In this document: one piece after another, positions 1 through 62,131 of the stretch
Layout: each line of letters starts with the position of its first letter
How positions within the stretch are numbered: position 1 is the stretch's first letter
Source: Gammaproteobacteria bacterium
GTDB lineage: Bacteria > Pseudomonadota > Gammaproteobacteria > JAJPIJ01
Length of the DNA stretch: 62,131 nt
Direction: 5' to 3'
Assembly (NCBI GenBank): GCA_021324815.1
Contig: JAJPIJ010000003.1
Span: forward strand, 1 to 62,131
Made by a program: the position numbers and the translations under genes
The notes under the pieces: model-generated
The model's database searches: none
Seen by the model: only the letters and a program-made list of their open reading frames with translations
Told to the model about the DNA's origin: nothing

Positions 1-919
1 CAAGGTGCTGGACGACGTCAGCCTGCTCTACAGCGGCATCGAGGCGCTGCCGGCGGATTTCTGGGAGCAGCACGGCGAGAAACTGGAATGCTGGCAGGAG
101 GGCAACCGCACCTTCTACGCCATCCGCGGCCCGCTGGTGCGGAAGCTCTGCCCCAACCAGTGCCTGTACGCGCCGGGCGAGGAGGGGCTGGAGGCCATCG
201 TCCGCCGCGTCGAGGACGGGCGCGCCGTGATCGAGCGCGCCGTCGACTACCGCACCGCGCACAACGCGGTCTGGGGCATCACCGCCCGCAACCGCGAACA
301 GAATTTCGTGCTCAACTTTCTCATGGACCCGGAGATCGATTTCGTCTCGGTGCTGGGCACGGCGGGCACCGGCAAGACGCTGCTCGCGCTCGCCGCCGGC
401 CTGATGCAGACCATGGAAATCAAGCGCTACCGCGAGATCATCATGACGCGCGTCACCATCCCGGTGGGCGAGGACATCGGCTTCCTGCCCGGCACCGAGG
501 AGGAGAAGATGACGCCGTGGATGGGCGCGCTGCTGGACAATCTCGAGGTGCTGACGCAGACCGAGGTCGGCGGCGAGTGGGGCCGGGCGGCGACGGCCGA
601 ACTGCTGTCCAAGCGCATCAAGATCCGCTCGGTCAACTTCATGCGCGGGCGCACCTTCCTCAACCGCTACATCATCCTCGACGAGGCGCAGAACCTGACC
701 AGCAAGCAGATGAAAACGCTCATCACCCGCGCCGGGCCGGGCACCAAGATCCTCGCCATCGGCAACATCGGCCAGATCGACACGCCCTATCTCTCCGAGA
801 CCACCTCCGGCCTGACCTACGTGGTGGACCGCTTCAAGGGCTGGACGCACAGCGGCCACATCATCCTCCTGCGCGGCGAACGCTCGCGGCTGGCGGACTA
901 CGCCACCGAGTGCCTGTAG
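1..919 (+). CDS. PhoH-family PIN/ATPase protein, C-terminal part (5' end outside window)
   Basis: The reading frame is open through the left edge, so the gene starts before the window; the GTG at 5 is internal. What is seen is a linker followed by a PhoH P-loop ATPase domain. The Walker A motif GTAGTGKT lies at bases 355-378 and the Walker B motif YIILDEAQN at 668-694. A downstream MKTLITRAGPGTK segment is also typical of PhoH. The length and the piece before the ATPase fit the PIN-PhoH (PhoH2/YlaK-like) type, in which an N-terminal PIN nuclease is fused to the ATPase; such proteins have been described as RNA helicase/RNase toxins. The PIN domain itself is not visible here. The CHAD gene follows after 82 bases. 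Family assignment is firm; the cellular role is not. Confidence 0.9.
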   Translation, partial: KVLDDVSLLYSGIEALPADFWEQHGEKLECWQEGNRTFYAIRGPLVRKLCPNQCLYAPGEEGLEAIVRRVEDGRAVIERAVDYRTAHNAVWGITARNREQNFVLNFLMDPEIDFVSVLGTAGTGKTLLALAAGLMQTMEIKRYREIIMTRVTIPVGEDIGFLPGTEEEKMTPWMGALLDNLEVLTQTEVGGEWGRAATAELLSKRIKIRSVNFMRGRTFLNRYIILDEAQNLTSKQMKTLITRAGPGTKILAIGNIGQIDTPYLSETTSGLTYVVDRFKGWTHSGHIILLRGERSRLADYATECL

Positions 920-1001
920 GCGGCCGGGCCGTGCCGGGCGGCCTTTGTTGGTATGATCGTCAAAACCGGGCAGGTGCCGGCCTTTCGAAGAAGACGGTTG
1001 C

Positions 1002-1922
1002 ATGGACACGACTTCACGATCATCCGGTTCCAAGAACGCCCCCCCGGCCCGGGCCACGCTGGCGCGGATCCTGGAGGGTTACCGTCGCGCCATGGAGGCC
1101 AGCGAGGCGGGGGTGCTGGAGGATGTCGATATCGAGGCGTTGCATGACTTCCGCGTCGCCATCCGCCGCACGCGCACGCTGCTGAAATTCACCGGCCAGG
1201 TCTTCGATTCGAGATCGCACCGGCGCTTCCGGGAGGATTTTTCCAGGCTCGCCAAATCCACCGGCGATCTGCGCGATCTGGACGTGTTTCTCTCGCAATG
1301 GGAGGAGCAGACGGGGCGGTTGCGGGTGGCGCCCGCCACGCTGGCGCCCATGCGCGTCCTGCTTCTGCGCCGCCGCCATCTGGCTTTCAACCGCCTGGTG
1401 CGGCTCATGCGCAGCCCGTGGTATCGCAATTTCAGGAGAGCGTGGAAGGCGCTGCTGGCGCGGGAGGGACGGCGCGCTGCCGGCGGTGGGGACGCCGGCG
1501 CGGTCGCCGGCGCGGCGTTGCAGGCCGCCTTCTCCAGGGTCATCAAGCTTGGCGGCGGCCAGCGCCGGCGCGGCTCCATGGAACAACTGCATGAATTGCG
1601 CAAGGCCTGCAAGGAGCTGCGTTATCTGCTGGAGGCGTTCAAGGAATTGTACGGGAAGGATCGCTTCGAGGCGCCGATCAATGGCCTCAAGGATCTCCAG
1701 GACAACCTGGGCGAAATCTGCGATTTTGCGATCCAGCAGAACATCGTGCGTGAACTGCGCCTGCGCCTGACGGCGGAGGGCGGGGTGGCGCTTTATCCCG
1801 TCATGGTACGATGGGCCAAATGGCTGCGAAAACGCCGGGACCGCGCCCGCGACTCCTTCGCGGACAGCTACGATCGATTTGTGCGCAAGCGCAATCGCAA
1901 ATTATTCGAGGCGATTGCCTGA
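1002..1922 (+). CDS. CHAD domain protein
   Basis: The 306-residue soluble protein is made almost wholly of alpha-helices with the CHAD signature. A conserved histidine lies in EALHDFRVAIRR (H48 and the following arginines), and a second positively charged helix pair includes HELRKACKELRYLLE. CHAD domains (conserved histidine alpha-helical domain) bind inorganic polyphosphate through these basic residues, so a polyphosphate-granule or polyphosphate-metabolism role is likely from family knowledge. No adenylate-cyclase-like CYTH domain is fused to it, unlike the ygiF-type two-domain proteins. The ATG at 1002 is preceded by a GAAGA-like ribosome site. It lies between phoH and an MFS gene on the same strand; whether they share a transcript is not clear. 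Confidence 0.9.
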   Translation: MDTTSRSSGSKNAPPARATLARILEGYRRAMEASEAGVLEDVDIEALHDFRVAIRRTRTLLKFTGQVFDSRSHRRFREDFSRLAKSTGDLRDLDVFLSQWEEQTGRLRVAPATLAPMRVLLLRRRHLAFNRLVRLMRSPWYRNFRRAWKALLAREGRRAAGGGDAGAVAGAALQAAFSRVIKLGGGQRRRGSMEQLHELRKACKELRYLLEAFKELYGKDRFEAPINGLKDLQDNLGEICDFAIQQNIVRELRLRLTAEGGVALYPVMVRWAKWLRKRRDRARDSFADSYDRFVRKRNRKLFEAIA

Positions 1923-1982
1923 AAGACGGTCCTGTATTTTTCGTTGCCGCCCGCCGCGGCGGATTTTGAAAAAGGCCCTCGC

Positions 1983-3176
1983 GTGAATCGCCCATCGATA
2001 TACCGGCTGCCGCCCGTCGTCTGGCTGCTAGGGACGGTTTCGCTCATGAACGACGCCGCGAGCGAAATGATCACGCCGCTCTTGCCGCTCCTGCTCACCA
2101 CGCAGATGGGCGGCGGCGCCACCACCGTGGCGCTGGTCGAGGGCACGGCGGAGGCCGCCGCCAGCCTGCTCAAGCTGGTCTCCGGCTGGCTCGCCGATCG
2201 CACCGGCAGGCATCGCGGGCTCGTCCTCGGCGGCTACCTGCTTTCCAACACGGCGCGGCCGCTCATCGGCCTGGCGCCCGCATGGGGCGCGGTGCTCTCG
2301 CTGCGGTTCCTGGATCGCGCCGGCAAGGGCCTGCGCACCGCGCCGCGCGACGTCATCCTGACCGCCGGTGTCGCGGCCGGCGATCGGGGGCGCGCCTTCG
2401 GCGTGCACCGCGCGATGGATCATTGCGGCGCCATCGTCGGGCCGCTGCTGGCCCTGCCGCTGCTCAACGCCGGCCTGCCCATGCAGCACGTGTTTTTGTT
2501 CTCGGCGGTGCCCGGCGCGCTCGTGCTGCTGATGCTGTGGCGGGGGCTGCCCGCCGCGCCGCCAATCGCGCCGAATCACGCGCTGCCTGCATTGTCCTGG
2601 CGCAGGCTGGATGCGCGCTTGAAGGCCCTCATCTTCGCCGCCGTGGCGCTGACCTTGAGCACGCTGCCGGAGGCGTTTCTGGTCCTGTGGGCGGCGCAGG
2701 GCGGCATGACCCCCGCGACCGTGAGCCTGCTCTGGTCGCTGGCGCACGTGGTGAAGGTGACGGCCGCGTATCTGGCGGGGGTTTCCTCGGATCGCCGCGG
2801 CCGGCTGCCGGTGGTGATCACGGGCTGGAGCGTGCGCGTCATCGTGCTGCTGCTGATCGCCGCCGGCCTGCACGGGACCGGCGTGATCTGGGCGCTGTTC
2901 CTGCTTTACGCCGGCGCGCTGGCCAGCACCGAGGCGGCCGAGCGGGCGCTCATCGGCGACAACGCGCCGGAGCCACTGCGCGGCACGGTCTTCGGCTTGT
3001 ATCACCTGACCTGCGGATTGCTGGTGCTGCCCGGCGTCGCCGTGCTGGGCTGGCTGTGGGAGCATGTTTCAACACGGGCGGCGTTGTTGACCGCCGCGGC
3101 GGGCACGATGCTGTCCGTGCTGGTGCTCCTGATCCTCATCCACCCGGGATCGCGAAGCGCGCCCGCCCATGGCTGA
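1983..3176 (+). CDS. Major facilitator superfamily permease
   Basis: This is a polytopic membrane protein of about 397 residues with roughly 12 hydrophobic segments. The N-terminal half carries the MFS loop 2-3 signature (GWLADRTGRHRG) and a conserved RFLDRAGKGLRTAPRD segment typical of a group of drug/solute MFS transporters of unknown substrate. I chose the GTG at 1983 (VNRPSIYRLPP) because it starts directly before the first helix; a TTG at 1944 would add 13 residues of low plausibility. The last 8 bases overlap the start of queG, so the two are translationally coupled. The substrate cannot be read from the sequence. Confidence 0.85.
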   Translation: MNRPSIYRLPPVVWLLGTVSLMNDAASEMITPLLPLLLTTQMGGGATTVALVEGTAEAAASLLKLVSGWLADRTGRHRGLVLGGYLLSNTARPLIGLAPAWGAVLSLRFLDRAGKGLRTAPRDVILTAGVAAGDRGRAFGVHRAMDHCGAIVGPLLALPLLNAGLPMQHVFLFSAVPGALVLLMLWRGLPAAPPIAPNHALPALSWRRLDARLKALIFAAVALTLSTLPEAFLVLWAAQGGMTPATVSLLWSLAHVVKVTAAYLAGVSSDRRGRLPVVITGWSVRVIVLLLIAAGLHGTGVIWALFLLYAGALASTEAAERALIGDNAPEPLRGTVFGLYHLTCGLLVLPGVAVLGWLWEHVSTRAALLTAAAGTMLSVLVLLILIHPGSRSAPAHG

Positions 3177-4269
3177 GAAGAATCCCGCGCGAGCGGCGGA
3201 CGACACGCGCTGGCGGGAGCTGGCGCAGAACATCAAGGCCTGGGGCCGGGCGCTGGGCTTCCAGCAGGTGGGCATCGCCGGCATCGATCTGACGGCCGAC
3301 GAGCGTCATCTGCAGCAATGGCTTGCCCGCGGCTTTCACGGCGAGATGCACTACATGCAGCGGCACGGCGCCAAGCGCAGCCGGCCGGCCACGCTGCGCC
3401 CCGGCACCCTGCGCGTGATCACGGCGCGCATGGATTACTGGCCGCCGGCCCGCGATGCCTGGGCCGTGCTGCGCGCCCCGGCGCTCGCCTATGTGTCGCG
3501 CTACGCGCTGGGGCGCGATTATCACAAGCTGCTGCGTCGCCGCCTGCAAAAGCTCGCCGACCGCGTCACGGAACGGGCGGGCGAACACGGCTGCCGCGTG
3601 TTCGTGGACAGCGCGCCGGTGCTGGAGAAGGCGCTGGCGCGCAACGCCGGCCTGGGCTGGATCGGCAAGCACTCCAACCTCATCAACCGCGACGCCGGTT
3701 CGTGGTTTTTTCTGGGCGAGATTTACACCGACCTGCCGCTGCCCGCCGATCCGCCGCAGGCGGCCGAGCATTGCGGCACCTGCCGGGCGTGTCTGGACGT
3801 GTGCCCCACGCAGGCCATCGTCGCCCCCTACCAGGTTGACGCCCGCCGCTGCATTTCCTACCTCACCATCGAGCTGCGCGGCCCGATCCCGGAGCCGTTG
3901 CGGCCGCTCGTCGGCAACCGCGTCTTCGGCTGCGACGACTGCCAGTTGATCTGCCCCTGGAACCGCTTCGCGAAATTGTCGGCGGAAAGGGATTTCCACG
4001 CGCGCCACGGCCTCGACGCGCCGGACCTCGTGTCCCTGTTCCGCTGGAGCGAGGAGGAATTCGAACGCAACACGGCAGGCTCGGCCATCCGCCGCATCGG
4101 TCATGAACGCTGGCTGCGCAACGTCGCGGTCGCGCTCGGCAACGCGCCGCGCACGGAAGCCGCCGTCGCCGCGTTGAAGGAAAAACTGTCGCATCCCTCC
4201 GCCCTGGTGCGTGAGCACGCGGCCTGGGCGCTCTCGCGCCATGAACCATCGTTGACGGGGCCAGTCTGA
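3169..4269 (+). CDS. queG: Epoxyqueuosine reductase QueG
   Basis: QueG performs the last step of queuosine synthesis, reducing epoxyqueuosine to queuosine in tRNA using cobalamin and two [4Fe-4S] clusters in the cytoplasm. The 366 residues show the catalytic region VDSAPVLEKALARNAGLGWIGK with Asp148. The first cluster has cysteines 202, 205, 208 and 212 (CGTCRACLDVC). The second uses Cys228 and the CDDCQLIC group at 255-262. A C-terminal HEAT-like helical part (roughly residues 300-366) binds the tRNA stem in the family. The ATG overlaps the end of the MFS gene (ATGGCTGA). Length and motifs are complete. Confidence 0.97.
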   Translation: MAEKNPARAADDTRWRELAQNIKAWGRALGFQQVGIAGIDLTADERHLQQWLARGFHGEMHYMQRHGAKRSRPATLRPGTLRVITARMDYWPPARDAWAVLRAPALAYVSRYALGRDYHKLLRRRLQKLADRVTERAGEHGCRVFVDSAPVLEKALARNAGLGWIGKHSNLINRDAGSWFFLGEIYTDLPLPADPPQAAEHCGTCRACLDVCPTQAIVAPYQVDARRCISYLTIELRGPIPEPLRPLVGNRVFGCDDCQLICPWNRFAKLSAERDFHARHGLDAPDLVSLFRWSEEEFERNTAGSAIRRIGHERWLRNVAVALGNAPRTEAAVAALKEKLSHPSALVREHAAWALSRHEPSLTGPV

Positions 4270-4275
4270 GTTTCC

Positions 4276-4794
4276 ATGTCGGCGAAAACGCGATTCAAAC
4301 AGGCATGGTCATTGTTGCTGGCCACGCTGCTCGCGGTGATCAGCCTGTCCGTGCGCGCCGAGGGCGTGGCGGCGCCGGACTTCGCGCTCAGGCGCCCCGA
4401 TGGAGAGACGGTGCGCTTGAGCGAATTGCGCGGACGGACGGTGGTCGTGATGTTCTGGGCCACCTGGTGCCCCCTGTGCAAACGTCTTTTGCCCGGCATC
4501 CAGAAATTGATCGACAGCCATGCCGGCGCGCCGCTCAAGGTGCTGGCCGTGGACGTCTGGGACGACGGCGATCCGGCGGCCTACATGAAATCCGCAGGCT
4601 ACACGCCCGAGGTGCTGTTGAAGGGCGACGCGGTGGCCAAGGCCTGGGGCGTGCAGGGTACGCCGACGGTGTTTGTCGTGAACCCCGCCGGGCGGGTGAT
4701 ATACGTGACCAGCAATTCCGATCCAGAAAACAAGGAACTGGGGGAGATGGTCGACAAATCCCTCGGGCAGGCGGCGGACGCGCCGGCGCATTAG
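4276..4794 (+). CDS. TlpA/ResA-like secreted thioredoxin
   Basis: The 172-residue protein begins with a signal peptide or N-terminal anchor (hydrophobic residues 11-28, ending near VRA). A thioredoxin fold of the AhpC-TSA/redoxin type follows. The active site is WCPLC (Cys65, Cys68), and the cis-proline lies in VQGTPTVFVV. Proteins of this group act in the periplasm as thiol-disulfide reductants, for example in cytochrome c maturation or protection of exported cysteines. The gene starts 6 bases after queG, so it is probably in the same transcript. Its last 4 bases overlap the convergent CDF transporter gene. The specific client is unknown. Confidence 0.88.
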   Translation: MSAKTRFKQAWSLLLATLLAVISLSVRAEGVAAPDFALRRPDGETVRLSELRGRTVVVMFWATWCPLCKRLLPGIQKLIDSHAGAPLKVLAVDVWDDGDPAAYMKSAGYTPEVLLKGDAVAKAWGVQGTPTVFVVNPAGRVIYVTSNSDPENKELGEMVDKSLGQAADAPAH

Positions 4795-5693
4795 GCGCCC
4801 ATTCCGCAATCCCCGTCCTGCCCGCAGCCGGCGTCGGTTTCCATCTGCAGCGTGGTGTGCCTGATGGCGAACCGGTGTTCCAGCAATTCCGCCAGCCGGC
4901 GGCGGATGCTCTGCTGCTCGGCGGGCTGATTGACCAGCACGTGCGCCGACAGCGACACCCGGCCGCTGGTGATGGTCCAGACATGCAGATCATGCACGGC
5001 TTGTATCCCCCGTACGCCGGCCATCGCCGTCCTCACCTGCTCGACGTCGATATGTGACGGGGCGCTTTCCATCAGCACGAACACGGTCTCCCTGAGCAGC
5101 AGCCAGGCCGAGTGGGCGATCAACAGGCTGATGAGCAGGGACGCCGCTGGATCCACCCAGGTCCAGCCCGCCGCCCATGCGGCGAGACCCGCCAGCAGCG
5201 CGGCCACGCTGCCCAGTGCGTCCGACATCACGTGCAGCCACACGCCGCGGACGTTGTAGTTGTCGTGCGCGCCGCCGCCCAGGAGCTTCAATCCGGTGAG
5301 GTTGACGACGAGCCCGCCGGCCGCCACCGCCATGACGGCGGGCCCCAGGATCAGATGCGGCGCCCGCAACCGCCGCCAGGCCTCCAGAATGATGAAGACG
5401 GCGATGACGATCAAACTCACGCTGTTGACCAGCGCCGCGAGAATCTCGGTGCGGTGAAATCCATAGGTATGCGTGGAGGTGGGCGGCTTCTGCGCGAACC
5501 ACATCGCGAACAGCGTCAACGCCAGCGAGGCGATGTCCGAGAACATGTGCCCGGCGTCGGCCAGCAGCGCCAGCGAATGCGCGTACCAGCCGCCGGCGAT
5601 CTCCAGCACCATGTAAATCGCGGTGATGAACAGCATCAGGCTGATGCGCCCGCGGATGACCCGGCGGTCGGTCAGTGAATCTTCGGCGGCCAT
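4791..5693 (-). CDS. Cation diffusion facilitator (Zn2+/Cd2+/Co2+ efflux, CzcD/ZitB-like)
   Basis: CDF proteins exchange cytoplasmic divalent metal for protons. The 300 residues contain six predicted membrane helices. The metal site is formed by His49 and Asp53 in helix 2 (LLADAGHMFSD) and His154 and Asp158 in helix 5 (HVMSDALGS), which is the HD/HD pattern of zinc transporters. A C-terminal cytoplasmic metal-binding domain follows (EQVRTAMAGVRGIQAVHDLHVW). The tail contains CGQDGDCGMGA, a possible extra thiol site. I prefer the ATG at 5693 over an upstream TTG at 5735, which would lie inside a palindromic operator-like site. It is transcribed away from the uptake genes, so export and import sit side by side. 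Confidence 0.92.
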   Translation of the reverse strand: MAAEDSLTDRRVIRGRISLMLFITAIYMVLEIAGGWYAHSLALLADAGHMFSDIASLALTLFAMWFAQKPPTSTHTYGFHRTEILAALVNSVSLIVIAVFIILEAWRRLRAPHLILGPAVMAVAAGGLVVNLTGLKLLGGGAHDNYNVRGVWLHVMSDALGSVAALLAGLAAWAAGWTWVDPAASLLISLLIAHSAWLLLRETVFVLMESAPSHIDVEQVRTAMAGVRGIQAVHDLHVWTITSGRVSLSAHVLVNQPAEQQSIRRRLAELLEHRFAIRHTTLQMETDAGCGQDGDCGMGA

Positions 5694-5723
5694 GGATGGC
5701 ACGTGGGGTCTTCTCTGCTGCGC

Positions 5724-5739
5724 AATATTGTACAATTAT
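5724..5739. promoter_or_regulatory. AT-rich palindrome between CDF exporter and DUF2946-like gene, candidate operator
   Basis: The perfect 10-base palindrome ATTGTACAAT occupies 5727-5736 inside an AT-rich 16-base segment, in otherwise GC-rich DNA. It sits between the start of the minus-strand CDF gene (5693) and the plus-strand metal-related genes (5806 onwards). That is where a regulator controlling both directions would bind. It does not clearly match the Zur or SmtB/ArsR consensus I know, so the regulator is not identified. Confidence 0.4.
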
Positions 5740-5805
5740 CGCATGAGTCCACGTTCGCAATCCGGCAGGGTGCCGTCGAGACCGTTCCTCCCGCGGTGGA
5801 GCGAT

Positions 5806-6180
5806 ATGCGCAGGCGCACGCTGGCCGGGCTGTTGATGTGCGCACTCCTGTTTCAGGGAATACTGTCGTCCGCTCACTCCTATGTCCACGCCAGGGCCTT
5901 CGGGCCATCGTCCTCCTTCCGGGAGTTTCGTGGTGGAACGCATGGTGCTGATGCGCCGGGGACGGCGGGAGTTCCGGCGCACAACAACCGGAACGATGAA
6001 ACAAATTGTCCAATCTGCCTGGCCCTGCTCATGGGCGGGACCTGCGTCCCCGCGCAGTCCACCGGTCTGGCGCCCGATGCCGTTGCGAATGGCTTGACCG
6101 TTCCTTTTGCAGCGTCCGTAGTCGCCAGCAAAACCCGGCATTCCCCCGTCCGTCCCCGCGCCCCACCCCCAATCGGTTAG
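5806..6180 (+). CDS. DUF2946-like small exported protein
   Basis: The 124-residue protein has an N-terminal signal peptide or anchor (RRRTLAGLLMCALLFQGI). A mid-protein Cys pair follows in TNCPICLAL (Cys68, Cys71), with several histidines before it (H24, H28, H46, H59). This arrangement resembles the DUF2946 family, whose members often lie beside metal transporter or TonB receptor genes. The ATG at 5806 has GGAG a few bases upstream; another in-frame ATG at 5743 would place a basic, non-hydrophobic extension before the signal peptide and seems less likely. The gene is upstream of and co-directional with the porin-znuA-znuB genes. A role in periplasmic zinc or copper handling is inference. Confidence 0.65.
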   Translation: MRRRTLAGLLMCALLFQGILSSAHSYVHARAFGPSSSFREFRGGTHGADAPGTAGVPAHNNRNDETNCPICLALLMGGTCVPAQSTGLAPDAVANGLTVPFAASVVASKTRHSPVRPRAPPPIG

Positions 6181-6309
6181 TTGATTCGAACGGCTCGCGC
6201 CGCCGCCGGCTGTCGGCGGCGCGGCGCGCTGGCTTTTTTGCGGCGGTGTTCGTTGGCCGCCGCCTGCTTCCAGCAGGCGACATTGACAATCGAATGATGG
6301 AGTCCGCAC

Positions 6310-7665
6310 ATGAACACGACCAGATTTGTGATTGCGGCGTGCGCCGCAATCGGGGCGTTGTCCTGCCCCGGCACCGGTTTTGCAGCGAGTGATCAGGAAC
6401 TCAAGGAGATACAGCAACAGATCCAGGCCCTCAAGAGCGAATACGAGGAAAAGATAAAATCCCTGGAGGCGCGTCTGGAGGCGGCCGAGCAGGCCGCCAG
6501 GGCGGCGGAGGCCAAGGCCGCCGCGGCGCAGACCGGCGTCGCCGCCGCCACGCCGCCGCCGGCTCCTCCGCCCCCGGCCCAACCCGTGGCGCCGGCGGCG
6601 GCGGGTGCATTCAACCCGGCCATCAGCGCAGTGCTGCTCGGAACCTTCGGCCAGTTTTCCAGGAATCCGGACAAGGCCAGGATTCCCGGCTTTGAGCTGG
6701 GGCCGGACGCCGGGGCAGGCGAGCGCGGTTTCTCGCTCAATGAATCCGAGGTCGATCTCGCCGCCAACATCGATCAGGCCCTCTACGGCAGCCTGGTGAT
6801 CGCCCTTCAGCCCGACAACACCGTGAATGTCGAGGAAGGCTATCTGCAGACCACCAGCCTGCCGTGGGGATTCACGGTCAAGGCGGGGCGGTTTTTTTCC
6901 GGCATCGGCTATTTGAACGAGCAGCACATCCACGCCTGGGACTTCGTCGACGCGCCGCTGCCCTACCGCGCGTTGTTGAACACGCAGTACGGCGACGACG
7001 GCGGGCAGGTGCGCTGGCTGGCGCCGACGGATTGGTTCCTCGAGTTCGGCGGCGAGGCCTTCCGCGGCGATGCCTTCCCGGCGGCCAACGGCCCCGGCCA
7101 CGGCAAGGGCGCGGGCAGCCTGTTTGTCCACAGCGGCGGCGACATCGGCGAAAGCAGCAGCTGGCTCGCCGGTCTTTCTTATCTGCAGACCCGCGCCGGC
7201 GACAGGGTCACCGGCGCTGACGTGTTCAGCGGCCGCGATCACATCGGCATCGCCAGCCTGGTCTACAAGTGGGCGCCGCAGGGCAATCCCACGCAGCGCA
7301 ATCTGATCCTGACCGGTGAATTCTTCCACGGCCTGGAGGAAGGGACGTTCGACGGCAACCGCTTCGATCAATGGCGCGACGGCTGGTATCTCCAGGGCGT
7401 GTATCAATTCATGCCGCGCTGGCGGATCGGCTTCCGCCACGACGAACTGGATTCGGATCGGCTTGCAGGCGTCTTCGCGGGCGGGACGCTCGACAACCTT
7501 GGCCACGTGCCGCGGCGGAACACGGCGCTGCTCGAATTCGACACCAGCGAATTCGCCCGCTTCCGCCTGCAATACACGCGCGATGACGCGGATCTGACCA
7601 CCGACGACGAGGTCCTGCTGACCTACAACGTCACCTACGGGCCGCACGGCGCCCATCGTTTCTGA
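6310..7665 (+). CDS. Outer-membrane porin-like beta-barrel protein with N-terminal coiled coil
   Basis: The 451 residues start with a signal peptide (cleavage near GFAAS). An Ala/Glu/Lys-rich coiled coil follows at about residues 28-75, then a Pro/Ala linker. The rest is an aromatic and Gly/Asp-rich body with alternating strands and an outer-membrane-type C-terminus ending in Phe (YGPHGAHRF). The coiled coil plus barrel architecture recalls trimeric porins. It has no visible TonB box or plug, so facilitated diffusion is more likely than TonB-dependent uptake. The ATG has TGGAGT upstream. It ends 11 bases before znuA, so it probably forms an operon with it and supplies metal passage across the outer membrane. 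Substrate is inferred from context only. Confidence 0.75.
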   Translation: MNTTRFVIAACAAIGALSCPGTGFAASDQELKEIQQQIQALKSEYEEKIKSLEARLEAAEQAARAAEAKAAAAQTGVAAATPPPAPPPPAQPVAPAAAGAFNPAISAVLLGTFGQFSRNPDKARIPGFELGPDAGAGERGFSLNESEVDLAANIDQALYGSLVIALQPDNTVNVEEGYLQTTSLPWGFTVKAGRFFSGIGYLNEQHIHAWDFVDAPLPYRALLNTQYGDDGGQVRWLAPTDWFLEFGGEAFRGDAFPAANGPGHGKGAGSLFVHSGGDIGESSSWLAGLSYLQTRAGDRVTGADVFSGRDHIGIASLVYKWAPQGNPTQRNLILTGEFFHGLEEGTFDGNRFDQWRDGWYLQGVYQFMPRWRIGFRHDELDSDRLAGVFAGGTLDNLGHVPRRNTALLEFDTSEFARFRLQYTRDDADLTTDDEVLLTYNVTYGPHGAHRF

Positions 7666-7676
7666 GGAGAGAAAAC

Positions 7677-8600
7677 ATGCGAACGATACTGTCTGTCCTG
7701 CTCGGCGTCATCGCCGTCACCACTGCACCGCCGGCACTGGCGGCGCTGAACGTCTTTGCCTGCGAGCCGGAGTGGGGCGCGCTCGTGACCGAACTCGGCG
7801 GCGACAAGGTCTCGGTATACGTCGCCACCACCGGCCGACAAGACCCGCACCAGATCCAGGCGCGGCCCAGCCTGATCGCCCAGGCGCGCAAGGCCGATCT
7901 CACGGTGTGCACGGGCGCCGAGCTTGAGATCGGCTGGATGCCCATGGTCGAGCGCTCCGCGGCCAACGCCCGCATTCAGCCGGGCGCGCCCGGCGCCTTC
8001 GAGGCGGCGTCCCACGTGCGTCTGCTCGAGATACCGGCGCGCCTGGATCGGGCCGAGGGCGACATCCACGCCTCCGGCAATCCGCACATCCAGACCGACC
8101 CGCGCAATATCCTGACCGTGGCGAAACCATTGTCGGACAAACTGGCGGAACTCGATCCGGCCAATGCCGCGTATTACGACAATCGCCATGCCGACTTCGT
8201 GCATCGCTGGACACAGGCGCTGCAGCGCTGGCAGGCGGAGGCGGCGCCGCTCAAGGGGGTGCCGGTGGCCGTCCAGCACAAGAGCTGGGTCTACTTTTTT
8301 GACTGGACGGGGTTGCGGGAAATCGTCGCGCTCGAACCGAAGCCGGGCATCCCGCCCTCCAGCGGCTATCTGGCGCAGGTGCTGGAGCAGGTGCGGCGGG
8401 AACCCGTGAAGATGGTCATTCGCGCCGCCTATGAAGACCCGCGACCCTCGGAGTTTTTATCGGAGCAGGCCAAAATCCCGGCGGTGGAGCTGCCCTTCAC
8501 CGTCGGCGGCACCGACGGCGCCGGGGATTTGTTCAGCCTGTATGACGACACGTTGCACCGTTTGCTGGAGGCGCTGGGCCATGACTCTTCCAAGCCTTGA
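7677..8600 (+). CDS. znuA: ZnuA-type metal ABC transporter substrate-binding protein
   Basis: This is a periplasmic cluster A-I solute-binding protein of 307 residues with a signal peptide (cleavage near PPALA-ALN). Likely metal ligands are His58 (DPHQIQARPS), His137 (GNPHIQTDP), His201 (AVQHKSW) and an acidic residue in GGTDGAGD (Asp280 or Asp284). The His-rich loop common in ZnuA of enteric bacteria is absent, so Zn versus Mn specificity is uncertain, although the three-His pattern favours zinc. GAGGAG lies before the ATG. The end overlaps the permease gene by 20 bases, so the two are translationally coupled. Confidence 0.87.
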   Translation: MRTILSVLLGVIAVTTAPPALAALNVFACEPEWGALVTELGGDKVSVYVATTGRQDPHQIQARPSLIAQARKADLTVCTGAELEIGWMPMVERSAANARIQPGAPGAFEAASHVRLLEIPARLDRAEGDIHASGNPHIQTDPRNILTVAKPLSDKLAELDPANAAYYDNRHADFVHRWTQALQRWQAEAAPLKGVPVAVQHKSWVYFFDWTGLREIVALEPKPGIPPSSGYLAQVLEQVRREPVKMVIRAAYEDPRPSEFLSEQAKIPAVELPFTVGGTDGAGDLFSLYDDTLHRLLEALGHDSSKP

Positions 8601-9366
8601 TCTGCGAATCCTGCTGCCGGCCTTCATCGCCGGCCTGCTGGTGCTGGCGACGCACGTCCCGCTGGGCCGGCAGGTGCTCGCGCGCGGCATCATCTTCATC
8701 GATCTGGCCATCGCCCAGGTGGCCGGTTTGGGGGTGATCGTGGCCGACGGCCTCGGCTGGGAGCCGCAGGGCTGGCGGGTGCAGGTCGCGGCCTGCGCCG
8801 CGGCGATCGCCGGCGCGCTCGCGCTGACGTGGACCGAGAGGCGCTGGCCGGAGGTGCAGGAGGCGATGATCGGCGTGCTGTTCGTACTGGCCGCCAGCGT
8901 CGAGCTTCTGCTGCTGGCCGACAATCCCCACGGCGGGGAGCACCTGAAGGATCTGCTTGTGGGGCAGATCCTGTGGGTGACGCCCGGGAGCCTCATCCCC
9001 GTCGCGATCCTGTACGGCCTGGTGCTCGCCCTCTGGTTCACTGCGGGGCGCAGGATGGGGCAGATTGGCTTTTATCTGCTGTTCGCCGTCGTCGTCACCC
9101 AGTCGGTGCAACTGGTCGGCATCTATCTGGTGTTCGCCAGCCTGATCGTTCCCGCCCTGGCCGCGCGCCGGTTCCAGCGGGAATGGCAACTGCCCATCGC
9201 CTACCTGATCGGGGTCCTGGGCTATTTATGCGGGCTGGTCGCTTCGACGTTGTTTGATTTGCCCACCGGCGCCGTCATCGTCTGCAGCCTGGTCGGCGTG
9301 TTTCTGCTCACCGTGCTGCCGGCGAACGGCATGGTGGCGAAAAGCCGGGGCGGGTTTGATGACTAG
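8581..9366 (+). CDS. znuB: ZnuB-type metal ABC transporter permease
   Basis: The 261-residue integral membrane protein has about eight hydrophobic segments and the ABC-3 family layout. It includes the acidic/His-bearing LADNPHGGEHLKDLLVGQILWV loop and the QSVQLVGIYLVFASLIVPALAA segment typical of ZnuB/MntB permeases. The start ATG at 8581 lies inside znuA in another frame, a 20-base overlap. It would form the channel for the ZnuA-like protein, but no ATPase (ZnuC) gene lies before or after it. Downstream is a convergent His-rich gene, whose end overlaps by 4 bases. Confidence 0.88.
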   Translation: MTLPSLDLRILLPAFIAGLLVLATHVPLGRQVLARGIIFIDLAIAQVAGLGVIVADGLGWEPQGWRVQVAACAAAIAGALALTWTERRWPEVQEAMIGVLFVLAASVELLLLADNPHGGEHLKDLLVGQILWVTPGSLIPVAILYGLVLALWFTAGRRMGQIGFYLLFAVVVTQSVQLVGIYLVFASLIVPALAARRFQREWQLPIAYLIGVLGYLCGLVASTLFDLPTGAVIVCSLVGVFLLTVLPANGMVAKSRGGFDD

Positions 9367-9809
9367 CCGCCGTACGGAGTAGGCGGCACCGGCGCGACGT
9401 GTTGCCAGGGCACGTCACAACTGGCTACGTAGGGATAATAGGCCCGCGTCGTGGGGCAGTAATACCAGTAGCCCGGCTGCTGCTGGATGTAGACGGGCGG
9501 CGATTGCTCCATGTAGAACGGCTGGTAACCGTAACCATAACCATAGTCGTAGTAGGGATAGGGTCCCCACAAGAAGGGATCGCCAAAGAAGGCGCCGAAG
9601 AAAACGTGATCGTGGAAATGATGATGAAAGTGATGGAAACCGCCGTGGCCATGGAAACCATCACCGTGACCGTGGAAGCCGCCATGCCCGGAAAAACCGC
9701 CGTGGCCGGAGAAGCCACCGCCGCCGAAACCGCCATGCGCCTGGGCTGCGCCATTCACGCCGCCGAGCAGAACTGCGGCGGCCATACATACCGGTGCGAA
9801 TTTCCTCAT
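9363..9809 (-). CDS. Secreted His/Gly-rich protein, possible metal buffer
   Basis: The 148 residues begin with a signal peptide (MRKFAPVCMAAAVLLGG...AQA). A glycine-histidine repeat region follows at about residues 25-62, with several SGHGGF/HGHG units and then a HHFHHHFHDH tract. The C-terminal half is Tyr/Pro-rich and ends with a Cys pair in a WYYCPTTRAYYPYVASC segment, a motif I recall from many beta/gammaproteobacterial exported proteins of unknown role. GGAGG precedes the ATG at 9809. It is convergent with znuB. The dense histidines next to zinc uptake genes suggest periplasmic metal binding; this is inference. Confidence 0.75.
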   Translation of the reverse strand: MRKFAPVCMAAAVLLGGVNGAAQAHGGFGGGGFSGHGGFSGHGGFHGHGDGFHGHGGFHHFHHHFHDHVFFGAFFGDPFLWGPYPYYDYGYGYGYQPFYMEQSPPVYIQQQPGYWYYCPTTRAYYPYVASCDVPWQHVAPVPPTPYGG

Positions 9810-9922
9810 GGCCGCATCCTCCGGTCGTCAAAGAGCGGATCCTCTTTTCGGTATAGACAGCCAATGACGAATAAATATTCACCCCGGCAGACTTAACGCC
9901 CCCTTAATGCACGGGCGGCCGT

Positions 9923-10064
9923 TCAGGTTCCCTCGCGCAGAAGGCCGGCGAGAATCATGAGCTCCTCCGCGTTCAGGTTGGAGATCACCCAGTAATTCAT
10001 CCCCTGCCGGGACCAGTGGATGATGTTGTAGCCGTCCCGGGTCTCGCTGCGCTGCGGCCCGTCG
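9923..10064 (-). pseudogene. Remnant of an anti-sigma factor (C-terminal tail only)
   Basis: The last 45-50 codons of a minus-strand frame read GYNIIHWSRQGMNYWVISNLNAEEL before the stop. This strongly resembles the extracytoplasmic tail of membrane anti-sigma factors of the GYNxxxW..DGMxYWAVSDLNxxEL type. The zinc-finger and membrane parts are missing: going upstream, the frame runs straight into the antisense of a cupredoxin remnant near 10065. No start or ribosome site belongs to it. It is therefore a truncated gene rather than an expressed small protein. Confidence 0.7.
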
Positions 10065-10067
10065 GCG

Positions 10068-10265
10068 TTGCCGGCCGGCACCAAGGTCACCTGGATCAAC
10101 CACGACGACACCCCGCACATGGTGGTGAGCGCCGACAGGCGCTTTGCCTCCTCACCGGCGCTCGACACCGGGGATCAATATTCCCATGTCTTCGACAACC
10201 CCGGCAGCTACGAGTACTTCTGTTCCCTGCATCCCAAGATGGTCGGCCGCATCATCGTCAACTGA
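10068..10265 (+). pseudogene. Remnant of a plastocyanin-like cupredoxin (C-terminal part only)
   Basis: The frame encodes AGTKVTWINHDDTPHMVV, then a loop, then YEYFCSLHPKMVGRIIVN. These are the copper-site half of small blue copper proteins (His ligand in DDTPH; Cys, His and Met ligands in YFCSLHPKM). The signal peptide and first beta strands that should precede them are absent. The sequence upstream of about 10068 instead belongs to the anti-sigma remnant on the other strand. A TTG at 10068 could formally start it, but no ribosome site or export signal exists, so I call it a 5'-truncated pseudogene. Confidence 0.7.
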
Positions 10266-10309
10266 CACGCGCGTTTTCAATGAATGACTGTTCAAAAGCG
10301 ACAGCCGAT

Positions 10310-10336
10310 AAAAAAGGGGGGCGTCAGCCCCCCTTT
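10310..10336 (-). terminator. Rho-independent terminator of the Lys/Glu-rich small gene
   Basis: A perfect 10-base stem (AAAGGGGGGC, 10313-10322, pairing with GCCCCCCTTT, 10327-10336) encloses a GTCA loop. On the minus strand the stem runs into a six-T run (10310-10315). It lies 20 bases past the stop codon at 10356. It may also stop any plus-strand read-through from the cupredoxin remnant. Confidence 0.9.
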
Positions 10337-10355
10337 CACAACAACCACCAAGACC

Positions 10356-10586
10356 TTACTTGTTGCCCTGATCTTCACCCTTGTCTTCGGCCTTTTCCTC
10401 AGCCTTGCCTTCTTCCTTGCCTTTGGCCTTGCCCTTATTGGACTTGGCGACGCAAGCCTTCTCCTTCGCACTCCAATGCTGGCCCTTCTCGCATTTGTGC
10501 TTGCCTTCCGCCGCGATGACACCCGCACTGGTGGTGGCCAGGAACAGGCCGGTTACGACCGCAATGATTAGGTTACGAAAAGTCAT
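10356..10586 (-). CDS. Small exported Lys/Glu-rich protein with a Cys pair
   Basis: The protein has 76 residues. A clear signal peptide (TFRNLIIAVVTGLFLATTSAGVIAA) is followed by a short CEKGQHWSAKEKAC segment with two cysteines 13 apart. A low-complexity tail alternating Lys, Gly and Glu/Asp follows (KGKAKGKEEGKAEEKAEDKGED). AAGGA lies about 8 bases before the ATG at 10586, and a strong terminator follows, so it is probably a real single-gene transcript. I do not recognise a named family. The charged, disordered tail would be exported; its function is unknown. Confidence 0.7.
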   Translation of the reverse strand: MTFRNLIIAVVTGLFLATTSAGVIAAEGKHKCEKGQHWSAKEKACVAKSNKGKAKGKEEGKAEEKAEDKGEDQGNK

Positions 10587-10858
10587 AAATTGATTTCCTT
10601 CCATGTTCAAAGAATGTGACACAATCATCATCCAGCAAAACCCGCCGGACTCGCGACCATATTGACACAAACCCGGGAGAAAATATGAAGATTAACTATA
10701 TTTAATTCTGGCGGGCGCAGGGTTGAACATAGGCTGAACCGCTTCACATTCACACTCCGATGTCCGTGTCCCTCGAAACAGATGCAGCCGCCGACAGGAG
10801 TGGCGCAAGATCCCCATACGCGGATGACCATTTCCAGATGGATGATTGGTTTTGGGGT
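10587..10858. other. Intergenic stretch between the small exported gene and tRNA-Phe
   Basis: I see no credible gene in these 272 bases; open frames here are short and lack ribosome sites. It must hold the promoter of the minus-strand small gene, and it lies at the 3' side of tRNA-Phe. No duplicate of the tRNA 3' end (an attR) was found nearby by eye, so there is no sign of an integrated element. Confidence 0.5.
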
Positions 10859-10934
<76 letters not shown>

Positions 10935-10957
10935 ATGGCGGGCGAAAAAGAGCGGCT

Positions 10958-10986
10958 ATTAAAGCGATGAGCGCGTGAGCCGTCAA
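10958..10986 (-). promoter_or_regulatory. Sigma-70 promoter of tRNA-Phe
   Basis: On the minus strand TTGACG (10981-10986) is followed by a 17-base spacer and TTTAAT (10958-10963). It is placed so that transcription would start about 15 bases before the mature tRNA 5' end. Confidence 0.65.
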
Positions 10987-11009
10987 GGTGCAAGTTGCGG
11001 AAATCGTTC

Positions 11010-11060
11010 ACCCTTCGACAGGCCTGTCCTGAGCGATGTCGAGGGGCTCGGGGCGAATGG
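11010..11060. repeat. REP-like palindromic intergenic element
   Basis: CCCTTCGACA at 11011-11020 pairs with TGTCGAGGGG at 11037-11046 (one wobble), and a further GGGGCGAATGG tail follows. The wording CCTTCGACAGG...CTGAGC...TGTCGAGGGG matches a palindromic repeat that is scattered between genes in many proteobacterial genomes. Only one copy is seen in this window. Confidence 0.6.
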
Positions 11061-11094
11061 TTGTTCCCATCGGGACATTTTTCAGAAATGAGGC

Positions 11095-11367
11095 TTACTG
11101 GGAGGGCGGGACGTAGCCCTCGGGCTTGGTGGAGCCAGCGCCGAAGAAGAATTTCTCCATCTCTTCTTCCAGAAACTTTCGCGCCTTGGGTTCGTAGGGC
11201 GTCAGCCGGTATTCATTGATGAGCGTGGTCTGGTGGCCGAGCCACTGCTTCCAAGCCTCCTGCGACACGTTCTCGAAGATGCGCTGGCCGAGCGGGCCCG
11301 GGTAGGGCGGCATCTTGAGCCCCTCCGCCTTCCGTCCGAGCTTGACGCAATTCACCATCCGGGTCAC
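11095..11367 (-). CDS. yggX: Fe(2+)-trafficking protein YggX
   Basis: YggX is a small cytoplasmic protein linked to iron-sulfur cluster protection and MutY function. The 90 residues start MTRMVNCVKLGR with Cys7, the standard opening, and contain PYPGPLGQRIFENVSQEAWKQWL and the conserved LTPYEPKARKFLEEEM end. The start is a GTG at 11367 preceded by GAGAGGA; the typical ATG is replaced, and an internal ATG three codons later exists. It follows mutY by 22 bases on the same strand, the conserved gammaproteobacterial pair. Confidence 0.96.
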   Translation of the reverse strand: MTRMVNCVKLGRKAEGLKMPPYPGPLGQRIFENVSQEAWKQWLGHQTTLINEYRLTPYEPKARKFLEEEMEKFFFGAGSTKPEGYVPPSQ

Positions 11368-11389
11368 GGGCACGTCCTCTCTAGGAATG

Positions 11390-12433
11390 TCATAGCGCCG
11401 CGAGCAGCCGCTTGATAGGCGAGGCGACGCCCACCGGCAATTCATCATTGTTGTTATACCAAATGCCCTGACGGGCCGCCATCACGCCCAAACGGCCCCT
11501 GACCCGCCGGCATTCGGCGTGGATGTCGAGATGGAAGTGCGTGAAGCTGTGGCGGAAGGGCGGCAGCGTGCCCGCAGGCTCGGTCTCCACGCCCAGATGT
11601 TTCCGACACCAGTGGATTTCATCATCCGGCCCGGGGATTTCCGGGAAGCTCCACAGTCCGCCCCAGATGCCGTCCGCCGGACGGCGTTGCAGCCACACCC
11701 GGTTTTGCGCGTCGCGCAGAATGAGGAAGCGTGTACGTTTGACGGGTAGCCGGTGCCTGGGTTTGGCCGTCGGATACGCCTCCGGGTTGCCGGCAAGATG
11801 AGCGCGGCAGTCCGCGCGCAGCGGGCAATGCATGCAATCGGGCCGCCGGCGGGTGCAGACGGTGGCGCCCAAATCCATGATGGCTTGCGTGTAGTGGGAG
11901 ACGCGGCGGTGAGGGAGGTGTTTTTCCGCCAGCCGCCAGAGTTTTTGTTCGATCCTGCCGTCGCCGGGATAACCGCGCAGCGCGTGATAGCGCGTCAGCA
12001 CGCGCCTGACGTTGCCGTCGAGAATGGGATGCCGGAGATCATAGGTCAGCGCGAGGATGGCGCCCGCCGTGGAGCGGCCGATGCCGGGCAGCGCGCGCAG
12101 TGTTTCCAAATCGCGCGGCCAGCGGCCGCCATGCTTGCGCGCGATTTCCCGCGCGCAGCGGTGCAGGTTGCGCGCGCGGGCGTAGTAGCCGAGCCCGGCC
12201 CACAGCTTCAGCACCTCATCGAGCGGCGCCGCGGCGAGCGCATGGACGTCGGGGAAGCGCTTCACGAAGCGCCGGTAGTAGGGAATGACGGTGGCCACCT
12301 GCGTCTGCTGGAGCATGATCTCCGAGAGCCAGACGCGGTAGGGATCGCCGGTGTGTTGCCAGGGCAGATCGTGGCGGCCGTGACGGCGATGCCAGCGCAG
12401 CAACCGCGCGTCGATTGACTGATTACGGGCCAT
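11390..12433 (-). CDS. mutY: A/G-specific adenine glycosylase MutY
   Basis: MutY removes adenine mispaired with 8-oxoguanine. The 347 residues show the catalytic glutamate in LSEIMLQQTQV (Glu38) and the helix-hairpin-helix GPD motif LPGIGRSTAGA. The catalytic Asp139 lies in LDGNVRRV. The [4Fe-4S] ligands are Cys193, 200, 203 and 209 (C-x6-C-x2-C-x5-C). The C-terminal NUDIX-like domain (RFLILRDAQNRVWLQRRPADGIWGG) recognises 8-oxoG. The gene overlaps the upstream SRPBCC gene by 11 bases and precedes yggX, so the three are probably co-transcribed. Confidence 0.98.
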   Translation of the reverse strand: MARNQSIDARLLRWHRRHGRHDLPWQHTGDPYRVWLSEIMLQQTQVATVIPYYRRFVKRFPDVHALAAAPLDEVLKLWAGLGYYARARNLHRCAREIARKHGGRWPRDLETLRALPGIGRSTAGAILALTYDLRHPILDGNVRRVLTRYHALRGYPGDGRIEQKLWRLAEKHLPHRRVSHYTQAIMDLGATVCTRRRPDCMHCPLRADCRAHLAGNPEAYPTAKPRHRLPVKRTRFLILRDAQNRVWLQRRPADGIWGGLWSFPEIPGPDDEIHWCRKHLGVETEPAGTLPPFRHSFTHFHLDIHAECRRVRGRLGVMAARQGIWYNNNDELPVGVASPIKRLLAAL

Positions 12434-12980
12434 GAGCGGAGAGGGCCTCCAGATGATCCATCGCCGTCAGCGATTCATCCATCATGAGTTTTTTCATGAT
12501 GCTGGTGCCGATGATCGGCGGGATGAAAAACGAGGGCGTCTTGATGGATTCGAAGTAGACCCGGGTCTGGTTTCCCGGCAGGGCTTCGAAGTGCCAGCGG
12601 GTGACGCCGGAGCGGAAGTCGCTCTCGGCGGGCACGATGGTGTTTTCGAGGTCGCCGTTGACGAGTTCGGTCGCCTCCTCGACCAGCACCGCCTTGAAGC
12701 AGATCATGGCGATGCAGCGCTGCGCGACCATGCGGGTTTTGTGGTGATGGGCGTCGTGCGTGGCGAGCAGCGTGCTTTCGGTCAGCACGTCGTTCAGCCG
12801 GGTCAGGTGATTATAGTCGGTCAGCAGCCGTCGTAATTCAGCCTGCGGGGAGTTCAGCACAGCGTCGATCTCGACGGTGTATTCGCCATCGTGCTCGTAG
12901 ACCGTGGAAAAGCGCACCTGTTTGGCGGCCGCGGTCAACGGCACCCAGAGCAGCACAACGGCCAGCAGCACCCGCCGCAT
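12423..12980 (-). CDS. Exported SRPBCC (START/Coq10-like) family protein
   Basis: The 185-residue protein has a signal peptide (RRVLLAVVLLWVPLTAAA-KQ). A SRPBCC ligand-binding fold follows, of the polyketide cyclase/aromatase type: EIDAVLNSPQAELRRLLTDYNHLTRLNDVLTES at the start, and a C-terminal amphipathic helix IIGTSIMKKLMMDESLTAMDHLEALS. Such proteins hold hydrophobic ligands in a cavity; the ligand here is unknown. The ATG at 12980 shares its A with the TGA of the AsmA-like gene (TGATG), so translation is coupled. Its position between AsmA and mutY suggests an envelope lipid-related job by association only. Confidence 0.8.
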   Translation of the reverse strand: MRRVLLAVVLLWVPLTAAAKQVRFSTVYEHDGEYTVEIDAVLNSPQAELRRLLTDYNHLTRLNDVLTESTLLATHDAHHHKTRMVAQRCIAMICFKAVLVEEATELVNGDLENTIVPAESDFRSGVTRWHFEALPGNQTRVYFESIKTPSFFIPPIIGTSIMKKLMMDESLTAMDHLEALSAHGP

Positions 12981-15706
12981 CAAAAGTTGAGAAGTTTTTT
13001 CAGGCTCTTCTGCACGGCGTCGCCACCGGAGGTGCCGCCACTCTTGCTGTCCTGCGTGGCGCCCGGCGCGGAGCCGGAGCTGTCCGGTGTCAGGCCGGGG
13101 ATCGGCACGGGCAGCACCTTGCCCAGTTGCTTTTTGACCTCCTTTTCCGCCCTGGCCTTGACGATGCCGGCGAAGTCGGGCGCGAAGCTCGGATCGCTGA
13201 ACGTGCCGCTGACCTTCATCGGCACCGTGAGCCCGGAAAGGTCAGCCAGCTCCTTGCCGCCCTGGCCCTCGGCGGTCGCCACCACGTTCACGTTCAGCAG
13301 GTAATCGATCGTCTCGTTGACCAGATTGGCGCTGCCCTTGCCGTCCACGCGCAGGAGCGGCGACTTGGCGGCGAGGTCATTATTTTGCACCACGCCGTTG
13401 ACGATCTTGTAGGTGCCCTTGAGTTCGCTGAAGTCCGTTTCCTCGTTCGGATCGACATGGCCGATGAAGCCGGTCTGCGCCTTGCGCAGGAACTTGCCGA
13501 TGTTGAAACCCTTGACGGCGCCGTTCAGGAACGCGAAGTCGCCCTGGCCGTTCAGGTTCTGCCTGATGGCATTGGTGTCGGCGCCGTGGGAAGTGGCCTG
13601 CAAGGTGAAATTGCCCTTGCCGCGCAGCTTGGACTTGCCGTTGAGGTCCTTGAGCAGCGGCTCGGCGGAAATCCCCTTCAGCACGTGATCAAGGTTCAGC
13701 GCCGGTTCCTTGCCCCTGGCGTCGATCAGCACCCTGCCCTGGTAGGTGCCCTCGTAGAGACTGGCGGCGATGGGATTCATGGCGATGTCGCCGTCGCGGG
13801 CGTTGATGCTGATCTTGACGTTGCTCATCCTGACGTTCCGGATGATGAACTGGCCGATGCTGGCGTCGCCCTTGAGCTTCAATTTGCGCAGCAGGTCGAC
13901 CGGCAGCGGCGTGGCCGCGGCCGGCGCCGCCGCCGCGTCCTTCCCGCTGGCCGCCGTGCCAGCTGCCGCCGCCGGCCTGGCGGCCTCGCCCTCCGGCGGG
14001 CGCGGCGGCAGATAGCGATCGGCGTTGATGCTGTCGACGTCGAGCTTGAAGCTCAGGCCCGGATTGCTGAACTCCGTCACCGCGAGATCGCCGTTGATGT
14101 GGCTGCCGTCCAGCGTCAGCTTCATCCCGTTCAGGCTCAGGTCCTGTTTGGTGCCGGTGAACGCGGTGTCCACCGCCACCTGCGTCAGCGCCTTCGGATC
14201 CGCCATCACCGGCAGCGTGACGTTGAGATTTTGCAACAACTGGCGCAGGTCGAACGCGGCCACGCTGAGCGCGCCGTTGTATTTCGGCGCCTTCCTGATG
14301 TCACTGGCGCTCACCCTGCCCCTGGCGTTCAAGCCCAGCCCCTGCACGCTGAGCTCACTCATGCCGAGCGTTTCCTTGTCCATGTCCACGTCCGCCTGCG
14401 TGCTGATCTTGATGTCATTGGCGCCCTTCGGCAGCTGGCCGCCGGAGGCCGTCGCCGACAGGGTCACCGGCTCCAGCTTGAAATGCTGGGCGGTGCCGCT
14501 CACGGCGGCGGCGGCGTTGAGATTCTTGATGTCGACCGCGGGCGCGGGCTGGCCGTAGGTCTTGAGCAGCGCCGTCACGTCCGCGCTCTGCACCGTGAAC
14601 CGGCCGCTGACCGAGGACTTGTCTCTGGCCTCGATATTTTTCGCCTGCAAGGCGCCCTTCACCTCCGTGCCGGTGGTGGAGAGCGTGAGATCGGAGAGCT
14701 GGATGCTGCCGGCCTGCATGTCGGCGTCAAGCACGGTGCTGATCTTGAGCGGCGCAGCGCCCTCCGGCGCGGGCCTGCCCGTCAGCACGCTGACCAGCCC
14801 GGGACCATTCTTGCTGTCGACGGACAACTTGCCGCTCACGGCCGGCTTGTCGGAGTGGATGTTTTTCGCGCTCACGTTGCCGCGGATCTCGCTGTTGAGC
14901 GCCGTGAGCACCAGATCGGGCAGGTTGGCCGTGCCGTTCTTCATGTCGAGGTCAAGGGAGGTCGTGAGCTTGAGATCGGAGGAACCGCCGGGGACGGCCT
15001 TGCCCCTGAGCTTGCCGCTCACTTCCAACGGCTTGATCGTGTACTTTTGCTCGTCGGGCCTGACCGCGAGCTTGCCCTCGATCTTGACATCGCCCGCCAG
15101 GTTCTTCTCCGGCGCGTCGAAGCTGCCGGAAATCGAGAACGGGATCGGCTCGGTCAGCGACAGTTCGCCGGTCTTCAGGTTCACGTCCTTGAGCGCGTAT
15201 TTTTGGCCCTTCTGCCGGTCATCCCAGGACAGCGCGGCGTTTTCCACGTCCACGCCGCTTAAGACCAGCGCCGAGATTTTGGATTTGCCGCTCGACGGCC
15301 GGGACAGCAGGTCGTCGAGATTGGTCTTGCCCTCCTTGTTTTTGGCGAGATTGATCTGCGCCCGGTCGATGACCACGGTGTCCAGCAGCACGGCCTGTTT
15401 GAGAAGCAGCGGCAGCAGTTGCAGGCGCACGGCCACCTTCTCGGCGCTGAACATGGGCCGATCGCCGAATCCCTGCGCGTTGCCCACCGCGATCCGGCCG
15501 GTGCTGACGCCAAGCCACGGATAGAAGGTGAGTTTCAGATCCCCCTCCAGCGAGAGCTTGCGGCCGGTGGCCTTCTCCGCCTGCTCGGCGATCTCGCCCT
15601 TGTAGTCGTTGGGGTTGAAGTAGCGCGGCAGCAGCACCACCGCCGCCGCCACCACGACGACGACAATCAGGATCAGGAAGAAAAGCAGTTTGAATAGCGT
15701 CTTCAT
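12980..15706 (-). CDS. AsmA-family envelope protein
   Basis: The 908-residue protein has an N-terminal membrane anchor (residues 5-27). The AsmA N-domain follows (NPNDYKGEIAEQAEKATGRKLSLEGDLKL and YPWLGVSTGRIAVGN), and the C-terminal AsmA_2 region includes GKGSANLVNETIDYLLNV. In between are three similar blocks of about 50 residues at roughly 247-295, 322-371 and 434-482, each with a D-x-D-M start and an SGxxSV-type end. AsmA-like proteins are repeating beta-groove proteins thought to carry phospholipids between the inner and outer membranes. GGAGG precedes the ATG at 15706. It is first in a minus-strand operon with the SRPBCC gene, mutY and yggX. Confidence 0.93.
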   Translation of the reverse strand: MKTLFKLLFFLILIVVVVVAAAVVLLPRYFNPNDYKGEIAEQAEKATGRKLSLEGDLKLTFYPWLGVSTGRIAVGNAQGFGDRPMFSAEKVAVRLQLLPLLLKQAVLLDTVVIDRAQINLAKNKEGKTNLDDLLSRPSSGKSKISALVLSGVDVENAALSWDDRQKGQKYALKDVNLKTGELSLTEPIPFSISGSFDAPEKNLAGDVKIEGKLAVRPDEQKYTIKPLEVSGKLRGKAVPGGSSDLKLTTSLDLDMKNGTANLPDLVLTALNSEIRGNVSAKNIHSDKPAVSGKLSVDSKNGPGLVSVLTGRPAPEGAAPLKISTVLDADMQAGSIQLSDLTLSTTGTEVKGALQAKNIEARDKSSVSGRFTVQSADVTALLKTYGQPAPAVDIKNLNAAAAVSGTAQHFKLEPVTLSATASGGQLPKGANDIKISTQADVDMDKETLGMSELSVQGLGLNARGRVSASDIRKAPKYNGALSVAAFDLRQLLQNLNVTLPVMADPKALTQVAVDTAFTGTKQDLSLNGMKLTLDGSHINGDLAVTEFSNPGLSFKLDVDSINADRYLPPRPPEGEAARPAAAAGTAASGKDAAAAPAAATPLPVDLLRKLKLKGDASIGQFIIRNVRMSNVKISINARDGDIAMNPIAASLYEGTYQGRVLIDARGKEPALNLDHVLKGISAEPLLKDLNGKSKLRGKGNFTLQATSHGADTNAIRQNLNGQGDFAFLNGAVKGFNIGKFLRKAQTGFIGHVDPNEETDFSELKGTYKIVNGVVQNNDLAAKSPLLRVDGKGSANLVNETIDYLLNVNVVATAEGQGGKELADLSGLTVPMKVSGTFSDPSFAPDFAGIVKARAEKEVKKQLGKVLPVPIPGLTPDSSGSAPGATQDSKSGGTSGGDAVQKSLKKLLNF

Positions 15707-15731
15707 GTGCGCCGCCTCCTGCTCATGAAAA

Positions 15732-16100
15732 TCAATTTTTATACTCGCCCGCGCGGCGGGCATCACCGCGCACTCGTGCGGCCGGATAGCGTTTCTCGTT
15801 CAGCGCCATTTTACTCCCGGCCGCTTTCATCAAGTCCACGCCCAGCTTGTCGGCGAGGCGCACGAGGTAAATCAGCACGTCCGCCAGTTCCTGGCCGACG
15901 GCCTCCAGCTTCTCCGCCGGCAGCTGACGGCTCTGCTCGGGCGTCAGCCACTGGAAGTGCTCGACCAGCTCCGCCGCCTCCGCGATCAGGGCCATCGCCA
16001 GGTTCTTGGGCGTGTGGAACTGATCCCAGTCGCGCGCCGCGGCGAAGTCGGCGAGCTTCCGCCGCAACGCCTCCAGCTGATCCACTTCTTCCTTTTGCAT
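15732..16100 (-). CDS. MazG-like nucleotide pyrophosphohydrolase
   Basis: The 122-residue all-alpha protein matches the MazG-like/RS21-C6 (dCTPase-like) group. The metal-binding helices appear as LIAEAAELVEHFQW (E-x2-E) and QELADVLIYLVRLADKLGVDL (E-x2-D). It would hydrolyse a non-canonical or surplus dNTP to the monophosphate and pyrophosphate. I chose the ATG at 16100 with GGGA upstream; a GTG at 16109 would add three residues. The gap to the AsmA gene is only 25 bases, and argH lies upstream on the same strand. Confidence 0.88.
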   Translation of the reverse strand: MQKEEVDQLEALRRKLADFAAARDWDQFHTPKNLAMALIAEAAELVEHFQWLTPEQSRQLPAEKLEAVGQELADVLIYLVRLADKLGVDLMKAAGSKMALNEKRYPAARVRGDARRAGEYKN

Positions 16101-16132
16101 TTGTCCCACGCCCGCCGTTGGAGTTCAGGGTT

Positions 16133-17533
16133 TCAAGCCGGCGGCTGGAGCAGGCGCTCGCGCAGGCGCGCGATGGCCGCGCGCACTTGCGCGGGCGCCG
16201 TGCCGCCAACATGGTTGCGCGCCGCCACCGAATTCTCGAGCCTCAAGGCCGCGAGCGCGTCCGCCTCGATTTTCGGGCTTAAGCGCCGCAACTCCTCGAG
16301 ATTCAGCTCGCTCAGGTCCTTGCCGGCATCGATGGCGTGCCGCACCGCCTGGCCGACAACGGCGTGGGCGTCGCGGAAGGGCACGCCCTTGCGCACCAGG
16401 TAATCGGCCAGATCGGTCGCCGTGGTGTAGCCGGCGCTGGCCGCTTTTTTCATGACCTCGCGCCTCACCTTGATGTGCGGCATCATGGCGGCGTACACGT
16501 CCAGGCACCGGTGCAGCGTATCCAAGGTGTCGAACAGCGGCTCCTTGTCCTCCTGGTTGTCGCGGTTGTAGGCCAGCGGCTGCGCCTTCATCAGCGTCAG
16601 CAGCGCCATCAAATGACCATACACGCGTCCGGTCTTGCCGCGCACCAGCTCCGGCACGTCGGGATTCTTCTTCTGCGGCATGATCGAGGAGCCGGTGCAG
16701 TAGGCGTCGCCGATGTCGACGAAGCCGAACTGCGCCGAGGACCACAGGATCAATTCCTCGGAGAACCGTGACAGGTGCATCATGATGAGCGCGGCGGCGG
16801 CGGCGAACTCGATGGCGAAATCGCGATCACTCACGGCGTCGAGCGAATTCTCCGCCACCGCGGCGAAGCCGAGCAGCCGGGCGGTGTAGTGCCGGTCGAT
16901 GGGAAAGGTGGTGCCGGCCAGCGCCGCCGCACCCAGCGGCAGCACGTTGACCCGCCGCCGGGCGTCGGCGAGCCGCGCCCGGTCGCGCATGAGCATCTCG
17001 CACCAGGCCAGCAGGTGGTGGCCGAGCGTGACGGGCTGCGCCGGCTGCAGGTGCGTGAAGCCGGGCATGATGGAATCCGCCTCCTGCTCGGCCAGCGACA
17101 GGAGGACGGTGATGAGCTGCCGAAGCTTCCCGTTGAGCGCGTCGATCTCGTCGCGCAGGTACAGCCGCAGATCGGTCGCCACCTGATCATTGCGCGAGCG
17201 GCCGGTGTGCAGCTTCTTGCCCACCTCACCGATGCGATCAATCAGCCGCGCCTCAATGTTCATGTGCACGTCCTCGAGTTCGTCCACCCAGGCGAATTCG
17301 CCCTGCTCGATGTCGATCCGGATGTTTTCCAGCCCCTCGACGATCCTCTGGCATTCATCAACCGTCAGCACGCCGGTGTGCGCCAGCATGCGGGCGTGGG
17401 CGATGGAGCCGCGGATGTCCTGGGCGTACAGGCGGCGGTCGAAACGCACCGAGGCGCTGAATTGCTCGACCAGCCGGTCGGTCGCCTCGGTGAAGCGGCC
17501 GCCCCAGGGCTTGTCTTCGGGTGCCTGCGACAT
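16133..17533 (-). CDS. argH: Argininosuccinate lyase
   Basis: ArgH cleaves argininosuccinate to arginine and fumarate, the last step of arginine synthesis. The 466 residues are full length. They contain the fumarase-superfamily signature [12 protein letters not shown] with its flexible catalytic-serine loop, the [15 protein letters not shown] segment and HTHLQPAQP-type region ([16 protein letters not shown]). The gene is divergent from algZ with a 110-base gap, an arrangement known from pseudomonads. Confidence 0.98.
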
Positions 17534-17643
17534 GGCGTCAATCCGACGGGTTTGGGGGCGGCCAGTATAGCAGGCCGTTAAAACCTGTTGCGCGGAGACG
17601 GACGGATATATAGTGATCCGGGAAGGAGGGAATCGGAAGGCTC

Positions 17644-18693
17644 ATGAGCGGCGGCGGCTTGAGACGGGAGTTGTTCCTGCCGGATTTTTGCGCCGTCCGC
17701 AGCGTTTTCCTTGTGGTCGTGGCCGGGGAGTTGCTGGCATTCATCCTGACGCTTGCCGATACCATGAGTTTCCACGAACGCTGGGGCGATCTGGGACGGG
17801 TGTCCTTGTTCGTGCAGTGGGTGGCGCTGTCGTGCGCCGGCGTGCTGTGCCTGGCGCGCCGCTGGCTGTCGCGGCTTTCCGATGTTGCCGCCGCCCTGCT
17901 GGCCTACGGCGCCATGGTGCTGATCACCTATTTCCTGGCCGAGGCGGCCTGGTGGATCAACAACCACACCGCCAATGCGATCATCTACTCCACGCACATG
18001 GAGTTTTTGCAGCGCTCGCTTGGAATCAGCGCCATCATCTGCGCCGTCACGCTGCGCTACCTCTACATCCAGCACCACTGGCAGCGGCAGGTGCAGGCGG
18101 AGTCGCAGGCCCGCCTCCAGGCCCTGCAGGCGCGCATCCGCCCGCATTTCCTGTTCAACTGCATGAACGCCATCGCCAGCCTGACGCGCAGCCGGCCGGA
18201 GGCGGCCGAGAAGGTGGTGGAGGATCTCGCCGATCTGCTGCGCGCGAGCCTGAGCGAGGCGAGCCAGCAGGTGCCGCTCGCGGAGGAACTCAAACTCTGC
18301 CGGCAGTATCTCGACATTGAAAAACAGCGGCTCGGGGAGCGCCTGCAGGTGGAATGGCACGTCGAATCACTGCCGGAGGACGCCGGCCTGCCGGCGCTGA
18401 CGCTGCAACCGTTGATCGAGAACGCCATCTATCACGGCATCGAGCCGCGCACCGGCGGCGGCACCATACGCATCAGCGGCGGGCGCGGGGGGGACGGGGC
18501 GCTTGCCATCGTCATCGAGAATCCGCTGGCCGGCGGCGGTGAGTCGCGCTATGAGGGCAACCGGCTGGCGCAGGACAACGTGCGCCAGCGCCTGGCGGCG
18601 GTGTTCGGGCCGGCCGGGCGGCTGGTGGTGGAGGGCGGCCCGCACCGCTACCGCGTCACCGTCTCCATTCCCTACCGGCGGCAGGGCGCATGA
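17644..18693 (+). CDS. algZ: AlgZ/FimS-type sensor histidine kinase (LytS family)
   Basis: The 349-residue sensor has an N-terminal block of about four to five membrane helices (residues 15-140) and the His_kinase domain typical of LytS/AlgZ. The phospho-acceptor His168 lies in LQARIRPHFLFNCMNAIASL, and an HATPase fold includes LTLQPLIENAIYHGI. The canonical HisKA is absent, as expected for this group. GGAAGG lies upstream of the ATG. It overlaps algR by 4 bases (ATGA). In Pseudomonas the FimS-AlgR pair controls alginate and type IV pilus genes. Here the same window also holds PilSR and pilA, so a pilus role is plausible. Confidence 0.92.
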   Translation: MSGGGLRRELFLPDFCAVRSVFLVVVAGELLAFILTLADTMSFHERWGDLGRVSLFVQWVALSCAGVLCLARRWLSRLSDVAAALLAYGAMVLITYFLAEAAWWINNHTANAIIYSTHMEFLQRSLGISAIICAVTLRYLYIQHHWQRQVQAESQARLQALQARIRPHFLFNCMNAIASLTRSRPEAAEKVVEDLADLLRASLSEASQQVPLAEELKLCRQYLDIEKQRLGERLQVEWHVESLPEDAGLPALTLQPLIENAIYHGIEPRTGGGTIRISGGRGGDGALAIVIENPLAGGGESRYEGNRLAQDNVRQRLAAVFGPAGRLVVEGGPHRYRVTVSIPYRRQGA

Positions 18694-19427
18694 AGGTCCT
18701 GATCGCCGATGATGAGCCGCTGGCCCGCGAGCGCCTGCGCGCGCTGCTCGCGGACATGAAGGGCGTGGAGATTTCCGGCGAGGCCGCCAACGGGCTGGAG
18801 GTCATCGAGCGGGTCAACGATGCGCGCCCCGACGTCGTGTTGATGGACATCCGCATGCCGGCCCTGGACGGCCTCGAGGCGGCGCGGCACCTCGCCGCCA
18901 TGCCGCCGCGGCCGCCGGCGGTCATCTTTACCACCGCCTGCGGCGACCATGCGCTGGCTGCCTTCGAGGCCAACGCCGTCGATTACCTGCTCAAGCCCAT
19001 CCGACGCGAGCGGCTGGCCGCCGCGCTGGAGCGCGCGCAGATGCTCAATCGCGGCAGGATGTCGGCGCTGGCCTCCGGCCAGCGGCGCACGCATCTCGGC
19101 GCCGTGGTCAAGGGCCGGCTGCAGTTGATCCCCGTGGAGGACGTCGTCTATCTGCAGGCCGATCAGAAATACGTGACCGTGGCCTGCAGGGACGGCAGCG
19201 ACGTGTTGATCGATGAATCCCTCAGGTCGCTGGAAGCGGAGTTCGCCGATCTCTTTCTGCGCATCCACCGCAACACGCTGGTGGCGATCGCCGATGTCGC
19301 CGCCCTGGAGAAGAAGGGGGAGGGGGAAACCGTCCTGCGCATGAGGCACCGCGGGGAGCGGCTGCCCGTCAGCCGCCGCCACTTGAGCGAGGCGCGGGCG
19401 CGCCTGCGTCATCCGCGCCGGCCCTGA
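18690..19427 (+). CDS. algR: AlgR-type LytTR response regulator
   Basis: The 245 residues have an N-terminal receiver with phospho-acceptor Asp53 (VVLMDIRMP), acidic pocket Asp7/Asp8 and a conserved Lys in LLKPI. A LytTR DNA-binding domain spans residues 135-240 (DVVYLQADQKYVTV...FLRIHRNTLVAIADVAALEKK). It would dimerise and bind direct repeats at target promoters. It is encoded directly behind its kinase. In pseudomonads hemC/hemD follow algR; here the convergent clpB gene ends 13 bases later instead. Confidence 0.94.
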   Translation: MKVLIADDEPLARERLRALLADMKGVEISGEAANGLEVIERVNDARPDVVLMDIRMPALDGLEAARHLAAMPPRPPAVIFTTACGDHALAAFEANAVDYLLKPIRRERLAAALERAQMLNRGRMSALASGQRRTHLGAVVKGRLQLIPVEDVVYLQADQKYVTVACRDGSDVLIDESLRSLEAEFADLFLRIHRNTLVAIADVAALEKKGEGETVLRMRHRGERLPVSRRHLSEARARLRHPRRP

Positions 19428-19440
19428 ATTCCGCCGTTGC

Positions 19441-22050
<2,610 letters not shown>

Positions 22051-22082
22051 GAATTATGTTCCGTTAGCCCATGGAATATCCC

Positions 22083-22112
22083 ATAAATGGGGGCGGTTTT
22101 CATGGAATCAAG
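22083..22112 (-). promoter_or_regulatory. Heat-shock (sigma-32) promoter of clpB
   Basis: Read on the minus strand, CTTGATT (22106-22112) is followed by a 13-base spacer and CCCCATTTAT (22083-22092). This is close to the RpoH consensus CTTGAAA - 13/14 - CCCCATNT. Transcription would start about 25 bases before the clpB ATG. Confidence 0.8.
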
Positions 22113-22175
22113 TCATGTTGTCTGGCATATTTACGCGGAGGGCCGGCCGCGAAAAAGTAGCATAAAAAATCTTGC

Positions 22176-23720
22176 ATGAGTGACGTCAGGCCCTCGACCC
22201 CTTTTCTTGTCATCCTCCTGGTGCTGATCGCGGCGCTGTGCATCGCCTATGCGTGGCAGGCGGAGGTTGCGGGCCTGGTGGGCGATGACGCCATCTATCT
22301 GTTGATGGCGGATTTCTTCTGCCCCTATGACGGCGCCGCCCGCGCGGAGGCGGCCTTTGTCATGAAATTCAGCGGGTTCCCACCGCTCTACCCCGCCCTG
22401 CTCGCAATCGCTGGAGCGGGAAGCAGGCATATATTGCTGGCACACTGGCTCACGGCCCTGTGCATCACCGCCGCCGCCGCGCTGTATTGGTGCTGGCTGG
22501 TCAGGGAAGGGGTGGGCCGTTGTTCCGCCTTGCTCTTGAGCGGCATGTTTTTATTGCTGCCCGGCACGATGATCCTGGCGATGGATTTATGGAGTGAACA
22601 TCTTTACCTGGCCCTGACCTTGATCGCCTTGCTGCTCGCACAATACGCTGCAAAGACGGGGAGGGGGTGGCTGGGTGTCGCGGTGCTCGCCGCGTTATTG
22701 CCGCTCACTCGCTCGGCGGGCCTGACCTTCATCATCGCCGCCTGGCTTTTTTTCATCGTTCACAGGGCCCCCAATCGCGGGCGGCTGATCGCCGTGAGTG
22801 TGACGCCATTGCTCGCGTGGGCGCTGGTCTCGCTTTCGTTCAAATCCTATGTGTCCTACAACTCAATATTCGGGAATTTTTTGTCGGCGCTGTCCTCCAG
22901 CGATGTTCTGCCGGTGATTGAATTTCAAATGCGCAATCTCTGGCAGGGATGGCACAAGAGCTTCGATTTCGAAGGGCGTGGCTACAGCGCCGTGGCCCCG
23001 GCGCTGCTGCTTTTCTCGGTTCCGGCGGGATGGTGGAGCCGTTTCAGGAGGGCGCGGCTGGACGCCCTGTATCTGCCGCTTTATGTGGCATTGATCATCC
23101 TCTGGCCGTCGTTGAATCAAATGACGCGGTTTCTTTACGTTGTCATGCCCTTCCTGCTGTATTACGGGTTCGCGGGCTTCTCCATGATGATAAAAAAATA
23201 CACCTCGGCCGGCGTCGCCCGGGTGTTGCAGGTGTTGTTTCTGGCGCTGATCGCTGTTTCCAGCGCGCCGTCCACGGCGCAGATCCTGGCTCGCAGAATG
23301 AATCCACCGGCGCCGGATCTCGCCGCCTATGCCGCCACCGCGACATGGGTGGAGGCGGCGGACCCGCTGGAAGGGGAGACCGCGCTCAGAATCCTGAAAC
23401 ATTTTGCCGCCGTCTTCCGGAAAGCGGCAAATTACGTGGCGCCCGACCAGTGCGTACTGACGGCATATCCGGAGCGGTTCATGCTTTATGCCCGCCGCCT
23501 TGCGTTTCCACCGCCGACGCTGGAGGCCGATCAAAGGGAATTTGATCGCGGCATGGCGCGGTGCAGGTATGTCGAGGTTTTCTGGCTCAATACCCATCCT
23601 TATTATCCGCCCGCCTATCCGCTGAACAGGCTCAATGGACGGGGAAAGCTGTTGTTCGTTTCCAAGATGTCCGGCGAGCCGAACGCCCCCGCGGTGACCG
23701 GCCTGTTGCAATTGCGCTGA
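22176..23720 (+). CDS. GT-C-like polytopic membrane glycosyltransferase, unknown substrate
   Basis: The 514-residue protein has about ten membrane helices and a C-terminal soluble region of roughly 130 residues. An acidic pair lies in the first extracytoplasmic loop (GLVGDDAIYLL), followed by SGFPPLYPALLA, as in GT-C enzymes of the PMT/ArnT type that use polyprenyl-phosphate sugars. The family match is by topology and motif only. It stands alone between clpB and a ZIP transporter gene, and has no strong ribosome site. Its codon use looks slightly less GC-rich than its neighbours (ATA, TTT and TTA codons). Substrate and acceptor are unknown. Confidence 0.65.
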   Translation: MSDVRPSTPFLVILLVLIAALCIAYAWQAEVAGLVGDDAIYLLMADFFCPYDGAARAEAAFVMKFSGFPPLYPALLAIAGAGSRHILLAHWLTALCITAAAALYWCWLVREGVGRCSALLLSGMFLLLPGTMILAMDLWSEHLYLALTLIALLLAQYAAKTGRGWLGVAVLAALLPLTRSAGLTFIIAAWLFFIVHRAPNRGRLIAVSVTPLLAWALVSLSFKSYVSYNSIFGNFLSALSSSDVLPVIEFQMRNLWQGWHKSFDFEGRGYSAVAPALLLFSVPAGWWSRFRRARLDALYLPLYVALIILWPSLNQMTRFLYVVMPFLLYYGFAGFSMMIKKYTSAGVARVLQVLFLALIAVSSAPSTAQILARRMNPPAPDLAAYAATATWVEAADPLEGETALRILKHFAAVFRKAANYVAPDQCVLTAYPERFMLYARRLAFPPPTLEADQREFDRGMARCRYVEVFWLNTHPYYPPAYPLNRLNGRGKLLFVSKMSGEPNAPAVTGLLQLR

Positions 23721-23762
23721 GCGTGGATTGGACGGCCGTCCTGATGGCGAAGAAGACGGGCA

Positions 23763-24545
23763 TCAGTGCAGCACGGCCTCGGCGGCGGCGATCGTGGCAA
23801 TCCCCAGCGCGATCAACAGCACCTGCTGCGATGATTCGCGCGGCGAGGTGCGTTCGTGCAGTCCCGGGATCAGATCCGCCACGGCGATGTAGATGAAACT
23901 GGCCACCGCCACGGCGATGAGATAAGGCAGCACGGCGCTGGACCGGGAGAGGCTGGCCCATGTTAGGAGGCCGCCGAATATTGTGGTGAGGCTGGAAATC
24001 ATGTTCCAGAGGAAGGCCTGACCGCGCCCGAAGCCGCTGTTCAGCAATATGGCGAAATCCCCCAGTTCCTGCGGGATCTCGTGCGCGGCGACCGCCAGTG
24101 CGGTCAGCACGCCGAGGCGAAAGTCGGTCAGAAAGGTGGCGCCGATCAACACGCCGTCGACGAAGTTGTGGATGCCGTCGCCGAGGATGATCAGCAGACC
24201 CGTGGCGCGTTGCCGTGCGTTGTGAACCTCCGGGGCATGACCTTCGCAGTTGCTGTGATGACAGTGACGCCAGATGACGAGCTTTTCCAGGATGAAGAAC
24301 AGCAGCAGGCCGCCCAGCACCGTGGCCGTGATGGCCTCCGTGCCGGCGCCACCGCCGCCCTTGAGGGCCTCCGGCAGCAGTCCCATAAATGCGGCGCCGA
24401 GCAGGGCGCCGGTGGCGAAACTGACGAGGTGCGGCAGCATTATCGCGCGCCGCGCCGGCGGCAGCAGCAGGAAAACGGCCGCCGCCAGCACGCTGAGCAC
24501 GCCCCCGAGGAGACAGAATAAAATGATCGAGACAAGCAGGGACAT
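23763..24545 (-). CDS. ZIP-family metal transporter
   Basis: The 260-residue protein has about eight membrane helices. Helix 4 carries HNFVDG (His126, Asn127, Asp130) and helix 5 HEIPQELGD (His155, Glu156, Glu160), the binuclear metal site of ZIP carriers. A short cytoplasmic loop with HCHHSNCEGHAPEVH (residues 94-108) is a likely metal sensor or ligand. ZIP proteins import zinc or iron down a gradient; bacterial ZupT/ZIPB have broad specificity. It sits 44 bases after pgeF on the same strand. This could give the cell a second route for zinc besides the ABC system. Confidence 0.93.
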   Translation of the reverse strand: MSLLVSIILFCLLGGVLSVLAAAVFLLLPPARRAIMLPHLVSFATGALLGAAFMGLLPEALKGGGGAGTEAITATVLGGLLLFFILEKLVIWRHCHHSNCEGHAPEVHNARQRATGLLIILGDGIHNFVDGVLIGATFLTDFRLGVLTALAVAAHEIPQELGDFAILLNSGFGRGQAFLWNMISSLTTIFGGLLTWASLSRSSAVLPYLIAVAVASFIYIAVADLIPGLHERTSPRESSQQVLLIALGIATIAAAEAVLH

Positions 24546-24589
24546 GGCCGGAAATTTCGAGTTGAGCCGCGGCTATCGTAGCAGGCCGG

Positions 24590-25336
24590 TCAGGCCGGCG
24601 CAGGCTCAATCCAGATCAGGCTGGCCATGCGGCCGGTTTCACCGTCGCGGCGGAAGGAAAAGAACCGGTCACGCTCCGCATGGGTGCACCACGTGCCACC
24701 GTAAACGCGCTCAACGCCGCCCCGGCGCAGAAGGGCGCGGCCGATGGCGTACAAATCCGCGAGATAATGGCCGGGCCGCGACGGCGCAAACGCCGCCAGC
24801 ACATCCGTGCCGCGGGCGATAAAGGCCCGGCGCACTTCCTCGCCGACTTCGTAGTGGCGGGCGCTGATGGCGGGCCCCAGCCAGGCGAGAAGCCGGCGCC
24901 GCGGCGAACGGAAGCGCCCCAGCCCCTCCTCGACGATGCCGGCGGCCAGTCCCCGCCAGCCGCAATGCAGCGCCGCGATCTCGTTGCCCTCCTCGTTGCA
25001 CAACAGCAGCGGCAGGCAGTCCGCCGTCAGCACCGCGCAGACGACGCCGGGCGCATCCGCATAGGCGCCGTCGGCGTTGCGATCGCGATCCTTCCCCGCG
25101 TCGATCACCCGCGAGCCGTGGTGCTGTTCGAGCCAAACCGGCTCGCCGTGGAGCAGCAACGCCGCGCGCAGCCTCCGGCGGTTGCGCTGGACGTCGCCGG
25201 AGTCATCGCCCACATGGGACGCCAGATTGAGGCTCGCGTACGGCGCCGCGCTGCAACCGCACGTGCGCAGCGTGGTGAGCGCACGCACCGCCGGCGCCGC
25301 CGGCCAGTCGGATGTGATCCACGCCACTGACGGCAT
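24590..25336 (-). CDS. pgeF: Laccase-domain protein PgeF (YfiH, peptidoglycan editing factor)
   Basis: The 248-residue protein carries the conserved His-Cys-His metal triad of the family: His73 in EQHHGSRV, Cys107 in LTADCLPLL and His124 in ALHCGWRGL. These proteins hydrolyse wrongly incorporated L-Ser from muropeptide precursors and also show polyphenol oxidase and purine nucleosidase activity in vitro. I chose the ATG at 25336, which has GTGGAGACAAGG just before it; a GTG at 25348 is possible. It follows rluD closely on the same strand, the standard rluD-pgeF order. Confidence 0.94.
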   Translation of the reverse strand: MPSVAWITSDWPAAPAVRALTTLRTCGCSAAPYASLNLASHVGDDSGDVQRNRRRLRAALLLHGEPVWLEQHHGSRVIDAGKDRDRNADGAYADAPGVVCAVLTADCLPLLLCNEEGNEIAALHCGWRGLAAGIVEEGLGRFRSPRRRLLAWLGPAISARHYEVGEEVRRAFIARGTDVLAAFAPSRPGHYLADLYAIGRALLRRGGVERVYGGTWCTHAERDRFFSFRRDGETGRMASLIWIEPAPA

Positions 25337-25360
25337 CCTTGTCTCCACAAGAAGACGGCC

Positions 25361-26344
25361 CTATTTCGAGGCGGGGGAAAGCAACATCCGCAACAATTGC
25401 CGCATATCGGCCGGCAGGGGCGAATTCCACACCATGCGTCGACCGTCGGCCGGATGCTGCAAAACGAGGCGCGTGGCGTGCAGCGCCTGGCGTTTGAAGC
25501 CGCGCAGCGCCTTGATGAGTTCGGCGCTCGCGGACGGGGGGAGGCGCACGCGGCCGCCGTACGCGGGATCGCCGACCAGCGGATGTCCGATATGCGCCAG
25601 ATGCACCCGGATTTGATGCGTGCGGCCGGTCTCGAGTTTGACGCGCAGATGGGCGTGGGCGGCGAAGCGGCGCAATACGCGGTAATGCGTGACCGCAGGC
25701 CGGCCGTCCCCGACGACGGCCATGTGCGTGCGGCGGCGGCGGTGCCTGCCGAGCGGTTGATCGATGGTGCCGCCCGCGGTCGGCACGCCCTGCACGACGG
25801 CCTCGTACTCGCGCGTGATCCGCCGTTTCTGCAACTGGGAAATCAGGCGGGTGTGAGCGCGCGGCGAGCGCGCCACCACCAGCAGGCCGGAAGTGTCCTT
25901 GTCCAGCCGATGGACAATGCCGGCGCGCGGCAGTTGCCTGAGTTCGGGCGCGTGGTGCAGCAGGGCGTTGGCGAGCGTGCCCGCGGGGTTGCCGGCGCCC
26001 GGATGGACCACCAACCCCGCCGGCTTGTCGATGACGATGATGTCCCTGTCCTCGTAGACGATCGGCAATGTGGCCGGCTGCGCCTCCCATTCCGATTTCG
26101 TCTGCGACGGAACGCGCAGGTGGACGCTGTCGCCCGCGTGCACGCGGGCGCGCGGGCGCGCCAGGGCGTCGTTCAGCCGCACCCCGCCGGCCTCGATGAG
26201 CCCTTTGAGCAGCGTCCGCGAGAAATCGGGAAACATGATGGCGAGCGCCCTGTCCAGCCGGACGCCGTCCAGCCCGCCCGGAATCAGCGCGCGCCGGACG
26301 TCGTCCTGATCTGACTGCATTGCCGGGGGCTTGGGGGTCGCCAT
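25361..26344 (-). CDS. rluD: 23S rRNA pseudouridine synthase RluD
   Basis: RluD modifies uridines of 23S rRNA helix 69 (positions 1911/1915/1917 in E. coli). The 327 residues start with an S4 domain (RLDRALAIMFPDFSRTLLKGLIEAGGVRLN) and continue with the RluA-type catalytic domain. The catalytic Asp148 lies in HRLDKDTSG, with later RTHQIRVHLAHIGHPLVGDPAYGG. The start is uncertain: ATG at 26344, or 26320 (MQSDQDD). It is divergent from bamD with only 33 bases between, as in many gammaproteobacteria. Confidence 0.95.
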   Translation of the reverse strand: MATPKPPAMQSDQDDVRRALIPGGLDGVRLDRALAIMFPDFSRTLLKGLIEAGGVRLNDALARPRARVHAGDSVHLRVPSQTKSEWEAQPATLPIVYEDRDIIVIDKPAGLVVHPGAGNPAGTLANALLHHAPELRQLPRAGIVHRLDKDTSGLLVVARSPRAHTRLISQLQKRRITREYEAVVQGVPTAGGTIDQPLGRHRRRRTHMAVVGDGRPAVTHYRVLRRFAAHAHLRVKLETGRTHQIRVHLAHIGHPLVGDPAYGGRVRLPPSASAELIKALRGFKRQALHATRLVLQHPADGRRMVWNSPLPADMRQLLRMLLSPASK

Positions 26345-26377
26345 ACAATGCAGGATGTTTAACGACGGAGTCTTAAA

Positions 26378-27172
26378 GTGCAAGTATCGCTGAAACCCGG
26401 TTTCCTGTTCGTCCTGCTGCTCGCCACCGCGGTTCTCCCGGCGTGTTCGTACTTCAGCACGGAAAAAAAAGACGAGACGGAAGGGTGGAGCGAGGAGCGC
26501 CTGTACAACGAGTCCAAGGGACTGCTCGATTCCGGCCAGTACAAGTCGGCGGCGGAGAACTTCGAGAAATTGCAGTCGCGCTATCCCTTTGGTCCACATT
26601 CCCAGCAGGCCCAGCTGGACCTGGCCTACGCCTATTACAAGGAGGATGAATACGCCTCCGCCGTGGCGGCCTGCGATCGCTTCATCAAGATTTATCCCGG
26701 CAGTCCGGCAGTCGATTATGCCCACTATCTCAAGGGGCTGGCCAACTACAACCAGAACAAGGGGCTGCTGGATCGGTTTCTGCCCACCGACACGGCGCAG
26801 CGCGATCAGGGTGCGGCGGTCGATTCCTTCAACGATTTCTCCGAACTGCTGAAGAAATATCCCGACAGCAAATACGCCGAGGACGCCCGCCAGCGCATGG
26901 TGCACCTGCGCGACCTGCTGGCGCGGCAGGAGGTCAACATCGCCAACTACTACATGCGCCGCGGCGCCTACATCGCCGCCGCCAACCGCGCGCGCTACGT
27001 GGTTGAGAACTACCAGCAGACCACCGTCATGCCGGAGGCCTTGACCATCATGGCCAAGGCCTACAAGGTGCTGCAGATGGATGATCTTTCCAACGACGCC
27101 CTGCGTGTGCTGGAATTGAACTTCCCCAACTATCCGGGCATCGAGGAAGTGCGCAATACGGTGGTCAAGTGA
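26378..27172 (+). CDS. bamD: Outer-membrane assembly lipoprotein BamD
   Basis: BamD is the essential TPR lipoprotein of the BAM complex that inserts outer-membrane beta-barrels. The 264-residue protein has a lipobox (AVLPAC, lipidated Cys23). TPR units follow: ERLYNESKGLLDSGQYKSAAENFEKLQSRYPFG and QAQLDLAYAYYKEDEYASAVAACDRFIKIYP, then further copies. The start is GTG with CGGAG upstream. The 3' end overlaps the convergent nadE gene by 8 bases. Confidence 0.97.
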   Translation: MQVSLKPGFLFVLLLATAVLPACSYFSTEKKDETEGWSEERLYNESKGLLDSGQYKSAAENFEKLQSRYPFGPHSQQAQLDLAYAYYKEDEYASAVAACDRFIKIYPGSPAVDYAHYLKGLANYNQNKGLLDRFLPTDTAQRDQGAAVDSFNDFSELLKKYPDSKYAEDARQRMVHLRDLLARQEVNIANYYMRRGAYIAAANRARYVVENYQQTTVMPEALTIMAKAYKVLQMDDLSNDALRVLELNFPNYPGIEEVRNTVVK

Positions 27173-28796
27173 TTTCGGTGTAGGCGGAGGTGATGGGGTA
27201 GCGGCGGTCGCGGCCGAAGGCCCGGCGCGAAATGCGCACGCCGGGCGCCGCCTGCCGGCGCTTGTACTCGTTGCGATCCACCATGCGGGTCACCCTCCTC
27301 ACCGTTTCGGGCTCGAAGCCGGCGGCGATGATCTGCTCCGGCGTCTCATCGTTTTCAATATAGCGCTCGAGGATCGGATCGAGCACCGGGTAGGGCGGCA
27401 GGCTGTCCTCGTCCTTTTGATCGGCCCGCAACTCCGCCGACGGGGGCCGCTCGAACACGCGCCGGGGGATGACCGCGGAGAGGCCGTTGCGGTAGGCGGC
27501 CAGCCTGTACACTAGCGTCTTCGGCACGTCCTTGAGCGGCGCGAAGCCGCCGGCCATGTCGCCGTAGAGCGTGGCATAGCCCACCGCCATCTCGCTCTTG
27601 TTGCCGGTGGTGAGCACGAGCCTGCCGGTCTTGTTGGACAGCGCCATCAGCAGCACGCCGCGGCAGCGCGCCTGGATGTTCTCCTCCGTGGCGTCCGCGG
27701 GCAGACCCGCGAAGAGTGGCGCCAGGGTGTCGGTGAAGGCGGTGAAGGCCCGCTCGATGGGAAGGACGTGATATTTGACACCCAGCGCCTCGGCCTGCGC
27801 ACGCTCGTCCTCGTTACTCATGGCCGCCGTGTAGCGCGACGGCATCAGCACGGCCTCGACCTGATCCGCGCCCAGGGCATCGACGGCGATGGCCAGCGTG
27901 AGGGCCGAATCGATGCCGCCGGACAAGCCCAGTACCGCGCCCTTGAAACCGTTCTTGCGCGCGTAGTCGCGCACGCCCAGAATCAGCGCTTCGTAAACGC
28001 TGGCCTCCGGTGTCAGGTGCGGTTGTCGCTCACCGCGCAAATCAATTTTGCCGTCATTGGTCGAGAGCCCCACGACGTGCAGGCACTCGCGGAAATCGGG
28101 GGCGCGGCTCACCACCGTGCCCTGCGCATCGACCACGGTGGAGGCGCCGTCGAAGACCAGCTCGTCCTGGCCGCCGACGAGATTCAGGTACATCACCGGC
28201 ATGTCGCCCTCGCGCGCCGCGTCGCGCAGGATGGCCTCGCGCGTGTGCGCCTTGCCGATGTGATAGGGCGAGGCGTTTATGTTCAGCATCAGACGGGCGC
28301 CGGCGGCGCGCGCCTGCGCCACGGTGCCGCGCTGCCAGATATCCTCGCAAATGCTGAGCGCGCAGGGCAGCCCCTTCACATCGAATACTGCGGCGCTGTG
28401 GCCGGGGGCGAAATAGCGTTTTTCATCGAACACGCTGTAGTTGGGCAGATGCTGCTTGCGGTAGCGCGCCAGCGCCTCCCCGTCGCGCAGCGCCGTGCAG
28501 CCATTGTAGATGTCCGCGCCGTCCTTTTCCGGATGGCCGACGACCAGCGTGATGCCCTTCACCTCGCGCCGGATCAGCGCCAGCGCCGCCGCCACCTGGT
28601 GGTGCAGGCCGGGGCGCAGCACCAAATCCTCCGGCGGGTAGCTGGTGAGCGTGAGTTCCGGAAACAGAACGAGATCCGCCTTCAACTCATCGCGCGCCCG
28701 TGCGGCGTTGTCGATGACCCGCCGGGCGTTGCCGCTGATGTCGCCGACCAGCAGGTTCAATTGGGCGAGCACGATTCGTAGTAATCCGGCAGCCAT
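27165..28796 (-). CDS. nadE: Glutamine-dependent NAD+ synthetase
   Basis: NadE makes NAD+ from nicotinic acid adenine dinucleotide, ATP and glutamine. The 543 residues fuse a nitrilase-type glutaminase to the synthetase. The Glu47-Lys114-Cys150 triad lies in FPELTL, YRKQHLPNY and LSICEDIW. The synthetase P-loop is LGLSGGIDSALT (about residues 289-300). Both halves are complete. The ATG at 28796 is clear. Confidence 0.97.
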   Translation of the reverse strand: MAAGLLRIVLAQLNLLVGDISGNARRVIDNAARARDELKADLVLFPELTLTSYPPEDLVLRPGLHHQVAAALALIRREVKGITLVVGHPEKDGADIYNGCTALRDGEALARYRKQHLPNYSVFDEKRYFAPGHSAAVFDVKGLPCALSICEDIWQRGTVAQARAAGARLMLNINASPYHIGKAHTREAILRDAAREGDMPVMYLNLVGGQDELVFDGASTVVDAQGTVVSRAPDFRECLHVVGLSTNDGKIDLRGERQPHLTPEASVYEALILGVRDYARKNGFKGAVLGLSGGIDSALTLAIAVDALGADQVEAVLMPSRYTAAMSNEDERAQAEALGVKYHVLPIERAFTAFTDTLAPLFAGLPADATEENIQARCRGVLLMALSNKTGRLVLTTGNKSEMAVGYATLYGDMAGGFAPLKDVPKTLVYRLAAYRNGLSAVIPRRVFERPPSAELRADQKDEDSLPPYPVLDPILERYIENDETPEQIIAAGFEPETVRRVTRMVDRNEYKRRQAAPGVRISRRAFGRDRRYPITSAYTEIT

Positions 28797-28893
28797 GATG
28801 CTATTTTACAAGAGGAACGTTTTTTGCGGATGAAAAAATCAAATGCCCGCGCATAGTCGCCGGCCGAATCGCCGGCCACCCCAACTTTTTTCC

Positions 28894-29790
28894 ATGCACT
28901 TCACAACATCTCCATCGCGGGTGGTCCCGCTGTCGATTGCCGGAATTCTGTGCGCGTTGATCGTGGCGCCGGCGGCCGTGTATGGGAAGGAGGTGGCGCC
29001 GGATGCGCAGGGAAAGGCGGTCGCACAATCGGGAGGCGGCGTGGGGGCGCGGGGGAAATCCGTGGTGATATCGAGCAGCGGCGCCGGTGACATCGAAATG
29101 GTGGACATCCCCGGCGGCAGCTTCCAGATGGGCTGTTCGCCCGGCGACAACGAGTGCGGCAAGGACGAGTATCCACGGCACGCCGTCAAAATAAAACCAT
29201 TCAGAATGAGCAGGTATCCGGTCACCTTTGCGCTGTGGGACGCCTGCGTGATCTCCCGCGGCTGCGGTCTTTATTCGCCTTCCGACGCCGGCTGGGGCCG
29301 CGGCAACCGCCCGGTGATCAACGTGTCGTGGGATGACGCGCAGCTGTTCATCGACTGGATGAACCGTGAAACCGGCCGGCATTTCCGGCTGCCGTCGGAG
29401 GCCGAATGGGAATATGCGGCGCGCGCCGGCACGACGACCCGTTATTACTGGGGCGACAACATCGGCCGCAACCACGCCGACTGCGACGGTTGCGGCAGCC
29501 GCTGGGACAACAAACAAACCGCGCCCGTGAACGCCTTCAGGCCCAATGCCTTCGGCCTGTTCGGGATGCTGGGGAATGTCAAGCAGTGGACCGAGGACTG
29601 TTGGAATAGCAATTATAACGAGGCACCGGATGACGGCTCGGCGCTCACCACCGGCGACTGCGACAGGCGCGTGGCGCGCAGCGGTCCCTGGAGCCTCACG
29701 CCGGATTATCTGCGCGCATCATTCCGCAGCGGCGTGCTCAGGCTCTTCCGCACCTTCACGCTCGGCTTCCGCCTCGCCGAGGATAAATAG
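28894..29790 (+). CDS. Exported formylglycine-generating-enzyme-like (SUMF1/FGE-sulfatase domain) protein
   Basis: The 298-residue protein has an N-terminal hydrophobic signal (SIAGILCALIVAPAAVYG) and a full C-type-lectin-like FGE-sulfatase domain. It shows MVDIPGGSFQMGC, KPFRMSRYPVT, INVSWDDAQLFIDWMN, RLPSEAEWEYAARAG, GLFGMLGNVKQWTEDCW and GFRLAEDK. The catalytic Cys pair of true formylglycine enzymes would lie near the end; instead SGPWSLTPDYLR is seen, so it is probably a non-catalytic or differently acting family member. An upstream ATG at 28843 is possible but gives a charged extension. No sulfatase gene is nearby. Several cysteines suggest disulfides in the periplasm. Confidence 0.85.
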   Translation: MHFTTSPSRVVPLSIAGILCALIVAPAAVYGKEVAPDAQGKAVAQSGGGVGARGKSVVISSSGAGDIEMVDIPGGSFQMGCSPGDNECGKDEYPRHAVKIKPFRMSRYPVTFALWDACVISRGCGLYSPSDAGWGRGNRPVINVSWDDAQLFIDWMNRETGRHFRLPSEAEWEYAARAGTTTRYYWGDNIGRNHADCDGCGSRWDNKQTAPVNAFRPNAFGLFGMLGNVKQWTEDCWNSNYNEAPDDGSALTTGDCDRRVARSGPWSLTPDYLRASFRSGVLRLFRTFTLGFRLAEDK

Positions 29791-29821
29791 GGCGGGCGCG
29801 CGCCCCGCGCACAGCCGCAAT

Positions 29822-30693
<872 letters not shown>

Positions 30694-30697
<4 letters not shown>

Positions 30698-31866
30698 GGG
30701 CGCGATTCCTTCGCTGCCGCCACGACCTTGCGCGCCGCGTCGTCCAGATCAGTGGCGGTGATGACGGCAAAACCGCTTTGCTTCAGTAGATCGTAACCCG
30801 CCTCGACGTTGGTGCCCTCCAGCCGCGCCACCACCGGCACCTTGACGCCGACCTCCTTGATGGCGCGGAGAATCCCATCGGCGATGAGATCACAGCGCAC
30901 GATGCCGCCGAAGATGTTGACCAGGATGGCGCGCACCTTGTCGTCGCCGACGATGAGCTTGAAGGCCTCGGCCACCTTCTCCGGCGTGGTGCCGCCGCCG
31001 ACGTCGAGAAAGTTGGCCGGCTGCCCGCCGTAGAGCTGGATGATGTCCATGGTCGCCATCGCCAGGCCCGCGCCGTTGACCATGCAGGCGATGTCGCCGC
31101 CCAGGGTGATGTAGTTGAGATCGAAACGGCGGGCGTGGCTTTCCTTGGGGTCCTCCTGGCTCTGATCGCGCCACTGCTCCAGCACCGGCTGGCGGTAGAG
31201 GGCGTTGTCGTCGATGTTGATCTTGCCGTCCAGCGCCTGCAGTTCTCCCTCCCTGGTCACGACCAGCGGATTGATCTCGACCAGGCTCGCATCCTTTTGC
31301 AGGAACAGCTTGTAGAGCGCATGCAGCAGGGTTGCCAGCTGCCGGCCCTGTTTGTCGTCGAGGCCGAGCGCCGCGGCCACGCGCCGGCACTGGTATCCCG
31401 CCAGCCCCAGGGTGGGATCGATGGAAAGCGAGAATATTTTTTCCGGGCTTTTGGCGGCGACCTCCTCGATGTCCATGCCGCCGGCGGGCGAGGCCACGAT
31501 GGCCACGCGCCTGGCGGCGCGATCGACCAGCATGGCGAGATACAATTCGCGGGCGATATCGGTGGTGGCCTCGATGAGCACGCAATGCACCGGCTGGCCC
31601 CTGGGGCCCGATTGCCTGGTGACGAGGCGCGTGCCGATGAGATTGTGGACGATGGATTCCAACTGCTCGCGGCTGCCGGCGATGCGCACGCCGCCGGCCT
31701 TGCCGCGGCCGCCGGCGTGCACCTGGGCCTTGACGACCCAGCCGTGACCCTTGACCGCCGAGGCCACGGTGAGCGCCTCGTGGATGCTGTAGGCCGGCCG
31801 CCCGGCCGGGACGGGGATGCCGTAATCGGCGAACAGCTGCTTGGCCTGGTATTCGTGCAGGTGCAT
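30694..31866 (-). CDS. sucC: Succinyl-CoA synthetase beta subunit
   Basis: This is the nucleotide-binding subunit, with an ATP-grasp domain. The 390 residues begin [20 protein letters not shown] and show [17 protein letters not shown]. The C-terminal CoA-ligase part carries [17 protein letters not shown] and [17 protein letters not shown]. It is the first gene of the sucCD pair. The other TCA genes that often accompany it (sdh, sucAB) are not in the window. Confidence 0.98.
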
Positions 31867-31976
31867 TCTGGCTCCCCGACCGCCGCTATTTTTATTTCCC
31901 AGCGTAGACCCGCACTGGCGTCAACACCAGACTGCGGCCCATAATCATCATAGCCGGTTTGGAGCGATTTGCCCTC

Positions 31977-32210
31977 ATGGCGCGTTTATTTCTGCTTTTC
32001 CTGATTGCCGCCCTGGTGTACCTCGTCCTGCGGCTGTTCCCGCCCTCCCGGCGTCCACCGGCGGTTCCGCCGGCGGCGGCCTCGTCAAAACTGGTCGGTT
32101 GCGCCCACTGCGGGTTGCGCGTGCCGGAGGCGGAGGCGGTGCGGCAAGGGGGGCGATATTACTGTGATCGGTCGCATGTGCCCGGCGGCGGGGGGGCGTC
32201 CCCGGCATGA
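31977..32210 (+). CDS. PP0621-type membrane-anchored zinc-ribbon protein
   Basis: The 77-residue protein has one N-terminal membrane helix (ARLFLLFLIAALVYLVLRLF), a proline-rich linker and a C-terminal zinc ribbon of the form CAHCGLRVPEAEAV...YYCDRSH (three Cys and one His). Such small proteins commonly precede pilS. The ATG at 31977 matches the helix start; a TTG at 31959 is the alternative. It overlaps pilS by 4 bases (ATGA), so the two are translationally coupled. A link to pilus control is from gene order only. Confidence 0.8.
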   Translation: MARLFLLFLIAALVYLVLRLFPPSRRPPAVPPAAASSKLVGCAHCGLRVPEAEAVRQGGRYYCDRSHVPGGGGASPA

Positions 32211-33817
32211 CCCCGGACATTACCGTGCTGAAAAACAGGGAAACGACCAACTGGCGGGCGTTGCGGTTTTTCAATTTATACCGGCTGATCATCTCCGGGT
32301 TGTTCGTGGTTTTGGTGGTGACGAAGAACCTGCCGCCGCCCCTCGGGGCGGACAATCTCCACCTCTTCCGCCTCTTGGCCGTCGCCTATCTACTGATCGC
32401 CATCGCCCTGCAGGTGTTGCTGGAACGACGGCTGGCCGCCGTGCCGCTGCAACTCTTCACCGAGGTGGGCGTGGATGTCTTGTTCATCACCGGCATGATG
32501 TACGCGAGCGGCGGCGTCGGGAGCGGTTTCGGCATGCTGCTCGTCACCACCATTGCCGGCGGCAGCCTGCTGTCGCCCGGTCGCATGGCCTTTTTTTACG
32601 CCGCCTGCGCCGCGCTGGCCGTGCTGGGCGAGGAGATCTACGCCTATACGGTGGATCTGCGCGACATCAATTACGCGCAGGCCGGATTTCTGGGCGGCAG
32701 CTATTTTGTCACCGCGCTCACCGCCTACGTGCTGGCAAGCCGCATCCGTGAAAGCGAGGCGCTGGCCGAGCGCCGCGGACAGGACCTGGCCAATCTGGCG
32801 CGCCTGAATGAACACATCGTCCAGCGCATGCAATCCGGGGTCCTGGTGCTGGATGCGGCCGGCCGGGTGCGGCTCAGCAACGACGCGGCCCGCCGGCTGC
32901 TGGGTCTGGAAAGACCGCCCGGTGACTGGTCGTTGAATGAGCTGCCGGCCGGCCTGGCGTCGCGTTACCGGCGCTGGCGCGCCAGCGGCGCGGTTGACGT
33001 CACGCCGTTGCGGGTGGAGACGAGCGGCATGGAGGTGCTGTCCTCTTTTCTGGCCCTGGAGGGCGGCGGGACGCTGGTGTTTCTCGAGGATGCCGCGGTG
33101 ATGCGGCAGCGGGCGCAGCAGCTGAAACTGGCCTCGCTGGGCCGGCTCACCGCCAGCATCGCCCATGAAATCCGCAATCCGCTGGGCGCCATCAGCCACG
33201 CCGCCCAATTGCTCTCCGAGCCGGACACCGCCGACGTGGAAAACCGGCAGCTGACCCGCATCATCCACGAGCATTCCCAGCGGGTGAACACCATCATTGA
33301 GAACGTGATGAGCTTGAGCCGCCGCGACGCCGCGGCGCCGGAACGGCTGCTGCTGCGCGACTGGCTGGACAAGTTCGTCATCGAACTCAAGCTGCGTCAC
33401 CAGCTGCCCGACGGCGCCGTCGCCGTCGCGCTGGCTCCCGCGGACATCGCCGTGCGCGTCGACCCGAGCCAGTTGCATCAAATCCTGTGGAATCTCTGCG
33501 AGAACGCCCTGCGTTACAGCCGCGATCGACAGCCGCGGCTGGAACTGCGCGGCCATGTCCACCCGCAAACCCGGCGTCCCTGCCTTGATGTCATAGATTA
33601 CGGACCGGGCATACCGGCGTCGGCGCGGGATCACATCTTCGAACCGTTCTTCACCACCGAACATTCGGGCACGGGCCTCGGGCTTTACCTCGCCGCCGAA
33701 TTGTGTGAGGCCAACCAGGCCGGCCTGACCCTGCACGCCAACAGTCCGCAGGGCTGCTGTTTTCGCATACAATTCGCCCCGGTGGATCGATTTCGGCAAT
33801 CGCGGGAGTGGTCATAG
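32207..33817 (+). CDS. pilS: Sensor histidine kinase PilS
   Basis: PilS senses pilin levels in the inner membrane and phosphorylates PilR. The 536 residues contain about six membrane helices (residues 25-180) and a PAS-like domain (NEHIVQRMQSGVLVLDAAGRVRLSN). The HisKA phospho-acceptor His320 lies in TASIAHEIRNPLGAI. An HATPase domain follows with NALRYSRD, DYGPGIP and GTGLGLYLAAELCEANQAG. It ends 3 bases before pilR. The membrane topology and the neighbours leave little doubt about identity. Confidence 0.95.
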   Translation: MTPDITVLKNRETTNWRALRFFNLYRLIISGLFVVLVVTKNLPPPLGADNLHLFRLLAVAYLLIAIALQVLLERRLAAVPLQLFTEVGVDVLFITGMMYASGGVGSGFGMLLVTTIAGGSLLSPGRMAFFYAACAALAVLGEEIYAYTVDLRDINYAQAGFLGGSYFVTALTAYVLASRIRESEALAERRGQDLANLARLNEHIVQRMQSGVLVLDAAGRVRLSNDAARRLLGLERPPGDWSLNELPAGLASRYRRWRASGAVDVTPLRVETSGMEVLSSFLALEGGGTLVFLEDAAVMRQRAQQLKLASLGRLTASIAHEIRNPLGAISHAAQLLSEPDTADVENRQLTRIIHEHSQRVNTIIENVMSLSRRDAAAPERLLLRDWLDKFVIELKLRHQLPDGAVAVALAPADIAVRVDPSQLHQILWNLCENALRYSRDRQPRLELRGHVHPQTRRPCLDVIDYGPGIPASARDHIFEPFFTTEHSGTGLGLYLAAELCEANQAGLTLHANSPQGCCFRIQFAPVDRFRQSREWS

Positions 33818-33820
33818 TTC

Positions 33821-35137
<1,317 letters not shown>

Positions 35138-35214
35138 CGGCCTGCTGATTTTCAGCAGATTCTGCTGCGAAACCGCAAAATACCCGCCCCGGAAATGACG
35201 ATGCCAATGCCTTC

Positions 35215-35268
35215 CAAAACTGTTTTAGACCGCAGGATTGTGACATGGTCGTCACTCGGACAGTTTTG
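35215..35268. promoter_or_regulatory. Paired CAAAACTGT elements upstream of pilA, candidate PilR sites
   Basis: CAAAACTGT occurs on the plus strand at 35215-35223 and on the minus strand at 35260-35268. The first copy extends to the perfect palindrome AAAACTGTTTT. They lie about 60 and 110 bases upstream of the predicted pilA start point, the usual position for enhancer sites of NtrC-type activators. Assignment to PilR is inference from neighbourhood. Confidence 0.45.
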
Positions 35269-35308
35269 ACCGGGGAATTGCATCACACTATAGTTATAAC
35301 AAGGGTGG

Positions 35309-35323
35309 TGGTATGTATAATGC
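35309..35323 (+). promoter_or_regulatory. Sigma-54 promoter of pilA
   Basis: TGGTATGTATAATGC has the obligatory GG and GC with exactly 10 bases between, matching TGGCACG-N4-TTGC at the key positions. Transcription would begin near 35335, giving a leader of about 120 bases before the pilA ATG. The adjacent pilR supports sigma-54 control. Confidence 0.65.
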
Positions 35324-35455
35324 CTAATAAACCCCATCCAAGTCCGTCTTGAATGCCGTTTCGCGCCCGCTTGGAGGAGTTTTTTGGGGGCGGGCGCGGG
35401 AGGTGCAAGGGGGCTCAAGGATAAATTAACCGGTCAAGTCAACAGGAGAAATCTC

Positions 35456-35875
35456 ATGAAGAAACTGCAACAGGGCTTTACGCTCATCGAATTGATGATC
35501 GTGGTCGCGATCATCGGCATTCTGGCGGCGGTGGCGATTCCGGCGTATCAGGACTACACCATCCGCGCGCGCGTGACGGAAGGCATCGGCATGGCGGCGG
35601 CCGCGAAGACCTCGGTATCCGAGTACCGGTTGAGCAAAACCGGCTTCCCGGCGGACAATCCCACGGCCGGCATTTCCTCGACCATCAAGTCGCAGTACGT
35701 CGCGGGGTTGACCATCACCAATGGCGCAATCACGATTACTTACAGCACCCTCGGTAATGCCAACGCCGATGGCAAGACAATTATCTTTAACCCCACCTTC
35801 ACCAACTCAACGGTGCAGTGGAGTTGCACGGGTGGCAATATGCCGGCCAAGTACAAGCCGGCGAATTGCCGCTGA
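35456..35875 (+). CDS. pilA: Type IV pilin PilA (major pilin)
   Basis: The 139-residue prepilin has a short leader cut by PilD after Gly7 (QQG-FTLIE). N-methyl-Phe is the first mature residue, and Glu12 (mature Glu5) and a long hydrophobic helix ([19 protein letters not shown]) follow. The C-terminal disulfide loop is formed by the two cysteines in QWSCTGG and PANCR, which closes very near the end. AGGAG precedes the ATG. The middle and C-terminal parts are rich in Ser, Thr and Asn (for example [10 protein letters not shown]), offering possible glycosylation positions. It is an independent unit between a sigma-54 promoter and a terminator. Confidence 0.96.
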
Positions 35876-35902
35876 TAGTTGGTTGCACAGGTTTGTTTTG
35901 TG

Positions 35903-35934
35903 AAAAACCCCGGCTTCATGCCGGGGTTTTTTTT
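35903..35934 (+). terminator. Rho-independent terminator of pilA
   Basis: The stem AAACCCCGGC / GCCGGGGTTT with loop TTCAT is followed by a run of eight T. It begins 27 bases after the pilA stop and ends 8 bases before the next ATG. Genes behind it need leaky read-through or a promoter that is not obvious. Confidence 0.92.
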
Positions 35935-35942
35935 GCCGTCAC

Positions 35943-37877
35943 ATGAATGAGCCGTTACGACGCCGGACTTTGTTGACGGGAACGGTTTTCTACGCGCTGA
36001 TGGGCATCGTGTGGCTCGCTTACCGGCCCGGCCTGGGGGGAGGGCTTGTTTTCGATGACCTCATCAACCTGGAGCCGCTCGCTGATTTTGACAACGGGCT
36101 TTTGACCTGGCGGGAGCTGGTTTCAGGCAATGTCTCGGGCCCGCTGGGAAGACCGCTGGCGATGCTCACCTTCGCCTTCAACGTCGCCGCCTCCGGGACG
36201 GACGTCTGGAGCTATAAATTCACCAACCTGGCCGTTCATCTGCTCTGCGGCTGTCTGGTTTTCTGGCTCAGCGGGCGCCTGTTCCGGAATGTTCAGGAAC
36301 TGGCGGCCCACCGTTGGTCGTGGGCGTTGTGGGTGGCGGGCTTGTGGCTGTGCTCGCCTTTGTTTGTGAGCACCGTCCTCTATGTCATCCAGCGGATGGC
36401 GCAGTTATCCGCCTTGTTCACTTTCGCCGGATTGCTGCTCTATGCCGTGGGTCGCCAGAATATCGACGGCAGATTCGCCGGCGGCGCGGTTTTGATTCTC
36501 AGCGCGTTCGTCATCTGCTGGCCGGCGGCGACATTCAGCAAGGAAACCGGCGCCCTGTTCCCACTTCTGGCATGGATCACGGAGATTTTCATATTCCGTT
36601 TCCAAGGCCCGCCGCGCGTGCGCCGTCTGTTGCGGGCGCTGTATTTCGTCACCCTGGCCGTGCCGGCGGCGGTGGTGCTGATCGTGGTTCTGTTGAAGCC
36701 GGACCTGGTGCTGGCGGGATACCAGTTCAGGGATTTTACGCTGTCCGAACGCCTGTACACCGAGGCGCGCATACTCTTCGACTATCTTCGCCAACTGCTT
36801 CTGCCGCGGGGAGGCGCGATGGGGCTTTACCACGATGATTTCCCCCGCTCGACGGGCCTGTTTTCGCCGCCGCTGACGATGGCGGCGCTGCTGTCGTGGT
36901 GCGCCCTGTTGCTCGCGGGCTGGTGGAGTCGCAATACGCGCGCGCGCATGCTCGGCTTCGCCGTGTTTTTTTTCCTGGGCGCGCAGCTGCTGGAGTCCAC
37001 GGCGTATCCGCTGGAGCTTTATTTCGAGCACCGCAACTACCTGGCGGGGTACGGCATATATGCGGGCCTGGCGGCCGCGATGGCCGTGATTTTGGAACGC
37101 ATGAACAAGGCCCGCGGAATTCTCACCCCATGTTTGATCACCATGCCGCTGCTGTTTGCGCTGGCCACGAGCCAGCGCGTGCTGGCATGGCAATCCCCCG
37201 CGCAGGACCTGTTGATTACGGAGGCGCACCATGCCCAATCTCCGCGCGTGAGCATGGATCTGGCGCTGTGGTTCGCCGGTATTGGTGATTTTGCCGATGC
37301 CGAGGAGCGGCTTGAACGGGCCGATGAACTCAGGCCGGAGGACTCCGGTGTGGCGCTGGTGCGGTTGCTTGTTCGCTGTTCGGAAGGACGCCCCGTGACT
37401 TCCGGTGATTACGCCAGACTTCAGGCCGTCAGGGACATCTCGCAGGACATCACCACGACGGCGGCGTTGCAATGGCTCGTGAAGAAGCTGCGCGCGAATC
37501 AGTGCCACGAGGTGGATACAGAATATCTGGCCGATACCATCACACGGTGGTGGCTGCACACCCGGCGGCCCGCCAACGACAACACCCAGTGGAATCTGCA
37601 CATCGCGATGGCTGATTTGTATCGACAGGCGCGGCGTTATGATGCCGCGCTGGCGCATCTCTACGCCGCCCTGGAGATCCAGCCGCAATTGCTCCATCCT
37701 GAGCTGGTCGCCGCCGATATCTGGATAGAACGGCGGAACCTCGAACGTGCCCAGGCGGTGGTGAATGATCTGAAACGGCGCGATCGTCACCGCCAGCGCA
37801 GTCAGACCATGTTGATAGCCGCTTATCAACGATATATTGACGCCATGCGGAAAGGGCCGGCTGCGCCACGACGATGA
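35943..37877 (+). CDS. TMTC-like GT-C membrane protein with C-terminal TPR, paralogue 1
   Basis: The 644-residue protein has about nine to eleven membrane helices in residues 10-410. The first loop carries a DD motif (GGGLVFDDLINLEPL). Conserved segments include GRPLAMLTFAFN, STVLYVIQRMAQLSALF, FSKETGAL and ESTAYPLELYFEHRNYLAGYG. A cytoplasmic or periplasmic TPR tail with paired helices follows (about 425-630). This pattern resembles TMTC/DUF1736 O-mannosyltransferase-like proteins. It lies directly behind the pilin terminator and overlaps its paralogue by 4 bases. Pilin or envelope sugar transfer is inferred from topology and location; no activity is proven by sequence. Confidence 0.75.
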   Translation: MNEPLRRRTLLTGTVFYALMGIVWLAYRPGLGGGLVFDDLINLEPLADFDNGLLTWRELVSGNVSGPLGRPLAMLTFAFNVAASGTDVWSYKFTNLAVHLLCGCLVFWLSGRLFRNVQELAAHRWSWALWVAGLWLCSPLFVSTVLYVIQRMAQLSALFTFAGLLLYAVGRQNIDGRFAGGAVLILSAFVICWPAATFSKETGALFPLLAWITEIFIFRFQGPPRVRRLLRALYFVTLAVPAAVVLIVVLLKPDLVLAGYQFRDFTLSERLYTEARILFDYLRQLLLPRGGAMGLYHDDFPRSTGLFSPPLTMAALLSWCALLLAGWWSRNTRARMLGFAVFFFLGAQLLESTAYPLELYFEHRNYLAGYGIYAGLAAAMAVILERMNKARGILTPCLITMPLLFALATSQRVLAWQSPAQDLLITEAHHAQSPRVSMDLALWFAGIGDFADAEERLERADELRPEDSGVALVRLLVRCSEGRPVTSGDYARLQAVRDISQDITTTAALQWLVKKLRANQCHEVDTEYLADTITRWWLHTRRPANDNTQWNLHIAMADLYRQARRYDAALAHLYAALEIQPQLLHPELVAADIWIERRNLERAQAVVNDLKRRDRHRQRSQTMLIAAYQRYIDAMRKGPAAPRR

Positions 37878-39826
37878 CGGAAGGGCTGGCAGAGAATGGC
37901 GGAAGGATGAAGTCCCCGCTATCCGTGAACGAGACCCTGCTGATCGGCGCCGGGTGCATTGCGCTCGTTTTGTTGTGCGCGCGCCTCTACTGGCCCGGCC
38001 TGGGTGGTCCGCTGATCTTCGATGATTTTCCGCAGCTCTCCCCCCTGCTGGTCCTGGATCCAGGCCCGCAACTGGACTGGCGCGGTTATGTGACGAGCAA
38101 CAGCGGCCTGCTGGGGCGTCCGGTCGCCATGGCCAGCTTCTTGATGAATGCGCTGGGCAGCGGGCCGGACATTTCCGCGTGGAAATACACCAACGTCATG
38201 ATCCATTTGCTGACCGGCCTGGTGTTGATCTGGCTTTCCGCCTGCCTGTTCGCGGCGCGACAGCGGGGAGCCATGAGGCCGTTGCCGGCCTGGACGCCGG
38301 CCTTGGTTGTCGGCGGATTCTGGATGCTGCACCCCCTGCACGTCAGCACGGTTCTTTACGTCGTTCAACGCATGGCGCAGCTCTCGGCGCTTTTCTGTTT
38401 TGCCGGCATGTTGTGTTACTGGCAGGGGCGGCGACTGCAGATCGCCGGTCATAAAGGCGGACATCCGCTGGTGGTGCTTTCTTATCTCGTCTTCATGCCG
38501 CTTGCCGCGTTCAGCAAGGAGAATGGCGCCTTGTTGCCGGTTTACACCCTGCTGATGGAGATCTATTTTCTGAAGTTCAACGGCGATCGCCTCACCCGGC
38601 GCATCGTCATCGGCTCCTTCGTCCTGTTTCTGCTGATTCCCGGCGTCACCGGTTTGTGGGCGTTGCTGGCGCACTACCACTATTCGTTGCAGGCGGCATA
38701 TGCGCTCCGCGATTTCGATCTCACGCAGCGACTGCTGACCGAGCAGCGGATATTGTTGCTGTACATGTCGCAAATACTGGTCCCCACGCTGGCAAAATTC
38801 GGATTGTTCCATGACGATATTCCACTCTCGACGGGATGGTTGACGCCGCCGTCGACGCTGGGCGCGGGATTGGTCCTGCTGCTGCTCGTTTGGTTTGCCT
38901 GGAAGATCAGGGACCGGCTGCCGGTTGTCGGCTTCGGTATTGCGTTTTTTCTCGCCGGGCACTTGATGGAATCGACGATTCTGCCGCTGGAATTGACATT
39001 CGAACATCGCAATTACCTTCCTTCCTACGGTCTTTTGCTGGCTGCCTGCGATCTGGTGCGCACGATGAACTGGGCGGCGGGCGTTAAAGCGGCCATGGCG
39101 CTTGCCGCCGGTGCGTTATTCAGCTTTGTCCTGTACCTGCATGTTGATAAATGGTCCAGTTATCCGAAAATGCTGGCCTATTTCACCCGGACCCATCCCT
39201 CCTCGCCGCGCGTGCGCGCCGGCGTGGCGGAATATCTCACGGAACAGCGTCGCTATCGGGATGCGCTGCTGCTGCTTGAAGGCGAGCAAACGCAGGGGGC
39301 ATTGCTGCAGAGACTTTACATATACTGTCGCAGTGATCATCGCCTGCCGCCGCAGGCCCTGGAGCGGACGGCGGATTCCCTGACCCATGCGCTGGATAAT
39401 TATGCCGTGAGCGGCTTGATTGAGTTGGGTCGCGAAGGGTTGGATGACGGCTGCCGGTTCGATCAGGCGCGATATCTTGAGCTGACGGAGACGGCCGACA
39501 AACTGGGGGTGCCGGCCGGTACCAGCCGCTACAAGCTTCTAATCTTTCAGGCCCATTATCAGTGGCGGCTTCGCAGGTTCGAAGATGCAATGGCCACCCT
39601 GCTTGAGGCATATAATATTCTTCCCGAGGATCCGGTGCCTCTGTTTTTGATGACCGAATGGCTGATCAGCCTGAATCGCATGGATGAGGCGCGCATGTAT
39701 TACGATAAGGCCGTGCACGTGGCGCGGGCTTCGCACAAGAACTACAGCGTATTCATCGACAGCGTTGGTCTCATGTTCACCGCGCCGGAAAAGGCGGCGC
39801 ACTGGCAACGGGAGGATTTGTCGTGA
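37874..39826 (+). CDS. TMTC-like GT-C membrane protein with C-terminal TPR, paralogue 2
   Basis: The 650-residue protein has the same layout as its upstream neighbour and clear alignment along its length. Matching segments are GGPLIFDDFPQLSPL, GRPVAMASFLMN, STVLYVVQRMAQLSALF, FSKENGALLP, FHDDIPLSTGW and ESTILPLELTFEHRNYLPSYG. The first loop keeps the two Asp. The C-terminal 200 residues are helical repeat-like (SEYRLSKxxxDALLLLEGEQ-type helices) but diverge more. ATGA overlaps the end of paralogue 1. An in-frame ATG at 37907 could be the start. Two retained copies suggest different sugars, linkages or acceptors; that is inference. Confidence 0.75.
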   Translation: MTEGLAENGGRMKSPLSVNETLLIGAGCIALVLLCARLYWPGLGGPLIFDDFPQLSPLLVLDPGPQLDWRGYVTSNSGLLGRPVAMASFLMNALGSGPDISAWKYTNVMIHLLTGLVLIWLSACLFAARQRGAMRPLPAWTPALVVGGFWMLHPLHVSTVLYVVQRMAQLSALFCFAGMLCYWQGRRLQIAGHKGGHPLVVLSYLVFMPLAAFSKENGALLPVYTLLMEIYFLKFNGDRLTRRIVIGSFVLFLLIPGVTGLWALLAHYHYSLQAAYALRDFDLTQRLLTEQRILLLYMSQILVPTLAKFGLFHDDIPLSTGWLTPPSTLGAGLVLLLLVWFAWKIRDRLPVVGFGIAFFLAGHLMESTILPLELTFEHRNYLPSYGLLLAACDLVRTMNWAAGVKAAMALAAGALFSFVLYLHVDKWSSYPKMLAYFTRTHPSSPRVRAGVAEYLTEQRRYRDALLLLEGEQTQGALLQRLYIYCRSDHRLPPQALERTADSLTHALDNYAVSGLIELGREGLDDGCRFDQARYLELTETADKLGVPAGTSRYKLLIFQAHYQWRLRRFEDAMATLLEAYNILPEDPVPLFLMTEWLISLNRMDEARMYYDKAVHVARASHKNYSVFIDSVGLMFTAPEKAAHWQREDLS

Positions 39827-39854
39827 TGCTCGAAACTGGGGGGCGCACGCAGGC

Positions 39855-40748
39855 ATGGAACCGCCGTCGCCAGCCGTGAACGCGTCGATGAGCGGCGTCA
39901 GCATCATTCTGCCGGCCCACAATGAAGCGCCGGCGGTGGCCGCGCTCATCCCCGCCTTGCGCACGCTGTATCCCGCGGCCGAGATCATCGTCGTGGATGA
40001 CGGCTCCGGCGACGACACCGGCGAGGCCGCCCGCAAGGCCGGCGCCAGGGTGATCCCGCACCCCTATCGCATGGGCAACGGCGCCGCGATCAAGTCGGGC
40101 GTCCGCGCCGCCCGCGGCGAGGCGTTGGTGTTCATGGACGCCGACGGCCAGCACGCCCCCGCCGATATCGACCGCCTGATCGACAGGATGAACCAGGGCT
40201 ATGACATGGTCGTGGGGGCGCGCGCTGGAGGGTCGCAGGCCAGCGTCGGCCGCTGGCTGGCGAATTCCTTCTACAATCGCTTTGCCAGCTGGATGGTGGG
40301 ACACCGGGTCGAGGACCTGACCTCGGGCTTCCGCGCCGCGCGCGCCGGCAGGTTCCGCGAGTTCCTGCATCTGCTGCCCAACGGCTTTTCCTATCCGGCC
40401 ACGTCGACCATGGCGTTTTTCCGCTCGGGCTACGCGGTGGCTTACGTGCCCATCGTCGCCGGACGGCGGACGGGCAAAAGCCACATCCGGCCGCTGCGTG
40501 ACGGCATCCGTTTCCTGCTGATCATGTTCCGCATCTGCACCCTGTACTCGCCGCTCAAGCTGTTTCTGCCCATCAGCGCGTCGGTGTTTGTCACCGGCCT
40601 GGGCTACTATTTGTACACGTTTCTGACCATGCACAGATTCACGAACATGAGCGCGCTGCTGTTCATCGCCTCCCTCCTGATCTTTCTCATCGGCCTGGTC
40701 TCCGAGCAGATCACCATGCTGTTGTACCAGAAAAGCAATCAGCGATGA
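39855..40748 (+). CDS. Family-2 glycosyltransferase (DPM1/GtrB-like, membrane anchored)
   Basis: The 297-residue protein opens with SIILPAHNEAPAVAALI, then VDDGSGDDT, GNGAAIKSG and the metal/sugar-nucleotide motif MDADGQH (Asp95, Asp97). Two C-terminal membrane helices (about 228-250 and 265-285) follow, as in polyprenyl-phosphate sugar synthases. It would load a sugar from a nucleotide donor onto a polyprenyl phosphate. That is exactly the donor type GT-C enzymes such as the two upstream proteins use. An ATG at 39888 is an alternative start. ATGA overlaps the next gene. Confidence 0.85.
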   Translation: MEPPSPAVNASMSGVSIILPAHNEAPAVAALIPALRTLYPAAEIIVVDDGSGDDTGEAARKAGARVIPHPYRMGNGAAIKSGVRAARGEALVFMDADGQHAPADIDRLIDRMNQGYDMVVGARAGGSQASVGRWLANSFYNRFASWMVGHRVEDLTSGFRAARAGRFREFLHLLPNGFSYPATSTMAFFRSGYAVAYVPIVAGRRTGKSHIRPLRDGIRFLLIMFRICTLYSPLKLFLPISASVFVTGLGYYLYTFLTMHRFTNMSALLFIASLLIFLIGLVSEQITMLLYQKSNQR

Positions 40749-41809
40749 GAGTGCTGATCGACGTCAACCATCCCGCCCACGTTCATTTTTTCCGTCATCC
40801 CCTGCGGATGCTGCGCGAACACGGACATGAGGTGGTGGTGACCAGCCGCGACAAGGAAATGGCGCTGGATCTGCTGCGCGAGCTTGGCATCCGGAATGTT
40901 CCCCTGTCCAGCCAGGGCGGCGGCGGCCTGCTGACGCTGGCCCGCGAGCTGGTGATCAGGGATGTGCGACTTTATCGCGTGGTGAGGGAATTCCGCCCCC
41001 ACGTCATGGCGGCGATCGGCGGCACCTTCATCGCCCATGTGGGCGCGCTGACAGGCGTGCCGTCGCTGGTGTTCTATGACACCGAAAACGCCACACTGCA
41101 GAATGCGATCACCTATCCGCTGGCCTCCTGCGTGTTCGCGCCGCGCTGCTACGAGGCCTGGCTGCCGGCGCGCCGGCATGTGCGCTACGACGGGTATCAT
41201 GAGCTGTCCTATCTTCACCCGCGTTATTTCTCGCCGGATCGGCGCATCGCGGAGGATAACGGCCTGGCCCGCGACGGCGACACGTTCTTTCTCCGGCTGG
41301 TGTCGTGGCGGGCGAGTCACGACATCGCCGAACGTGGCTGGACGACGGAACTCCTGCGCGGGGTGGCCGGCAAATTGTCGGCGCTGGGACGGGTGCTGAT
41401 CTCATCGGAGGCGGCGCTGCCCGCCGATTTGCAGGAATTTCGTTACGCCGGGAGCGCGGCGCAGGTGCATCACGTCATGGCGTTCTGTCGCGCGTTCGTG
41501 GGCGAGAGCGCGACCATGGCCTCGGAGTGCGCCGTCCTCGGCGTGCCGGCGATCTATGCGGCGCACACGGGCCGCGGTTACACCAACGAGCAGGAACGGC
41601 GTTACGGCCTGGTGATCAACGTGCGCTCGCTGGACTGGCCGACCGTGGAACGGGCGATGGATCGATTGCTGTCACTGCCGCCCGATCATGGTCGAAAGGC
41701 GAGGGCGAAACTGCTGGCCGGGACCATCGACGTGGCGGCCTTCGTCGTCGAGTGCCTGGAAACCTTTCCAGAGCCCCTGCGCCGTTACCGGCATTCGCAG
41801 GCCGCCTGA
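40745..41809 (+). CDS. DUF354-family glycosyltransferase-like protein
   Basis: The 354-residue protein starts MRVLIDVNHPAHVHFFR and continues with EVVVTSRDKEMALDLL. A central DTENATLQNAITYPLA segment and a C-terminal sugar-nucleotide-like part (SATMASECAVLGVPAIYA) are visible. These are DUF354 features, related to UDP-GlcNAc 2-epimerase/GT-B proteins and common in surface polysaccharide loci. Whether it is an epimerase or a transferase is not readable. The ATG overlaps the GT2 stop, and the AsnB start follows after 1 base. Confidence 0.85.
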   Translation: MRVLIDVNHPAHVHFFRHPLRMLREHGHEVVVTSRDKEMALDLLRELGIRNVPLSSQGGGGLLTLARELVIRDVRLYRVVREFRPHVMAAIGGTFIAHVGALTGVPSLVFYDTENATLQNAITYPLASCVFAPRCYEAWLPARRHVRYDGYHELSYLHPRYFSPDRRIAEDNGLARDGDTFFLRLVSWRASHDIAERGWTTELLRGVAGKLSALGRVLISSEAALPADLQEFRYAGSAAQVHHVMAFCRAFVGESATMASECAVLGVPAIYAAHTGRGYTNEQERRYGLVINVRSLDWPTVERAMDRLLSLPPDHGRKARAKLLAGTIDVAAFVVECLETFPEPLRRYRHSQAA

Positions 41810-41810
41810 A

Positions 41811-43706
41811 GTGTGCGGCATTGCCGGCTGGTTCAGTCCGCTCCCGATCGATTCCGGCGACGCGCTGCCGCGATTGCAGAACATGATCGCCGCCATCGCC
41901 CATCGCGGGCCGGACGGGCGGGGGTATGTCTGCACCGCGCACGCGGCCCTCGGCCATGCACGGCTGGCGATCATCGATCTGGAGGGCGGGCGGCAGCCGC
42001 TCAAGGACCCGACGCGCGACGTGACCATCGTGTTCAACGGCGAAATTTACAACTACCCGCAGTTGCGCCGGGAATTGCAGGGGCAGGGGCATGTATTCGC
42101 GACGCATTCGGACACCGAGGTGATCCTCAAACTCTATTTGCAGGAAGGCGCGGGAGGGTTTGATCAACTGCGGGGCATGTACGCCTTCGCCTTGTGGGAC
42201 GGGGAGCGGCGACGCGCGATTCTGGCGCGCGACCCGCAGGGGATCAAGCCGTTGTTCTACCGCCTTGATCACGGAGGGCTGGGCTTTGCCTCGGAAGCCA
42301 AGGCCTTGCTGGCCGGCGGGCATGCCGCCGCCGAGCTGGACGAATCCTCCCTGCACCTGCTGATGAATTTCCGTTATCTTCCCGGCGAACGGACGCTCTT
42401 CCGCGGCATCGAACAGCTTGCGCCCGGTGAGATATTGCAATGGGACCTGGCCGGGCGCACGCAGCGCTTCACGATAGCGCCTCCCTCCTCGGCTCCGGGA
42501 GCGGACGTTCTGGCGGCGCTGGAGGATTCCGTCGCCGTGCATCTAACGGCGGACGTGGAGGTGGCGGCGTATCTCTCCGGCGGCATGGATTCCGCCGCCG
42601 TGGCCGCGCTGGCGGCCAGAAAAAATCCCGCGTTGCGCACGTTCACCCTGCGGGTGGGTGATGATCCGCGCGAGGCGGATCATGCCGCGCAAACAGCGGC
42701 GCTTTTGGGCGTAAGAAATCAGGTGTTGGAGTGCCACGCGGACATGAATTCCCTGCTGCCAAGATTAATCTGGCATCTGGAGACGCCCAAGGTTAACGCC
42801 GTGCAGGTGGCCTTGCTGGCGCGGCACACCGTCCGCCATGTGAAGGTGGCGCTTTCCGGCCTCGGTGGCGACGAATTGTTTCTGGGCTACAATTTATTCC
42901 GGTGGCTGGCACAGGCCCACGACCTCGGCCGGATCCTGCCTGGTTTCCTGGGCAGACTGCTGGGCGGCGCGGGGGGTGAGATCGTGCGCCGCCTCCAACG
43001 GGCGCCCTGGAGCGAAGCGGAGCGCGCCATGAGGATCGTGGGAGAGCTCCCCGACTGGCCGCGTGTCTATGGCTTGATGCGCAACGTCTGGGACAGTCCG
43101 GCGCTGCGCCGCCTCATCTATGGACCGCGTCTGCTCGACTCGGCGCTGCCCGATGCGTTTGACGTCATCCGCGCGCGCTGGCCCGCGGGGATGGATCCGG
43201 TCATGGCGGCCGCGCGCTACGAGCGGCGTGAAAAAATGGTCAACGATCTGCTGTGGAACGAGGATCGATGCAGCATGGCGGCGGGGTTGGAGGTGCGGGT
43301 GCCGTTTGTCGACACCGTGCTGGCCTCCGCGGTTGCGCGTCTTGATCGCCGCGTCTTGATGAACGGGGGCCGGCCCAAGGCGTGGCTGCGCCGCGAATTG
43401 CAAAAGCTGCTGCCGGCGCAGGTCATGCGGCGGCCCAAGAGCGGTTTTCAGATCGACGCGCCGCGTTTTTACCATGAGTTTCTGCGGATGCCGGCCCATG
43501 ACATTCTCTCGGAGGCGGCGCTGCGCCGGCACGGCCTCTTCAATCCGCGTTTCGTAAGACGACTGATGGCATTGCCGCCGGCGCCGCGCCACCGCTGGCA
43601 CTATTTCATGCTTTTTCTCATGCTGGGCATGCATCTGTGGATGGAACAGTTCGTCCTTCCAGGACCTGCCGCCGGCGGTCGTCTGACGGTTGCCCGGGGG
43701 TCATGA
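41811..43706 (+). CDS. Asparagine-synthase-like glutamine amidotransferase
   Basis: The 631-residue protein starts at a GTG that puts the nucleophile at Cys2 (MCGIAGWF), which decides the start. The class-II glutaminase domain (HRGPDGRG, NGEIYNY) is followed by an ATP-pyrophosphatase synthase domain with SGGMDS at residues 256-261. In glycan loci such proteins (WbpS-type) amidate sugar carboxylates such as uronic acids; a true asparagine synthetase role is less likely here. It has a 1-base gap to DUF354 upstream and an ATGA overlap downstream. Confidence 0.88.
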   Translation: MCGIAGWFSPLPIDSGDALPRLQNMIAAIAHRGPDGRGYVCTAHAALGHARLAIIDLEGGRQPLKDPTRDVTIVFNGEIYNYPQLRRELQGQGHVFATHSDTEVILKLYLQEGAGGFDQLRGMYAFALWDGERRRAILARDPQGIKPLFYRLDHGGLGFASEAKALLAGGHAAAELDESSLHLLMNFRYLPGERTLFRGIEQLAPGEILQWDLAGRTQRFTIAPPSSAPGADVLAALEDSVAVHLTADVEVAAYLSGGMDSAAVAALAARKNPALRTFTLRVGDDPREADHAAQTAALLGVRNQVLECHADMNSLLPRLIWHLETPKVNAVQVALLARHTVRHVKVALSGLGGDELFLGYNLFRWLAQAHDLGRILPGFLGRLLGGAGGEIVRRLQRAPWSEAERAMRIVGELPDWPRVYGLMRNVWDSPALRRLIYGPRLLDSALPDAFDVIRARWPAGMDPVMAAARYERREKMVNDLLWNEDRCSMAAGLEVRVPFVDTVLASAVARLDRRVLMNGGRPKAWLRRELQKLLPAQVMRRPKSGFQIDAPRFYHEFLRMPAHDILSEAALRRHGLFNPRFVRRLMALPPAPRHRWHYFMLFLMLGMHLWMEQFVLPGPAAGGRLTVARGS

Positions 43707-44899
43707 ACGCTGATTCCGTGCATGGCGTGATCGCCGCGGATGCGAGGGCCGCACTGGCGTCGACCCTGGCGTGGAGCCGGGCGCGCGATTATCACGGCCA
43801 CACCAAACATGATGCGTTGGCGAGTCCGCTGCTGTGGGCGCTGTGCGGCTGGGGCAAATGGCCGCGCCTGCTCGCAATCCAGGCCGTCATGCGCAGTCCG
43901 GTCAATCTGCGCCCGCTCCTGGGCGTGCCCAAGACCTGCAATCCCAAGGGACTGGCGCTTTTCGTCCACGCCCATCTGGATCGGCACGCCGTAAACCGGA
44001 CGCAGTCCGATCTGGACGAGGCGCAGCGGCTGTTGCAACGACTGATGACGATGCGATCACCGGGTCGCTGGCGCGGACTGGCGTGGGGCTATCCCTACCC
44101 CTGGCAGGATTTGGGATTCTTTGCGCCCGCGAACACCCCCAACGCCGTCGTCACGGCGTTCATCTGCGAGGCCTTTCTGCATGCCCACGCCGTTACTGGC
44201 CTGCGGGAGTGGTTGGAGGTGGTGGCGCAGGCGATTCCGTTTTTTCTCGGTGATCTGCGCGTGCTCAAGGACACGCCCGATGAACTTTGTCTCTCCTACA
44301 TGCCGGTGGACATGCGCATGCGGGTGATGGACGTGAGCATATTGATCGGCTCGGTGCTGGCCGGGTACGAACGGCAGGCCGGCGACCGCAGTCATCACGA
44401 CACGGCCCGCCGGCTGGTGAATTACGTCGTGCGCCGGCAGACGGAATACGCCGCCTGGTTTTACACCGATCCGCCCGCGGACTCCCCCGTCTGCCATGAC
44501 AACTACCACACGGGTTTCATCCTTGATGCGCTGTGGCGCTACATGCAGGCCACCGGCGATCGCGGTCACGAGGAGGCGTATTACCGGGGTCTGCGCTACT
44601 ATCATGATCATTTGTTCAACGCTGACGGCTCTCCCCGGTGGATGAGTGATCGCGATTATCCCCATGATATCCATGGCGCGGCGCAAGGCATCATTACCTT
44701 CGCGCGTCACGGGGACGCATATCCCGGCACGGCGGACAGGATTGTGGCGTGGGCGTTGAGACGCATGTACCATCCGGCGGGACGTTTTTACTATCAGGAA
44801 ACGCCCTGGTACCGGAAGAAATTCACCCTGATGCGCTGGTGCAACGCCTGGATGGCGCGGGCGCTGGCGCATTATCTGCGCTGCGGGGCGGAGACATGA
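43703..44899 (+). CDS. Predicted alpha-helical-barrel sugar enzyme, function unknown
   Basis: The 398-residue soluble protein has repeated helix pairs and aromatic patches such as GYPYPWQDLGFF, NYHTGFILDALWRYMQATG and YYHDHLFNADGSPRW. The YPHDIHGAAQGIITFARHG segment is also typical of (alpha/alpha)6-barrel enzymes acting on carbohydrates. Proteins of this kind recur in polysaccharide clusters, sometimes annotated by homology as delta-aminolevulinate dehydratase-like. I cannot name the reaction. The start at 43703 (MNADSVHG) is set by the ATGA overlap with the previous gene. The next gene overlaps by 4 bases too. Confidence 0.65.
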   Translation: MNADSVHGVIAADARAALASTLAWSRARDYHGHTKHDALASPLLWALCGWGKWPRLLAIQAVMRSPVNLRPLLGVPKTCNPKGLALFVHAHLDRHAVNRTQSDLDEAQRLLQRLMTMRSPGRWRGLAWGYPYPWQDLGFFAPANTPNAVVTAFICEAFLHAHAVTGLREWLEVVAQAIPFFLGDLRVLKDTPDELCLSYMPVDMRMRVMDVSILIGSVLAGYERQAGDRSHHDTARRLVNYVVRRQTEYAAWFYTDPPADSPVCHDNYHTGFILDALWRYMQATGDRGHEEAYYRGLRYYHDHLFNADGSPRWMSDRDYPHDIHGAAQGIITFARHGDAYPGTADRIVAWALRRMYHPAGRFYYQETPWYRKKFTLMRWCNAWMARALAHYLRCGAET

Positions 44900-45678
44900 A
44901 AGCCGTGGAACCCTTGCAACCGGAGCCGCGGGCCACGCTGACGGGCGAAATCCGTTCGTTCTGGTCCCGCAACGTCAATGCCGAGCGCATCATGGGCAGG
45001 GCGGTCTCGCGGCACGCGCGCGGCTCCGAGGGTTATTTCCAGGATTTGCAGGAACAGCGTTACCGTTCACACCGCCATCTGCTGCCGTGGATCTGCTCCA
45101 TGCAGCCGGGAAAGGCGGTGCTTGAGATCGGCTGCGGGGTGGGGCTGGACAGCTACGTCATGGCGCGGCGCGGGCTGCGGGTGACCGCCGTCGATTTGAC
45201 GTTCGTGGGCGTGCAGACCGCCAAACGGCGTTTCGAGCGCGAGAACGTCGCGGCGGCCTTCGCGGTGACCGACGCCTGTCATCTGGCCTTCGCGAACGAA
45301 ACCTTCGATTACGTGTATTCCTTCGGAGTCTTGCACCATGCGGCCGACACCGAGCGCACGATCAAGGAGGCCTTCCGCGTGCTCAGGAAGGGCGGTGAGG
45401 CGCGCATCATGCTTTATCACCGGCGCTCGCTCAACGAGCTGGTGCACCGCCTCTTGAAGGTGCCGTTCGAGGACAAGGACGAGCTCTGTCCGGTGGTCCG
45501 GCGTTTTACCGTGGCTGAGGTCCGGAAAATGTTCTCCGATTTTGCCCGCGTGGAGACGAAGATCGAACATCTTTTTGGCGAAGGCTACGGGATGCTGTTC
45601 CGATTGACGCCGGGATGGCTCCATCGCCTGCTGTCGGGGCGTTTCGGCTGGCATCTTATGATCGTGGCCGAGAAATGA
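44896..45678 (+). CDS. SAM-dependent methyltransferase (class I), first of three
   Basis: The 260-residue protein has motif I VLEIGCGVG at about 75-83, then VTAVDLT and the Methyltransf_11-type YVYSFGVLHHAADTERTIKEAFRVLRKGG. The acceptor is unknown; within the cluster a sugar O- or N-methyl group is likely. The start is fixed by a 4-base overlap with the preceding gene. Confidence 0.88.
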   Translation: MKAVEPLQPEPRATLTGEIRSFWSRNVNAERIMGRAVSRHARGSEGYFQDLQEQRYRSHRHLLPWICSMQPGKAVLEIGCGVGLDSYVMARRGLRVTAVDLTFVGVQTAKRRFERENVAAAFAVTDACHLAFANETFDYVYSFGVLHHAADTERTIKEAFRVLRKGGEARIMLYHRRSLNELVHRLLKVPFEDKDELCPVVRRFTVAEVRKMFSDFARVETKIEHLFGEGYGMLFRLTPGWLHRLLSGRFGWHLMIVAEK

Positions 45679-45691
45679 GACGCGCCAGCGC

Positions 45692-46600
45692 ATGACCGCC
45701 TCATCAACCGTCTCCATCCGCGCGCCCGTGCCCTTCCTGCGGCGCCTGCGGCTGTACCTTTCCATGATCCGCTACGGCAACGCCCATAATGAGGACTTTG
45801 CCCGCGAGCACGCGGAGTTTTTCAGGGCCATGACGGCTTACTGCGGCGGCTGGCGCGGCAAGCGGGTCCTCGATGTGGGCTGCGGAAAATCCTTCTGGCT
45901 GACGCTGCTGCTGCACAGCGCCGGCGCGGAGGTGACCGGCATCGACGCCGAGGTGACCGACCCGCAAGTCCATTTGCGGAAGTACCTGCACATCGCGCGC
46001 CGCAACGGCATCGAGCGCGCCCTGCGCACCTGGTTCTGGGATTACCGCTACGCGCGCCCCTACTACCTGGCGCTGGCGCGAAACGTTCCCTTTGCGCTGC
46101 GTTTCGACGGCATCGATTTGCGCGCCATGGACGCCACGGCCCTGGATTTTCCCGACAACACTTTCGATCTCGTGGTATCGCACGAGGTGTTCGAGCATTT
46201 ACCCGATGTTCCCGGCACCCTGGAATCCCTGGCGCGGGTGCTGAAGCCCGGGGGACGCACTTACATTTACATTCACAATTACACCAGTCTCTCCGGTGGT
46301 CATCACATCGCGTGGAAATATCCGGATACCGAGCCGTCCGCCATCGTTCCGCCATGGGATCACCTGCGTGAAAACCGCCATTCCGACATCCCTTCCTGGA
46401 TCAACCGGCTGCGCGAGTGTGAATACCGCGGGATGTTCGAGAGTCTTTTTGACATCCTCGACTGGATTCCACTCAAGGAGGAAGGGCGCGCACTGCTGAC
46501 ACCCCCTCTTCGGGAGGAACTGGCGCAATTCAGCGAGCAGGAGTTGTTGACCAAGGGTTTCGTGATCGTGGCGAAGCCAAAGAAGTCGCCGGATAAATGA
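45692..46600 (+). CDS. SAM-dependent methyltransferase (class I), second of three
   Basis: The 302-residue protein has motif I RVLDVGCGKS (58-67) and VTGIDAEVTD. Motif II/III segments are LVVSHEVFEHLPDVPGTLESLARVLKPGGRTYIYIHNYTSL. It begins 13 bases after its neighbour. The long middle insertion with aromatic residues may form the sugar-binding site. The specific substrate is not known. Confidence 0.85.
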   Translation: MTASSTVSIRAPVPFLRRLRLYLSMIRYGNAHNEDFAREHAEFFRAMTAYCGGWRGKRVLDVGCGKSFWLTLLLHSAGAEVTGIDAEVTDPQVHLRKYLHIARRNGIERALRTWFWDYRYARPYYLALARNVPFALRFDGIDLRAMDATALDFPDNTFDLVVSHEVFEHLPDVPGTLESLARVLKPGGRTYIYIHNYTSLSGGHHIAWKYPDTEPSAIVPPWDHLRENRHSDIPSWINRLRECEYRGMFESLFDILDWIPLKEEGRALLTPPLREELAQFSEQELLTKGFVIVAKPKKSPDK

Positions 46601-46613
46601 ACGGAGCCTGCGG

Positions 46614-48800
46614 ATGAAACAGGTGCTGGAAAATTTCAAGACCGGCGCATGCACCGTGGAGGAGGTGCCGGCGCCGATCAACCGCGCCGGCTTCGTGCTG
46701 GTGCGCAAACATTATTCCCTGATCAGCAGTGGAACCGAGGGGGGCACCGTCAAGCTGGGGCAGATGAGCCTGCTCGGCAAGGCGCGGGCGCGGCCCGAAC
46801 AGGCGCGCAAGGTCATCCAGGTCGCGAAACAGCAGGGGCTGTTGACGGCCTACCAGGTGGCCATGCGGGCGCTGGAAATGCCCGTCGCGCTCGGCTACAG
46901 CAGCGCCGGCGAGGTCATCGAAGCGGGAGAGGGCATCGATGACCTGCGCCCGGGGGACAGGGTGGCCTGCGCCGGCGCCGGTTTTGCAAATCACGCCGAG
47001 GTGGTGAGCGTGCCGCGCAATCTGTGCGTCAGGGTGCCGCCTGAAGTTTCGTTGCGTCACGCCGCCTTCACGACGATTGGCGCGATTGCGATGCAAAGCG
47101 TGCGCGTCGCCCGCGCGCAACTGGGGGGAAACATCGTAGTTATCGGGTTGGGGCTGGTGGGCCTGCTGACCAGCCAGATTCTGCGCGCGGCGGGCTGCCG
47201 CGTGTTCGGCATCGACATCGATCCGGAGCGAACCGGCTTCTTCCGCAAACAGAACTACGGCGAGGCCGCGATGGGCGGCGATCCCAACGTGCGGGAGCGG
47301 GTGCTGGCCTGGACGGAAAATTGCGGCGCGGATGCCGTGATCATCACCGCGGCCACCGAGGACAACGGGCCGGTGGCCATGGCCGGGGAACTGCTGCGGG
47401 TCAAGGGCCGCACCGTGGTCGTGGGGCGCACGCCCATGACGGCGCCGCGCGAGACCTACCTCTTCAAGGAACTCGAACTATGCACCTCGATGGCCTACGG
47501 GCCGGGCACCGGCGATCCCGTCTACGAGGTCGCGGGCGTGGATTACCCGATCGGCTACGTGCGCTGGACGGAAAACCGCAACATGGCCGCCTTTCTCGGC
47601 CTGCTCGCGGATCGCCGGCTGTCGCTTGATGAACTGATCACGCATGAATACAAGATTGACGACGCCGGCGCCGCTTTTGATCTGATCAGCGGCAGGACCG
47701 GCAAACGATCCATCGCGGTGCTGTTGCATTATCCGCTGCATGAGCCCGACGTGCGGCAACCTGCGCGCCGGGTGACGCTGGGGGCGCCGGCGTCCGCCGC
47801 GGCGGGTGATCGCGGGGCGGCAATCGCGACCGCCGCGGTGAATGTCGGCGTGGTGGGGGCCGGCAGTTTCGCCACCAATGAATTCCTGCCGCTGCTGGCG
47901 AAACAGCCCGGCATGCGGCTGCGCGGCATCGCCTCGGCGACCGGCGTGCGGGCACGAGCGCTCGGCAAACGCTACGGTTTCGCGTTTTGCGCCGCCGAGG
48001 CGATGGAGGTCATCAACGATTCCGCAACCCGGGCGGTGTTTCTGCTCACCCGCCATGACACCCACGCGCCACTGGCCGAGGCGGCGTTGCGCGCCGGCAG
48101 GCACGTGTTCGTGGAGAAACCCCTGGCCCTGAACCTTGAAGAGCTGGAGCGCGTGGAGGCTGCGTGGCGGGAAAGCGGTTGCCAACTCATGGTGGGCTTC
48201 AACCGCCGTTATGCGCCGCTGGCCTTGCGGCTGCGCGACGAGTTCGCGCAGCGGGCGCAACCGATGTCGGTCTCCTATTGCGCCAATGTCGGCTACCGCC
48301 CTCCCGGCCACTGGCTGCATGACCCGGCGGCGGGCGGCGGCGTCATCGTGGGCGAGGCCTGCCATCACATCGACTTTTGCCTGTGGCTGGTGAACCGGCC
48401 GCTGGCCGGCGTGCGGGTGTCGGCACTCGGCGTCTCCGGCGGCTTGCTGTCAAGCGACAACGTGCATATTGAACTGCGGTTCGAGGACGGCTCGCTGGCG
48501 GTCATTCGCTACCTGTCAAATGGCTCCAGGGCCTATGCCTCCGAGCGCGCGGAGGTTTTCTGTGACAACCGCACCGCCGTGTTGACGGATTTCCGCCTGC
48601 TGGAACTGGCGCAGGATTCACGGATGCGTCGGCAGCGGCGGTGGCTGGGAGCCGACAAGGGCCACGCCGCGCAAATCGCCGCATTTTTCGCCGCCCTCCG
48701 TGGCGGGGAATCTGTCGGGACCGAGAGTTATCTCGCGTCGTCGCGCGCCGCCATTGAAGCGGCGCGATTGGCCGTTTTGGCGGCCGGCGGAACCGGCTGA
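46614..48800 (+). CDS. Two-domain oxidoreductase (zinc-type dehydrogenase + GFO/IDH/MocA)
   Basis: The 728-residue protein joins an MDR/alcohol-dehydrogenase-like half (GROES-like opening, NAD-binding VVIGLGLVGLLTSQILRAAG; about 1-370) to a C-terminal GFO/IDH/MocA half (VGVVGAGSFATNEFLPLL, EKPLALNLEELERVE, GEACHHIDFCLWLV). This bidomain type occurs in glycan clusters and should modify nucleotide sugars, for example oxidise or dehydrate a ring position. NAD(P) use is implied by both glycine-rich motifs. Confidence 0.87.
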   Translation: MKQVLENFKTGACTVEEVPAPINRAGFVLVRKHYSLISSGTEGGTVKLGQMSLLGKARARPEQARKVIQVAKQQGLLTAYQVAMRALEMPVALGYSSAGEVIEAGEGIDDLRPGDRVACAGAGFANHAEVVSVPRNLCVRVPPEVSLRHAAFTTIGAIAMQSVRVARAQLGGNIVVIGLGLVGLLTSQILRAAGCRVFGIDIDPERTGFFRKQNYGEAAMGGDPNVRERVLAWTENCGADAVIITAATEDNGPVAMAGELLRVKGRTVVVGRTPMTAPRETYLFKELELCTSMAYGPGTGDPVYEVAGVDYPIGYVRWTENRNMAAFLGLLADRRLSLDELITHEYKIDDAGAAFDLISGRTGKRSIAVLLHYPLHEPDVRQPARRVTLGAPASAAAGDRGAAIATAAVNVGVVGAGSFATNEFLPLLAKQPGMRLRGIASATGVRARALGKRYGFAFCAAEAMEVINDSATRAVFLLTRHDTHAPLAEAALRAGRHVFVEKPLALNLEELERVEAAWRESGCQLMVGFNRRYAPLALRLRDEFAQRAQPMSVSYCANVGYRPPGHWLHDPAAGGGVIVGEACHHIDFCLWLVNRPLAGVRVSALGVSGGLLSSDNVHIELRFEDGSLAVIRYLSNGSRAYASERAEVFCDNRTAVLTDFRLLELAQDSRMRRQRRWLGADKGHAAQIAAFFAALRGGESVGTESYLASSRAAIEAARLAVLAAGGTG

Positions 48801-48806
48801 AGGGCA

Positions 48807-49712
48807 ATGGAACAACAACCGGTCGGCCCGGGGCACTACGACGCGGAATGGATCGAAGACGCGTGGGGAGCGCGCGGCAACGAGGAATTGCTGCGCGAAG
48901 GACCCCTGCGCCCCCGCCCGCGCGTGGCGCGCGCCATGGCGCTCTGCCGTCTGTCGGCCGGCCTGCGTTTGCTTGATGTCGCCTGCGGACGTGGCGAGGT
49001 GCCGGCCATCGCCTGCCAGCAGGGCGCGGACGGCATTGGCCTGGATTACTCCGCGGATTCGATTGCGTTTGCCAGTCGCGTGCGCCGGATCCACGGCCAC
49101 GGCCCGGGTGGTGTCATGCGTCTCGTGCGCGGGGACGCCACGGCATTGCCGTTCTGCGACGCCAGCTTCGATCGGGTGACGATGCTCGACATCATCGAAC
49201 ACCTGCATCCGCCACAACTGGAAAACATGTTCCGCGAGGCGAGGCGGGTGCTCAAGCCCGACGGCTTCGCCGTCATCCACACCCTGCCCAACCGCTGGGT
49301 GTACGAATTTGCCTATCCGCTGGCGCGCCGGTTTTATGGGCGCATCCCCGCCGATCCGCGCAGTCGCCACGAGCGGCAGATTCACGTCAATGAGCAGGAC
49401 ATCGTGGGCCTGTCGGCAATGCTGAAACGCTGCGGATTGAACCACCGTCTGTGGCTGGAGCAGCACATCCCGGCCCAGGCCCGCTGGAACGCCGGCGCCG
49501 ATCATTATCGGGACACCCGTGACCGGGTTTATCCGCTGATGGCGGGCCGCCTCGGCCGCCTGCTGGAGGCGCTGAGCCGGACGCCGCTCAAGTTGATATT
49601 GTGCAACGACATTTTCGGAATCCTGTGGAAACAGGGTCCGCCGCCCGTCGCCGCCGGTCCGCTGCCGTGGGCGCCCGCCGAACGCGCGCTCATTTGGATC
49701 CTGGGCGGGTGA
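48807..49712 (+). CDS. SAM-dependent methyltransferase (class I), third of three, last gene of the glycan run
   Basis: The 301-residue protein has LLDVACGRG (55-63) as motif I, GIGLDYSADSIAFA, and VTMLDIIEHLHPPQLENMFREARRVLKPDGFAVIHTLPNRW. It resembles Methyltransf_11/23 enzymes. It ends the co-directional run of ten genes; the next gene on the other strand ends one base after its stop. Substrate unknown. Confidence 0.85.
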   Translation: MEQQPVGPGHYDAEWIEDAWGARGNEELLREGPLRPRPRVARAMALCRLSAGLRLLDVACGRGEVPAIACQQGADGIGLDYSADSIAFASRVRRIHGHGPGGVMRLVRGDATALPFCDASFDRVTMLDIIEHLHPPQLENMFREARRVLKPDGFAVIHTLPNRWVYEFAYPLARRFYGRIPADPRSRHERQIHVNEQDIVGLSAMLKRCGLNHRLWLEQHIPAQARWNAGADHYRDTRDRVYPLMAGRLGRLLEALSRTPLKLILCNDIFGILWKQGPPPVAAGPLPWAPAERALIWILGG

Positions 49713-50672
49713 TCAGGCGGCGGCGGGGGTGTCCGATCTCAGCAACAGCCACAGCCCCGCCGGCACCCAGGCCAGGATCAGCACCAGCACTCGCAGCATG
49801 AGATAGGCGGATACCACTGTTGCCGCCGGCAATTGCAACGCGCCGAACAGCAGCACACCCGCGATTTCCACCGTGCCAATGCCGTTCACGCTGATCGGGA
49901 TGTACGCCACCAGGGAGCTTGCCGCGGCGATCAGCGTCACCGAAATGATGCCGGCACCCTCCTCTCCGAATGCCCGAAACATGCACCAGTAGGCGGCGCC
50001 GGTGACAAATATCTTTACCGCGGTGAACATGAAATTGAGCAGGACGCGTTGCGGATGATGCCGCGCGGTGGCCAGCAGTTCATGCGCCGTGTCCGAGAAA
50101 AAACGCCGGAATCTGACCACGCCGGGGCGACCGGATTTCAGCGCCGCGATGAGCAGGACGGTTGTTCCCACGACCAGCCCTGAGGCGACCAACCAGAATC
50201 CCGCCTCCGTCCTGTACGCCAGCGGGGGCCACCTGCTTCGGAAGTCGTGCCATGCCAGCAGCAGGCCGGCGGCGGCGCAAACGGCCATCATGACGATGGT
50301 GATGACCTTGTCGAGCAGGCTGCGGCCGACGCTGATATGCCACGGCAGATGGCGCGCCCTGAGCAGGGCGGAGATTCCGGCGATGTCGCCGACCTGTCCG
50401 GGAACGATCAAATTCAGCGCCCAGCCCACCCAGTACACCGGCAGGAACACCGCCCACGGCACCGCGCCGTCGCGGCCGATGAAGAGGTGCGAGTTATAGG
50501 CGCCTATCAGCGTCGACGACAGGATCAGCGCGGCGCTTGCGGCCGCCCACGCGGGCTCCAGCTGACGAAGCGCCGCGAGGATCTGCCGGCCGTCCACATG
50601 CATGAGCAGGGCCGCGAGCAGGGCGGTGCCTACGAGTGCCCGCACGTATCGATGGCCGCGCCACGCGTTCAA
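49713..50672 (-). CDS. Lysylphosphatidylglycerol synthase TM-family (UPF0104) membrane protein
   Basis: The 319-residue protein has about eight membrane helices and the family signature pattern: NLIVPGQVGDIAGISALLRAR, GRSLLDKVITIVM, YIPISVNGIGTVEIAG and LILAWVPAGLWLL. Only the membrane half is present; the soluble LPG-synthase domain is missing, as in the many stand-alone UPF0104 proteins of glycolipid loci. The start is probably the TTG at 50672, whose bases overlap the TGA of the hexapeptide gene; GTG at 50645 is an alternative. Its role is unknown, perhaps flipping or gating a lipid-linked sugar. Confidence 0.8.
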   Translation of the reverse strand: MNAWRGHRYVRALVGTALLAALLMHVDGRQILAALRQLEPAWAAASAALILSSTLIGAYNSHLFIGRDGAVPWAVFLPVYWVGWALNLIVPGQVGDIAGISALLRARHLPWHISVGRSLLDKVITIVMMAVCAAAGLLLAWHDFRSRWPPLAYRTEAGFWLVASGLVVGTTVLLIAALKSGRPGVVRFRRFFSDTAHELLATARHHPQRVLLNFMFTAVKIFVTGAAYWCMFRAFGEEGAGIISVTLIAAASSLVAYIPISVNGIGTVEIAGVLLFGALQLPAATVVSAYLMLRVLVLILAWVPAGLWLLLRSDTPAAA

Positions 50673-51280
50673 TCGTTGATTTCGCTGATCACGGTCAGGG
50701 GATTGCCGGCGCAGAAGACGTTGGCCGGCACGTCGCGTCGCACCAGCGAGCAGGCGCCGATCACGGAATTGTCGCCGATGCTGACGCCGTGCAGCACCAC
50801 CACCTGCACCGAAATCCACACATTGCGCCCGATGCGCACGGGCGCGGCCGTCACTTCACCGCCGCCCGGTTCGCGCCGCCGCCGGGACAGGCTGTGCGCC
50901 GGGGTGTCGGTGATGTAGGCGTCGGCGATGTTGGACCAGTCGCCGATCGCCACGCTTTGCGCGCTTTGTATCGCGGTGCCGTTCAGACCGGCATGGTGGC
51001 CCAGGCGCACGACGGCGTTTGCATTCAGCGTGCGGATGCACACCGGCTTGATGGCGTTGCCGATGATCAGGCAGTCATTGCCGAATTCCACGCGACCGGG
51101 TCCCGAGATGTACAGCGGGCCGTAGACTCGGAACCCCCGGCCGGCGCTGACGCGGATGCCGAGCAGGGCAAATTTGATCCGGTGCCACCAACCGGATAAC
51201 CAGGCTCCAAGGGCCGGCACGAGCAAATGGGGCTCATGACGCAGCCGGTCGACGTATCGGGAGAATCCGGAATCATTCAC
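50669..51280 (-). CDS. Hexapeptide-repeat (left-handed beta-helix) acyltransferase
   Basis: The 203-residue protein has the hexapeptide repeats [LIV]-G-x4 in the middle (LGHHAGLNGTAI, IGDWSNIADAY) and the closing IGDNSVIGACSLVRRDVPANVFCAGNP of WbbJ/WcaF/LacA-type enzymes that use acetyl-CoA. Sugar O-acetylation is likely. The start is GTG at 51280, with GGAG about 12 bases upstream. It overlaps suhB by 8 bases and the LPG-TM gene by 4, so suhB, this gene and the TM gene form one minus-strand operon converging on the glycan run. Confidence 0.85.
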   Translation of the reverse strand: MNDSGFSRYVDRLRHEPHLLVPALGAWLSGWWHRIKFALLGIRVSAGRGFRVYGPLYISGPGRVEFGNDCLIIGNAIKPVCIRTLNANAVVRLGHHAGLNGTAIQSAQSVAIGDWSNIADAYITDTPAHSLSRRRREPGGGEVTAAPVRIGRNVWISVQVVVLHGVSIGDNSVIGACSLVRRDVPANVFCAGNPLTVISEIND

Positions 51281-52151
51281 GATGACGGACTTCTCCTGTG
51301 GCGCGGGCCGGGGAGGGGATTTTTTTCATTCCGGCGCCGTGCGGTTCTCCCGGACGAAATGCGGTGCCGACAAGATGGGATTTCAGCGTTTCCAGCATCT
51401 CCGGAAAGAGGCGGGTGTTGCCGGCCACGATGTGACCCTTGTGCAGGTAATCATCTCCGCCCCAGGGATCGCCGACCATGCCGCCGGCCTCCTCGATGAG
51501 CAGCGCGCCGGCGGCCATGTCCCACGGTTTCAGGCCGAACTCCCAGAAACCATCGAGACGTCCGCAGGCCACGTACGCCAAATCGAGCGCGGCGGCGCCG
51601 GCGCGGCGGATGCCGGAGGTGATCGCCATGAACGCCCGCAGGGTCTGCAGGTATGTATCGACGTGCTGCTGTTCCCGGAACGGGAATCCCGTGCCGAGCA
51701 GCGCGCCTTGCAGGGTGCGCTGCCTGCTGACGCGGATGCGGCGATCGTTCAATTGCGCGCCGCTCCCGCGCGTGGCGGTGAAGAGCTCCTGCCGCAGGGG
51801 GTCGTAAACCACGCCCTGCTCGATGCGGCCCTTCACCTGCAGCGCCACGGAGACCGCGAATTGCGGAAAACCGTGCAAGAAGTTCGTGGTGCCGTCCAGC
51901 GGATCGATGATCCATAGATAAGCGCCGGCCGGTCCTGATCGCCCGCTCTCCTCGGCCAGGATGCCGTGCGCGGGATAGGCGGTCTTCAGTGTGTCGATGA
52001 TGGCCTCCTCGGCCATCCGGTCCACCTCGGTGACAAAATCATTCAGCCCCTTGGTGTCCGCGCGCAGGCCGGCGGCACGGTCGGCGTGGCGCACGATCAG
52101 ATCGCCCGCCCGGCGGGCGGCGCGTACGGCGATGTTGAGCATGGGGTGCAT
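51273..52151 (-). CDS. suhB: Inositol-1-monophosphatase family protein SuhB
   Basis: SuhB is a Mg2+-dependent monophosphatase that also acts in rRNA antitermination complexes in E. coli. The 292 residues show LAEESG, DPLDGTTN (residues 83-90) and WDMAAGALLIEEAGG, the metal and phosphate sites. The last 25 residues extend past the usual end. The start is uncertain between ATG 52151 and ATG 52142. It is divergent from trmJ, as in many gammaproteobacteria. Confidence 0.95.
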   Translation of the reverse strand: MHPMLNIAVRAARRAGDLIVRHADRAAGLRADTKGLNDFVTEVDRMAEEAIIDTLKTAYPAHGILAEESGRSGPAGAYLWIIDPLDGTTNFLHGFPQFAVSVALQVKGRIEQGVVYDPLRQELFTATRGSGAQLNDRRIRVSRQRTLQGALLGTGFPFREQQHVDTYLQTLRAFMAITSGIRRAGAAALDLAYVACGRLDGFWEFGLKPWDMAAGALLIEEAGGMVGDPWGGDDYLHKGHIVAGNTRLFPEMLETLKSHLVGTAFRPGEPHGAGMKKIPSPARATGEVRHRE

Positions 52152-52235
52152 GGGCGGTCCGCCGGCTTGAGGCGTATTCTCGTATTCTAACGTATGTGGC
52201 TGCGCAGCAAGCCATGAATTTGCGACAATGCCGGC

Positions 52236-53006
52236 ATGAATGCACCGTTGTCCCGCGTCAGCATCGTTCTGGTCGAGCCCAGCCATCCCGGCAACATCGG
52301 CGCCGTGGCGCGTGCGATGAAGACGATGGGTCTGAGCCGGCTCTCGCTGGTGCGGCCGCCCGAATTTTTGCGCGCCGAGGCCACCGCGATGGCGGCGGGC
52401 GCCGATGATCTGCTGTTGCGGGCGCGGGTCTGCGCCACGCTCCCGGAGGCCGTGGCCGGCTGCGGGCGCGTCGTGGGCACGACCGCGCGCGCGCGCCGCA
52501 TCCCCTGGCCGGTGCAGGGCCCGCGCGATATCGCGGGGGAACTGGCCGCCGCCGCCGCGACCACCGACGTGGCGGTGCTGTTCGGTCGCGAGCATGCCGG
52601 CCTGACCAACGAGGAGGTGGAGCTCTGCCAGGCCATGATCCGGATCCCAACGGCGGGGGATTTCAGCTCGCTCAACCTGGCGGCGGCGGTGCAAGTCGTC
52701 GCCTATGAATTGCACATGGCGGCTTCCCCGATGACGGCACCCGCGTCACCGCCGCCTTCACCGGACGCACCGCCGACACAGGAGGAAATGCAGCGCTTCT
52801 ACGCCCACCTGGAGCGTGCGCTGACCGCCACAGGTTTCCTCGATCCCCGGAAGCCGCGGCTGCTGATGCGACGGCTGCGGCGATTGTTCAACCGCGCCAT
52901 GCTGGACCAGACCGAGGTGAACATCCTGCGCGGATTTTTCACCGCCGTGGAAAAACATGCCCCCGTCGCCGGCCGGGCGGCGGGGATCGACACGGACCCT
53001 ACTTGA
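52236..53006 (+). CDS. trmJ: tRNA (cytidine/uridine-2'-O-)-methyltransferase TrmJ
   Basis: TrmJ methylates the 2'-O of residue 32 in certain tRNAs. The 256-residue SpoU-type SPOUT enzyme shows [24 protein letters not shown] near the start and the knot region [26 protein letters not shown]...[14 protein letters not shown]-terminal helical extension follows (residues 175-256). Upstream suhB is divergent. Confidence 0.96.
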
Positions 53007-54042
53007 ATTTGACCTCTGCCGCGCCCTTGCGGGCCTCGATGTGACCCATGCGGTAGACCGTCTCCCCGGCCTCCTCCAGCCGGTGGCACGCCGTCTCCAC
53101 GTCGTCCTCGGGCACGACCACGGCCATGCCGACGCCGCAATTGAAGGTCATCCACATCTCCTCCTCTTCGACGTTCCCCTGCTCCTGGAGCCAGCGGAAC
53201 ACGGCCGGGCGCTCCCAGCTTTTTGTGTCGATGACGGCGCGGCAGCCGTCGGGCAACACGCGCGGCAGGTTGCCGGGGATGCCCCCGCCGGTGATGTGCG
53301 CCAGGGCCCGAACCGGGACGCGGCGGATGAGATCGAGCAACGGCCGAACGTAGATGCGCGTCGGTGTGAGCAGCGTCTCCCCCAGCGTGCGGCCGTGAAA
53401 ATCCCGCGCCAGGTCGGCGCCCGTGACCTTGAGGATTTTGCGCACCAGCGAGTAGCCGTTTGAATGCACGCCGCTTGACGCCAGGCCCAGCACCACGTCG
53501 CCGGCATGCACGTCACGGCCGTCGATGATCTTGTTTTCCTCGACCACGCCCACGCAAAACCCGGCCAGATCGTAATCGCCCGGCGCGTAAAGGTCCGGCA
53601 TCTCCGCGGTCTCGCCGCCCACGAGCGCCGCCCCGGCCAGCTCGCAGCCGCGGGCGATGCCCTGGATGACCGTCTGCGCCACGCCCACATCCAGCCTGCC
53701 GGTGGCGAAGTAGTCGAGGAAGAACAGCGGCTCGGCGCCCTGCACGACGAGATCGTTCACGCTCATGGCCACGAGATCGATGCCGATGGTGTCGTGCCTG
53801 TTCAGCGCAACGGCCAGTTTCAACTTGGTGCCGACGCCATCGGTGGTGGAGACCAGCACCGGCCTTCGGTATTTCAGCGGCCCCAGATTGAACAGCGCGC
53901 CGAAACCACCCAGGCCCCCCATCACGCCGGGGCGGGTCGTGGCGGCGGCAAAAGGCTTGATGCGCTCCACCAGTTCATCGCCCCGGTCGATGTCGACGCC
54001 GGCGTCCTTGTAACTCAAAGAGGACGGTGGTTTCCTTTTCAC
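52999..54042 (-). CDS. purM: Phosphoribosylformylglycinamidine cyclo-ligase
   Basis: PurM closes the imidazole ring of purine precursors (FGAM to AIR, using ATP). The 347 residues show [54 protein letters not shown] and a C-terminal [16 protein letters not shown]. The 3' end overlaps trmJ by 8 bases. It is divergent from the DUF2066-perM-hda genes, the usual gammaproteobacterial order. purN, which often follows purM, is not present here. Confidence 0.97.
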
Positions 54043-54119
54043 GGCACCATACTAGCGGCGCCCCCGCGGCGCGACAATCTTGACTTTGATGATGCCCATC
54101 GCATAGCGTGCCGCGAACA

Positions 54120-55208
54120 ATGGCCCTGCCCTCGATCATGGGTTCCAGACGCTGTTTTTACCGGATACTGGCCTGTCTCTGGGCCATCGTGACGGCGCTC
54201 AACGCATGGCGTGCGCTCGCGGCGCCCGTGGGCGGGCTGTACGAAGCCACCGTGCCGATCGCGGAAAAGACCGAGACCGCCCGCAACGACGGCGTGCGCA
54301 ACGCCATGGCACAGGTGCTGATCAAGCTCACCGGCGATCGCGGCAGCGCGCAGCGCCAGGAGGCGCAGCCGCTGCTGCGCGACGCCCAGCGCTACGTGCG
54401 GGAGCTCCGCTTTGAGGACATTGCCACGCCGGGCCCGGACAAGCCCCGCCCCTACCTGTGGGTGCAATTTGATCCCGCGGCGCTGGGCCCCGCCCTGGCG
54501 GGGACGGGCCTGCCGTTGTGGGGTCAGGATCGCCCCGCCGTGCTGGTCTGGCTGGCGCTGGATGAGGGCGGCACGACGTCGCTCGTCGGCCCCGATGATA
54601 ATCGCGGGTATACGGAACTCATCCAGCGGCAGATGGCCAGGCGGGGCCTGTCCTCGATTCCACCACTGCTCGATCTTGAGGATCAAAACAGGATGTCCGC
54701 GGCCGCATTGAAGCAGGAACAGGCCGCGGTCATCCGCGCCGCCTCCGCGCGATACGGAGCGGAGGCGGTGGTCTCCGCGTTGCTGAGCCACGGCGATAAC
54801 GGCCCGTGGGCCGGCCGCTTTGTGCTCTATTTCAACGGCCAGACCTTGAGCTGGAACGCGAAGGGTCAGGACGCGGAGGAGGTCGCGGCGGAGGGGGCGG
54901 ACGACATCGCCGACGCCATCGCGGTGCGTTACGCGCGCGCCGCGCCGGCGCCGCAGGCGCCGCTGCAGACGGTGGAACTGGTCGTCGAGGGGGTGCACAG
55001 CCTGCAAAACTACGCTGACTTGCAGCGCTACCTGCGTTCGCTGAACGGCGTCACCGCCGTCAATGTGTCGCGCGCGGAGGGCGACCGCCTGACGCTGGTG
55101 CTCAACACGAAGGCCGGGGCGCAGGCCATCGCCGACAGCCTCGCCTACAATGCCATGCTGCAGCCGTCGGCGGACAACGTCCCCGGCCACTACCGGCTGG
55201 CGCCATGA
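54120..55208 (+). CDS. DUF2066-domain exported protein
   Basis: The 362-residue protein has an N-terminal signal (YRILACLWAIVTALNAWRALA). A DUF2066 body follows (LYEATVPIAEKTETARNDGVRNAMAQVLIKLTGDR, then PAVLVWLALDE). The family is of unknown function and is commonly next to purM and hda. The start is uncertain: GTG 54108, ATG 54120 or ATG 54138; I chose the middle one. It precedes perM by 27 bases. Confidence 0.88.
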   Translation: MALPSIMGSRRCFYRILACLWAIVTALNAWRALAAPVGGLYEATVPIAEKTETARNDGVRNAMAQVLIKLTGDRGSAQRQEAQPLLRDAQRYVRELRFEDIATPGPDKPRPYLWVQFDPAALGPALAGTGLPLWGQDRPAVLVWLALDEGGTTSLVGPDDNRGYTELIQRQMARRGLSSIPPLLDLEDQNRMSAAALKQEQAAVIRAASARYGAEAVVSALLSHGDNGPWAGRFVLYFNGQTLSWNAKGQDAEEVAAEGADDIADAIAVRYARAAPAPQAPLQTVELVVEGVHSLQNYADLQRYLRSLNGVTAVNVSRAEGDRLTLVLNTKAGAQAIADSLAYNAMLQPSADNVPGHYRLAP

Positions 55209-55235
55209 TGATCCCAGCGGGCTGACCCCATCGCC

Positions 55236-56288
55236 ATGACCGACTCGCAAAAATGGACGTTGGTCATACTTGCCGGATTGCTGATCTGGCTGCTGTATCT
55301 ACTCGCCCCGGTGCTGACCCCCTTCATGTTGTCGGCGCTGCTCTCTTATCTCTTCGATCCGGTGGTGGATCGCCTGGAGGCGCGCAGATTGCCGCGCACG
55401 GTGGGCGTCATCATCGTGTTTCTGGGCCTGCTGCTGGCGGGACTGGCGTTCGTGCTGATTCTGTTTCCGGTGTTGCAGCAGCAGATTTCACTCTTGATCG
55501 ACAAACTGCCGCAGGTCTTGCAGTGGTTCCAGGACGCGCTGCTGCCGCGCCTGTCGCGCCTGCCCGGCGTTGATCCCGCCTGGCTCAATCTGGAGGCGGT
55601 GAGACAGGCCATGGCGGCGCACTGGCAGCAGTTCGGCTCCTCGCTCACCGATCTGCTCGGCCGGCTTACGCGATCCGGCGGGACGGTGTTCGTCTGGTTC
55701 GCCTATCTACTGTTGATCCCGGTGGTGACGTTCTACCTGCTGCGCGACTGGGACATCATGGTCAGGCGGTTGCATGACCTGCTGCCGCGCCGCATGGAGC
55801 CGGTGGTGGCGCAATTGGTGGCGGAGTGCGATGCGGTGCTGTCCCAGTTGCTGCGGGGCCAGTTGCTGGTCATGCTGAGCCTGGCCGCGGTGTACACCGT
55901 CGGCCTTTGGATCGTCGGCGTCGATCTCGCGCTTCTGATCGGCCTGCTCTCCGGGCTGGTGAGCTTCGTGCCCTACCTCGGATTCATCATCGGTTTTCTT
56001 CTCGCCAGCCTGGCGGCCTTGATCCAGTTCGGGGATGTCGCGCATGTGCTTTACGTGCTGCTGGTGTTCGGCCTCGGACAGGCGCTCGACGGGGCGGCAT
56101 TGTCGCCGTTGCTGGTGGGCCGGCGGATCGGCCTGCACCCGGTGGCGGTGATTTTCGCCGTGCTGGCCGGCGGTCAGTTGTTCGGCTTCCTGGGCGTGCT
56201 TCTGGCCCTGCCCGTGGCCGCGGTCGTCGTCGTTGTCCTGCGGCATTACCAGGATCGTTACCTGCAAAGCAGCCTGTATTCGCCATGA
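55236..56288 (+). CDS. perM: PerM/AI-2E-exporter-family permease
   Basis: The 350-residue membrane protein has about eight helices, the long extracytoplasmic segment between helices 3 and 4, and the family motif PYLGFIIGFLLASLAALIQFG. A later QALDGAALSPLLVGRRIGLHPVAVIFAVLAGGQLFGFLG is also typical. Members move small molecules such as autoinducer-2 or ions; this one's substrate is unknown. The ATG of hda overlaps its stop (ATGA). Confidence 0.92.
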   Translation: MTDSQKWTLVILAGLLIWLLYLLAPVLTPFMLSALLSYLFDPVVDRLEARRLPRTVGVIIVFLGLLLAGLAFVLILFPVLQQQISLLIDKLPQVLQWFQDALLPRLSRLPGVDPAWLNLEAVRQAMAAHWQQFGSSLTDLLGRLTRSGGTVFVWFAYLLLIPVVTFYLLRDWDIMVRRLHDLLPRRMEPVVAQLVAECDAVLSQLLRGQLLVMLSLAAVYTVGLWIVGVDLALLIGLLSGLVSFVPYLGFIIGFLLASLAALIQFGDVAHVLYVLLVFGLGQALDGAALSPLLVGRRIGLHPVAVIFAVLAGGQLFGFLGVLLALPVAAVVVVVLRHYQDRYLQSSLYSP

Positions 56289-56998
56289 CGGCCGGGCGTC
56301 TGTCGCCACGGCAGTTGCCGCTCAAGCTTTTCCCACCGCGGGATCAGGCGTTGGAGCACTTCATTCCCGGCGCCAACGCCGAGGCCCAGGCCCAGGTGGG
56401 CGCGCTGGCGCGCGGGGAATTGTCACGCCCGCTGCATTTGTGGGGCGGTGCGGCGACAGGCAAGAGCCATCTGCTGGCCGCCGCCTGCACCGAGGCGGCG
56501 AACAGGGGGTCACGCGCGGCCTATCTGCCGCTCGGCGAGGCCGGGCGGGATCTCGATCCATCGGTGTGCGATGGGCTGGAGACGCTGGACATGGTCTGCG
56601 TGGATGACGTTGACGCAATCGGCGGGCGCGACGATTGGGAGCTGGCGCTGTTCCGGCTGTACAACCAGCTGGTGGATCGGAGCGGGCGCTGGCTTTCCGC
56701 CAGCACGGTCAATCCGCAGGAGGCGATGCTCGGTCTCGCTGATCTCAAATCCCGCCTCGGCTGGGGGCTGGTGATCCATTTACAGCCGCTGACGGAAGAT
56801 CTCCTGCGGGAGGTGTTGATGCAGCGCGCCCGCCGGCGTGGTTTCGAGCTCGGCAGGGAGGTCATGGAGTACCTGCTGCACCGCGTTCCGCGTGATCTGA
56901 AGCGGCTGTGCACGCTGCTGGATCAACTGGACGCCGCCTCGCTTTCCAGCCAGCGCCACGTTACCATTCCGCTGGTGAAATCCCTGCTGGAGGGGTGA
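56285..56998 (+). CDS. hda: DnaA regulatory inactivator Hda
   Basis: Hda with the beta clamp stimulates ATP hydrolysis on DnaA and so prevents re-initiation. The 237-residue AAA+ protein begins with the clamp-binding motif QLPLKL (residues 10-15), then Walker A GGAATGKS (54-61) and Walker B-like MVCVDDVDAI. The start at 56285 is set by the overlap with perM. Gene order DUF2066-perM-hda is common. Confidence 0.95.
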   Translation: MTAGRLSPRQLPLKLFPPRDQALEHFIPGANAEAQAQVGALARGELSRPLHLWGGAATGKSHLLAAACTEAANRGSRAAYLPLGEAGRDLDPSVCDGLETLDMVCVDDVDAIGGRDDWELALFRLYNQLVDRSGRWLSASTVNPQEAMLGLADLKSRLGWGLVIHLQPLTEDLLREVLMQRARRRGFELGREVMEYLLHRVPRDLKRLCTLLDQLDAASLSSQRHVTIPLVKSLLEG

Positions 56999-57021
56999 TT
57001 CACTGTCTTCGGGGGCGGACG

Positions 57022-57774
57022 ATGAACATCAGAACGGCGGGGGCGGACGAGGGCGCGCGATGGGTGAGCGAGGGCTGGCGGCTGTTCCTTCGCAACCCGG
57101 GCATGTGGATCGCCATTACCATCGTTTATCTGCTGATATCCATGATTGCCTATTACGTTCCCTGGCGGCTCGGCACGTTGATATTCATGCTGATTTCGCC
57201 GGCGCTGTATGCGGGGCTCTGCCATGGCGCACGGGAGCTTGATGAAGGACGGGAACTCGCGCCGGAGCATCTCTTCATCGGCCTGACCGATCCACGGAAG
57301 CGCGACCCGCTTCTCGTGCTGGGGTTGTGGCAGATCGGCTTGAACATCGCTGCAGCCGTCGTCCTGGCGTTCGTGATCCTGTTCATGGGCGGTGGCGCCG
57401 TGATGGGGGCGATGATGGGCGGGCACGCGGCGCACCCCGTCGTCGCGTTCACCGGCGCGGGCCTCGCCGCGTTGCTGGCGGGGCTGTGCCTGTTTGCGCT
57501 GATCGCCATGGCCCTTCTCTATGCCAGTCCGCTGGTGATGTTTGACGGCGTTGCCCCCGTCGAGGCGCTGAAGGCGAGTTTCGATGCCTGCATGAAGAAC
57601 ATCGCATCCATGCTGGTGTTCGGCCTCATCATCACGGTGCTGACCGTGATCGCCGTCATTCCATTCGGGCTCGGTCTGCTGGTGCTGGGGCCGGTCCTGA
57701 TCGGCGCCATCTACGCCAGCTACAAGTCCATTTTTTCGTCTGCAGCAAAGGCCGGGGCGCCGCCCGCCCCTTAA
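57022..57774 (+). CDS. BPSS1780-type polytopic membrane protein
   Basis: The 250-residue protein has about five to six hydrophobic segments, beginning with WRLFLRNPGMWIAITIVYLLISM. It resembles the BPSS1780 family found in many beta- and gammaproteobacteria. Function unknown. It follows hda after 23 bases on the same strand, and its 3' end is 3 bases from the convergent wrbA gene. Confidence 0.75.
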   Translation: MNIRTAGADEGARWVSEGWRLFLRNPGMWIAITIVYLLISMIAYYVPWRLGTLIFMLISPALYAGLCHGARELDEGRELAPEHLFIGLTDPRKRDPLLVLGLWQIGLNIAAAVVLAFVILFMGGGAVMGAMMGGHAAHPVVAFTGAGLAALLAGLCLFALIAMALLYASPLVMFDGVAPVEALKASFDACMKNIASMLVFGLIITVLTVIAVIPFGLGLLVLGPVLIGAIYASYKSIFSSAAKAGAPPAP

Positions 57775-57777
57775 GAT

Positions 57778-59086
<1,309 letters not shown>

Positions 59087-59092
59087 GGTGAC

Positions 59093-60802
59093 TCAGCGCG
59101 CGAGTTTGTCGCGGATGAAGTCCACGGCGCCGGCGAGCGGAATGTCACGGGCCGCGGCATCCCGACGGCCCCTGTATTCGCAGGTGGCGGCGTCCAGCCC
59201 GCGGTCGGAGAGCACCAGCCGGTGCGGGATGCCGATGAGCTCGATGTCGGTGAACATGACGCCGGCGCGCTCCTGCTTGTCGTAGAACAGCGCCTCTACC
59301 CCCGCGGCGAGCAGCCTTGCGTACATCTCCTCCGCCGCGCGCCGCAGCCGTTCCGACTTGTGCATGTTGACGGGGCAGAGCGCCACGGCATAGGGCGCAA
59401 TCGCATCCGGCCAGATGATGCCGCGCTCGTCGTTGTTCTGCTCGATGGCGGCGGCCACCAGCCGCGATACACCGATGCCGTAGCAGCCCATGATCAAATC
59501 CACGGCGCGACCGCCCTCGTCCAGGCAGTGCGCCTTCATGGCCGTGCTGTATTTCGTGCCCAGCTGGAAGATGTGGCCGACTTCGATGCCACGGGCGATC
59601 TCAAGCCGGCCTTTGCCGTCCGGGCTCGGATCGCCCGCCACCACGTTGCGGATGTCCGCGACAATCGGCTCCGGCAGATCGCGTCCCCAGTTGACGCCGG
59701 TCAGATGTTTGCCATTTTCGTTGGCGCCGCAGACGAAATCGGCGAGAACAGCCGCGCTGCGATCGGCGATGACCGGGCACGGCAGCCTGGCCGGTCCCAG
59801 TGAGCCGATGTCGCAACCCACCGCCGCGCGCACGGCATCCGCATCAGCCATGCGCAGGGGCGAGGCCACCTGCGGCAGCCTCGCGGCCTTGACGGCATTC
59901 AATTCGTGATCGCCGCGCAAGATCAGCGCCGCCACGCCGCCATCCCGGCCCTCGACGATGAGGGTCTTCAACATTTGTTCCGGCCTTATCCCGAGAAAGG
60001 CGCTCACTTCCTCGATGCTCTGTGCATCCGGCGTATTGACGACGCCCAGCGGCTGTCCGGGCGCGGGGCGGGGCGAGGCCGGCGCCAGCGCCTCGGCCAT
60101 CTCGATGTTGGCGGCATAACCGCCGGCATCGGAGTAGGCGATCCGATCCTCGCCGGTGTCGGCCAGCACGTGGAATTCGTGCGACGCCGTGCCGCCGATG
60201 TTGCCGGTGTCGGCCAGCACGGCGCGGAACTTGAGCCCCAGCCGGGTGAGGATGCGGCTGTAGGTGTCGTACATGACCTGATAGGTTTCCTTGAGCGAGG
60301 CCTCGTTCATGTGAAAGGAATAGGCATCCTTCATGAGGAATTCCCGCGCCCGCATGATGCCGAAGCGCGGGCGGATCTCGTCGCGAAACTTGGTCTGGAT
60401 CTGGTAGAAGTTGGCGGGCAGCTGCTTGTAGCTTTTGATTTCGCGGCGGATGAGATCGGTGATGGCCTCCTCGTGCGTCGGCCCAAGGCAGAATTCACGC
60501 TCGTGACGATCCTTGAAGCGCAGCAGTTCCGGGCCATACTGCTCCCAGCGTCCGGATTCCCGCCATAACTCGGCCGGCAGCACGCCGGACATCAACACCT
60601 CCTGCGCACCGCTCTTGTCCATCTCCTCGCGGACGATGCGCTCGATCTTGCGCAGCACGCGCAGGCCCAGCGGCAGCCAGGTATAAATGCCGGCGGCGAG
60701 CTTGCGAATCATGCCGGCGCGCAGCATCAGCTTGTGACTGGTGACCTCGGCATCCGCGGGCAATTCGCGCAGCGTGGGCACCAGCAATTTCGAAAAACGC
60801 AT
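59093..60802 (-). CDS. proS: Prolyl-tRNA synthetase
   Basis: ProS charges tRNA-Pro. The 569-residue class-II enzyme shows [21 protein letters not shown] near the start, the [16 protein letters not shown] motif, and the insertion domain (INS) between class-II motifs 2 and 3 that edits Ala-tRNA(Pro). The anticodon-binding end is also present. The ATG at 60802 ([19 protein letters not shown]) aligns with the family start; an in-frame ATG at 60814 would add four residues. Confidence 0.97.
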
Positions 60803-60899
60803 GACCGCCCTCATCTCCCCGTGAGGAGTTTATTATCGTTTATTTTCGAGCCGATGGATTGCCGGACGTGGGTGGGGTTTGTGGAATCAGTCCGCCCTC

Positions 60900-61352
60900 T
60901 TATTTGCAGTCCCTGGCGATGATTTTTTGCATTTCGGCGATCTCCTTCTGACGTTCTTCCTCGGTCAGGCGGACACGGTTGCCGTTGGCGTCGGTCTTGA
61001 AGGATTTTTGCGGCGCGGCCTCCATCCCTTCCAGATTGCGTTTCGCGATCTCGCAGTTTTTTTGTTTGGCGGCCGCCTCCTCTTCCTTCTTGACGGTGGT
61101 CTCCGCCTGCTTGGCCTCCGCCTTGCGGCGCTCATCGAACCCCTTTTCCCTGGCCTTGAGCTCGTCGACGGCCTGCTCCGTATCCACCTTGGGCGGCGGT
61201 TTCACCGTTTCGGCCTTCGCCCCCGGCGGCGGCAGTTGCGAATAATGCACCTGGCCGTTTTCATCCACCCATTTGTACATTTCCGCGGCCGCCTGGCCGG
61301 TCGCAATCAACGCCGGCAGGAGGATCGCGCACAGGAGGCTATGCTTGGTCAT
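60900..61352 (-). CDS. DUF4124-domain exported protein
   Basis: The 150-residue protein has a signal peptide (TKHSLLCAILLPALIATGQAAA). The DUF4124 motif MYKWVDENGQVHYSQLPP follows, then a long Glu/Lys/Ala-rich helix (about residues 55-100) and a C-terminal charged region. DUF4124 proteins are exported with unknown function. I chose the ATG at 61352 with a weak AAGG-like site upstream. Confidence 0.85.
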   Translation of the reverse strand: MTKHSLLCAILLPALIATGQAAAEMYKWVDENGQVHYSQLPPPGAKAETVKPPPKVDTEQAVDELKAREKGFDERRKAEAKQAETTVKKEEEAAAKQKNCEIAKRNLEGMEAAPQKSFKTDANGNRVRLTEEERQKEIAEMQKIIARDCK

Positions 61353-61522
61353 TGTCCGCACCTTCAGGATATCCGTAATAGCACACTATAACCTTGCCGG
61401 CAGAGGGCTGTCAGTGCGGGATTGGACTGGATTCGACGGCGGGAATTCATGCTGGCAATCAGTCGCTTGTGCCCATGGGGGGCGATGGGGTGAAATCGAT
61501 TGCAAATCCTTGATTTTGGCTA
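61353..61522. other. Intergenic stretch between the DUF4124 gene and the rRNA promoter
   Basis: I see no credible gene in these 170 bases. The AT-rich part near 61490-61522 may serve as an upstream (UP) element of the rRNA promoter. Confidence 0.5.
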
Positions 61523-61550
61523 TTGACGGGGTGAGTTCGGGGAGTATAAT
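61523..61550 (+). promoter_or_regulatory. rRNA operon P1 promoter
   Basis: TTGACG (61523-61528) and TATAAT (61545-61550) are separated by 16 bases. AT-rich sequence lies upstream and a GC-rich discriminator (GCGCGTCC) follows, as expected for a growth-rate- and ppGpp-controlled rrn promoter. Confidence 0.9.
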
Positions 61551-61580
61551 GCGCGTCCTCCGTCGGGGGTTCTCCCGGCC

Positions 61581-61595
61581 TGTTCTGTAAAAATT
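61581..61595 (+). promoter_or_regulatory. BoxA-like antitermination element in the rRNA leader
   Basis: TGTTCTGTAAAAATT matches E. coli rrn boxA TGCTCTTTAACAATT in 12 of 15 positions. It lies about 30 bases after the predicted start point and ahead of the conserved CAATTTGTGTGGG leader segment. Together with SuhB (encoded in this window) it would support rrn antitermination. Confidence 0.6.
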
Positions 61596-61753
61596 CAGCC
61601 TTGAATCAAGCAATTTGTGTGGGTGCTCGCGTCGGTGAGCGAGCGTCACCAAAGCATTTCGGTGGCGCATTGTTCACGAACGTGATGTTACCGAAGTTTT
61701 GAACAGTGAGACCATCGAGCCAAGATTGACTGCCTCAAGCAGTCGCAGTGATT

Positions 61754-62131
<378 letters not shown>

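Follow-up and report, generated by a model that had tools for sequence, protein, structure and literature searches.

A candidate pilin glycosylation cassette with TMTC-like GT-C/TPR enzymes directly behind pilA in Gammaproteobacteria

What is the role of two large, related membrane proteins whose genes lie directly behind that of a major type IV pilin, and is the pilin their acceptor? The question is raised by a stretch of 62,131 nucleotides of the gammaproteobacterial contig JAJPIJ010000003.1 (the window, hereafter), where the gene order, as seen directly, is sucCD (divergent), pilS, pilR, pilA, P1, P2, GT2, DUF354, and an asnB-like gene. The features considered here are the following:

32207-33817, plus strand: pilS, sensor kinase gene 5' of pilA (ORF list, syntenic homologues)
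33821-35137, plus strand: pilR, response regulator gene 5' of pilA (ORF list, syntenic homologues)
35456-35875, plus strand: pilA, gene of the major type IV pilin, which is the presumed acceptor (PF00114, E 1.7e-23, and N_methyl matches)
35901-35934, plus strand: intrinsic terminator that separates pilA from P1 and presumably attenuates the accessory genes (sequence, hairpin search)
35943-37877, plus strand: P1, whose TMTC-like GT-C core in the membrane extends to around residue 420, with a C-terminal TPR domain (AlphaFold, VIA-align, residues)
37874-39826, plus strand: P2, paralogue of P1, of the second-position clade (alignment, AlphaFold, VIA-align, tree)
39855-40748, plus strand: GT2, polyprenyl-phosphate sugar synthase of the ArnC/DPM1/GtrB type, presumed maker of the donor (PF00535, E 3.7e-30, and profile matches)

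The original prediction described P1 and P2 as tandem paralogues which overlap by four bases and can be aligned along their length, and this description holds, given that the ORFs (644 and 650 aa) overlap by 4 bases (ATGA) and share 35% identity across 631 aligned residues (E 4e-95), with all the motifs listed at the time (FDD, VLYVxQRMAQLSALF, FSKExGAL, and FEHRNYLxxYG) being found. The coordinates also agree with the position assigned to the pair, as P1 starts (35943) 8 bases past the end of the pilA terminator (35934). The observation on this pair is real and is no chance finding.

Further downstream (40745-46600), GT2 overlaps the DUF354 gene by 4 bases, and after this gene come the asnB-like gene, an ORF of 420 aa that matches nothing in Pfam, and two ORFs resembling methyltransferases. 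This stretch, from DUF354 to the methyltransferases, is kept in the sister species only, and its genes may alter the donor sugar or serve another glycan.

The fold of the two proteins could be seen directly in AlphaFold models built on alignments of the window proteins and fetched relatives (P1, pLDDT 94.1 and pTM 0.94; P2, pLDDT 93.4 and pTM 0.93). From the N terminus to about residue 420-450, VIA-align superposes both models on GT-C enzymes (Z 15-20, about 300-357 residues), namely yeast and human OST, Pmt4, Pmt1/2, archaeal AglB, PglB, ArnT, and ALG12, with P1 reaching Z 16-20 to OST, PMT, PglB, and ArnT; the best matches are thus mostly protein-acting enzymes (OST, PMT, PglB), plus ArnT. 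The C-terminal part of both models matches TPR proteins. As the Foldseek E-values against the PDB are weak, with nothing under E 0.001 and a best value of 1.9e-3, to Pmt4, and helical bundles may give a VIA-align Z of about 13 through noise, the case for a GT-C fold rests on the block of top-ranked GT-C enzymes together with the residues. A phmmer search of the PDB with P1 gave no match, and the top 60 profile matches were all to TPR, leaving the GT-C part unmatched. Similarly, Pfam and NCBIfam gave only TPR matches to P1 and P2, in the C-terminal part (TPR matches were obtained in 16 of the 20 family members examined), and neither collection names the family.

The catalytic residues, also observed directly, are D38, D39, R70, K200, E201, R364, and Y366 in P1, and D50, D51, R82, K215, E216, R379, and Y381 in P2, matched by order and position, not by residue-level superposition, to the TMTC motif table of PMC7801869. 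Among the 125 near-full-length members of the family, the first Asp of the DD motif (M1) is found in all 120 that are aligned there, the Lys and Glu of the KE motif (M4) in 125 and 120, and the Arg and Tyr of the R..Y motif (M7) in 125 and 123, respectively. The Lys and the two Arg are preserved in 122-125 of the 125, and the M5 Asp is mostly preserved (HDD). A GT-C core with a catalytic Asp, for which structure prediction had been proposed as the check, is present in both proteins (D38 D39; D50 D51), and we are highly confident that both are GT-C glycosyltransferases.

The proteins had also been called TMTC-like, and part of this name stands, since they share with TMTC1-4, which are eukaryotic O-mannosyltransferases (GT-C/PMT), the combination of a GT-C core with a TPR domain at the C-terminal end, and an identical order of the DD, KE, and R..Y motifs. 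On the other hand, P1 and P2 are bacterial and pilin-linked, M2 has shrunk from SHKSYRP to RP and M3 from RxD to R in the family, and DUF1736 (PF08409) gave no match in the window proteins or in the 20 family members, nor in the genome itself, in a search where the control gave no match either. Given the missing DUF1736, P1 and P2 are formally TMTC-like, and not TMTC.

Adjacency to pilA across genomes had been set beforehand as a test of the link to the pilin, and it was carried out on 369 genomes drawn evenly from the class Gammaproteobacteria, in whose contigs homologues were found by an alignment scan, a single-protein scan having given none. Counting from the matches listed, a strong homologue is present in at least 100 of the 369 genomes. 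In 77 of 106 informative loci, the GT-C gene is preceded on the same strand by a pilin gene at a distance of up to 500 bp (40-200 bp in most cases), a count obtained with a family profile made from the homologues of a query that itself lies next to pilA, so that linked members may be over-represented; a few of the 77 pilins are minor pilins, and no pilin is in view at 24 loci. The adjacency is, then, general in the class, and the case for linkage is stronger than the original prediction could make it. The same picture emerges from 79 named loci, which include Undibacterium, Dechloromonas, Dokdonella, Novimethylophilus, and one Pseudomonas viridiflava, with the pilin being divergent or otherwise near in several of those that have none upstream. 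Seven named genomes were searched in full, and in five of them the family has a single copy, at pilA. The presence of the family also tracks that of the pilin, as genomes that encode a PF00114 pilin have the family in 33 of 74 cases, and those that lack one in 2 of 40 (counts assembled by hand from two tables; Fisher p 4.5e-6, kinship ignored). Two of the three outcomes named in advance as refuting, i.e., homologues far from pilA and the lack of a GT-C core, were tested and did not occur. The conserved linkage is, like the gene order, a direct observation.

The boundary between the pilin and the accessory genes provides a further link. In the window, a hairpin that is rich in G+C and carries a T run, ending at 35934, was found by a separate hairpin search; the general terminator scan did not list it, probably because the stem consumes the first T's. 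Of 68 loci, 51 have a similar hairpin with a T run separating the pilin gene from the GT-C gene, vs. 2 of 68 when shuffled. A terminator 3' of the pilin that attenuates an accessory gene is a common feature of pilin-accessory cassettes (PMC11841053), so the hairpins tie the family to such cassettes independently of distance.

A third TMTC-like paralogue of the same genome (G000:C24) is found at a different pilin operon, with T2SSE/MshEN ATPase and several prepilin-motif genes in an MSHA-like order:

L031, 7323-9317, minus strand: the third paralogue, TMTC-like, which closes the MSHA-like pilin operon at its 3' end

The full GT-C/TMTC residue set is intact in P1, P2, and this paralogue, whose position supports, and does not prove, a pilin-directed function of the family. 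The same arrangement of a third paralogue at an MSHA-like operon is seen in the sister species.

The gene that follows P2 suggests which donor may be used. GT2 matches ArnC (E 6.5e-14, residues 14-263), as well as dolichol-phosphate mannose synthase (DPMS, E 9e-13) and sll0501, and its C-terminus has hydrophobic stretches that resemble membrane helices by eye. A GT2 homologue with at least 45% identity to that of the window, in practice 55-82%, follows in 53 of the 70 pilin-linked loci with downstream sequence. Given the kinship of GT2 to ArnC and DPMS, the donor of P1 and P2 is likely, to judge by sequence, a polyprenyl-phosphate monosaccharide. A flippase of the GtrA type (PF04138) was not found in the genome, in a search in which the controls matched. 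Taken with pilA, P1, P2, and GT2 probably form a pilin-accessory cassette; the role of P1 and P2 would be to move a sugar from a polyprenyl-phosphate donor to the pilin.

The same genes might instead decorate an envelope polysaccharide or LPS, their site 3' of pilA being incidental. The 4-base overlap of GT2 with DUF354 and the asnB-like and methyltransferase genes behind it are arranged as in polysaccharide clusters, and the Gtr and Arn systems, of the same logic, modify LPS (PMC11127046). We nevertheless regard this as unlikely, given that DUF354 and asnB follow in the same genus only, whereas pilA, the GT-C gene, and GT2 recur together across the class, that the family tracks the pilin, and that the third paralogue lies at another pilin operon.

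A similarly low probability is given to P1 and P2 being oligosaccharyltransferases of the PglB or TfpW type, which would transfer a preassembled or polymerised glycan of which GT2 supplies a part only. OST and PglB are indeed among the best folds, and TfpW, a pilA-linked GT-C enzyme, is reported to place D-Araf homopolymers (PMC11841053), but the single conserved synthase beside P1 and P2 is of the monosaccharide ArnC/DPM1 type. TfpW, from Pseudomonas group IV pilins, is like P1 and P2 in being a GT-C enzyme directly 3' of pilA, and it glycosylates the pilin (PMC11841053), as P1 and P2 would; it is unlike them in that its D-arabinofuranose supply genes sit elsewhere (PMC12369383), a comparison made by description. 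Finally, it is very improbable that P1 and P2 are assembly factors like TfpY, with catalysis lost or unused and the TPR as the active part, since, even though accessory proteins of the TfpY type occupy the same place behind the terminator (PMC11841053), the residues of the donor and metal sites hardly vary within the class, all three paralogues having them complete, and the donor synthase is conserved alongside the GT-C genes.

Returning to the transfer of a sugar to the pilin, the position of the acceptor site can be narrowed on one side. The window PilA ends in ...PANCR, and this terminal Arg closes the C-terminal-Ser route (PilO type), as the original prediction had argued; in the family-linked pilins, a C-terminal Ser or Thr is found in only 4 of 66. 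The Ser/Thr-rich loops to which that prediction had pointed are not special, given that linked pilins have the same Ser/Thr content as control pilins, with no enrichment and no difference between tandem and single loci. A fixed acceptor site sought across the linked pilins gave no clear signal. With the conserved linkage considered, it remains clearly probable that the pilin is the acceptor of P1 and P2.

In the mature PilA, Thr63 lies in NPTAG (residues 61-65; window 35657-35671), and shares its position number with Ser63 of meningococcal PilE, which is glycosylated in NNTSAG (PMC3643930); conservation of this Thr does not extend even to the sister species.

Why, then, would two enzymes be needed? 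In a tree of 125 members, 11 of the 19 second-position genes, from several lineages, fall in one clade (support 0.98), which holds 0 of 19 first-position genes (p 1.3e-4, relatedness ignored). The pair is thus no recent local duplication, and a second enzyme of a distinct kind has persisted in this position. No residue separating second- from first-position enzymes passed the thresholds. The proposal of two enzymes for two sugars is weakened by the donor synthase, given that all 18 tandem or triple loci where one was found carry only one (none is in view at three loci), a count made at these loci, with further synthases possible elsewhere in the genome. One sugar at two sites or steps is therefore favoured over two sugars, and two sites or two steps are tentatively offered as the explanation of the pair. 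The second gene is broken in some relatives (L037, L039), and is thus dispensable there.

In the proposed mechanism, the cassette would consist of pilA, the terminator, one or two TMTC-like GT-C/TPR glycosyltransferases, and then the polyprenyl-phosphate sugar synthase; the donor, the acceptor, the O-linkage, and the order of action are those that we infer. On the cytoplasmic face of the membrane, GT2 would attach a sugar to undecaprenyl phosphate, and some flippase would turn the loaded carrier over. P1 and P2 would then transfer the sugar, in the periplasm, to hydroxyl groups of the membrane-held PilA before its assembly. The TPR domain would hold the pilin, and P2 may serve a second site or have as its substrate the sugar that P1 has attached.

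Similar logic is found in the ArnC-ArnT and GtrAB-Gtr* systems, where a synthase of the ArnC/DPM1 type is joined by a GT-C transferase of the ArnT fold, unlike the present case in that the acceptor here is presumably the pilin, and not lipid A or the O antigen, no GtrA is found, and a TPR is added. A TPR joined to a glycosyltransferase that acts on a fibre subunit is also known in the flagellin glycosyltransferase FlmG (PMC7591256), which is, by contrast, a cytoplasmic GT-B enzyme. The O-OTases TfpO/PilO, TfpM, PglS, and PglL, of which TfpO, TfpM, and PglS are also linked to their own pilin gene, have a WaaL/Wzy_C-type domain (PMC12645811), for which the P1/P2 family has no Pfam or NCBIfam match, and TfpO and TfpM use the C-terminal Ser or Thr of the pilin, where the window pilin has Arg. 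Neither protein is, then, a TfpO/PglL-type O-OTase, which agrees with the original prediction that they do not resemble PilO.

Given the same type of enzyme behind the pilin across many gammaproteobacteria, with a donor gene, the cassette is probably an overlooked sugar-attaching machine. On balance, we lean towards a widespread gammaproteobacterial pilin O-glycosylation outside the named O-OTase classes, with TMTC-like enzymes, a periplasmic TPR substrate reader, its own polyprenyl-phosphate sugar synthase, and a dedicated second enzyme for a second site or step. No description of the family was found in the part of the literature that was covered, and an earlier one may exist elsewhere. If this reading is true, at least about a quarter of the sampled genomes (at least 100/369) modify pili in this way, by a route outside the current list of bacterial O-glycosylation classes and in carriers that are mostly uncultured or little studied. 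The eukaryotic TMTC enzymes would also gain a bacterial counterpart whose protein partner is known, which could help to reveal the role of the TPR domain. Pilin sugars influence phage sensitivity in Pseudomonas (PMC11841053).

Some observations on gain and loss may be added. No homologues were found in plasmids searched with P1 or in phages searched with P2. TMTC-like genes lie in pieces 3' of pilA in three other genomes (L037, 8993-10886; L039, 5884-6985; L048, 9667-10453), as if the (second) enzyme were easily lost. In Pseudomonas, the family is sporadic, being found in 1 of the 149 genomes searched; this one, Pseudomonas viridiflava, has the full pilA-GT-C-GT2 cassette, of which the 148 others have none, and it was likely acquired horizontally.

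Follow-up and report, generated by a model that had tools for sequence, protein, structure and literature searches.

Glycosylation of type IV pilins is known from experiment for a few transferase types, namely TfpO/PglL and TfpW. TfpO/PilO and PglL are enzymes of the Wzy_C/WaaL type that use lipid-linked O-units, and TfpW takes its sugar from a polyprenyl-phosphate donor. Eukaryotic TMTC proteins carry a C-terminal TPR array and depend on dolichyl-phosphate-mannose, a donor made by a DPMS-type GT2 enzyme. Haloarchaea assemble a glycan on dolichyl phosphate: in their Agl pathway (AglJ, further glycosyltransferases, the methyltransferase AglP, and AglD) the glycan is built on polyprenyl monophosphate and is methylated. 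In the pilin-accessory cassettes of Pseudomonas aeruginosa, the pilin gene is followed by a Rho-independent terminator, for which a role in attenuating the accessory gene has been proposed, and the pilin is glycosylated by the cassette-encoded enzymes TfpO and TfpW (PMC11841053). For TMTC1-4, an O-mannosyl function is described (PMC11292533).

The locus described here lies in a 62,131-nucleotide stretch of gammaproteobacterial DNA (the window; contig JAJPIJ010000003.1 of assembly GCA_021324815.1) and matches the design of the P. aeruginosa pilin-accessory cassettes. On the forward strand, pilS (32207..33817), which encodes a type IV pilus sensor kinase (Pfam 6TM_PilS, HisKA, HATPase_c) and provides context and a regulator, is followed by pilR (33821..35137), encoding a sigma-54 activator (Response_reg, Sigma54_activat, HTH_8); pilR stands beside the cassette in relatives as well. 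A sigma-54-type promoter-like site, TGGTATGTATAATGC (35309..35323, plus strand), is found 133 nt before the ATG of pilA (35456..35875, plus strand), the gene of a 139-aa major type IVa pilin that scores above the cut-off of TIGR02532, has the prepilin motif GFTLIELM and a C-terminal cysteine pair, and is the proposed glycan acceptor. Between pilA and the GT-C gene that begins at 35943 lies an intrinsic terminator on the same strand (35903..35933; MFE of the stretch -26.2 kcal/mol, z -3.3), a proposed attenuator. Both elements recur in related loci: sigma-54-like sites precede pilA at 50 of 52 loci (12.6 expected from shuffling), and a hairpin that resembles a terminator and is accompanied by a T run occupies 51 of 55 pilA/GT-C junctions (3.5 expected from shuffles), the same hairpin type being present at 1 of 40 GT-C/GT2 junctions. 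The initial annotation had treated the genes from 35943 onward as a unit, a frame that proved too narrow: just ahead of these genes, and preceded by pilS and pilR, come pilA and a strong terminator, and the run is the rear portion of a pilin-accessory cassette composed of pilS-pilR, the sigma-54-like site, pilA, the terminator and the run itself.

Placement of a GT-C gene behind a pilin gene is conserved well beyond the window. About 100 other bacterial genomes were compared overall; 79 loci, from broadly defined Gammaproteobacteria and partly alike through shared ancestry, were collected by scanning public genomes, and co-occurrence was counted in 370 genomes of the class Gammaproteobacteria, 109 of which (about three in ten) carry the GT-C/TPR family. 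Where there was room upstream of the GT-C gene (70 loci), a pilin gene stood immediately before it on the same strand in 54, mostly less than 150 nt away, and on the opposite strand in 2; 16 had no same-strand pilin gene within 1 kb, so that some members of the family may have acceptors other than pilins. At 44 of 73 loci the GT-C gene is followed, less than 1.5 kb away and in the same orientation, by a GT2 gene, and at 56 of 73 a GT2 gene is present somewhere in the locus. Outside the class, within the phylum, a pilin gene adjoins the GT-C gene at five further loci (L193, L195, L196, L198 and L200). In a single family (L184-L186), the GT2 gene and the genes that follow it stand directly behind pilA, with the GT-C gene located at another place in the genome. 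From this gene association and the features set out below, we hypothesize, with considerable though not complete confidence, that the locus is a type IV pilin O-glycosylation island: a known kind of cassette with a new transferase architecture and a new donor route.

Two tandem genes on the plus strand encode the putative transferases: GT-C/TPR 1 (35943..37877), assigned by fold and family alignment and proposed to be the pilin O-glycosyltransferase, and GT-C/TPR 2 (37874..39826), 33% identical to it. Foldseek alone placed mostly TPR proteins at its top ranks, the TPR half dominating the search; VIA-align then gave GT-C folds. In the predicted structure of GT-C/TPR 1 (pLDDT 94), the membrane half aligns with yeast STT3 (Z 20.2, rmsd 4.4, 325 residues), with a chain of the yeast Pmt1-Pmt2 complex (Z 19.1), with ArnT (Z 17.1) and with PglB (Z 16.4), the first three alignments spanning 325-363 residues at rmsd 4.4-5.3. 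In GT-C enzymes the catalytic acid sits in the loop after the first helix; here D38 and D39, which lie in the first outer loop immediately behind that helix, are invariant in 54 aligned family sequences. By the model, the membrane fold and these acidic residues together place the protein in the GT-C superfamily. The C-terminal half is of TPR type (TPR_19 at 561-621, with helical repeats in the model). No Pfam model matched the membrane half of the window's GT-C protein, which likewise had no match to Wzy_C (PF04932). The genes had been called TMTC-like, a description that holds for the GT-C fold with a C-terminal TPR layout but not for the TMTC_DUF1736 family: the matches listed for 40 family members do not include PF08409, and a genome-wide search at E 10 gave none; by this domain TMTC membership is rejected, and the name refers to layout alone. 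The tandem genes may serve different sites or add successive sugars. The same genome contains a third GT-C/TPR gene (L014, contig G000:C24, 9323-11317, minus strand), inside an MSHA pilus operon whose upstream genes encode MshE, a PilC-type protein and an MshA-type pilin; all three copies of the genome are thus located with pilin genes, and the third predicts that a second pilus type would be glycosylated from the same donor.

The gene that follows the transferases (39855..40748, plus strand) encodes a GT2 protein (Pfam PF00535) with a C-terminal pair of transmembrane segments, probably a polyprenyl-phosphate sugar transferase of DPMS/AglJ-like type. Its best NCBIfam model is AglJ (TIGR04182), at 124.8 bits against a cut-off of 325; the other named matches (PpgS, dolichyl-phosphate hexose transferase, and ArnC at 61 bits) are also below cut-off, and no named DPMS-type equivalog was matched above it, hence we call the protein DPMS-like only. 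Across the 370 class genomes, 97 have both GT-C and GT2, 12 only GT-C, 3 only GT2, and 258 neither (Fisher p 3e-71, a value that ignores kinship among the genomes). In one genome, a GT-C gene with seven stops lies about 1 kb from a GT2 gene with two stops (G035:C1:1405150-1407686); the two seem to have decayed together, as would be expected if each were useless alone. The initial annotation had suggested a decorated, lipid-linked sugar transferred by the GT-C proteins, which fits this co-occurrence but missed the pilin as acceptor. A GT2/GT-C pair could also modify lipid A or the LPS core in the manner of ArnC and ArnT, with GT2 making an undecaprenyl-phosphate sugar that GT-C moves to lipid A or core, and both ArnT (Z 17.1) and ArnC do appear among the matches. 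We consider this very unlikely: the protein transferases STT3 and PMT match the fold equally well or better, the linkage is to pilin genes rather than LPS genes, and the third GT-C/TPR copy belongs to an MSHA operon.

The first GT-C gene opens a run of ten genes with intact domains, all on the plus strand from 35943 to 49712, as had been noted: two GT-C/TPR genes, GT2, DUF354, an asparagine-synthase-type amidotransferase, an (alpha/alpha)-barrel protein, three methyltransferases and a bidomain oxidoreductase. The run is not a chance array of open reading frames, since the whole of it is kept at 71-89% protein identity in a genome of the same genus (L010). Four 4-base overlaps were counted, one fewer than previously reported: GT-C 1/GT-C 2 (37874-37877), GT2/DUF354 (40745-40748), asnB/barrel (43703-43706) and barrel/MT1 (44896-44899), all on the plus strand. 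The remaining gaps measure 28, 1, 13, 13 and 6 nt, in keeping with the initial statement that most are under 30 bases; the gap before GT2 becomes 61 nt instead of 28 if that gene starts at ATG 39888.

Every domain and fold that the initial annotation had named in the genes behind GT2, which we call the sugar-building tail, was found. These plus-strand genes encode a DUF354 protein (PF04007; 40745..41809), a probable glycosyltransferase of GT-B fold; an asparagine-synthase-type amidotransferase (asnB; 41811..43706), whose start we place at GTG 41811 because that start is needed for the N-terminal Cys2 nucleophile (MCGIAGWF); an (alpha/alpha)-barrel protein (43703..44899) assigned from its structure model; and, by domain search, the SAM methyltransferases MT1 (44896..45678) and MT2 (45692..46600), a bidomain oxidoreductase joining zinc-ADH and GFO/IDH/MocA parts (46614..48800), and the SAM methyltransferase MT3 (48807..49712). 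The barrel protein matches no Pfam family; its model (pLDDT 79) resembles GH76, cellobiose/glucose 2-epimerase and GH88/105, matches that do not fix one reaction and support an epimerase- or glycosidase-like fold only.

Counts over the related loci separate a widespread core (pilA, GT-C and GT2) from this tail, an optional extension: 19 loci have the tail, and 89 have the core only, with neither amidotransferase nor barrel gene. That the core does without the tail at so many loci would suit two units placed end to end, with pilA-GT-C-GT2 serving the pilin and DUF354-to-MT3 an unrelated surface glycan. We judge this improbable on several grounds. The barrel gene occurs in 14 of the 370 genomes, all 14 of which also have GT-C and GT2, and in most of the 14 the genes run GT2-DUF354-asnB-barrel, with the barrel gene some 3-4 kb from GT2; 4-base overlaps span GT2/DUF354 and asnB/barrel/MT1; and the full block sits inside a pil cluster in a distant genome of another family (L180), with 35-66% protein identity to the window. 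There the order is pilR-pilA-GT-C-GT2-DUF354-asnB-barrel-MT1-MT2-oxidoreductase-MT3, with one GT-C gene rather than two, followed by oppositely oriented PF03706 and hexapeptide genes and then pilB-pilC-pilD. The tail varies elsewhere: in L184 it comprises a GT9 protein, an FkbM methyltransferase and a pyruvyl transferase, and in L184-L186 a PF03706 protein encoded on the same strand closes the tail, before open reading frames that match the pilB-pilC-pilD of L180. In two Competibacteraceae loci (L122 and L151), asnB-barrel-MT1 is inverted relative to pilA-GT-C and converges on a PF03706 gene, beside which L122 also has a hexapeptide gene, and in L182 a radical SAM/SPASM protein (6753-7868, minus strand) stands behind the oxidoreductase in the slot of the window's MT3.

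Facing the run in the window are two minus-strand genes: one for a PF03706/TIGR00374 flippase-like membrane protein (49713..50819), which ends 1 nt downstream of the run, and one for a hexapeptide O-acetyltransferase (50669..51280), which neighbours the flippase-like gene in L180 and L122 too. TIGR00374 bears the name flippase-like, and PF03706 forms the membrane part of lysylphosphatidylglycerol synthase; this makes the protein the natural candidate to flip the lipid-linked sugar. PF03706 proteins are present at 10 of the 19 loci that have the tail and at 2 of the 89 that lack it, a somewhat circular comparison, the profile having been seeded from some of these loci. The initial claim that the locus has no flippase is sound as regards Wzx but unsafe in general, as this candidate flippase, outside the ten genes themselves, adjoins the run and is conserved with the tail. 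Next to the pair, an inositol monophosphatase open reading frame (51273-52715, minus strand) has its domain from residue 190 onward only, and the 189 residues before it probably reflect an over-long start call; we do not count this gene as part of the island, as it recurs beside tail-less cassettes as flanking synteny.

O-antigen genes were sought in the whole genome, which is 98% complete. Neither PF01943 (Wzx) nor PF02397 (initiating phosphoglycosyltransferase) had a match genome-wide, and a lone PF13440 match is MurJ rather than Wzx. Contig C28 carries the genome's sole Wzy_C protein, among GT9 and GT4 genes, in what looks like an LPS-core ligase locus, and two PF00953 proteins are presumably MraY and one WecA-like enzyme. 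These searches bear out the earlier view that this is not a classical Wzx/Wzy O-antigen locus. They bear as well on whether the run is an exported polysaccharide locus that neighbours pilA by chance, as in the Geobacter xap cluster, which is such a locus beside pilA. Amidotransferases, methyltransferases and bidomain oxidoreductases are common in polysaccharide loci in general; the run, however, contains no polymerase, chain-length protein or exporter, the genome lacks PF01943 and PF02397 matches, and adjacency to pilA is kept over many families, which makes this explanation highly improbable, the least probable of those weighed here.

Under the pilin O-glycosylation reading, PilS/PilR and sigma-54 would drive pilA, and partial read-through of its terminator, as the architecture suggests, would supply the glycosylation genes at a low level. 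The DPMS-like GT2 would load a sugar on polyprenyl (undecaprenyl) phosphate at the cytoplasmic face, and the DUF354 protein, amidotransferase, barrel protein, oxidoreductase, methyltransferases and acetyltransferase would build or decorate the lipid-linked sugar; decoration could precede or follow transfer to the lipid. The lipid-linked sugar would then be flipped by a membrane protein, for which the neighbouring PF03706 protein is the likeliest candidate, and the GT-C/TPR proteins would transfer the glycan in the periplasm to Ser/Thr of the membrane-held pilin, before assembly. The initial annotation spoke of one small sugar; a short oligosaccharide is as likely, because DUF354 is a possible second glycosyltransferase. 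Only tentatively, and with more doubt than belief, do we propose the fully specified version: a short glycan, amidated, methylated and acetylated, would be assembled on polyprenyl monophosphate in the way haloarchaea use dolichyl phosphate, flipped by the PF03706 protein and moved to type IV pilins by GT-C enzymes with TPRs, a family that would be a bacterial cousin of the TMTC protein O-mannosyltransferases.

If the pilin reading holds, a further transferase type would join those known to glycosylate pilins, with a membrane domain outside any Pfam family, a presence in 109 of 370 class genomes, a place mostly in the slot behind pilA, and its own donor synthase. Literature searches on pilin glycosylation with TMTC, TPR or dolichol-phosphate turned up no account of the family, which is weak evidence, as subscription journals were thinly covered. 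Cultured carriers include Pseudoxanthomonas, Lysobacter, Rhodanobacter, Marinobacter and Acinetobacter bouvetii, making the prediction directly testable. Pilin glycans influence phage adsorption and recognition; the GT-C/TPR enzymes could also serve as new tools for coupling simple sugars to proteins, and could bear on the origin of the TMTC O-mannosyltransferases.

Set against the known systems, the locus shares some traits with each. AglJ of the haloarchaeal Agl pathway is the best-scoring named model for GT2, although GT2 stays far below its cut-off and the Agl pathway ends in N-glycosylation by AglB, unlike the proposed pilin O-glycosylation. The eukaryotic TMTC1-4 and PMT O-mannosyltransferases have the GT-C fold, as here, whereas the present family is bacterial, has no PF08409 match and probably has a pilin as acceptor. 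TfpO/PilO and PglL also glycosylate pilins, and TfpO occupies the same slot behind pilA, but the window's GT-C/TPR protein has no Wzy_C match and its genome no PF01943 Wzx. Most similar in arrangement is TfpW, the GT-C D-arabinofuranosyltransferase of the P. aeruginosa group IV pilin cassette, whose gene lies directly behind pilA after a Rho-independent terminator, as here (PMC11841053). Compared by description with TfpW and its cassette, the transferases here have C-terminal TPRs and often stand two or three in tandem; the cassette also brings its own DPMS-like GT2, to which a minority of loci add a sugar-building tail.
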